From: a bacterium
GTDB taxonomy: Bacteria; Planctomycetota; Planctomycetia; Pirellulales; Pirellulaceae
Reading direction: 5' to 3'
Assembly: GCA_024743355.1 (NCBI GenBank)
Contig: JANSWS010000034.1
Location: forward strand, 1 to 33,189
DNA: 33,189 nt
Position numbers and translations under genes: made by a program. The notes under the pieces were generated by a model. That model was not told the DNA's origin. It saw only the letters and a program-made list of their open reading frames with translations, and searched no databases. Positions 1 through 33,189 of this stretch are shown here, piece by piece (the first letter of the stretch is position 1; each line of letters opens with the position of its first letter).

Positions 1-227
1 CACCACGCATGCTCAACATAACTTATGCCAAACTCCACGGCAGCACCGTAATGACAGCAAGCGGCCGCAACTGCCGGAGTGTGGGTCTTGTTGGAAGCAC
101 GTTTTAGTTAACTTTATCTTTGGCAGGGTGGCCTTTTGGGCCGGGTGATGGACGGGCCAGAAATGGCCTTAAGAAAACGGCCCAGGCCCTTTAGACCCAT
201 GGGCTAGACCCCGGTGTACGGATTACG

Positions 228-527
228 GTGAAACACTGTGAATTCAAACAGCGCCAACCACAAATCAATCTGGCACCTGCCACGCCCGACAGTGAAATCT
301 ACAGCCGCGTTATTATCTATCACGGAGCGATAACGGATGACTTGGCCATCGAATCTTCCGTAGCCTTCGATGATTCAGGCGACGAGGCGAGCGGACCGAG
401 TTGGCTCGAGCAGATGCATCCTCTGCTGGCTGCGTTGGTGGGTGCTACCGGAGCTTTGATGGTAGGCGTCTGCAAACAAAGAAGGTACGACGCGGAAGTG
501 CGAGAAAACTTCGGCAAGCTCGAATAA
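228..527 (+). CDS. Small hypothetical protein with one membrane segment
   Basis: The open frame begins at a GTG and encodes 99 residues. I do not recognise a family. The first 60 residues are polar. Residues about 65-82 form one hydrophobic stretch (PLLAALVGATGALMVGVC) followed at once by KQRR, which is the pattern of a single membrane anchor with a positive cytoplasmic edge. The tail is charged. No Shine-Dalgarno sequence is visible before the GTG, and an in-frame TAG lies at 192-194, so no longer version exists. It ends 31 bases before the convergent stop of the acidic hypothetical gene. It could be a real small membrane protein or a chance frame; the membrane pattern is the only positive sign. 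Confidence 0.35.
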   Translation: MKHCEFKQRQPQINLAPATPDSEIYSRVIIYHGAITDDLAIESSVAFDDSGDEASGPSWLEQMHPLLAALVGATGALMVGVCKQRRYDAEVRENFGKLE

Positions 528-558
528 GCGACCGAAGAGTTTGGGAAAAAGAACTCGG

Positions 559-1734
559 CTAAAAGTCTTCCTCGGTATCGGCCTCACCGCTGGTGGAATC
601 CTCATCTGCCAGGGGATTATCCGATTCCTCGTTAGAATCCGAGGTCATGCCCTCGAGCGATTCCTCGTAAGACGCATCAAACTCTGCTTCACATTCGTCA
701 CAGTAGTCGCTTGTTGCGTAATGCTGCACCATTTCACTGGCGGCCAGATTGGGATGCACCTTGGCGGTGGGCAGAATCTCGTCCATCAACAGGCGGTAAG
801 TGTCGAGTGGAGAAAAGTGCTCACACACGTCTAAGGCCACGCTAAGCAGCGCCAACTCGGCCAGAATCGCCCGCACGTAGCCTTCGGCCTCCGCCTGGGA
901 CTTTACTCGTTCCGGTCTTGGCAGCTTCAGAGGATGCTTGAACAGAAACGATATCGGTTCGTCTTTTTTGCCTTCAAAAATCTCATCCCACTGGTCGTAC
1001 ATGGCTTTCGTTTCGGCGTCCAGTCCTGGGATGACTTCATCCCAGGGTCTTTTTTCGCCGGTATCCGCGGATTCTTCCTGGCCGCCGGTGGCGATTTCGC
1101 CGCTGAGCGACTCGGCTACACGCTTCCCCAGATCCTCGCCAAACAAGCCAAAGGGATCGTCTGTTTCCGTCTCGTCGTCCTCCTCGTCCTCCTCGTCGTC
1201 TTCTACCTGGCGAGCCTGAGGTAACCCGTTTTCATCAAAATAGATCTCGGCGTAATCAGAATCAAAATCTTGCTCTTCACTTTCGGTACTCTCTTCGTCG
1301 GGATCAACGAACTCAATGATCGGATCGACGATTTCGGCCAGCACATGCCCGTTCTGACTGAACCACTCTAGATGCAGACACGAGGCATCCTTGAGATGCA
1401 GCTTTTGCTGTTCCGGGCTCAAGTCCAGAAATTCGTCGATTGGAATCGCGGGCACCTTAGTGGATTGAATGGCGAACTTTCCAACGACGCCGATTTGTCG
1501 GTCTGCCAGCTCATGAACAAAATCCGGCAGACTGTCCAGATCTACTTGCCCTTCGTCTTCCATTCGCGGCAGTCGAAACCGAAGGTGCTTGCCTTGCAGT
1601 TGCGGCTCGAAGTTGCCGGTCAACTCAACGCGAATACCGTAGTCTGGCGCAAACTGCATCCAACCAAATACGCTATTCCGACTCGTGTTTCTCAGCTCGC
1701 CGGAAAGAACATACTGGCCGATTCGTATCGCCAT
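559..1734 (-). CDS. Acidic hypothetical protein, planctomycete type
   Basis: A 391-residue protein from the ATG at 1734; an in-frame TTG at 1791, preceded by AGGTGG, would add 19 residues. I prefer the ATG because the protein then begins MAIRIGQYVLSGELRNT, which resembles the N-terminus of planctomycete proteins I recall (unverified). The N-terminal 130 residues look like a beta-rich folded domain (VELTGNFEPQLQGKHLRF). A very acidic tract follows at about 177-193, almost all D and E, then a helical region containing RPWDEVIPGLDAETKAMYDQWDEIF. Near the C-terminus is a CDEC cysteine pair, and the protein ends in another acidic tail. There is no signal peptide or membrane segment, so it is probably cytoplasmic. 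It lies 149 bases downstream of cysNC on the same strand. Function unknown. Confidence 0.8.
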   Translation of the reverse strand: MAIRIGQYVLSGELRNTSRNSVFGWMQFAPDYGIRVELTGNFEPQLQGKHLRFRLPRMEDEGQVDLDSLPDFVHELADRQIGVVGKFAIQSTKVPAIPIDEFLDLSPEQQKLHLKDASCLHLEWFSQNGHVLAEIVDPIIEFVDPDEESTESEEQDFDSDYAEIYFDENGLPQARQVEDDEEDEEDDETETDDPFGLFGEDLGKRVAESLSGEIATGGQEESADTGEKRPWDEVIPGLDAETKAMYDQWDEIFEGKKDEPISFLFKHPLKLPRPERVKSQAEAEGYVRAILAELALLSVALDVCEHFSPLDTYRLLMDEILPTAKVHPNLAASEMVQHYATSDYCDECEAEFDASYEESLEGMTSDSNEESDNPLADEDSTSGEADTEEDF

Positions 1735-1883
1735 GCCCACTCTTGATTTGAGAAGCTTAAGGAGTTGGATTGCAAATTCGCTTACGGACAACCCACCTAG
1801 AATTGAGGCAACAACTCAGGGCCCGTCTCCTTCCAGTCGAGCGCCGCGCGGGGCTGTCAGGGGTTCCGATTTCACATAGGCTG

Positions 1884-3827
1884 TTAGCGAACGATTTTGC
1901 GATCATGCAGCAACTGTAACACAGCCTTCACGCACTCATCGATCGATTGTTGATCTGTATTACAGACGATGTCGGGGTCCTGCGGTTCCTCGTAGGCCGC
2001 TCCGGCCCCAGGCAATTTCGGCAGTTTACCATCTTCGGCCTCCGCGTAGTGCCCCCGAGGATCGCGACTGCGACAGACTTCCAGATCCGCTCGGCAGTGC
2101 ACGATCAGAAAGCGATCGGCCCCGATCAGGTCTCTGGCCTTCTCGCGAACGGCAGCATCGGGGGCAATCAACGAGGCCAGACAGATGATGCCATTATCGT
2201 TGAGCATGCGGGCCAGGTGGGCACAACGCCGCAAATTCTCCGAGCGCTCGTCCAGCGTATAACCCAGATCCCTGCTGAGCCCTCGCCGCAGAGCCTCGCC
2301 GTCGAGCACGATTGCGGAACGTCCCGCATCGAATAGGGCCCGCTCAACACCGCGAGCAATGGTCGTCTTCCCGCTGCCACTGAGTCCCGTGAACAGCAGA
2401 GTCACCGGTGACTGTCCCAAGCGTGCTTGCCGCTCCTGGAGACTGACCAGCTTGATTTCGCCGGGCGTATCATCGACCTTTGAGTCGTCCAATTCCCAGG
2501 GAGCCATTTTGGCCGCGACTTCGGCTTCTCGGGCAGTGATCATTCCGGCGGCAACCGTAATGTTCGTCAGCCGATCCACCACAATAAAGGCTCCCGTCGA
2601 TCGGTTTCGCCGGTAGGCATCGTAGTACAATGGCTGGCTTAGGGCGATCGTACAACGTCCAATCTCGTTGAGCTTCAGCTCGGGAGCCGGCGACCTGTGG
2701 AGCGTATTCACGTCAACCAGGTAACGCAGCGATTCAATCTGCCCCGCCACCGTTTGCGTCGTTTGTTTGAAGAGATAGGTCTTTCCGGGAACCATAGCTT
2801 CGGGACTCATCCATACCAACATGGCGTCCACGACGTTGTTAACCTTGGGCACATTGCCCGGACGGACGATCATATCGCCTCGACTACAATCGATCTCATC
2901 CTCCAGTGTGAGGGTCACCGATTGTGGCGTGAAGGCTTCCGATAACTCTCCATCGAAGGTCACGATGCTCTTTACCTTGCTGGTTTGCCGCGAGGGCAAG
3001 ACCATGACTTCGTCGCCAACGCGAATGATCCCGGAGGCAATCGTCCCACAGAAGCCGCGAAAATCGAGATTGGGCCGATTCACGTACTGCACGGGGAAGC
3101 GAAAGTCTTCGAAGTTTCTATCGGAACCGATGTAAACGCTCTCCAGAAAAGCCATGAGCGTACTGCCGCGATACCAATCCATGCGCGGACTGGGATCGAC
3201 GACGTTATCGCCGTTGAGTGCCGAGAGTGGAATGAAGTGCAGGTCAGGCAGGTCTAGACGCGCCGCGAACTCGCGATAGTCCTGGCAAATTTCCTCGAAT
3301 CGTTGCTGGCTAAAATCCACCAGATCCATCTTGTTGATGGTGACGACCACGTGACGAATACCCAGCAGCGATACGATGAAGCTGTGCCGCTTGGTTTGCG
3401 TGAGCACACCGTGTCGAGCATCGATCAAGATCACAGCTAGATCGGCCGTGGAAGCACCCGTGGCCATATTGCGGGTGTATTGAGCGTGACCGGGAGTATC
3501 CGCAATGATGAATTTGCGTTTGGCGGTCGAGAAATAGCGATAGGCAACGTCAATCGTTATTCCCTGTTCGCGTTCTGCCTTGAGGCCATCGGTGACCAGT
3601 GCCGGATCAAACCCGCCACCGGTTGTACCTTGGGTTTTTGATTCGTGTTCCAGCTGCGCCAGCTGGTCTTCATAAAGCATTTTGGAATCGTACAAAAGCC
3701 GCCCGATCAAGGTGCTCTTGCCATCATCGACGCTCCCGCAGGTGATGAACCGCAGCAGTTCTTTCTGCTCGTGCTGTGCCAGGTAGGCGTCAATATCTGT
3801 CGCAATTAATTCGCTTTGGTGACTCAT
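1884..3827 (-). CDS. cysNC: Bifunctional sulfate adenylyltransferase subunit 1 / adenylylsulfate kinase (CysN-CysC fusion)
   Basis: This 647-residue protein joins the GTPase subunit of ATP sulfurylase to APS kinase. With CysD it converts sulfate and ATP to APS, driven by GTP hydrolysis, and the C-terminal domain phosphorylates APS to PAPS. The GTPase motifs are GSVDDGKS (31-38), DTPGH (110-114) and NKMD (165-168), followed by EF-Tu-like beta-barrel domains to about residue 440. The kinase domain has its P-loop GLSGSGKT at 481-488 and the lid region DPRGHY near 589-594. Two conserved kinase motifs differ from the usual form: DGDNIR is DGEALR (509-514) and FISPY/H is LIAPD (553-557). The start is supported by GAGG shortly upstream of the ATG. 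It follows cysD with a 194-base gap holding a 7-bp hairpin. Fused CysNC proteins are well known, so the fusion itself is not unusual. Confidence 0.95.
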
Positions 3828-3850
3828 CCGTCCTCAACTTGTCTCAACAT

Positions 3851-3870
3851 GGCTGACCCGTTTGTCAGCC
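3851..3870 (-). other. Perfect 7-bp hairpin in the cysNC leader
   Basis: GGCTGAC (3851-3857) and GTCAGCC (3864-3870) are exact reverse complements around a six-base loop. The hairpin ends 23 bases before the cysNC start codon, inside the cysD-cysNC gap. There is no U-tract on either strand, so it is not a standard terminator. It may stabilise or process the mRNA between the two genes, or be chance. Confidence 0.35.
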
Positions 3871-4021
3871 GGTGTGCCTGGCGGTGGAAATGATGCTCGA
3901 AGGGTGTATCCAGTCTGAGAGCAAACATTAGAAATGATAGGTAGGGCGCGTCTTGTCAATGCAGGTATTCGGTCAGCCGCCCACGCGCTTGGGAACGACC
4001 ATCAAGTGACTTCCAACAGGT

Positions 4022-4933
4022 CTAGAAATAGCCCTGCTTCTTCTTCTCCTCCATACCGGCGCCTCCCGCGTCGCGATCGATCACGCGGCCCTGACGCTCG
4101 CTGGTCTTGGCCAACAGCATCTCCTGAATGATTTGGGGCAGGGTGGTAGCATCCGATTCCACCGCCCCCGTCAAGGGATAGCAACCCAGAGTGCGAAAGC
4201 GGACTCGACGCGTCTCAAGCTGCTCGCCATCGCGCAGCTGCAACCGGTCATCGTCCTTCATGATCAGCGTACCATCACGCTCAACGACCTGCCGATCCGC
4301 AGCGAAGTAGAGCGGTACGATAGGTATTTTTTCCAAATGGATGTATTGCCACACATCCAGCTCCGTCCAATTGCTGAGTGGAAAAACGCGAATGCTCTCA
4401 CCCGGATTCACGCGCGTGTTATAGAGATTCCACAGTTCAGGGCGTTGGTTCTTCGGGTCCCAACGATGAAATTTATCGCGAAAGGAAAACACCCGTTCCT
4501 TGGCTCGGGATTTCTCTTCATCGCGGCGGGCCCCGCCAAAGGCAGCGTCGAATCCGTATTTGTTCAAGGCTTGCTTCAAGGAATCGGTCTTCATGACCTC
4601 CGTGTGCTTCTCGCTATTCTCGGCCGGATCAATGCCCAGTGCCGCACCCTCGTGATTGATATGCACCAGTAGATTCAGACCGAGTTCCTTCCGCGCGTAG
4701 TTCTCGCGAAAGTCGATCATTTCCCGGAATTTCCAAGTTGTGTCGACGTGCAAAAAGGGAAATGGAGGCTTGTCGGGGTAGAAAGCCTTCATCGCCAGGT
4801 GGGTCATCACCGAGGAATCCTTGCCGATCGAGTAGAGCATGACCGGCTTGGTAAACTCAGCCGCGACCTCGCGGATAATGTGAATGCTTTCTGCTTCCAG
4901 CAGCTTCAAATGTGTAAGCGAATATGCTGACAT
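4022..4933 (-). CDS. cysD: Sulfate adenylyltransferase subunit 2 (CysD)
   Basis: A 303-residue adenylyl-transferring subunit of ATP sulfurylase, of normal family length. It belongs to the PP-loop ATP pyrophosphatase family: the nucleotide loop is [10 protein letters not shown] at about 34-43, followed by [12 protein letters not shown] (61-72), [20 protein letters not shown] (134-153) and [16 protein letters not shown] (183-198). The C-terminus EEKKKQGYF is the typical conserved end. It acts in the cytoplasm with the GTPase encoded by the next gene in assimilatory sulfate activation. The ATG is preceded by CGGAGCCA, a close but plausible ribosome binding site. It lies 28 bases after rsmG and 194 bases before cysNC, all on the minus strand, so co-transcription is likely. 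No sulfate transporter or PAPS reductase gene is in the window. Confidence 0.96.
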
Positions 4934-4961
4934 TGGCTCCGCGTCCGTAATCCTTTTCTAT

Positions 4962-5669
4962 TCAATGAGAGAGTCCCGATTTGCGGCTAATCTGCAAAAT
5001 CACGGATTCTGAATCCGTTCCGGGCATGAGATATGAGTCGACCTTTCTCAGATCCAAATTGGCCAGCAGCCCCCGATGGCGTGCTTCACCGCGTTCGGTA
5101 ACCCATTTGGGCCCCTTGATCAAGAGCAGACGATCGAAGCTGGTCCAATCTTCCTGCACCCAAGTGAGAATTTGCGAGATATTACCCACTGCCCGAGCCA
5201 CCAAGCTGTGGAACCGCAGATCCTCCAGCACACGTTGGGCCCGTTCTGCGTAGACCGCCACGGGAAGATCGAGACTGTCGATGATGTCGCGCACCACGCG
5301 GGATTTTTTTGCCACGGAATCGCAAACACTGACCGATAGATCCGGGCGAAGAATAGCCAGCAAGACGCCCGGTACTCCACCGCCAGTTCCCACGTCGAGC
5401 ACCTCCTCGGACTCAGCCAGTTGCCGCGACAACCTCAGCGAGTCCAACAAATCGCGACGAGCGAACAAATCGTAGTTTGTATGTCGGGTGAGGTTGATCT
5501 TGTGATTCCATTCCCACAGTTTTCGACAATATGCATCCAACAGCTCGATCTGCGTCGAACTGAGTTCCATTTCGAGGCGGGCAACTGCCTGCTCGAGTGT
5601 GGAACTTTCCTCCGTGCTGGAGGTTAGCTGCTGAGATTTTTCTTCCACGTCGATACTTCTCGGCTCCAT
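4962..5669 (-). CDS. rsmG: 16S rRNA (guanine-N7)-methyltransferase RsmG
   Basis: About 235 residues from the ATG; a TTG directly before it could add one. RsmG (formerly GidB) methylates N7 of G527 in 16S rRNA using S-adenosylmethionine. Visible hallmarks are WNHKINLT near 55-62, the SAM loop VLDVGTGGGVPGVLLAIL (91-108), the second motif VSVCDSVAKKSRVV (114-127), and VARAVGNISQILTW (158-171), matching the family's SRA-type segment. The first 35 residues are extra, polar and poorly conserved. No clear Shine-Dalgarno sequence precedes the ATG. It sits between the HAD phosphatase gene (105-base gap) and cysD (28-base gap). The pairing with sulfur genes is probably positional rather than functional. 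Confidence 0.93.
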   Translation of the reverse strand: MEPRSIDVEEKSQQLTSSTEESSTLEQAVARLEMELSSTQIELLDAYCRKLWEWNHKINLTRHTNYDLFARRDLLDSLRLSRQLAESEEVLDVGTGGGVPGVLLAILRPDLSVSVCDSVAKKSRVVRDIIDSLDLPVAVYAERAQRVLEDLRFHSLVARAVGNISQILTWVQEDWTSFDRLLLIKGPKWVTERGEARHRGLLANLDLRKVDSYLMPGTDSESVILQISRKSGLSH

Positions 5670-5774
5670 CAAGGAGCAGTACGGATACTACATGAACCCT
5701 AAGCTGAGAACCGTTCCGAACACCTTTAGCCGCTTTGGCTTTAGCCGCGGTTGTCTTTGGTTTTCCATTAGGTT

Positions 5775-6536
5775 CTAAATCGGTTGTTGGCATTCCAGAC
5801 TGGTTAACCAGGCAAGAATGCTCTCAACCTCCGTCAAATCAGCGTGCACTCGATGCGCACCCGCACGCTGCAAATCTTGTGCTTCAAATCCTCCAGTGCA
5901 AACTGCCAAGCAGCGAGCCCCCATGGCTCTGGCCAGTTCGATATCCAGAGGCGTATCGCCAATAATAACGATGTTACTGGCGGGTACCTCCGCGGTAACT
6001 TGCTCGGCAATCAATTTCATCGCGGGTGCGGCCAGATGAGGCCGGTGAACCGCCAGGTCGCCGTAGACTCCAAATTTGAAATAATGCCAAAGCCCGAAAT
6101 GCTCGAGCTTGATACGAGCCGAAGCGGGCATATTCCCTGTCAGCAATCCCAAGTGGCATCTGGGGTCAACGCGTAGACTTGCCAGGAGTTGCTCAACTCC
6201 GGGAAGACTGCTGCCGCCGCGTCTCAGCATCTCTGCCGGCAATGCCTGAAAGTATACTTGGCAAAGCTTCTCTAGATTAGCCGTATTGGCCTGGATACCG
6301 TGTTTCTCAAGCAACTCTGTCATGATGCCGAGATCGGTTCGCCCATGCAGAGCTACCGGAACCGGATCCTGCACGCCGAAAGCCGCTTGCAGGGCTCCCA
6401 GCAAAGCGCCGCCTCCCGCCCCGGCGGAATCGATCAGCGTACCATCGATATCGAATAGCAACACGACCCTGGCAGAATCGTGATCACGCCCGCCAGGGCG
6501 GCTATCTTTCGGCAAGGATGATAGTCTTTCTGACAA
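5775..6536 (-). CDS. HAD-superfamily hydrolase, phosphoglycolate phosphatase-like
   Basis: A 253-residue haloacid-dehalogenase-type phosphatase. Motif I is LLFDIDGTLIDS (27-38), with the nucleophile and acid/base aspartates in DIDGT. Motif II is the threonine in LLTGN (131-135). A lysine at 174 is a candidate motif III, and motif IV is IIGDTPLDIELA (191-202). An alpha-helical cap (about 40-110) follows motif I, as in the Gph/beta-phosphoglucomutase subfamily. The substrate cannot be read from the sequence. The first in-frame start is a TTG with AAGG about ten bases upstream; a GTG at residue 25 would give a shorter protein beginning just before motif I, so the first 24 residues are uncertain. 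It is upstream of rsmG on the same strand. Confidence 0.88.
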   Translation of the reverse strand: MSERLSSLPKDSRPGGRDHDSARVVLLFDIDGTLIDSAGAGGGALLGALQAAFGVQDPVPVALHGRTDLGIMTELLEKHGIQANTANLEKLCQVYFQALPAEMLRRGGSSLPGVEQLLASLRVDPRCHLGLLTGNMPASARIKLEHFGLWHYFKFGVYGDLAVHRPHLAAPAMKLIAEQVTAEVPASNIVIIGDTPLDIELARAMGARCLAVCTGGFEAQDLQRAGAHRVHADLTEVESILAWLTSLECQQPI

Positions 6537-6624
6537 GCTACGAATACCTTGGGGATTTCGCTCGTGCCTCTGGCGTGGCGCAGTCTGCCGACGGTTGACG
6601 CCTGGAACACGGATGCGACAAAGC

Positions 6625-7635
6625 CTATTCGGAATCGCTCTCGTCCAGAATCATCAGCTCGACTTTGCGGAAATCGATCGGATGACTTTCCGATTGGAGC
6701 GAAATGAAGCCTTGCCGCAGCAGCAGCCCACCCTGTTTTTCGGCCAGCATTTTGGCGTGCTCGTCGCGTTCATCCAACTGAGGCTCCGAGTACTCCAAGA
6801 CCACTTCCCCGTCCATGATGTGCTTGACGACACCGCCGCCCCGAACCTCGACTTCGACGGTCACCCATTGCTCTCCATGGTAAGTTTTGGAAGTGGAGCT
6901 GGTGCAATGCGGTTTATGCAGTTGGCCGTTGAGCACAACGTTCGTGCCGGGGGTACACAGATTGGCCGTGGTGCGATCCTTTTGCCCGTCACCGCCTAGC
7001 AGTTGGACCTCGATGGAAGCCGGAAAATCCTGGTCCACCGTCATCAATTTGGGGTCTTCGCAATGCAACATCAGCCCACTGTTGCGAATGGCCCAACCCG
7101 GTCCACCGGGACACTGCTCACCCACAAATCGGTATTCGGCCCGCAAACGATAATGTCCAAATGGTTGCTCGAAGAACAAATGCCCGAAGCGTTCGCCGTA
7201 CTCCGCGTAGGCCTCGCTGTCATAACGGACTTTCAGCAATCCGTCTTCGACAAAAAACGTATTGGCGTAGTTTTCACCCAGCGGGTGGTAGCGAATTTTG
7301 GGTATCCAGCCCGTCAGGTCCTTACCGTTGAACAACTGGATCCAATCGCCCGCGGCTGCATTTTGGGGGGAATTGAGCGCCGCATCTTGGCCTGCTTCCT
7401 GCGCTTGCACGGCCGCTGTCGAAACGGCAAGCCATAGCCAGATGGCCCCGAAAACAGCCACTCCCCGCAAAAATACTGTAAGGAACTGACTGTACACGCG
7501 TCTTAAACAATGGAGGCAGTCTTCTACGACTTGTCCCGCCGGGCTCAAGCCGCCCGCAACGAACCCCATTTCAATCGCGGGGCCTGGATGCGTTGCCAGT
7601 TGCGACCATCCGCATGGAGAATTTTTTGCTGTCAT
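6625..7635 (-). CDS. Secreted DUF1080 (3-keto-disaccharide hydrolase-like) protein
   Basis: The protein contains one DUF1080 domain (concanavalin-like beta-sandwich), abundant in planctomycetes and linked to carbohydrate breakdown. Evidence is WIQLFNGKDLTGW at the domain start, HYRLRAEYRF, the signature SGLMLHCEDP, SIEVQLLGGD, and the closing segment FISLQSESHPIDFRKVEL. The export signal LTVFLRGVAVFGAIWLWLAV followed by an alanine-rich site (STAAVQAQE) lies about 55-85 residues in, so the N-terminus is unusually long. I place the start at the ATG at 7635 because AGG lies eight bases upstream; an ATG at 7647 adds four residues, and a GTG at 7497 would start just before the signal sequence and give a more normal signal peptide. 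The gene is divergent from the DsbD-like gene. Confidence 0.87.
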   Translation of the reverse strand: MTAKNSPCGWSQLATHPGPAIEMGFVAGGLSPAGQVVEDCLHCLRRVYSQFLTVFLRGVAVFGAIWLWLAVSTAAVQAQEAGQDAALNSPQNAAAGDWIQLFNGKDLTGWIPKIRYHPLGENYANTFFVEDGLLKVRYDSEAYAEYGERFGHLFFEQPFGHYRLRAEYRFVGEQCPGGPGWAIRNSGLMLHCEDPKLMTVDQDFPASIEVQLLGGDGQKDRTTANLCTPGTNVVLNGQLHKPHCTSSTSKTYHGEQWVTVEVEVRGGGVVKHIMDGEVVLEYSEPQLDERDEHAKMLAEKQGGLLLRQGFISLQSESHPIDFRKVELMILDESDSE

Positions 7636-7976
7636 TTGTTGCCTCATTTTTTGTTGTCAATGGACTGACATTGCCGGCAGTGACGCGTAGTAAATAGTAA
7701 CGCGTTCTAATTGCTGGGAATCAGAGAAACAAGCACCTAACCCTGTGTCCATCGCGGGGCGAAAAACAACCTTCCTGACAGACCAAACCCCACCCAAGGA
7801 CTATTTCCCGCCCTCAAGTGCTAGCAGGGAGAAACAATTCGTTTCCAAGGAAACCAATGGGTGAAACACGAATACTGCGTTGACCGATCCCCAAGAATGT
7901 TCGTAAATATAGTCGGAATTCCGGATCGCGACACGACGGTCCACCACCACTTGGCCGGTGGAGATGGAAAAGCGCT
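7636..7976. promoter_or_regulatory. Divergent intergenic region between DUF1080 and DsbD-like genes
   Basis: These 341 bases must hold the promoters of two divergent genes, and I see no supported gene here. A near-palindrome at 7841-7854, GTTTCC and GGAAAC separated by AA, has operator-like size. I could not assign convincing -35/-10 boxes. The end of the region contains GGTGGAGATGGAAAAGCGCT before the DsbD ATG, a weak ribosome binding site. Confidence 0.3.
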
Positions 7977-10466
7977 ATGTGGAAACAATTAAAGATGCAT
8001 ACCACGAATTCTTTAATCGGTTATCGAGCGCCAATTTGGGCGTCGCTACTGCTGGGACTATTCTTGGGTGCATTCTGCTCTGGGCAAGATAGCAAGTTCA
8101 GTAAAGGCGGCTTTTCGGATGGTGGCTTTGGCAATCTCGAATTGCCCACGGTGGATTCCGATGCGCCCCCGGTGGTATTCGGAGCGAATCAGCCAGCCAG
8201 CCTAGCAAAAAGCTTGCAGTTCAAGGCCCGCTATCAATTGGAAGAGCAGGGGCAAGGACGCGGGCGTCTGATCATCAAGGCTGAACTAGCCGATGGATAT
8301 CACACTTATTCCACGACTCAGCCACCCGGCGGGCCTTACGCAACGTCTTTCAGCATCGCGTCCAAGAATGCTCAGATCACTGGGGACTTTCAACCCGATC
8401 GCGATCCTAAGCTGGGCAAGGACGAAGCCGCTTACGGTGACTTGATCCTCGAGGAGTTCTACGATTCGGTGGTTTGGACGGCACCGATTCAGCTGGCCGA
8501 GGGCCTTGACCCACGTGACACAGTGCTGGAGGTAAAGGCGGATGCGTTGGTTTGTCGTCAAGCCTGCGAGCCTATCAAGGAGCAACTAGAAGCCGCGTTC
8601 GACGGCTACTACAGTGCCAGCAAGACGGTTGAATCTTTACGCGTGGAAAGAACCCATGCGGTCTGGCAGGCCAAGCTTCGCCCCAGCCAAGTTGCTCCTG
8701 GCCAGCAAGCCGTACTGGAACTGACTGCCACGAACGATCCCGGCTATCACGTCTATGAATTCGTGCCTAATGACGAAGAAGTCACCTTTCGAACGCTGAT
8801 CGTTGCCAAACGCAAATCCGGACTCAAGTTCGGGACCCCAACCACGGATGCCAACTTGGAAACATTCCCCGGACTGGATGACGTCAGGTACTATGGTGGC
8901 GAAGTTACCTGGAGCATCCCGGTCCATATTCCAGCTACAGCCCAAACCGGCGAGCTACCAATTGAGCTCATGGTCGGCTTCACCACTTGCAACGAGGGAA
9001 GTTGCGATGAACCTTCGGGGCTGCTGATCGAGGGATCCGTTCAGGTGGCGGAGCAGAGCTCGAATGAGATCAGGGCACTTTCCGTTTCCGCCTCTGACTT
9101 CAAGACGGTTGCGGATCTTCCTATGTTGGCCAGCTGGATTGATTTTGAGGCGGGACAAGTCCCTTCCGAGGGTATCGCGGCAGTGGACGATGCGTCGCAA
9201 GCCGCTGCGGCCGAAACACAGCCGTTGACTCTGTTTCATATTCTGGCCGCACTCGCCGGTGGCTTCATTCTGAACTTCATGCCTTGCGTCCTGCCAGTGA
9301 TTGGTTTGAAGGTCATGAGCTTTGTCAATCAAGCGGGCAACAGTCATCGACGTGTGGTCAGTTTGAATCTTGCCTATGTGGCCGGCATTCTGGCGGTCAT
9401 GTTGGTTCTGGCGGGACTGACCGTGGCCGCTAAACTCGCCTCGGATAGCGCTTTCGGTTGGGGCGAGCAATTTACCCATTTGGAATTCAAGGTAGTGCTG
9501 GCCTGCCTGGTATTTGCCATGGCGCTGAGTTTCTTAGGAGTATGGGAAATCCCGATTCCGGGCTTCGCGACCTCGAGCAAATCGGGCGAGCTGATGGAAA
9601 AGGAAGGTATGACAGGCGCCTTCCTGAAAGGTGTTTTGACAACGGTACTGGCAACGCCCTGTTCGGGTCCGCTGTTAGGCTCGCTATTTGGCTTGAGTTT
9701 GGTCCTTTCGCCTATCAACGTCATCCTGCTTTATGTCGTGGTTGGTCTGGGCATGGCGCTTCCCTTCTTGGTGTTGTGCTTTTATCCAGGCTTTATCCGC
9801 ATGTTGCCCAAGCCCGGAGCCTGGATGGAAACTCTCAAGCAGGCATTGGCGTTTCCGCTGCTGCTAACGGCCGTGTTCTTTGTCGCCAGCATTGATGACG
9901 AGCACCGCATCGCCACCCTCATACTGTTGATCATCGTCTGGTTTGCTTGCTGGTTGATTGGCCGCATACCAGCCTATGCGGACAGCTCCAAGCGGCGCCT
10001 GACCTGGGCGTTGTGCATGGCCGTGATCGGATTAGGAGCTTTCATGAGCTTTCGATTCTTCGGTCCTCTGGACTCCGATCTCGAATGGGTGGACTACAAC
10101 GAAACGCAACTTGCTCAGTACCGTGCAGAAGGAAAAACGGTGATGCTGGACTTCACCGCGAATTGGTGCTTGAACTGTCAGATCAATACGCGGGTAGCCA
10201 TCGACAAAGAAGGTGTAGCCAAACTCGTCCAGCAAAACGGAGTCATTCCCATGCTGGCGGATTGGACCGATCGCTCGGACGAAATTCGTGAGAAGCTCGA
10301 AGAACTGCAGAGCAATTCGATTCCCTTGCTGGTCATTTACCCACCTGACGCTTCCGCGGAACCGATTCTACTGAGAGACTTGCTGACCGAGTCGCAAGTC
10401 ATCGCCGCCTTGGAAGAGGCGGGACCAAGCCGTTCCAAGCAGAAATTGGCCAGCGTCATCCACTAA
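7977..10466 (+). CDS. DsbD-like thiol:disulfide interchange protein (protein-disulfide reductase)
   Basis: An 829-residue membrane protein that should pass electrons from cytoplasmic thioredoxin across the inner membrane to envelope thiol proteins. A signal sequence (about 18-36) is followed by a periplasmic region with two DsbD-alpha-like segments; each has a cysteine pair, CRQAC at 193-197 and CNEGSC at 338-343. The membrane core (about 415-660) has the two redox cysteines expected of the family, in FMPCVLPV (C437) and ATPCSGPLLG (C562). The C-terminal thioredoxin-like domain carries WCLNC at 730-734. E. coli DsbD is about 565 residues, so this one is longer, mainly through the doubled N-terminal region. 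ATGs at 7977 and 7995 are both possible starts. The stop codon overlaps the stop of the convergent transglutaminase gene. Confidence 0.93.
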   Translation: MWKQLKMHTTNSLIGYRAPIWASLLLGLFLGAFCSGQDSKFSKGGFSDGGFGNLELPTVDSDAPPVVFGANQPASLAKSLQFKARYQLEEQGQGRGRLIIKAELADGYHTYSTTQPPGGPYATSFSIASKNAQITGDFQPDRDPKLGKDEAAYGDLILEEFYDSVVWTAPIQLAEGLDPRDTVLEVKADALVCRQACEPIKEQLEAAFDGYYSASKTVESLRVERTHAVWQAKLRPSQVAPGQQAVLELTATNDPGYHVYEFVPNDEEVTFRTLIVAKRKSGLKFGTPTTDANLETFPGLDDVRYYGGEVTWSIPVHIPATAQTGELPIELMVGFTTCNEGSCDEPSGLLIEGSVQVAEQSSNEIRALSVSASDFKTVADLPMLASWIDFEAGQVPSEGIAAVDDASQAAAAETQPLTLFHILAALAGGFILNFMPCVLPVIGLKVMSFVNQAGNSHRRVVSLNLAYVAGILAVMLVLAGLTVAAKLASDSAFGWGEQFTHLEFKVVLACLVFAMALSFLGVWEIPIPGFATSSKSGELMEKEGMTGAFLKGVLTTVLATPCSGPLLGSLFGLSLVLSPINVILLYVVVGLGMALPFLVLCFYPGFIRMLPKPGAWMETLKQALAFPLLLTAVFFVASIDDEHRIATLILLIIVWFACWLIGRIPAYADSSKRRLTWALCMAVIGLGAFMSFRFFGPLDSDLEWVDYNETQLAQYRAEGKTVMLDFTANWCLNCQINTRVAIDKEGVAKLVQQNGVIPMLADWTDRSDEIREKLEELQSNSIPLLVIYPPDASAEPILLRDLLTESQVIAALEEAGPSRSKQKLASVIH

Positions 10467-11368
10467 TCGGCGTTCACCGCCTGCGGCAGTTCCTGAACAT
10501 CCACGGAGACCTGAATACTGTGCTCTCCTCCTCCGAGGAAGACTCCCCGCACGGGAATAACGTCGTTGTAATCCCGTCCCCAGGCTATGGGAATATGGTC
10601 CGTGTCACAGGAACGATTGTTGGTGGGATCCAGATCCACCCAGCCAACTGTCTGGCCGCAATATAGCGAGACCCACGCGTGGGACTGGTCCGCGCCGATC
10701 AACTTTTCCTTGCCTGGCGGAGGAACGGTTCTCAAATAACCACTGACATAACGCGCGCTGAGACCGATCGATCTCAAACACGCGATTTGAACGTGCGCAA
10801 AGTCTTGACAAACGCCATGCCGCATTTCAAAAGCTGCCGCCGTCGGTGTATACACCTCGGTAGCCTCAGCGTCGTATTTGAATTCGCGAAAAATCCGTTG
10901 GGTCAAATCGAGTGCCGCCTCAACGATCGGCCGATTCTTTAAAAACGACCGCCTGGCAAAGCTGGCATAACGTGCATCGATATCGATTCTGGGCGACGGA
11001 AATCGGTATTGGCAAGCATCAAACCAATTGCGATCCGTTTTCGCATCAACGGCTTCTCGAACCATTTCCCACGCCTCCGTAGCAGTAGGCTCAACAAGCG
11101 CCGCGTAGCTAACCTTGACTCGCCCAGAGGCCGAGACAACCAGCTGTTTATGGCTTTCGTTCAGTGAAAAACTGTGCAGTTGGTTACCGAAATAATCCTC
11201 GCGGCGGACGAGCGTCTCCGGATGGGGCTTCACCGTGATGCGGTAATAGCTGGGTTGCACAACGTTACTCGAACGCGGATAGAGCATCACGATATTGTGA
11301 CAAATGCGTACCGGCGACTCGTAGGAGTACGTGGTGGTATGTTCAATCTTGTAAGTAGTACAGCTCAT
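10463..11368 (-). CDS. Transglutaminase-like cysteine protease-fold protein
   Basis: About 301 residues from the ATG at 11368, which gives the family-like N-terminus CTTYKIEHTTTYSYESPV; a TTG at 11407 would add 13 residues. The first 90 residues match the bacterial transglutaminase N-terminal domain, a beta-rich segment ending near DYFGNQLHSF. The core carries the catalytic triad: Cys in MRHGVCQDFAHV, His in QSHAWVSLY and Asp in GWVDLDPTNN. No signal peptide or membrane segment is visible, so it is likely cytoplasmic. Such proteins may hydrolyse or form amide bonds; the substrate is unknown. It is the last gene of the five-gene operon, closely following the ATP-grasp/alpha-E fusion, and its stop overlaps the stop of the convergent DsbD-like gene by four bases. 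Confidence 0.9.
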   Translation of the reverse strand: MSCTTYKIEHTTTYSYESPVRICHNIVMLYPRSSNVVQPSYYRITVKPHPETLVRREDYFGNQLHSFSLNESHKQLVVSASGRVKVSYAALVEPTATEAWEMVREAVDAKTDRNWFDACQYRFPSPRIDIDARYASFARRSFLKNRPIVEAALDLTQRIFREFKYDAEATEVYTPTAAAFEMRHGVCQDFAHVQIACLRSIGLSARYVSGYLRTVPPPGKEKLIGADQSHAWVSLYCGQTVGWVDLDPTNNRSCDTDHIPIAWGRDYNDVIPVRGVFLGGGEHSIQVSVDVQELPQAVNAD

Positions 11369-11412
11369 CGGTGGTATCGAAATCCGTGCAATAGCGCTGG
11401 AAGCCAACTGGC

Positions 11413-13968
11413 TTACGATCGCGCGAAATGTCTTTGGAGTCCGGCATGAATGAGAAACTTGCCGCTGATTGCGTCCGAGAGCTTAGGTAGCTGCTCGACC
11501 AGCCTGCGCAACAACTTCTGCAGATTGGACCAATCTCCTTCGCGAACCTTAACTCCTAACTCAACCACGTCCGCCAGCCTGACCGAGTTGGACAGAGACA
11601 AAGCGATACGCTGCTCGGGCGAAATACTGGCTTGGGTATCGGGGCGTGGCAGGCGATCCACGTGCTGCGTGATAGCCTGCAATTGAAATGCAATCGATCT
11701 GGGATTGGTTTCGTCGGTTATCAACAGGTCCAGAACAGCCGCGAGTTGAATATTGGCCAGATAACGTCCGCGATAAGTCATAAAGCTATCGCATACCTGC
11801 AGGCAGTTCTCCAGAGAATTGTTCAGTTCAAATTTTTCGTCCTCCATGGGCAATAGACTCAGCAGAAGTTGGCTTGTTTGATAGGCTCGCTCGATCCGCC
11901 GGCCTAAGTCGAGAAACCTCCATCCCAGGGTGCGTGTCATGCTTTCACTGGCAAAGCCGCTGATCGCGTTCGTCAAAGTAATCGCTTCATCCAGCACGGT
12001 CATGAAATCCGTTGGCGCGATTCGCGCATCGCTATTTACCGAGCCCAGCAGATCACGGAGTTCGGTGATGACTCGAAAGCAGTCAATGGCCAGACGGTCG
12101 CGAACTTTGGCCGCGGTCGCGTGGGAGACCATCACAACTCCACGTAATGAATGGGCAACCTTACGGTCCAAAGCTCCGCGTGTAATTTCTTGGGCCAACA
12201 AGTATTCGTCGTCCAATTTTTCCGGTTTATCGAGTAGCTTGGCTCGGCGACAAGCCTTGAGCAGCCCATGCGTGCCGGCTGATGCCGCAGCTTCTCCAGT
12301 CAGTTCCTGAAGAACCAAGCGAACGAGTCGCGCGATCTGTTCGCTGCGTTCCAGGTTGCGTCCCAGCCAGAATAGGTTGTCCGCCACGCGACTGGGCAAT
12401 TCCGCCCCGGCCCGCTTGAGCTCGGTTTCCTGGACCGAGTTCTCGAGCAAGGAGACGTGCGGCACACTCTGATCGGAAACGATCCACACGTCTTGGCTTT
12501 TTTCGCCACTGGTCATGTTGTGACTCAGGACTTCGGGATCGGGCGAGACTCTTGCCAGCGCGCCGGGCAGAATCTGGTACGAGTTGTTCTTGGCGACAGC
12601 GTACGCCCGCAATGCCAGCGACCACGTCTGCAGACGGCCATCTTCGTACACCGGCGTTGTCGAGCGAACCATTCTTTCCTGGCCCACAAAGCGATGCGGT
12701 TGTTCTCGAATTCTGGCCACGAGCTTTTGCTTTTCCGCTTGCGTCATCTCGCTGGGACGGTAGGGCGGTTCATCGTCGCTGCGAAACGCATTGCGAATCA
12801 GCAGCTCATCCATATGCTCCAGAACATATTGCAACTCTGCTTCCTGTCCGCACCACCACGTAGCGACTGAGGGGACGATCAGATCTTGTCCGAAGAAGTG
12901 TTGGCAAACACTGGGCAGAAAGGCCAGTAGCAGAGGGGCCTCCGCCAGGGCGCTACCAATGGAATTGCTGACAGTCACGTCGCCGCTACGTACGACCTCC
13001 ATCAGACCTGCGATACCCTGGCGATCCCCGCCCAGTAACTCGACCGGATCACATTCCTGGTCTTCCACACGTCTCAAGAGCACTTCGACCGGAAGCAAAC
13101 CACCCAAGGTCTTAAGCATCACCCGTTGATCGCGGACCGCCAAATCCTCACCTTCAACCAAGGTATAACCCAGGTAACGGGCAAGAAATGAATCTTCAAA
13201 ATAGGCACGGCTGCCTGGACCCTTGGACCAGATCGCGATGCGAGGATTTTCACGATATCGTTTTGCCAGCCCCTTGAGTGTCTGCCGCAAGGTGATGAAG
13301 AAAGAAGCCAGCCGCACGGCGTTGCAATGCTGAAAGGCCTCGGGCAGCATGCGTGATGTGACCAGACGATTCTCGAGCAGATAGCCCAGACCGAAGGGGC
13401 TCCGCGTGCGTTCCGCGGTGATCCACCATTGGCCATCAAAGCTGCGGGCCAAATCAGCCGCGTAAAGATGCAGATGTTTTTTCGGGTGGGGGACTGCCGC
13501 GTGGCAGGCGGGCAAATAACGTGGATCCGCAAACAGAATTTCAGGCGGTAGCACCCGCTCACGCAGCAAAGTCTGCGGCCCCAGCAAGTCCAGCAAGACC
13601 AAATCGGCTAGCTGAGCTCGTTGGTCCATGCCCCGTTCGATCTTCTGCCATTCTTGCGCGTCGAGAACCAAAGGGATGGGATCCAGCCGCCATGGGCGCG
13701 AAACCCCTCGCGTTGAGTCATGCGGATTGAAAGCGACTCCATCCAGTTCCAATTGCTTCTGAGCTTGGAGGATGCGCCTTTCGAACTCGGGCAGCGACAT
13801 GCCGCTGAGACGTTGAAACAAGCGACTCCAGGAGGACCTCACATGTCCGGCAGAATCGACCGCTTCGTCATAGTGATCGAACCCCGGCCGGTACTGCTCG
13901 AGCAGGTCCGCAAAAGAAACGGGCGGTGCGTTGGGCTGAGCTTCTTCCTTGAATATTGGCTCGTTCAT
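11413..13968 (-). CDS. Circularly permuted ATP-grasp / alpha-E fusion protein
   Basis: An 851-residue two-domain protein. Residues about 15-480 are a circularly permuted ATP-grasp domain (COG2308 type): RPWRLDPIPLVLDAQEW, LHLYAADLARSFDGQWW, SPFGLGYLLENR and later SVATWWCGQ. Residues about 525-845 are an alpha-E domain (COG2307 type), starting with SRVADNLFWLGRNLERSE. ATP-grasp enzymes of this group are predicted amide- or peptide-bond ligases; the all-helical alpha-E partner is of unknown biochemistry. Where the stand-alone paralogue at 18508-19995 has EDN in its ligase motif, this copy has AER (185-187). Its ATG overlaps the amidoligase stop in the arrangement ATGA, so translation is probably coupled. 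It is cytoplasmic by appearance. Assignment to the families is secure; the reaction is inference. Confidence 0.93.
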   Translation of the reverse strand: MNEPIFKEEAQPNAPPVSFADLLEQYRPGFDHYDEAVDSAGHVRSSWSRLFQRLSGMSLPEFERRILQAQKQLELDGVAFNPHDSTRGVSRPWRLDPIPLVLDAQEWQKIERGMDQRAQLADLVLLDLLGPQTLLRERVLPPEILFADPRYLPACHAAVPHPKKHLHLYAADLARSFDGQWWITAERTRSPFGLGYLLENRLVTSRMLPEAFQHCNAVRLASFFITLRQTLKGLAKRYRENPRIAIWSKGPGSRAYFEDSFLARYLGYTLVEGEDLAVRDQRVMLKTLGGLLPVEVLLRRVEDQECDPVELLGGDRQGIAGLMEVVRSGDVTVSNSIGSALAEAPLLLAFLPSVCQHFFGQDLIVPSVATWWCGQEAELQYVLEHMDELLIRNAFRSDDEPPYRPSEMTQAEKQKLVARIREQPHRFVGQERMVRSTTPVYEDGRLQTWSLALRAYAVAKNNSYQILPGALARVSPDPEVLSHNMTSGEKSQDVWIVSDQSVPHVSLLENSVQETELKRAGAELPSRVADNLFWLGRNLERSEQIARLVRLVLQELTGEAAASAGTHGLLKACRRAKLLDKPEKLDDEYLLAQEITRGALDRKVAHSLRGVVMVSHATAAKVRDRLAIDCFRVITELRDLLGSVNSDARIAPTDFMTVLDEAITLTNAISGFASESMTRTLGWRFLDLGRRIERAYQTSQLLLSLLPMEDEKFELNNSLENCLQVCDSFMTYRGRYLANIQLAAVLDLLITDETNPRSIAFQLQAITQHVDRLPRPDTQASISPEQRIALSLSNSVRLADVVELGVKVREGDWSNLQKLLRRLVEQLPKLSDAISGKFLIHAGLQRHFARS

Positions 13969-16900
13969 TCGGGTTTCGGCTTGCGTCTTAAGTCGAGCGT
14001 GAGAGGAAACGTGGAATTGATCTCCTTAAATGGTAACTCACGCACGCCGGGAGTATGCCCCATGGGAAAGAATCGAGCGGCTCTTCGCGCTTCCGCTTCG
14101 TTTGCATTGACCGGAAAAGTCTCGTAATTCCTACCGGCGGGATGCGCCACATGGTAGCTGCACCCCCCTAAAGAACGCTTGGCGTCCCGATCCACGATAT
14201 CAAAAATCAAGGGTGTGTGAACGGGAATGGTGGGGTGCAAACAGCTAGCGGGTTGCCATGCGCGGTAGCGTACTCCACAGGTGTATTGTCCGGCCACACC
14301 GGTGGGATGCAGCGGTAGCTGACGGCCATTGCAGGTAATCACATAGCGAGAATCAACCGGAGCATCCAATCGTACTTGCAAACGCTCGACGCTGGAATCC
14401 ACGAATCGCACGGTGCCTCCCGCCGCCGGTTGTTCGCCCAGTACATACCAGGGCTCGATTGCCGTTCGCAGCTCGAGTCGCAATCCGTGTTGCACCAACT
14501 CTCCGATGAATGGAAAGCGGAATTCATAATGCGGCAGGAACCATTCTTTCTGCAGTTGGAATCCGCGGCGCTGCAAATCATCGATAACCCGCCCGAAGTC
14601 ATCCCATACAAAATGCGGCAGCATGTAACGATCATGCAGTGTCGTTCCCCAGTGAATCACCGGCTCGTCATAGGGCTGGTTCCAGAAAGAGGCTATCAGC
14701 GCACGAATGAGTAATTGTTGGGTCAAGCTCATCTCGGCATGAGGCGGCATCTCAAACCCTCGAAACTCGACCAAGCCCAGCCTGCCGCTGCTGCTATCGG
14801 GCGAAAACAGCTTGTCGATGCAGAATTCCGCGCGATGTGTGTTGCCGGTGAGATCAATCAACAAATTGCGAAACAAGCGATCGACCAACCAAGCGGGACA
14901 ATCCTCGCCAGGCTTGGGCACCAATTCAAAGGCCATCTCCAACTCATACAGCGCATCCCTGCGCCCTTCGTCGACACGCGGCGCTTGACTGGTGGGACCG
15001 ATAAACCGGCCACTGAACAGGTAGGACAAAGAGGGATGGTTGATCCAATATGCCAACAGGCTCTTCAGCAGATCAGGACGCCTTAAGAAAGGGCTGTCCT
15101 CGGCCCTGGCGGCACCTACAACGACGTGGTTGCCACCGCCGGTTCCGGTGTGCTTCCCATCCAAATCGAACTTTTCCGTACCCAAACGCGTCTGTCTCGC
15201 CTCGGCATACAAGGCCGTGGTGATGTCGGCCAACTCTTGCCAGCTAGTGGCTGGATGCGTATTCACTTCGATAACACCCGGATCCGGGGTGACCTTGAGC
15301 ACGTGAATGCGAGAATCGTTTGGGGGATGATATCCCTCGACAACCACTTGCACGTCCATTTCCACGGCGCAGGCTTCCACAGCTGCAACCAATTCGAGGT
15401 AGTCCTCGACGCGCTCCACCGGAGGCATGAACACATACAAATGTCCATCGCGACATTCGACGCATAAGGCAGTGCGAATCACGGGTCCGCTTAACTCGGT
15501 CGAAGATGCCCCATCTCTTTGAGCTTCAGAACTTACAGGCTCTGCGGGGCCGTCCCCGGCCGATCGTTGACCAGCGGTTTCCAGCACTTGCGGATGGATC
15601 GTTTGCTGTTCCACGTCGAAGGTCTCGCCGCTCAAAGTACTCTGCCGATGAGCCAGTGGCGTGGGTAGCGACTGCACCGGGGCCAAGGGATCCATCTCCA
15701 GCATGGGCGGCTCGGTGCCAGGGGCCGCATAGGGTAGCGAATCCAGCGGCAATCGCAGCCCGACCGGTGAATCGCCGGGCAGTAGGAACAGTTGCTTGGA
15801 CCGGACGGGCCATGGACCACTTACCCATGGAGATTTTGCCTGCCACCATTGCCGGCGCAGCGGGAGCACGAAGCCTACCGGCTCGTTCAGGCCACGCTCG
15901 AAAACTCGAACTAACCGTTCACGCTCCTCAGGGTCTTTCAGCTTGGGATCCGTGGGATCCAGATTGACGGGCAAACGCTGCTCTTTAACCAGAAAGAAGG
16001 CCACATCCTCGAAAGCCGGCACGATGTAGTCCTGACTGACACGCAGCCATTCGGCCAGCTTGCGGACGAAGCGGCCTGCGTGCTGACTGGTATACACGCC
16101 AGGCTGGCTGGTGTCGCTAAAACGTGAGGCGTCCCTCCAGATCGGTTTGCCATCTTTCCGCCAATAGCATGCCAAAGACCAGCGTGGCAGTGACTCACCT
16201 GGATACCACTTGCCCTGTCCGAAATGCAACAAACCTCCTGGTCCAAATCGCTCGCGCAGACGATGAATCAATTGCTCAGACAGTCGCCTTTTGTTTTTGC
16301 CGACAGCCGTGGTATTCCATTCCTCGCCGTCCATGTCGTCGATGGAGACGAAGGTGGGTTCTCCACCCATGGTTAGCCGCACATCCCCATCTTTCAGGCT
16401 TTGATCCACGAACTGCCCTAGCCGGTCGATGGCGGCCCATTGATCCGAGGTGTAGGGTTTCGTGACGCGCGGATCCTCGTGGATTCGCGTGACCTCCATA
16501 CTGAAATCAAAGTCCACATTGCAGACCTCGATATCTCCGGAAATGGGCGCCGCCGATTTCGGGTCGGGTGTGGCTGCCAGCGGAATGTGTCCCTCTCCGG
16601 CCAAAAGTCCGGAGGTCGGATCCAGGCCGACCCAACCCGCGCCGGGAATGTAGACCTCCGCCCAGGCGTGAAGGTCTGTAAAGTCCGCCTCGGGGCCGGC
16701 CGGACCATCTAAAGGCTTCAGATCTGGAGCGAGCTGAATCAGGTAGCCCGAGACAAAACGTGCTGCCAGCCCAAACCTGCGCAACAATTGAATCAACAAC
16801 CAGGCGGTATCGCGACAGGAGCCACAACGCCTTTCCAAGGTTTGCTCAGGTGTCTGAACACCGGCTTCCATACGAATCATGTACTGAATATCGCGTTGCA

Positions 16901-17369
16901 GCCGCTGATTCAATTCGACCACAAATTGCGTAGTCTGTTTGTGGCCGCCGCCGAGCAACTCCTGATTGGCATCCTCCCAATACTGATCCAATAACTGACC
17001 AACGGATTGCGTTTCCAGGAACGGCTTGAGTTCCGTGGCCAGCCAAGCCTCATATTGAAAAGGAAACTTGTCGGCTGACGCCTCAATAAAGAAATCAAAG
17101 GGATTGATGACGGTCATTTCCGCCATTAGTTCCACTTCGATCCGAAACTCTCGCGCTTTCTTGGGAAATACAAAGCGGGCCAGGAAATTCCCGCTGGGAT
17201 CCTGCTGCCAATTGACAAAGTGGTCTTGCGGCTCCACCCGCAGCGAGTAGCTCAGGATGGGCGTTCGGCAGTGAGGTGCAGGCCGCAGCCGCACAATCTG
17301 CGGTTGCATGGAAATCAGACGGTCGTAGCGGTAACGCGTGCAATGATGCAGTGCGACACGAATTGTCAT
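13965..17369 (-). CDS. Transglutaminase / DUF2126 amidoligase fusion protein
   Basis: A 1134-residue multidomain protein from the ATG at 17369, which has GGAG six bases upstream; a longer frame from a TTG at 17405 lacks this support. Residues 1-90 are the bacterial transglutaminase N-terminal domain. The transglutaminase core has Cys185 (RRCGSCRDTAW), His234 (TDLHAWAEVY) and Asp250 (GWVGLDPTSG). From about 320 to the end is DUF2126, annotated in Pfam as a putative amidoligase related to the glutamine synthetase fold: LTMGGEPTFVSIDD, LLHFGQGKWYPGE, and DLDGKHTGTGGGNHVVVG near the active site. A low-complexity Pro/Ser/Glu-rich linker of about 80 residues interrupts DUF2126 (forward positions about 15490-15720). 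One chain thus carries a potential amide-bond former and a potential amide-bond cleaver. It is the middle gene of the operon. Confidence 0.93.
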   Translation of the reverse strand: MTIRVALHHCTRYRYDRLISMQPQIVRLRPAPHCRTPILSYSLRVEPQDHFVNWQQDPSGNFLARFVFPKKAREFRIEVELMAEMTVINPFDFFIEASADKFPFQYEAWLATELKPFLETQSVGQLLDQYWEDANQELLGGGHKQTTQFVVELNQRLQRDIQYMIRMEAGVQTPEQTLERRCGSCRDTAWLLIQLLRRFGLAARFVSGYLIQLAPDLKPLDGPAGPEADFTDLHAWAEVYIPGAGWVGLDPTSGLLAGEGHIPLAATPDPKSAAPISGDIEVCNVDFDFSMEVTRIHEDPRVTKPYTSDQWAAIDRLGQFVDQSLKDGDVRLTMGGEPTFVSIDDMDGEEWNTTAVGKNKRRLSEQLIHRLRERFGPGGLLHFGQGKWYPGESLPRWSLACYWRKDGKPIWRDASRFSDTSQPGVYTSQHAGRFVRKLAEWLRVSQDYIVPAFEDVAFFLVKEQRLPVNLDPTDPKLKDPEERERLVRVFERGLNEPVGFVLPLRRQWWQAKSPWVSGPWPVRSKQLFLLPGDSPVGLRLPLDSLPYAAPGTEPPMLEMDPLAPVQSLPTPLAHRQSTLSGETFDVEQQTIHPQVLETAGQRSAGDGPAEPVSSEAQRDGASSTELSGPVIRTALCVECRDGHLYVFMPPVERVEDYLELVAAVEACAVEMDVQVVVEGYHPPNDSRIHVLKVTPDPGVIEVNTHPATSWQELADITTALYAEARQTRLGTEKFDLDGKHTGTGGGNHVVVGAARAEDSPFLRRPDLLKSLLAYWINHPSLSYLFSGRFIGPTSQAPRVDEGRRDALYELEMAFELVPKPGEDCPAWLVDRLFRNLLIDLTGNTHRAEFCIDKLFSPDSSSGRLGLVEFRGFEMPPHAEMSLTQQLLIRALIASFWNQPYDEPVIHWGTTLHDRYMLPHFVWDDFGRVIDDLQRRGFQLQKEWFLPHYEFRFPFIGELVQHGLRLELRTAIEPWYVLGEQPAAGGTVRFVDSSVERLQVRLDAPVDSRYVITCNGRQLPLHPTGVAGQYTCGVRYRAWQPASCLHPTIPVHTPLIFDIVDRDAKRSLGGCSYHVAHPAGRNYETFPVNANEAEARRAARFFPMGHTPGVRELPFKEINSTFPLTLDLRRKPKPE

Positions 17370-17375
17370 TAAGGA

Positions 17376-17379
17376 CTCC
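17376..17379 (-). promoter_or_regulatory. Ribosome binding site deciding the amidoligase start
   Basis: GGAG on the minus strand, six bases upstream of the ATG at 17369. It favours this ATG over an upstream TTG, and the resulting protein begins MTIRVALHHCTRYRYD, a normal start for the transglutaminase N-terminal domain. Confidence 0.6.
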
Positions 17380-17507
17380 AGAAGCGACTCGCTAGCCTTG
17401 GGCAATCAAAACTTGAACGCAGGTCGGGGAATGCGAAGACAGTGGAACCACAAGGCATCCGCCGGCCGACGAGCCTGGCGGGGCCGACCAGCACTCGTTG
17501 GCCCGCG

Positions 17508-18494
17508 CTAATTCGACTGGGTCTGGGATTGTGTCGATTCAACCTTCGTCGTGCGACCAAAGAAGATCTCCGCAATAGCTTCACCAACTTCGTTCAGTTT
17601 GACCTGTAGATCGTCCACAAACTCGTGCAGACCACCGTTTACGATGCTCTGAACGTCCGAGTATGCCAACTCAGACTTTAGGCGTCCCAAACGCTGTTCA
17701 GCCAGATTCTGAAACGTATTCAGCGGCGAACCAGAAATCGCATGCAAAGATTCATCGGCGTGATTGATGCAAAACTGGACCGCCCGAGGAAAGTGTCGAT
17801 CCAGGACCAGGAACTCAACCACCTTGTCTACGGAAATCGCGTGAAATTGTTTGCGGTAGGTTTCAAAACCCGAAACACTGCGCAAAACGCTCGACCATTG
17901 TAAATCGTCCAGCGTCGTACCCACGTCATTGGGATCGGGTAGCAAAGTGTAGTACTTGACGTCCAGAATCCGACTGGTTTTGTCGGCCCGCTCGATGAGC
18001 CGACCAAGATTGGCGAAATGCCAGCCACTAGCGTGCGACAGCGTGGCATCCAGGATGCCGTTGAACAACTGACTTTGCTCGCGAATGGCATCGAAAAACT
18101 CGGATTCCGTCTGATTCTCGGCTTGCTGTCGGTGCGAGGCACCACGCACCATGTGATAGAACTGGTTGATTTGCTCCCAGGCCTCGGAGGAGATCGCTTC
18201 CCGCACCGTACGTGCGTTCTCGCGGGCGGCATTCAAGCAAGAGATAATGGAACCTTCGTAGTCGCGATCGAACACCAGAAACTCGATGACTTTGCTTCCA
18301 TCGGCTTCGCCATATCGAGTCTCAAAATATTCTTGGTCCCCCGTCGTGTAGACCAGCGGTTCCCATTGACTTTCGAAATGCGACGGCTGATCCAGAATCA
18401 GATTCAGCGTCACGTCTACGAAACGAGCCAGGTTCTCCGCTCGTTCAACGTAGCGTGACATCCAGTAGATAGAATCCGCGACCCGACTTAACAT
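17508..18494 (-). CDS. Alpha-E domain protein (COG2307/DUF403)
   Basis: A 328-residue all-helical protein. It begins MLSRVADSIYWMSRYVERAENLARFVDV, the characteristic alpha-E N-terminus, and continues through helices including FYHMVRGAS, GWHFANLGRLIERADKTSRILD and WSSVLRSVSGFETYRKQF. A longer frame from 18554 would overlap the upstream gene by 47 bases; GAGGAG at 18504-18509 supports the start used here. It is homologous to the C-terminal half of the 851-residue fusion protein. No enzymatic activity is established for this family; it is consistently encoded with circularly permuted ATP-grasp proteins. It lies 13 bases downstream of that gene and 138 bases upstream of the amidoligase gene. Confidence 0.92.
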   Translation of the reverse strand: MLSRVADSIYWMSRYVERAENLARFVDVTLNLILDQPSHFESQWEPLVYTTGDQEYFETRYGEADGSKVIEFLVFDRDYEGSIISCLNAARENARTVREAISSEAWEQINQFYHMVRGASHRQQAENQTESEFFDAIREQSQLFNGILDATLSHASGWHFANLGRLIERADKTSRILDVKYYTLLPDPNDVGTTLDDLQWSSVLRSVSGFETYRKQFHAISVDKVVEFLVLDRHFPRAVQFCINHADESLHAISGSPLNTFQNLAEQRLGRLKSELAYSDVQSIVNGGLHEFVDDLQVKLNEVGEAIAEIFFGRTTKVESTQSQTQSN

Positions 18495-18503
18495 GCCCTG
18501 CAG

Positions 18504-18509
18504 CTCCTC
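18504..18509 (-). promoter_or_regulatory. Ribosome binding site deciding the alpha-E start
   Basis: GAGGAG on the minus strand, nine bases before the ATG at 18494 and overlapping the TGA stop (18508-18510) of the ATP-grasp gene. The overlap suggests that ribosomes ending the ATP-grasp protein re-initiate on the alpha-E gene. Confidence 0.65.
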
Positions 18510-19995
18510 AGATTGGCCGTTCCGCTTCGGAATCGACAACTTGTTCCGGGACATCCGCCAAAACCCAGGTGTCCTTGCTTCCTCCCCCCTGGGACGAATT
18601 CACCACGAGCGAACCCTTTCGAAGCGCCACTCGAGTCAAGCCGCCTGGCAAAACCCAGACATCCTTGCCGTACAGAATATAGGGGCGAAGATCCACATGT
18701 CGACCTTCAAAATGATCGTCGACTAAGGTTGGGACGCGCGACAGCGAAAGCGTGGGTTGGGCAATGTAATTTCGAGGATCCTCCTGAACTTTATGGGCAA
18801 ATTCGGCTCGCTCCTCTGGAGTTGCGTGCGGTCCAACCAGCATGCCATAGCCACCTGCCTCGTTGGCCGCCTTGACGACCAGCTTATCCAAGTTCGCCAG
18901 TACGTATTTTCGGTCTTCTTCCCTTGCACAGATGTAGGTTGGGACATTCGGCAGAATCGGCTCCTCGTCCAAATAGTACCGAATGAAGTCAGGCACATAG
19001 GCATAGATGACTTTGTCATCCGCGATGCCGGTCCCCGGAGCATTGGCCAGTGCGACTCGCCCCGATCGATACGCGTTCATCAGCCCCGGGACGCCCAACA
19101 TGGAATCCTTGCGAAAGGCAGTCGGATCGATAAAGTCATCATCAATACGACGATAGATAACATCTACGCGCTGAAAGCCATCGGTCGTCCGCATATACAC
19201 AAAGCCATCTTTGACGACCAAATCCCGTCCTTCGACCAATTCAACTCCCATTTGCTGAGCCAAGAACGAGTGCTCATAGTAAGCCGAGTTATAAATTCCG
19301 GGAGTCAGCACCACGACTTGAGGGTTATTCACATGCTCGGGTGCAAGTTGAACCAAGGTCTCATATAACTTGATGGGATAATCGAACACCGGCCGCACGT
19401 TGGATTCGGCGAAGGCCAGAGGGAAGCTGCGTTTCATTAACAAGCGATTCTGCAGCACGTAGGAGACGCCTGAGGGGCAGCGCAAATTATCCTCTAAGAC
19501 GTAGACAGCTCCATCCTTATGCCGGATCAGATCGGTGCCGGTTATGTGGCACCAAACGCCTTTGGGTGGTCTCAGCCCGATACACTGCCGGCGGAAAGAA
19601 GCGGCTGCCGTTACCAGTTCGATCGGGATGATCTGGTCCTTGAGAACATCCTGCTCGTTATAGATATCGTCTATAAACAAGTTCAGAGCTCGGATGCGTT
19701 GCTTAAGACCTGCCGCAATGTGATTCCACTCGAATGCCTCGACAATCCTGGGCACGATGTCGAAGGGAAAGATCTTTTCAGTGCCGCTCTCATCACCGTA
19801 GACCGCGAAGGTGATACCCATGCGGTGCAGCGCCCGCTCAATGGCTCCTTGGCGTTCTCGCAGCTTGCCCTCCGGCAAACTGTCGATGAAATCTACCAAT
19901 ACCTGAGCGCCTGGTCTTGGCTGGCCCCGGTTATTGAACAACTCATCGTGAAACCCTTCGGTTTGATAACCTTCAAATGTTAGCTTGCCCGACAT
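18508..19995 (-). CDS. Circularly permuted ATP-grasp protein (COG2308)
   Basis: About 495 residues from the ATG at 19995, giving the family-like N-terminus [19 protein letters not shown]; an ATG at 20010 and a TTG at 20052 are alternatives, and none has a well-placed Shine-Dalgarno sequence. Motifs of the circularly permuted ATP-grasp family are [85 protein letters not shown], and near the end [17 protein letters not shown], an ATP-binding lysine/glycine loop. The family is predicted to ligate carboxylates to amines with ATP. It is the first gene of the five-gene operon and is followed after 13 bases by its alpha-E partner. Confidence 0.92.
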
Positions 19996-20113
19996 AGACG
20001 GATGGCGCATGGGAACGGGGAAGGGATATGAGAAAGTACCGACAAAAACCAAGCCACCTATGTTTTTGCCGTCGATGATCTATCGTCGCACATTCCATGG
20101 GGATAGCAAGGGT

Positions 20114-20146
20114 GGCAGCCCGCCTGACCGCACCGCCGGGGCTGCC
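20114..20146. other. 8-bp inverted repeat between the YCF48-like and ATP-grasp genes
   Basis: GGCAGCCC (20114-20121) and GGGCTGCC (20139-20146) are exact reverse complements with a 17-base loop. The pair lies just downstream of the YCF48-like stop and upstream of the ATP-grasp operon, both on the minus strand. No U-tract follows on either strand, so a terminator role is only possible. Confidence 0.3.
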
Positions 20147-20192
20147 GCAGGCTAAGTCATCGACGGCATGTCTCACTGCATGCGGCAGTCCG

Positions 20193-21329
20193 CTAATGGG
20201 CGCTGCTCAGGATGGCAAATCTGCCTTCCGAGCCGACGGCGAAAACATCCCGATGGCCCACATCCAGAGCATGAAATCCAATTGCAGAAAACGAGTGCCA
20301 GACATCACCATCGACCGACCAATCGGAGCCGGAGGGACCCGTGGCGACCCAAAATCCAGAACCAAGACCAGCGTCACTGCTCGCGGATAGATGCACCACC
20401 GAAGAACGGAATTCTGAGGGTGGCTTGGACGAAGGTCGCCAATTCCGCCCAAGATCGTCGCTAACGGCAACCGTCACCGGCGAACTGGCTCCCTGCACAT
20501 AGTCACCACCTACGGCTAACAGTCGACCCGCACCCATGGCCAGCGAAAAAACGCCTTGGGTAGGACCACTGGGAATGGGGACCTCAGTATGCGACCAAGC
20601 CTCCTGCGCGCCGACTCGATAATAGACGCGACTACCGGCAGCGTCTGTGCCTCCCGTTCCGATCCAGGCCCCCCCGAATTCAGACAAAAGCACACATGAG
20701 TTGCTTGCCGCAAAGCCGGCCTCGCCAACTCGGCTCTCGGGCAAAGACCGACCGGGGATTGGCCGCCACAGAGCCCCACCGTTCGTAGTTTCCAAGACCA
20801 GTAAGCGGCCGTCGATGGGGTCACCGACTGCCACTCCGTATTGTGCATCCGAGAAACGTAGCGAATTCAGGAAGGCTTCGGCGGCCTCGTGGCGAAACAC
20901 CTCGCGCCAACTCACACCCCCGTCAGTGGTTCGCATGATGATGGCTGGCGAGCCGGCACTTGCAATCAGCGCATGCTCATGATCGAAGGCGTGCACCGAA
21001 CGAAACTCTAAAGCCCCCAGACCAGCTGGACCACATTCCTCCCAACTGGAGCCCCGATCCCGACTTCTCAGAACGGTAGCTCCACTACCACAGGCCCAAA
21101 TCACATTGTCGTCGACGGCACACACCCCGCGGAGACTTGCACGGCTTCCTGTCGGACCAAGCTCCCAAGTCCGTTCGAATTGGGGCTGGTCAACCTGCCG
21201 CTGATCGGCAACCTGACCATGGCAAACTCCGAGCGAGGCAACGCCGCCTCCCATGCAAAGCGAAATTGCGAAAGTCAGACTGGCGGAAAAGAAAACGACT
21301 TGCTTGCCTCGGCAGTTCTTCGAACGCAT
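20193..21329 (-). CDS. Secreted YCF48/BNR-like beta-propeller protein
   Basis: About 378 residues from the ATG at 21329, which has GAGG nine bases upstream; a GTG at 21353 would add eight residues. An N-terminal signal peptide (VVFFSASLTFAISLCMGGGVASLGVCHGQ) indicates export. The body is a series of beta-propeller repeats of the YCF48/sialidase-like type, each with an Asp-x-Gly-x-x-Trp turn: SRDRGSSWEEC, TTDGGVSWREV, TTNGGALWRPI, SDDLGRNWRPS and DGDVWHSF. Proteins annotated YCF48 are named for a photosystem II assembly factor, but in heterotrophs the fold is common in secreted proteins of unknown role. It precedes the five-gene operon on the same strand with about 197 bases between coding parts, so linkage is possible but unproven. 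Confidence 0.8.
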   Translation of the reverse strand: MRSKNCRGKQVVFFSASLTFAISLCMGGGVASLGVCHGQVADQRQVDQPQFERTWELGPTGSRASLRGVCAVDDNVIWACGSGATVLRSRDRGSSWEECGPAGLGALEFRSVHAFDHEHALIASAGSPAIIMRTTDGGVSWREVFRHEAAEAFLNSLRFSDAQYGVAVGDPIDGRLLVLETTNGGALWRPIPGRSLPESRVGEAGFAASNSCVLLSEFGGAWIGTGGTDAAGSRVYYRVGAQEAWSHTEVPIPSGPTQGVFSLAMGAGRLLAVGGDYVQGASSPVTVAVSDDLGRNWRPSSKPPSEFRSSVVHLSASSDAGLGSGFWVATGPSGSDWSVDGDVWHSFSAIGFHALDVGHRDVFAVGSEGRFAILSSAH

Positions 21330-21428
21330 ATTGCCGGACCTCAGGAAGTTCACACTGGCGTTTATGGAAAGCTGCCGCGGAACAAAAACTCTGCGGCGCG
21401 AGCCTCACAAGGTAGACAAACACACGCT

Positions 21429-22337
21429 TCAACTTGCCGTCAAGCGTTCAAATATCAGCCGCTGTTCCACCAGAGCGGCCACTTTATCTTGCGGATCGGT
21501 GCGGGCTTCCAATAAGATCCATCCCGCATAGTCGATGCCGCGAAAGAGCCGCATCAATTGCTCGTAAGGATAGTCACCCAGATTCAACTCGCGGACATGG
21601 ACCGTATCTCCGAATCGCTCCTGAACCATTTTGAAGTTTGCCTCGAGCCCATCGCCGGCCAGATCCTCGTTGTTGCTATTCCAGCAGACATAGACGTTGG
21701 GATGATCTGCGACTTCGAAAATATCGCGAATCACGGGCAGCGCGCTGGTACCGGTTCCATGCACTTCGACGCGAATCTTTTGTCCATATCCCTCGCCAAA
21801 CGCGGCGACTTCATTCAGCGACTTGCCGATTTGCTCGATCGTCTTCTCATGCGGAACTCCCTTGGCAAAACCATTCGGCTTGACCTTCACCCCCGTGCCG
21901 CCACAATCGTGCATGAGCTCAACAAAGCGTTTCGTGTCCTCAATGTTCTTGCGGACCTGAGCCACATCGGCGGAGTGATACTCGCAATTCGAGCCGTAAC
22001 CGATCAGCTCAACCTGACTATCCGCGAAGCGTTTTCGAACCTCATCGCGTTCAGCGGCTGACAAACTCGGTTCTACCGCATGCTTGTGCTCAGTTCGTAA
22101 CTCAACGCCCCTGACGCCGCTTTGCTCGCAGGTGTCGATTAACTCTGGTAGAGTCATATCCTTTCCCCAGAGATAGGTCACCAGCCCGAACTGCATATTC
22201 GAATCTGCCGGCTTGCCCCATGCCGAACTCGATAAACAACTGGCTGCACCGGCAGCCAGGAACGCTTGCGAAGACCGAACAAGCATTTGACGACGATTGG
22301 GAGGCGAAAACCTGGGGGTGGCTGCGTTCTGAGACAT
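21429..22337 (-). CDS. Sugar phosphate isomerase/epimerase-like TIM-barrel protein with Tat-type signal
   Basis: A 302-residue protein of the xylose-isomerase-like AP-endonuclease-2 family. The N-terminus has a twin-arginine motif (NRRQMLV) followed by SSQAFLAAGAASCLSSSAWGK, suggesting folded export by Tat. The barrel shows GVRGVELRTEHKH, QVELIGYGSNCEYH, GGTGVKVKPNG, KIRVEVHGTG, VYVCWNSN, TVHVRELN and AGWILLEAR; the Glu, His and Asp/Asn residues in these segments fit the usual divalent-metal site. Planctomycetes encode many such proteins, often with sugar oxidoreductases, but no dehydrogenase partner is beside it here. Substrate unknown. A strong hairpin lies 39-80 bases upstream of the start codon. 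Confidence 0.87.
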   Translation of the reverse strand: MSQNAATPRFSPPNRRQMLVRSSQAFLAAGAASCLSSSAWGKPADSNMQFGLVTYLWGKDMTLPELIDTCEQSGVRGVELRTEHKHAVEPSLSAAERDEVRKRFADSQVELIGYGSNCEYHSADVAQVRKNIEDTKRFVELMHDCGGTGVKVKPNGFAKGVPHEKTIEQIGKSLNEVAAFGEGYGQKIRVEVHGTGTSALPVIRDIFEVADHPNVYVCWNSNNEDLAGDGLEANFKMVQERFGDTVHVRELNLGDYPYEQLMRLFRGIDYAGWILLEARTDPQDKVAALVEQRLIFERLTAS

Positions 22338-22375
22338 AGCAAGAGACCTTGTACATGGATTGGCATGAGCGCTAA

Positions 22376-22417
22376 ATGCAAGAATGGTCGCGAGATAGAA
22401 CTCGCGACCATTCGCAT
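22376..22417. other. Strong hairpin (13-bp perfect stem) between two minus-strand genes
   Basis: GAATGGTCGCGAG (22382-22394) and CTCGCGACCATTC (22401-22413) are perfect reverse complements around the six-base loop ATAGAA. After a two-base bulge, ATGC (22376-22379) pairs with GCAT (22414-22417). It lies 39 bases upstream of the sugar isomerase-like start codon and 114 bases downstream of the preceding hypothetical gene. Only TTT follows on the minus strand, so it is not a textbook rho-independent terminator; it may end the upstream transcript or act in the leader of the downstream gene. Confidence 0.6.
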
Positions 22418-22531
22418 GTATTGCACCCCGAGTCGTGAACGCGGGATGTAAGTCGGTCTTTTATGCTAACAGAAAAGTCTTGATGCAAGTTGTCTCGAGA
22501 GAAGAGTCTGTACGTTTGTTAGCTGCCTGCG

Positions 22532-23449
22532 TCAGTCGTCCGGCCTGTAGCCCGGCTGGTAGACGTAGCGTTTCTTTCGATCTGCCACTTCAGCCCTCAT
22601 ATTGTTTGAACCAATTTGCGAGTAAGGTTGAGCAACACCGCTGCGTAAGATCGCCGATGAGCTCGAGGCGGTGGGAACTGCCACCGTTTTAGTTAGGCTG
22701 TCACCGAAACTGCCCATGCGTCCCAACTGGGTGTCGTCGCCCGCGGCGGGTCCCGCACGGATCGTCGCTCGCCCTACTGCCGGCCGATGCTGAGGACCTC
22801 CATGCACCGGCCCGTCGACCAGGGCCGAACGTGCATGCGTTCTATCCTCATGCATGCCAGCTTCGGCCAGTAATTGCTCGCGATCCCCTGGCAGCAAGTG
22901 CTCGTCGGGCCATGCGGACAGCAGTCCAGCGGCCTGAGAGGCAACCTGGACGCTATCGGAACTCCAACGTCTCTCTTGATCGGCACTGGAATCCAATGAG
23001 ACAACATCGCTAGCGCGGCTCTGTCTGCCCGAATCGCCATCTGGCTGTGGCTCTGGCAGCCAGGGCTTGATCCTTTGCAAATCCTCTAACTGGACCGCTT
23101 GGGCTCCAGAAGCCCTCTCTTCCGCCATGAGTTCGTCCAGATGCGATCGTGGCGGCGCCCAATCGGGCAGTGAAATGGGACGATTGCCGTAAGTCAATTC
23201 CTCGGCAGCTTGAATTGGTGTTGAATCGGCGGGATGCGTCACGGAAGCTTGAACGGCGACCACGCCCGATGACGCTTCACCATTCCAATCAGCAAACCAC
23301 GACGCAGTGGAAGCCGGTTTGGCTCCGTCGGCATTGGCGGTCGGCTCTTTCTCAGCAGTCGCCGACTTCCGAAAGAATTGATGGGCAACACCGAGGCCCA
23401 AGAGAATGGTCAGTAAAGCCCATCGGCCTGGGCTACGAATCGGTTTCAT
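22532..23449 (-). CDS. Hypothetical membrane-anchored protein
   Basis: A 305-residue protein I do not recognise. The ATG has AAGGA eight bases upstream, a good ribosome binding site. Residues about 9-25 (RWALLTILLGLGVAHQFF) form a single N-terminal membrane segment, so the remainder is probably outside the cytoplasm. The rest is rich in Ala, Ser, Asp, Glu and Pro and looks largely disordered, with a few ordered-looking spots (SLPDWAPPRSHLDELMAEER and LEDLQRIKPWLPEP). The C-terminus is basic and aromatic (DRKKRYVYQPGYRPDD). No catalytic motif is visible. It sits between the ammonium transporter (449 bases upstream) and the sugar isomerase-like gene, all on one strand. Confidence 0.65.
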   Translation of the reverse strand: MKPIRSPGRWALLTILLGLGVAHQFFRKSATAEKEPTANADGAKPASTASWFADWNGEASSGVVAVQASVTHPADSTPIQAAEELTYGNRPISLPDWAPPRSHLDELMAEERASGAQAVQLEDLQRIKPWLPEPQPDGDSGRQSRASDVVSLDSSADQERRWSSDSVQVASQAAGLLSAWPDEHLLPGDREQLLAEAGMHEDRTHARSALVDGPVHGGPQHRPAVGRATIRAGPAAGDDTQLGRMGSFGDSLTKTVAVPTASSSSAILRSGVAQPYSQIGSNNMRAEVADRKKRYVYQPGYRPDD

Positions 23450-23898
23450 GGCACGGTCCTTCTTGGCCTAGGCCAGAATAGACACGCCGCTGTGCCACCT
23501 CCGTGCGAAAAAGCGAGCGAAGACGCATTGAGTTGCGGCAAACCATGCCGCCAACGTCCAACGGGAAGCATCCCGTAGGTTGTCGGTATCGTCAGACAAC
23601 TCAAAGCACCGCCAGCAAATCCACAGGATTCCATTCGTCCGGGCGGCGGTGAGCTTAGCGACAAACCCAGTCAGCCAAAGCGGGAAATCGATCGCAGTTG
23701 TATTCCTTGGCCAGATGTTAGCGGTTGGACTGTCCAAGCAAAAAATTCGGGGCACATTGCTAAACCGACCAGCCAACCGGACTGCCGAGTTCGCATCGAA
23801 CGCGGCTGCGGCGTCGCGGGACGCCGCCCCCGCAAGGCAGCTGCTTCTACATGGTCCGGCTTCACGAACATGGCCAGCTGAAAGGTAAACCCCAACGG
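23450..23898. other. Intergenic region downstream of amt; no supported gene
   Basis: The 449 bases between the amt stop and the hypothetical membrane protein contain only short frames whose translations are rich in Trp, Arg and Cys and lack motifs. I specifically looked for a PII (glnK/glnB) gene, the common neighbour of amt, and found none. The region holds the GC-rich hairpin listed at 23808-23827 and should include the promoter of the hypothetical gene. Confidence 0.5.
23808..23827 (-). terminator. GC-rich hairpin downstream of amt, possible terminator
   Basis: GCGGCGTC (23808-23815) and GACGCCGC (23820-23827) form a perfect 8-bp stem with a four-base loop, 71 bases after the amt stop. 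No U-tract follows, so intrinsic termination is uncertain; a stable 3' end or Rho-dependent site are alternatives. Confidence 0.35.
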
Positions 23899-25434
23899 CT
23901 ACATGAAGATATAGCCCTCTTCACCGTGCTCGGTTACGTCCAGACCTTGTCTTTCCGCGTTGGACTCTACCCGCAAGCCGATCGTTGCGTCCAAGATCTT
24001 CAACAGCGCAATAGTGACGACGGCAGCAAAGGCCCAGGTCACGATCGTGGCCACGACTTGTCCGATGATCGTGCTGTAGTTGCCCTCGATGATGCCCAAG
24101 GGCGTACCTTCACCGGTGATATCCCAGATGGCTCTCGTGGCGAACACCCCGGTCAGTACGGCTCCCAAAGTTCCCCCAACGCCGTGAACGCCAAAGGCGT
24201 CCAGCGAATCGTCGTACTTGAAGGTCGCTTTGATCTTGGAACACGCGAAGTAGCAGGCAATTCCAGCCAGGGCTCCCATGAGTAAGGCGGGCATGAGATT
24301 GACAAATCCTGCCGCAGGAGTGATGCACACCAGCCCGGCAATGGCACCCGAGCTGGCGCCCAGCAACGTGGCCCGACCGCGCTTTAGCCATTCCAGACCG
24401 GCCCAGGCAACCGCCCCGGCCGCGGCGGCAAAGTGCGTCACCGCAAATGCGCTGGATGTGATGCCGTCGACGGCCAACTCGCTACCGGCGTTGAAACCAA
24501 ACCAGCCAAACCAAAGCATCGCTGCGCCCAGGGCGGTATAGGTCAGATTGTGGGGCGGCATCGGTTCTGTTCCGTGGCCGATGCGCGGCCCCAGAACAAT
24601 GGCCGTAACCAACGCCGTGACGCCCGAACTGATGTGCACGACCGTCCCACCGGCAAAATCCAGAGCGCCGCCCGCCCAGGCACCCTCGACTCCGTAGGCC
24701 AGAATTCCACCGCCCCACACCCAATGGGCCAGCGGACAATAAACAAACGTGCCCCAGAGAACGGAGAAAGCAACCATCGCATTGAACTTCATCCGTTCCG
24801 CGAACGCACCGCAAATGAGCGCGGGAGTGATGATGAAGAACATGCCCTGGAAAAGCATGTGGGTCAGGCGTGGAATCGGCAGACCTTCAACCATGGGTGT
24901 TAATGCCATCCCATGTTCCTCACTCCAAAAGCGGGAAACACCGCGCATGAATACATAGTCAAAGTTGCCGATATAGGGATTACTGCCGCCAAACGCCAAA
25001 CTATAGCCATAGAGTGCCCACAGACAGGTCATCAAGCCCATCAAGAAAATACACTGCATCAGAACGCTGACTACATTCTTCTTGCGAACCAGGCCGCTAT
25101 AGAACATGGCTAAGCCGGGCGCCGTCATGAACAACACCAGTGCGCAGCAAATCAACATCCAAGCATTGTGGGGAGCGATCTCCGGCCCCAGCAAGTATTC
25201 TTCCGTCTGACCGCCTGCCAGGGTGGCATCAAAGGCCGGCGCGGCTTCGCCCCCCGCCGCCAAGCTGCTCGTTGCCGAGTCTGCCGCAGTCGATTCTGCG
25301 ACTGCTTCCTGCCCTGGGGCATTGCCAGCAGGTAGCGACAAGATCATGGCGGTGATCAAAATCAAGAGCCCTCGCGGGCTAAAACACCCGCTTAAGCCGT
25401 GTTCCGGTAATGGGACGAGCTCGAGGGACTTCAC
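23899..25434 (-). CDS. amt: Ammonium transporter (Amt family)
   Basis: A 511-residue Amt/Rh-type channel. The start is the GTG at 25434, which has AAGGAG seven bases upstream; the longer frame to 25584 lacks this support. The N-terminus is a signal-like segment (GLLILITAMILSLPAG) followed by an Ala/Glu-rich linker of about 40 residues before the first channel helix. Family signatures are PGLAMFYSGLVRKKNVVS (about 106-123), the twin pore histidines in VVHISSGVTA (H267) and AFGVHGVGGTLGA (H417), and FGWFGFNAGSEL. The C-terminal tail, GLRVESNAERQGLD...EHGEEGY, is the cytoplasmic regulatory region that contacts PII in other bacteria. It conducts ammonium across the inner membrane. No PII gene is adjacent. 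Its promoter lies in the 245-base gap shared with the divergent DinB-like gene. Confidence 0.95.
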   Translation of the reverse strand: MKSLELVPLPEHGLSGCFSPRGLLILITAMILSLPAGNAPGQEAVAESTAADSATSSLAAGGEAAPAFDATLAGGQTEEYLLGPEIAPHNAWMLICCALVLFMTAPGLAMFYSGLVRKKNVVSVLMQCIFLMGLMTCLWALYGYSLAFGGSNPYIGNFDYVFMRGVSRFWSEEHGMALTPMVEGLPIPRLTHMLFQGMFFIITPALICGAFAERMKFNAMVAFSVLWGTFVYCPLAHWVWGGGILAYGVEGAWAGGALDFAGGTVVHISSGVTALVTAIVLGPRIGHGTEPMPPHNLTYTALGAAMLWFGWFGFNAGSELAVDGITSSAFAVTHFAAAAGAVAWAGLEWLKRGRATLLGASSGAIAGLVCITPAAGFVNLMPALLMGALAGIACYFACSKIKATFKYDDSLDAFGVHGVGGTLGAVLTGVFATRAIWDITGEGTPLGIIEGNYSTIIGQVVATIVTWAFAAVVTIALLKILDATIGLRVESNAERQGLDVTEHGEEGYIFM

Positions 25435-25679
25435 GGTATCGCTCCTTAGCTGGGTTGATGAGGGCGTTGCTGGACAAGAATGCCTGGTTTCGCTTCCCTG
25501 GACAATTCTGTGGACGCCAGCAGTGCCGCGGGTTTGCTGCGGCACTTCGGCGGCACGCATCTTTGGTCTACTTCCGAGTCCCATAATCTAATGGAAAATG
25601 AGGGCTTCTACAGCCCAGGAACAGCGACGAACAAGCTCAAGTCTAGGCTTACTTTTAACCTCACTCGAGATCCGTGACC
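25435..25679. promoter_or_regulatory. Divergent region between amt and the DinB-like gene
   Basis: These 245 bases must drive amt leftward and the DinB-like gene rightward. AAGGAG at 25442-25447 is the amt ribosome binding site. AGTGCCGC (25522-25529) and GCGGCACT (25539-25546) form a perfect 8-bp hairpin in the amt leader, and GGGCT/AGCCC makes a smaller one near 25602-25616. I looked for a sigma-54 promoter, which often drives nitrogen genes, and found no TGGCAC/TTGC pair on either strand. AGATTAT-like sequence near 25586 on the minus strand is a weak candidate -10 for amt. Confidence 0.35.
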
Positions 25680-26204
25680 ATGAACCCTGGAAACGACTCC
25701 ACGCTAGAGAAGACCGTTGTCGATGTATACCTCCGCGCCTGCCAGAATCAGCTGGACGAGGGATTGACGACCATCGACCACTGTCTGCGACAACTAAACG
25801 ATCAGCAGCTTTGGTGGCGTCCCGCAAACGAAATGAACAGTATTGCGAATCTAATGCTGCACCTGTGCGGCAACCTGCGACAGTGGTTGATTAGTGGCCT
25901 GAGCGGAGAAGCCGATTACCGGCGTCGACAGCAGGAATTCGACGATCGCAGCGGACGCTCCAGAGAAGAACTCTTCCAAGCCCTAAAAGCAACCATTGAA
26001 GAAGCCCAAGCGCAGCTACAGTCTCAAAACGCGGAAAGCCTGCTCCGGATTCGCCATGTCCAGCAATTCGACATCGATGGCTTCCAAACCAGCTTCGACT
26101 CGATTTGTCATTTTCGTGGCCACGTTCAGGAAATCGTGCACATAACCCGCTGCCTTTGTGGACAATCCTACCAGTTCCTTTTTGTTCCTAAGAATCCCGA
26201 CTGA
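25680..26204 (+). CDS. DinB/DUF1572-like four-helix protein
   Basis: A 174-residue protein from the ATG; a GTG six bases earlier is the alternative start. The sequence resembles the DUF1572 branch of the DinB superfamily, four-helix bundles that bind a metal ion and in some members transfer thiols. Helix 1 (VVDVYLRACQNQLDEGLTTI) is followed by LNDQQLWWRPANEMNSIANL, which is typical. Likely metal ligands are His in NLMLHLCGNLRQW and the histidines of CHFRGHVQEIVHITR. No signal peptide is visible. The function of DUF1572 proteins is not known. It is the first of three plus-strand genes; the dehydrogenase starts 20 bases after its stop. Confidence 0.85.
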   Translation: MNPGNDSTLEKTVVDVYLRACQNQLDEGLTTIDHCLRQLNDQQLWWRPANEMNSIANLMLHLCGNLRQWLISGLSGEADYRRRQQEFDDRSGRSREELFQALKATIEEAQAQLQSQNAESLLRIRHVQQFDIDGFQTSFDSICHFRGHVQEIVHITRCLCGQSYQFLFVPKNPD

Positions 26205-26224
26205 CCCGCTGGAAGAAACGGCCC

Positions 26225-27217
26225 ATGACAAGGCGACAAAAACTCGTAATCTGCTACCCAGTTGAACAAAGACACCTGCAGATGTTCTCCAGCCGTCTCC
26301 CTGAGTTGGAGATTATCAATGCAGGTCAGGAAGGTGTGGCGGATGCATTGCAGGATGCCGATCTATTCGTGGGGCATGCCAAGGTTCCGGTCGACTGGGA
26401 TTCGGTCGTCCGCCGCGGACGACTGCAGATGATACAAAGCTCAGCTGCCGGATTAGATCACTGCCTGGTGCCTTCGGTGATTGCCTCCGATATAGTCGTC
26501 TGCAGTGCCTCAGGACTATTTGCAAATCAGGTCGCCGAACAGGCGCTTGCTCTTTTACTGGGTTTGCTCCGCGGGCTGCCAACATTTTTTCGACAGTCAT
26601 TGAAACGCGAATATGTGCGACGTCCCACGGATGACCTGCATGGCAAACGCATCGGTATTGTCGGCTTTGGGGGCAATGGGCGACGGCTGGCGGCAGTATT
26701 GCAAGCCTTTCAAGTCGAGCTCAACGCAAATGACTATTTTCCAGTTCGTAAACCCGACTATGTGAGTGAGTTGCTGCCTGCCGACCAGTTACTTTCTCTG
26801 GCAGCCAAGAGTGACATCCTGATTCTGTGCCTGCCACTGAACCGTCACACTCATCAAATTATCGATGCTTCAGTGATTCAAGCCATGCCGGCCGGGAGCT
26901 ATCTCATTAATGTGGCTCGCGGACAGGTCGTTCAGGAGGACCATCTGGTCGCGGCGCTACAATCTGGTCAGCTGGCAGCGGCGGGACTGGACGTCACCTA
27001 TGTGGAACCATTGCCCGCTGAGAGCCCCCTCTGGAACCTAGAAAATGTACTCATCAGCCCCCATGTGGGGGCGCAGTCCGCATCCCGAGTAGATGACTCG
27101 ACCCGCTTGGCATGCGAAAATCTGCGGCGATTTCTGGACGGCCAGCCGCTCTTGAATCTTGTCGACAAAGATCTCGGTTTTCCGCATCCCGACGTCATGG
27201 CCATCAACCAGCCCTAA
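26225..27217 (+). CDS. D-isomer-specific 2-hydroxyacid dehydrogenase family protein
   Basis: A 330-residue NAD(P)-dependent oxidoreductase. The nucleotide-binding loop is GKRIGIVGFGGNGRRL (140-155), and an Asp at 170 after the second beta strand suggests NAD preference. Catalytic residues are Arg232 (INVARGQVV), Glu261 (DVTYVEPLP) and His280 (ISPHVGAQS). The substrate-binding N-terminal half includes QSSAAGLDHC and ASGLFANQVAEQALALLLGLLR. The exact 2-hydroxy or 2-oxo acid cannot be told; family members include phosphoglycerate, glyoxylate/hydroxypyruvate and lactate dehydrogenases. GGAAG lies about nine bases before the ATG. It follows the DinB-like gene by 20 bases and precedes the kinase by 89 bases. 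Confidence 0.92.
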   Translation: MTRRQKLVICYPVEQRHLQMFSSRLPELEIINAGQEGVADALQDADLFVGHAKVPVDWDSVVRRGRLQMIQSSAAGLDHCLVPSVIASDIVVCSASGLFANQVAEQALALLLGLLRGLPTFFRQSLKREYVRRPTDDLHGKRIGIVGFGGNGRRLAAVLQAFQVELNANDYFPVRKPDYVSELLPADQLLSLAAKSDILILCLPLNRHTHQIIDASVIQAMPAGSYLINVARGQVVQEDHLVAALQSGQLAAAGLDVTYVEPLPAESPLWNLENVLISPHVGAQSASRVDDSTRLACENLRRFLDGQPLLNLVDKDLGFPHPDVMAINQP

Positions 27218-27306
27218 TCGCCAAAGCATTGGCTGGTCCGACGCGGAGCGTTATAGTCAGAGATTCAACACACCCCACGATACCTACGCGCGTCGTAGGA
27301 AAATGT

Positions 27307-28449
27307 ATGCCCACAACAACCATGACCGATCAAGGCAAGACACAGGCCTTCCAAGACGGCATCGCGACCAATACCTCCGAGTCCCTGGTGGAACGCTACC
27401 GGGCTCTATTGAACCGACAAAGAGTTCAATGGACGACCTACCATCGTTTCGAAAGAGAACTTGGCAGTGGAGGTCAGGGAACGGTCTACCTGAGCTATCG
27501 GCGAGGTGCGGATGGCTTCAACCAGCCGGTCGCTATGAAAGTCTTCTCGCCGGAACGCTTTCACAATAGCCGCTCCTATCAGAAGTCAATGGAACGCGTG
27601 GCCCACGTTGCATCGCGGATTGCCACAATCCAACATGACAATCTGCTGGATGTCCAAGACTTCGTCGACCAGAATCGCATTCGCATCATGGTGATGGAGT
27701 GGATTGACGGCTATGACCTAAGACAGCTATTGAACGTCGAACGATTAGATCTCGTGCGGCGTTTGGCGAAACCGAATGTGTGGGACTACATCAATCGCGT
27801 GATCGCCACTTTCGGCCCCGAACAGACGCGGATCAAGGCAGGCGTAGCAGTAGCCATTGTCCGCGACTGCCTGGCAGCTTTGGGAGCCTTGCACCGCGAG
27901 GGAATCGTGCACGGCGACATCAAGCCAGCCAACATCATGCTGAAGAAAACTGGCAACGGCAAGTTGATCGACATGGGATCCGCGTTTGAGCTGGACAATC
28001 CGCCGGACAAGCGGGCTTGCACACCCGCTTATGCGGCCCCAGAGGTGCTCGAGGGCGCCAGTTGTAATGAGCGGAGCGACTTGGCCAGCTTGGGATACGT
28101 ACTCATCGAAATGCTGGCTGGTCGCCCCTGCTTCGACCTGGAAATGGACTACCGTTCCCTGTTGGAAGCCAAGCGTACGATGCCGCACCGTTTGGTAGAC
28201 TTCCTGCCACCCGACGTGGTTTGCAACAACCACCTGATGAATCTCTGCAAACGATTGATCGCGGCCGATCCCATGAAGCGCTTTGCGGATGCGGAGGCCG
28301 CGGAACTAAAGGAAGGCGGAGCGGCGGAATTCCATCGCCAGCTGATTTTCGGCGATCTAGCCAGCGAGTATGGCAATGATATTCGCGTGCTGCTCAAAGA
28401 AGTCTGCCGAATCGATATGAACGACCCGCAACCCGAAGCGGATGCATAG
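27307..28449 (+). CDS. Serine/threonine protein kinase, Hanks type
   Basis: A 380-residue soluble kinase from the ATG at 27307, which has AGGA six bases upstream; a longer frame from 27112 would overlap the dehydrogenase and is not credible. The catalytic domain starts near residue 45: the glycine-rich loop is GSGGQGTVY (53-61), the ATP lysine is K78 in VAMKVF, the catalytic loop is HGDIKPANIM (202-211) with D204 and N209, the metal Asp is D222 in LIDMGS, and APE is at 244-246. Thus HRD is HGD and DFG is DMG, while the essential residues are kept. An insert of about 40 residues (140-180) lies before the helix preceding the catalytic loop. The C-terminal 40 residues after the kinase domain are acidic and unassigned. 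No membrane segment or sensor domain is present. Confidence 0.92.
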   Translation: MPTTTMTDQGKTQAFQDGIATNTSESLVERYRALLNRQRVQWTTYHRFERELGSGGQGTVYLSYRRGADGFNQPVAMKVFSPERFHNSRSYQKSMERVAHVASRIATIQHDNLLDVQDFVDQNRIRIMVMEWIDGYDLRQLLNVERLDLVRRLAKPNVWDYINRVIATFGPEQTRIKAGVAVAIVRDCLAALGALHREGIVHGDIKPANIMLKKTGNGKLIDMGSAFELDNPPDKRACTPAYAAPEVLEGASCNERSDLASLGYVLIEMLAGRPCFDLEMDYRSLLEAKRTMPHRLVDFLPPDVVCNNHLMNLCKRLIAADPMKRFADAEAAELKEGGAAEFHRQLIFGDLASEYGNDIRVLLKEVCRIDMNDPQPEADA

Positions 28450-29331
28450 CCATCCGGCGGTGAAATTCAGCCAAGCAAAGGCCAGAAAATGAGCGGCATC
28501 CTGCCGCATAAACTAGCATTCATTGCTAGCTGTTCTCAATTTCACTCACAGGCGGGACAGGTCGTCCAGGCCAGAACATAAACTCTCTGCAGGCTAGCGA
28601 TTGCAGTGCAAACAATCTGTCTGTGAGGAATCTTCCAGGGTTTTTAAAAGGCCGTCCCTGGCCAAGGGATCATCCTTGCCACGCCGAAGCGGACACATCA
28701 ATATCTGCTTATACGATCTTGTTGTGCGAAGCGGGAAAAGTTCCCGAGCAATCCGGTCAGCACGTTTCCTGCGGCCACCTTTGCACTTCGCAAGCGTCCT
28801 AGGGGTGCAGAATGGAAATCATCGTCGGTTTCGCCTGGGTCTGAAGAGGAGTTAAAAGACCGAAGCCAAACGCGGAAAGTGTCATTTAAAACTAGCTACT
28901 TCAAAGTGATCGTGATGCAAAACTAGTAAGAAGAGGCTGCAAACTTCAAAGTTGTTTCATCGAAAGGGGGATTGTGTAAACCTAGACTAGGCTTGTCAAG
29001 CGATCGCAATTAATTTTGCGATGTTGCACGAACGAGCTTGGAGAGTTTTCCACAATCCGTGCGCATCATGCTTGAGGCATTTTATTAAGCCGAGCGTTCA
29101 CCGAACGCTGTCGTTTGCCAGCGGCGGACCGCGTTGAAAAATATTTTTTCGTTCGGATGTCCTGGAACAACTTTCTGTCAGTCCAGTCATGCGAATCAAA
29201 AAAACATCTAGACTTCAAGTTACGATCGATACTTGGTATATACAAGCAAATGGGCAGCGGCTCCTAGCGCAGATCGCCTATCAACCTCAGCCGTCGTTTT
29301 TGCATGCATGTTAGTTCGGGTTGGATAGATC
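28450..29331. other. Long intergenic region before the glycosyltransferase; no supported gene
   Basis: These 882 bases contain no convincing protein gene: the longest plus-strand frame (28601-28855) is Arg/Ser-rich without motifs or a good start site. Perfect inverted repeats are CTAGCA/TGCTAG (28513-28529), CGGGAA/TTCCCG with a three-base loop (28732-28746) and ATCGCAA/TTGCGAT (29003-29022). ACTTCAAAGT occurs twice (28898-28907 and 28943-28952) and AAAACTAG twice (28888-28895 and 28919-28926). The last 200 bases are AT-rich, and TTCAAG (29214-29219) with TATATA (29237-29242) 17 bases apart is a weak promoter candidate for the glycosyltransferase. A small RNA or long leader is possible. Confidence 0.4.
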
Positions 29332-30150
29332 TTGGCAAGCGATTCAAATTCAGAACTTGATTCCAAGCAAGAACGCGACTTGCACCTCAGCAATTTGCAG
29401 GCCAGCCGACTTGGTCAAGTGCTGACTGATGATGTCTGCCGCCGTCTGGGAATTTTTGCGATCCCTGAAGGCTTTCGTCTAAGCGTCGTCATTCCTGTGT
29501 TCAACGAAGTTGCCACCGTACTCGATGTGCTACAACGAGTGCGCAGCACGGGCTTGCCTTTGGAAATCATTCTGGTGGATGATGGGAGCAACGATGGCAC
29601 GCGGGATAAGCTGAGCGGGCTTCCGGAAGCCGACGACTTAAAGATCATCTTTCATCCCAGTAATATGGGCAAAGGCGCGGCACTGCGGACCGGATTTGCG
29701 CACGCCACCGGGACTGCAGTGGTCGTGCAAGACGCGGACCTGGAGTATGACCCCGATGATTTCCGGCTGCTGATTCAACCCATCATTGAAGACACTGCCG
29801 ACGTCGTCTATGGCACGCGTTACGGGCATCATGACCGTCCGGTTCCTCCCCTGTGGCACGTCATGGTCAATCGATTCATCACGCGACTGGCGAATATCCG
29901 AACGGGACTCTACTTGAGTGACGTGGAGACCTGCTACAAAGTCATCAAGCGTGAGTTAATTCAAGAGCTGGCTCCGGGATTGAAGGAAAACCGTTTTGGA
30001 ATCGAAATAGAAATCACCATCAAGCTCGCTCGAAAGCGAGCGCGGTTCTACGAGCGACATATCCGCTACGACCGACGCAGCTTCGAAGAGGGCAAGAAGA
30101 TTGGTTGGCGCGATGGGGTTCGGGCCCTGTACTGCATGGTTCGCTATTGA
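29332..30150 (+). CDS. Family 2 glycosyltransferase, polyprenyl-phosphate glycosyltransferase-like
   Basis: A 272-residue GT-A-fold glycosyltransferase without membrane segments. The first available start is a TTG; an in-frame TAG six bases upstream excludes anything longer, and no strong Shine-Dalgarno sequence is seen. GT2 motifs are LSVVIPVFNEVATV (50-63), IILVDDGSNDGT (79-90), HPSNMGKGAALRTGFAHATG (108-127) and the metal-binding DAD at 134-136 in VVVQDADLEYDPDD. The C-terminal segments SDVETCYKVIKRE, RFGIEIEITIKLARK and YDRRSFEEGKKIGWRDG place it with dolichyl/polyprenyl-phosphate mannose or glucose synthase-like enzymes, which load a sugar from a nucleotide donor onto a lipid carrier at the cytoplasmic face. 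Lacking a membrane anchor, it may act with a separate membrane protein. It precedes the MerR/TPR gene by 63 bases. Confidence 0.9.
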   Translation: MASDSNSELDSKQERDLHLSNLQASRLGQVLTDDVCRRLGIFAIPEGFRLSVVIPVFNEVATVLDVLQRVRSTGLPLEIILVDDGSNDGTRDKLSGLPEADDLKIIFHPSNMGKGAALRTGFAHATGTAVVVQDADLEYDPDDFRLLIQPIIEDTADVVYGTRYGHHDRPVPPLWHVMVNRFITRLANIRTGLYLSDVETCYKVIKRELIQELAPGLKENRFGIEIEITIKLARKRARFYERHIRYDRRSFEEGKKIGWRDGVRALYCMVRY

Positions 30151-30213
30151 TGAGTGGCAGTTTTGAACTGGGAGGAAGCACGGCCTTCTTCCATCTCGCC
30201 GAGAAGACGGAAC

Positions 30214-31146
30214 ATGGAATCTGACGACCTCGCTGCAAGACAACTCTATAGCCCAGCCATGCTGGCGGAATTGCTGGGTGTCTCCGTAAGAACAGTTCGC
30301 CGCTGGCAGCGGGCGGGATTCATTCACCCGGTCTCGGAGGTCATGCAGCTACCACAATTCGACTTTGCAGGGCTGGCGACGGCACGGCAATTGGCCACTT
30401 GGATGCGCCAGGGTGCGAGCGTCTCGTCCATTCAGGCTCAGCTCGACGCGCTGCGTGCCCGGGTGGGCCAGCACACACGCATCGAGGATCTGCCTATCAC
30501 CGCCGATGGCAAGCATCTTTTGCTGCGGGAAGGCAGCCACTACCTGGAGGCCTCCGGCCAGTTTCGATTTGGCTTCCATGCCTCCGATGCTGACACAGCC
30601 CAGCATCCCGCCACGATTCGTATCGCGGACGCATCTCCCTCAGGTCCATTTCCGCATCCAAACAGCTCCACGGAACTCTCGCTGGACGACATGTTGGAAC
30701 AAGCCATGGCGGCGGAAGACGAGGAGGACTTTGAAAGCGCCGTACGTTGGTATCGCTGCGCTTTAAGCGCTCACGGCCCGAGTGCTGACCTGTGCTTTCA
30801 GCTTGCGGAATTGCTGTATCGCGCGGGCGATACGAATGCGGCCCGAGAAAGATATTTCACCGCGATCGAAATTGATCCCGATCTGGTCGAGGCACGAGCC
30901 AACTTGGGCTGTGTGCTGATCGAGTGCAACCAGCTTGATCTGGCAATCGCCGCCTTCGAAGGTGCTCTCGAACAGTATCCCGACTATGCCGACGTACACT
31001 TCCATTTGGCGCGAGCGTTAGATGAATACGGTGAGTCGGGGCGGGCAGCAGAGCACTGGCAACGCTTTCTCGAACTCGCGCCGGCCAGTCCTTGGGCTGA
31101 CGAAGCCAACGCACGCTTGAAAGAACATGTGCCTCTGCAATTCTAG
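30214..31146 (+). CDS. MerR-type helix-turn-helix protein with TPR repeats
   Basis: A 310-residue protein from the ATG at 30214, preceded by GAGAAGACGG; a GTG at 30154 would add 20 residues but has no ribosome binding site. Residues about 11-80 are a MerR-like winged-helix domain: LYSPAMLAELLGVSVRTVRRWQ is the DNA-reading helix-turn-helix, and FDFAGLATARQLATWMRQGASVSSI is the second part. A linker with SHYLEASGQFRFGF follows. Residues about 158-290 hold at least three tetratricopeptide repeats (AVRWYRCALSAHG, ARERYFTAIEIDPDLVEARANLG, AIAAFEGALEQYPDYADVHFHLARAL), a protein-protein interaction scaffold. It is probably a DNA-binding regulator controlled by a partner protein rather than a small ligand; targets are unknown. 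Confidence 0.85.
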   Translation: MESDDLAARQLYSPAMLAELLGVSVRTVRRWQRAGFIHPVSEVMQLPQFDFAGLATARQLATWMRQGASVSSIQAQLDALRARVGQHTRIEDLPITADGKHLLLREGSHYLEASGQFRFGFHASDADTAQHPATIRIADASPSGPFPHPNSSTELSLDDMLEQAMAAEDEEDFESAVRWYRCALSAHGPSADLCFQLAELLYRAGDTNAARERYFTAIEIDPDLVEARANLGCVLIECNQLDLAIAAFEGALEQYPDYADVHFHLARALDEYGESGRAAEHWQRFLELAPASPWADEANARLKEHVPLQF

Positions 31147-31200
31147 CTCCGCAGAGTAACCGTTCACGCTATTCGCTCGCACGGTTCTTTCCTTGAATTT

Positions 31201-31302
31201 TCGTACTCGTACTCAATCGCTTGCGATGGTACTCGTACTCCTACTCGAAGGCTAATTGTCGAGTAAGGAGTACGAGTACCGCTTCGCTGAGTACGAGTAC
31301 GA
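31201..31302. repeat. Nested palindromic GTACTCGTACTC repeat
   Basis: The outer arms are perfect 15-base complements, TCGTACTCGTACTCA (31201-31215) and TGAGTACGAGTACGA (31288-31302). The inner arms, 31228-31247 and 31260-31280, are complementary apart from one extra A, around a 12-base loop. Between outer and inner left arms sits a small hairpin, ATCGC-TT-GCGAT (31216-31227); between the right arms is GCTTCGC (31281-31287). The core GTACTCGTACTC thus occurs twice in each orientation. I recall similar sequences as dispersed intergenic repeats in Rhodopirellula, unverified. It could fold as a branched hairpin and act as a two-way terminator, or be a mobile-repeat remnant. Confidence 0.85.
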
Positions 31303-31443
31303 CTTAATTACAGACGCCTACAAGTCTATACTCAAAGTAGCTTAGGCGCAGCCTGGCGGTTGAGTTTGGCACAAGTTGCCTTTGGAATCGCGGTACTCTG
31401 CCAACCAGTGTTCGGTGACATGAGATGGTGCAACACGATCTTT

Positions 31444-31497
31444 GGCTAAGTGGTGCCTAATCCCGTCGAAAACCGGGGCTAACGCCCATACGGCTAA
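31444..31497. repeat. GGCTAA repeat group with a GGGC/GCCC hairpin
   Basis: GGCTAA occurs three times in direct orientation (31444-31449, 31477-31482, 31492-31497). The middle copy is within a small hairpin, GGGC-TAAC-GCCC (31476-31487). The pattern GGGGCTAACGCCC followed by CGGCTAA resembles an intergenic motif I recall as common in planctomycete genomes; that recollection is unverified. It lies just downstream of the OstA-like stop at 31516. Confidence 0.45.
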
Positions 31498-31515
31498 TCG
31501 AATGTGACTGTCCAA

Positions 31516-33189
31516 CTAGCGTTTGCGGGCATCGCGATCAAAAAAGTTCTGTCTTGGATTGGGGATGTCCGTAGTTGGAGGCTGAGATGGCAAGCCGCCT
31601 TGCGGATTCGACCAAGATGAAGGCGGGAGCTGCGTTCCGCCGGGTTGAACTTCTATGCCGCCCGCTGCCAGCCGCAAATCAAAAATCTCGAGCGTTTCCG
31701 GATCGATGGCGACCGAATTGACGTAAGCCTTGAACAGCGAATCACCCGCCTCTCGTGGCGTTCGCTGCAGGTAAGCTGGAATGCGCCCATCGCCTTTGAG
31801 CCTCATTTGATTTTTGGCACGCACATAGGTCAACTGATATCCGTTGCCGAGAAAGTCGCCCGTGTCAGAGATCCCGTTGAAGGCAACATTTCCGGTTGCT
31901 TTGAACTCCCAGGTCTCGTTGTCTCGGCCACCAACCAGCGTGCCTCCGCTGGCAGCGTGCGTACTAAGTTGCTGGGTATCGTAGACCTTTAGTTGATCAC
32001 TGTTCAGCAGAATCTGCTCGGGTTTCAACCGTTCCAGTTCGTCAGGCTGAATTGAATCATCCCAGTTGCTGAGCGGACCGGCCAGTAATTCAACCTTACC
32101 TTCAAAGGTAACTTCCTTGTTGTTCAGGGAGGCAACCATCGAGTCGCGGAATGCCAGGAAAGCACCGTGCAAGCCCGGTGCCGCGCTTTCTTGAACCGAA
32201 GAAGCCATCCTGCCCAAGCTTGTCTGTGAAAGAAAACGCGACTGAATCCATCCGGGGCCACGTCCAATCATTTCCCCTTGCCTTACATGAAAAGTCAGCG
32301 AGGGGAGTTGCATTTCCTCACGACTCTTTCTGTCCCCGAATTGATCTCGCTGCGAGCCGCGTATCCTCACTTGCTGGCTGAGCACAATGCGATCGAGATT
32401 CGCCGAAGGTTGCTCAGTCGCTTGCAGGCTCATGGGCTCGGCCAAGAAAATTTCCATCAGCTGGCTCGTACCAACAACCCACCAAAATTGATCCGGCGCT
32501 GTCCGCATTGCTGCGTCGAACACGATATCACCCTCGATCCGCACAACGCTTCCATTGAATATCATTCTGCCAGCCCATTTGCAGTGCGGAGCCCGGAACC
32601 ATTGAATGGCCTGCAACGATTCCATACCTGCGTTTGGCAACCCGCCGTTGTCTCCATAACCTTCTGCATTTTCAGGACGATCGACGGAGGAACCGCGGGC
32701 AAGCAGAGATTGGGGAATGGTGAATTCTCCAGGATGATCCATCACAACCAAATTGTGTTTTTGGTTTAAGCGAATGCTCTTGCCGGCCAAGAAACCATCG
32801 GCAAACACCATCTTGGCCGGTGCACCTTCGATCTGCAGGTCCGCTTTGCCGTCTTCTTCGGTGGCCAGCAACAACATGTCTCCCTCGACATGCCAAGGCG
32901 TATGCGAAGAGCCGGAGGGTGGCTGCTGGCTGACCTTTACCGGCCCTCCAATCTGTAGTTTATCGACCCAAACGCTTTCTCCAGCCTGCGCGATGACAGC
33001 ACGCAGTTGGTCTCCCTGAATCACAACCGGGGCAGGGGACTGGGTGGGCGCTTTTCCGGGGCCACCACCCAGGGCATTCGGCAGGGGATTGCTACCGGGA
33101 GGCGACAGGTAGGCTGGCCGATCCGCGCCCTCACCTCCGGCGGAACCACTCAAGCGAAGCTGAGCATCGTCGACCGCCTGACTTTCATC
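31516..33189 (-). CDS. OstA/LptA-like protein, 5' end beyond the window
   Basis: The reading frame stays open to the window edge (12 more codons beyond the TTG at 33153), so the N-terminus is missing and at least 558 residues are present. The visible part opens with a Pro/Gly-rich stretch and then repeats short beta-strand segments of the type seen in LptA/OstA: VVIQGDQLRAVI, WHVEGDMLLLA, ADLQIEGAPAKMVFADG, VRIEGDIVFDAAMRT, VTFEGKVELLAG, ILLNSDQLKVYD, WEFKATGNVAFNG and FLGNGYQLTYVRAKNQMRLKGDG. LptA carries lipopolysaccharide through the periplasm; a similar envelope role is inference, and family membership rests on these motifs alone. The C-terminus is Pro/Gln/Asn-rich and basic (NFFDRDARKR). 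It is convergent with the MerR/TPR gene. Confidence 0.6.
   Translation of the reverse strand, partial: DESQAVDDAQLRLSGSAGGEGADRPAYLSPPGSNPLPNALGGGPGKAPTQSPAPVVIQGDQLRAVIAQAGESVWVDKLQIGGPVKVSQQPPSGSSHTPWHVEGDMLLLATEEDGKADLQIEGAPAKMVFADGFLAGKSIRLNQKHNLVVMDHPGEFTIPQSLLARGSSVDRPENAEGYGDNGGLPNAGMESLQAIQWFRAPHCKWAGRMIFNGSVVRIEGDIVFDAAMRTAPDQFWWVVGTSQLMEIFLAEPMSLQATEQPSANLDRIVLSQQVRIRGSQRDQFGDRKSREEMQLPSLTFHVRQGEMIGRGPGWIQSRFLSQTSLGRMASSVQESAAPGLHGAFLAFRDSMVASLNNKEVTFEGKVELLAGPLSNWDDSIQPDELERLKPEQILLNSDQLKVYDTQQLSTHAASGGTLVGGRDNETWEFKATGNVAFNGISDTGDFLGNGYQLTYVRAKNQMRLKGDGRIPAYLQRTPREAGDSLFKAYVNSVAIDPETLEIFDLRLAAGGIEVQPGGTQLPPSSWSNPQGGLPSQPPTTDIPNPRQNFFDRDARKR

Follow-up and report, generated by a model that had tools for sequence, protein, structure and literature searches.

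A system for peptide synthesis or tagging, composed of ATP-grasp ligases, glutamine synthetase (GS)-like ligases, alpha-E proteins and transglutaminases (TG), was predicted in 2009 (Iyer, Abhiman, Burroughs and Aravind, Mol BioSyst; as quoted in PMC6376114 and PMC5666114), and its families have since then been predicted ligases without an assigned purpose. A TG-ligase fusion had been noted in 2008 for Mycobacterium Rv2566 (PMC2588565). The Anbu operon encodes an ATP-grasp protein, an alpha-E protein, a TG and Anbu (PMC6376114, PMC5666114); its Yersinia ATP-grasp frees phosphate from ATP and, according to the same study, specific interactions among the operon proteins were not detected (PMC6376114). 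The stretch of DNA analyzed here (the window), 33,189 nucleotides long, makes up an entire contig of a planctomycete genome of 8.31 Mb in 823 contigs, and it contains a further member of this already predicted system. Families and gene-neighbourhood idea are common to the window and the 2009 prediction, as represented in the citing papers, but a search of the window genome with a single planctomycete Anbu sequence at E 0.001 gave no match, and the fused ATP-grasp lacks the catalytic motif. With the Anbu operon, the window shares the stand-alone ATP-grasp/alpha-E core as well as the presence of TG; here, however, the pair is accompanied by a TG-DUF2126 protein, a pseudo-ligase fusion and a stand-alone TG in place of Anbu.

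Pupylation (PafA/Pup) offers a likeness in its GS-superfamily ligase and its isopeptide bond, but no Pup-like small gene was seen near the cluster among the 14 largest ORF clusters listed. PuuA of the gamma-glutamyl putrescine route belongs, like GmaS and 1-naphthylamine GS, to the GS-like amine ligases. The GS fold of GmaS (7cqw) and 1-naphthylamine GS (8x6z) is common to the DUF2126 model, and the logic of ligation followed by hydrolysis for nitrogen scavenging may be shared as well; in contrast to these enzymes, DUF2126 occurs as a fusion with a TG domain, and a search of its profile against the PDB found no GS by sequence. In comparison with glutathione synthetase and with E. coli GspS (2io7), a glutathionylspermidine synthetase/amidase, the predicted amidase of the window is TG-like and a fused CHAP domain is absent.

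The ORF list and Pfam matches confirmed five minus-strand ORFs, of the families named in the initial annotation, between positions 10463 and 20052 (Table 1): a stand-alone ATP-grasp (G), a stand-alone alpha-E protein (E), a TG-DUF2126 protein (TD), a fused ATP-grasp/alpha-E protein (GE) and a stand-alone TG (T). Two close junctions reported earlier were also present, namely an ATGA overlap at 13968-13965 and a 13-base gap between the stop codon of G (18510-18508) and the ATG of E at 18494, which is preceded by AGGAG. The listed TTG starts probably lie too far upstream. For G, ATG 20010 or 19995 is a more likely start than TTG 20052; for TD and T, ATG 17369 (GGAG 6 nt before it) and ATG 11368 are most likely, rather than TTG 17405 and TTG 11407. 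With these revised starts, E and TD are separated by 138 nt, and 44 nt lie ahead of T. In the window genome, the one DUF2126 match and the two matches each for the ATP-grasp and alpha-E families concerned all fall inside the window. No membrane segment was detected in the five proteins by hydropathy, the highest 19-residue mean being 1.66, versus 2.69 for a neighbouring DsbD-like protein.

Table 1. Features of the five-gene cluster in the window.
Feature	Coordinates	Strand	Listed ORF	Matches and remarks
G (P0001), stand-alone circularly permuted ATP-grasp ligase	18508..20010	-	18508-20052	Pfam CP_ATPgrasp_2 8.9e-170; 3n6x 1.2e-166
E, stand-alone alpha-E protein	17508..18494	-	17508-18554	Pfam Alpha-E 1.2e-105
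Gap, E stop to TD ATG (138 nt)	17370..17507	-		Likely border of two modules
TD, TG-like domain fused to DUF2126 GS-fold amidoligase	13965..17369	-	13965-17405	Bact_transglu_N + Transglut_core + DUF2126
GE (P0004), fused pseudo-ATP-grasp + alpha-E	11413..13968	-		CP_ATPgrasp_2 8.7e-129 + Alpha-E 2e-65
T, stand-alone TG-like protein	10463..11368	-	10463-11407	Bact_transglu_N + Transglut_core; 3isr 2.4e-10

The TD protein of the window matched the DUF2126 profile from 1 to 826 of 826 (1321.6 bits) and Transglut_core at 8.6e-18. In the predicted model, DUF2126 adopted a GS-type ligase fold, which bears out its earlier description as a GS-fold amidoligase. The Cys, His and Asp of the TG triad were each present in 102 of 102 TD proteins, and in T proteins in 102, 105 and 105 of 105, respectively. 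Between them, the two window proteins carry all six triad residues (Cys200-His243-Asp260 in T), so that the assignment of two transglutaminases stands. Sampled T genes located after GE formed one side of a branch (support 100/99). Alpha-E protein E contains an internal repeat, and the alpha-E motifs E37-R38 and E188-R189 were invariant (57/57). Multi-step amide chemistry is a reasonable reading of the cluster.

One form of such chemistry, in line with the 2009 prediction, would be protein tagging: the ligases would add amino acids or a peptide to proteins, which the TG/peptidase parts would then strip of these additions or mark for breakdown. Tagging is consistent with the modelled GS fold of DUF2126, with PMC2588565, which groups the TG-ligase fusion and the Pup ligase in one carboxylate-amine ligase superfamily, and with the position of Anbu genes: in a draw of 148 planctomycete genomes that included the window genome, Anbu was found in six, always adjoining a G-E pair, and in cross-phylum locus L121 it adjoined TG-DUF2126. 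Five of these six planctomycetes, however, lacked DUF2126, and of the planctomycetes that have a stand-alone ATP-grasp, 1 of 23 with DUF2126 carried Anbu versus 5 of 9 without (p 0.003). The PF00227 match at C355 of the window genome resembled HslV (65.7 bits). Small conserved peptides in the neighbourhood, for which the initial annotation had proposed a survey, did not emerge either, since none of the 14 largest ORF clusters listed (25-120 aa, near the core) was convincingly conserved, and none held a gene for a tag or Pup-like protein; PMC2588565 likewise reports no tag gene for the TG-ligase family. We regard tagging as unlikely.

Stand-alone and fused ATP-grasps differed sharply at the active site. 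G keeps E187, N189, K347, K394 and GGYG, which we take, by analogy with GspS and human glutathione synthetase, to be the metal Glu-x-Asn, ATP lysine and glycine-loop positions. E187, N189 and K347 were retained in 55 of 55 stand-alone ATP-grasps (6 of 61 pieces were left out as too short) and in none of 90 fused ones. All seven motif residues were kept in 54 of the 55 stand-alone proteins, whereas fused proteins kept 0 to 3 and had also lost most of the glycine loop (n = 90); GE of the window has A185, R187, P345, R392, D398, D399 and P401 at the motif positions. In a tree thinned to 35 + 61 sequences, a single split parted stand-alone from fused ATP-grasps with an SH-aLRT of 100. As judged from these residues, the ligase part of the fused copy has lost its catalytic residues, leaving one working-looking ligase pair where two had been proposed. 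Loss of active-site residues, named in the initial annotation as evidence against its reading, thus applied to one of the five proteins, the fused ATP-grasp. Among the literature matches listed, with the 2009 prediction compared via citing papers, there was no mention of an inactive fused ATP-grasp. The fused proteins have near-invariant residues of their own (W372 in 88/90, G374 in 89/90, G195 in 88/90), which suggested continued selection. An enzyme with altered chemistry, through a different metal site or adenylyl or phosphoryl transfer, is quite unlikely: the metal Glu/Asn and K347 were found in 0 of 90 fused proteins, the glycine loop was mostly gone, and the residue replacing E187 was not constant (A 36, S 22, G 17, N 9, R 5, one other).

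Sigma54-type (-24/-12) sites were sought in the 250 nt upstream of starts picked by script, with weights written after the consensus and a score of at least 17.5. Such sites preceded 26/60 G and 38/102 TD genes, versus 27/759 of the remaining genes in these loci. The corresponding counts were 12/32, 4/25 and 2/130 in planctomycetes alone, and 19/50, 24/82 and 22/636 after removal of similar upstream regions; internal GE genes had sites in 4 of 90 cases. Among 150 column-permuted motifs with matched control frequency, the maximum was 0.100 for G and 0.127 for TD, compared with 0.433 and 0.373 for the real motif. After deduplication, 21 of 24 TD sites fell between 31 and 94 nt ahead of the start used, while G sites were more scattered (40 to 250 nt). 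At the chosen threshold, over half of the G and TD genes had no site. NtrC-like half-sites were only weakly enriched (G 9/60, TD 8/102, other genes 31/759). Sigma54 also serves processes besides nitrogen, and a scan of ten recurring neighbours revealed no nitrogen gene. L046 and L047, the two same-family relatives fetched, had sites before both modules. The window genome carries a sigma54 gene, and the window itself had no site in the 460 nt before G or the TD domain (best scores 14.4 and 15.9, respectively). Separate promoters, which the initial annotation had listed as counter-evidence, were thus indicated in relatives but not in the window.

Burkholderia cenocepacia I35_5080-83 (DUF404/407, DUF403, TG, large TG protein) is reported to be sigma54- and NtrC-dependent, with changes of -6.0 to -9.4 in an ntrC mutant (PMC5491218). 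I35_5080-83 probably corresponds to G-E-T-TD, the arrangement of a Burkholderia locus (L065) that has a sigma54-like site before G. P. putida PP2685-2687, matched to the DUF2126 system by the annotation of a TG-like gene only, gave values 6.6 to 11.1 higher under N limitation than under C limitation in chemostats (PMC3325844), and PMC3597751 ties these domains to urea metabolism in marine metagenomes. The published expression data are from proteobacteria, not planctomycetes. In relatives, both the promoters and the published expression data suggest that the cluster acts when nitrogen is short. Tagging or cross-linking is possible, but the regulation in relatives fits nitrogen scavenging better. 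A link to nitrogen status, together with the presence of several ligases and hydrolases, would also fit nitrogen storage, with a non-ribosomal peptide or amino-acid polymer that is built and afterwards broken down by the cluster, like cyanophycin or polyglutamate. However, increased expression when nitrogen is short, as seen in these two proteobacteria, fits use rather than storage, and no polymer synthase family was found among the ten window proteins scanned; storage is distinctly unlikely.

DUF2126 was widespread, with matches in 23 of the 148 planctomycete genomes (Alpha-E in 35, PF14403 in 39, 33 of these over the cut-off; weak rows were dropped before co-occurrence counts) and in 50 of 150 genomes of a phylum draw around one Pseudomonas, centre included, chosen because it has DUF2126. 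A stand-alone ATP-grasp was present in all 23 (partial in two) and all 50 of these genomes. The fused gene was found in 21 of 23 planctomycetes with DUF2126 versus 2 of 125 without, and a fused-length gene in 46 of 50 versus 3 of 100 genomes of the second draw. A third set of 50 further DUF2126 genomes, behind 50 of 80 cross-phylum loci and with calls by frame and score, yielded 49 stand-alone matches (exception G161) and 49 fused-type matches (exception G189), one of the latter split over contig ends. Stand-alone ATP-grasps without DUF2126 were common (9/32 in the first draw, 36/86 in the second). These counts indicated that the TD-GE-T module is nearly always accompanied by the G-E pair, but not vice versa.

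By record titles, the 80 cross-phylum loci came from Proteobacteria, Planctomycetes, Verrucomicrobia, Acidobacteria, Nitrospirota and Desulforhopalus-type genera. As in the window, where the fused gene lies downstream of TD and is followed by T, GE was downstream of TD in 68 of them, and T was also present in 64 of these. GE was absent from the stretch in 12 loci, six of which had less than 4 kb of contig left; a fused-type gene occurred elsewhere in the genome for L057, L059, L062 and L073, and L121 and L126 were outside that search. Of the cross-phylum loci, 18 had stand-alone G or E on the same strand and 12 had it on the opposite strand, and in the other 50 it lay outside the stretch (stretches being unequal in length); for 21 planctomycete loci including the window, these numbers were 11, 4 and 6. 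The five-gene set is beyond chance: the full row G-E-TD-GE-T on one strand was found in 9 of 20 other planctomycete loci around DUF2126, one of which is truncated at a contig border, and 14 of the 80 cross-phylum loci had it when rows carrying one additional T gene are counted as well. Gene order therefore indicated a juxtaposition of two modules rather than a single indivisible operon, and the proposal of a five-gene operon as a unit was not upheld: relatives often have the modules in separate places or on opposite strands, each with its own sigma54-like sites. A lack of co-conservation was not observed, as the five families are co-conserved. That two unrelated systems of paralogous proteins lie together by chance in this lineage would fit the loci with the stand-alone pair outside the stretch or on the opposite strand, but is very unlikely, since DUF2126 without a stand-alone ATP-grasp was seen in 0/73 genomes of the two draws and 1/50 of the third set, sigma54-type sites precede both modules, and just over half of the planctomycete loci have them on the same strand.

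Our preferred reading, to which we assign a probability of roughly 0.45, is a cytosolic pathway for building and cutting amide bonds that consists of two cooperating modules and operates mainly under nitrogen limitation. In module 1 (G and E), the ATP-grasp would activate a carboxylate with ATP and couple it to an amine; the constant pairing and the GE fusion suggest that alpha-E is its helical partner. In module 2 (TD, GE and T), the GS-fold DUF2126 domain would form a second amide, and the two papain-like TG enzymes would hydrolyse or transfer amides. The fused protein, predicted to make no acyl-phosphate, keeps the ligase fold and alpha-E and would therefore most likely bind the module-1 product or pair with the active ligase, as a carrier, scaffold or regulator. 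Flux in this organism may thus run from a poor nitrogen source (amine or peptide) and a carboxylate, through condensation and processing, to amide hydrolysis that frees usable nitrogen, a logic resembling glutamylation and deglutamylation of amines.

Fused-type records, by their titles, come from Planctomycetes, Proteobacteria, Verrucomicrobia, Acidobacteria, Nitrospirota and Desulfobacterota-type genera. A bolder proposal, which we hold tentatively and with some doubt, is that the fused protein, set apart by the single split in the tree, would be an ancient pseudo-ligase and an obligatory carrier or regulator that hands the ATP-grasp/alpha-E product to TG-DUF2126, in a widespread nitrogen-starvation pathway that would use or recycle nitrogen via transient amides, and that Anbu and DUF2126 would be alternative partners of one core. 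With the loss of the ligase motif, the near-obligatory partners and the sigma54 signature in relatives, the functional question becomes a small set of tests.

The last transglutaminase-like (TG) gene of the cluster and the gene for the DsbD-type protein are convergent, with a 4-nt overlap of their 3' ends (10463-10466). For the other three neighbours, no connection with the five-gene cluster was seen. The stand-alone alpha-E protein, P0002, is internally duplicated, and each of its halves carries a single ER motif.

Cluster neighbours and the alpha-E gene (window positions)
Protein	Position	Remark
3-keto-disaccharide hydrolase family	6625-7647	Neighbour
DsbD-type thiol:disulfide	7977-10466	DsbD_N, DsbD_TM, thioredoxin
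P0002 (alpha-E)	17508-18494	
Ycf48/BNR-like	20193-21353	Neighbour
Xylose-isomerase-like TIM barrel	21429-22337	Neighbour

An extra TG gene gives six-gene versions of the cluster in comparison loci L093, L100, L127 and L065, the order being TG, ATP-grasp, alpha-E, TG-DUF2126, fused ATP-grasp/alpha-E, TG in Desulforhopalus/Desulfosediminicola and ATP-grasp, alpha-E, TG, TG-DUF2126, fused gene, TG in Burkholderia. The fused gene occurred without DUF2126 in a few genomes (G065, G072, G221, G307 and G316), its fused status in the last three being assigned from frame length only. No fused gene was found in planctomycete G033, whose locus L052 carries TG-DUF2126 followed by a second, partial DUF2126 gene (6517-8892 adjoining 8726-12202).

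On a Nitrospiraceae contig (L121), an Anbu-like ORF (3701-4429) precedes TG-DUF2126 by 4 nt, which directly links the Anbu and DUF2126 systems.
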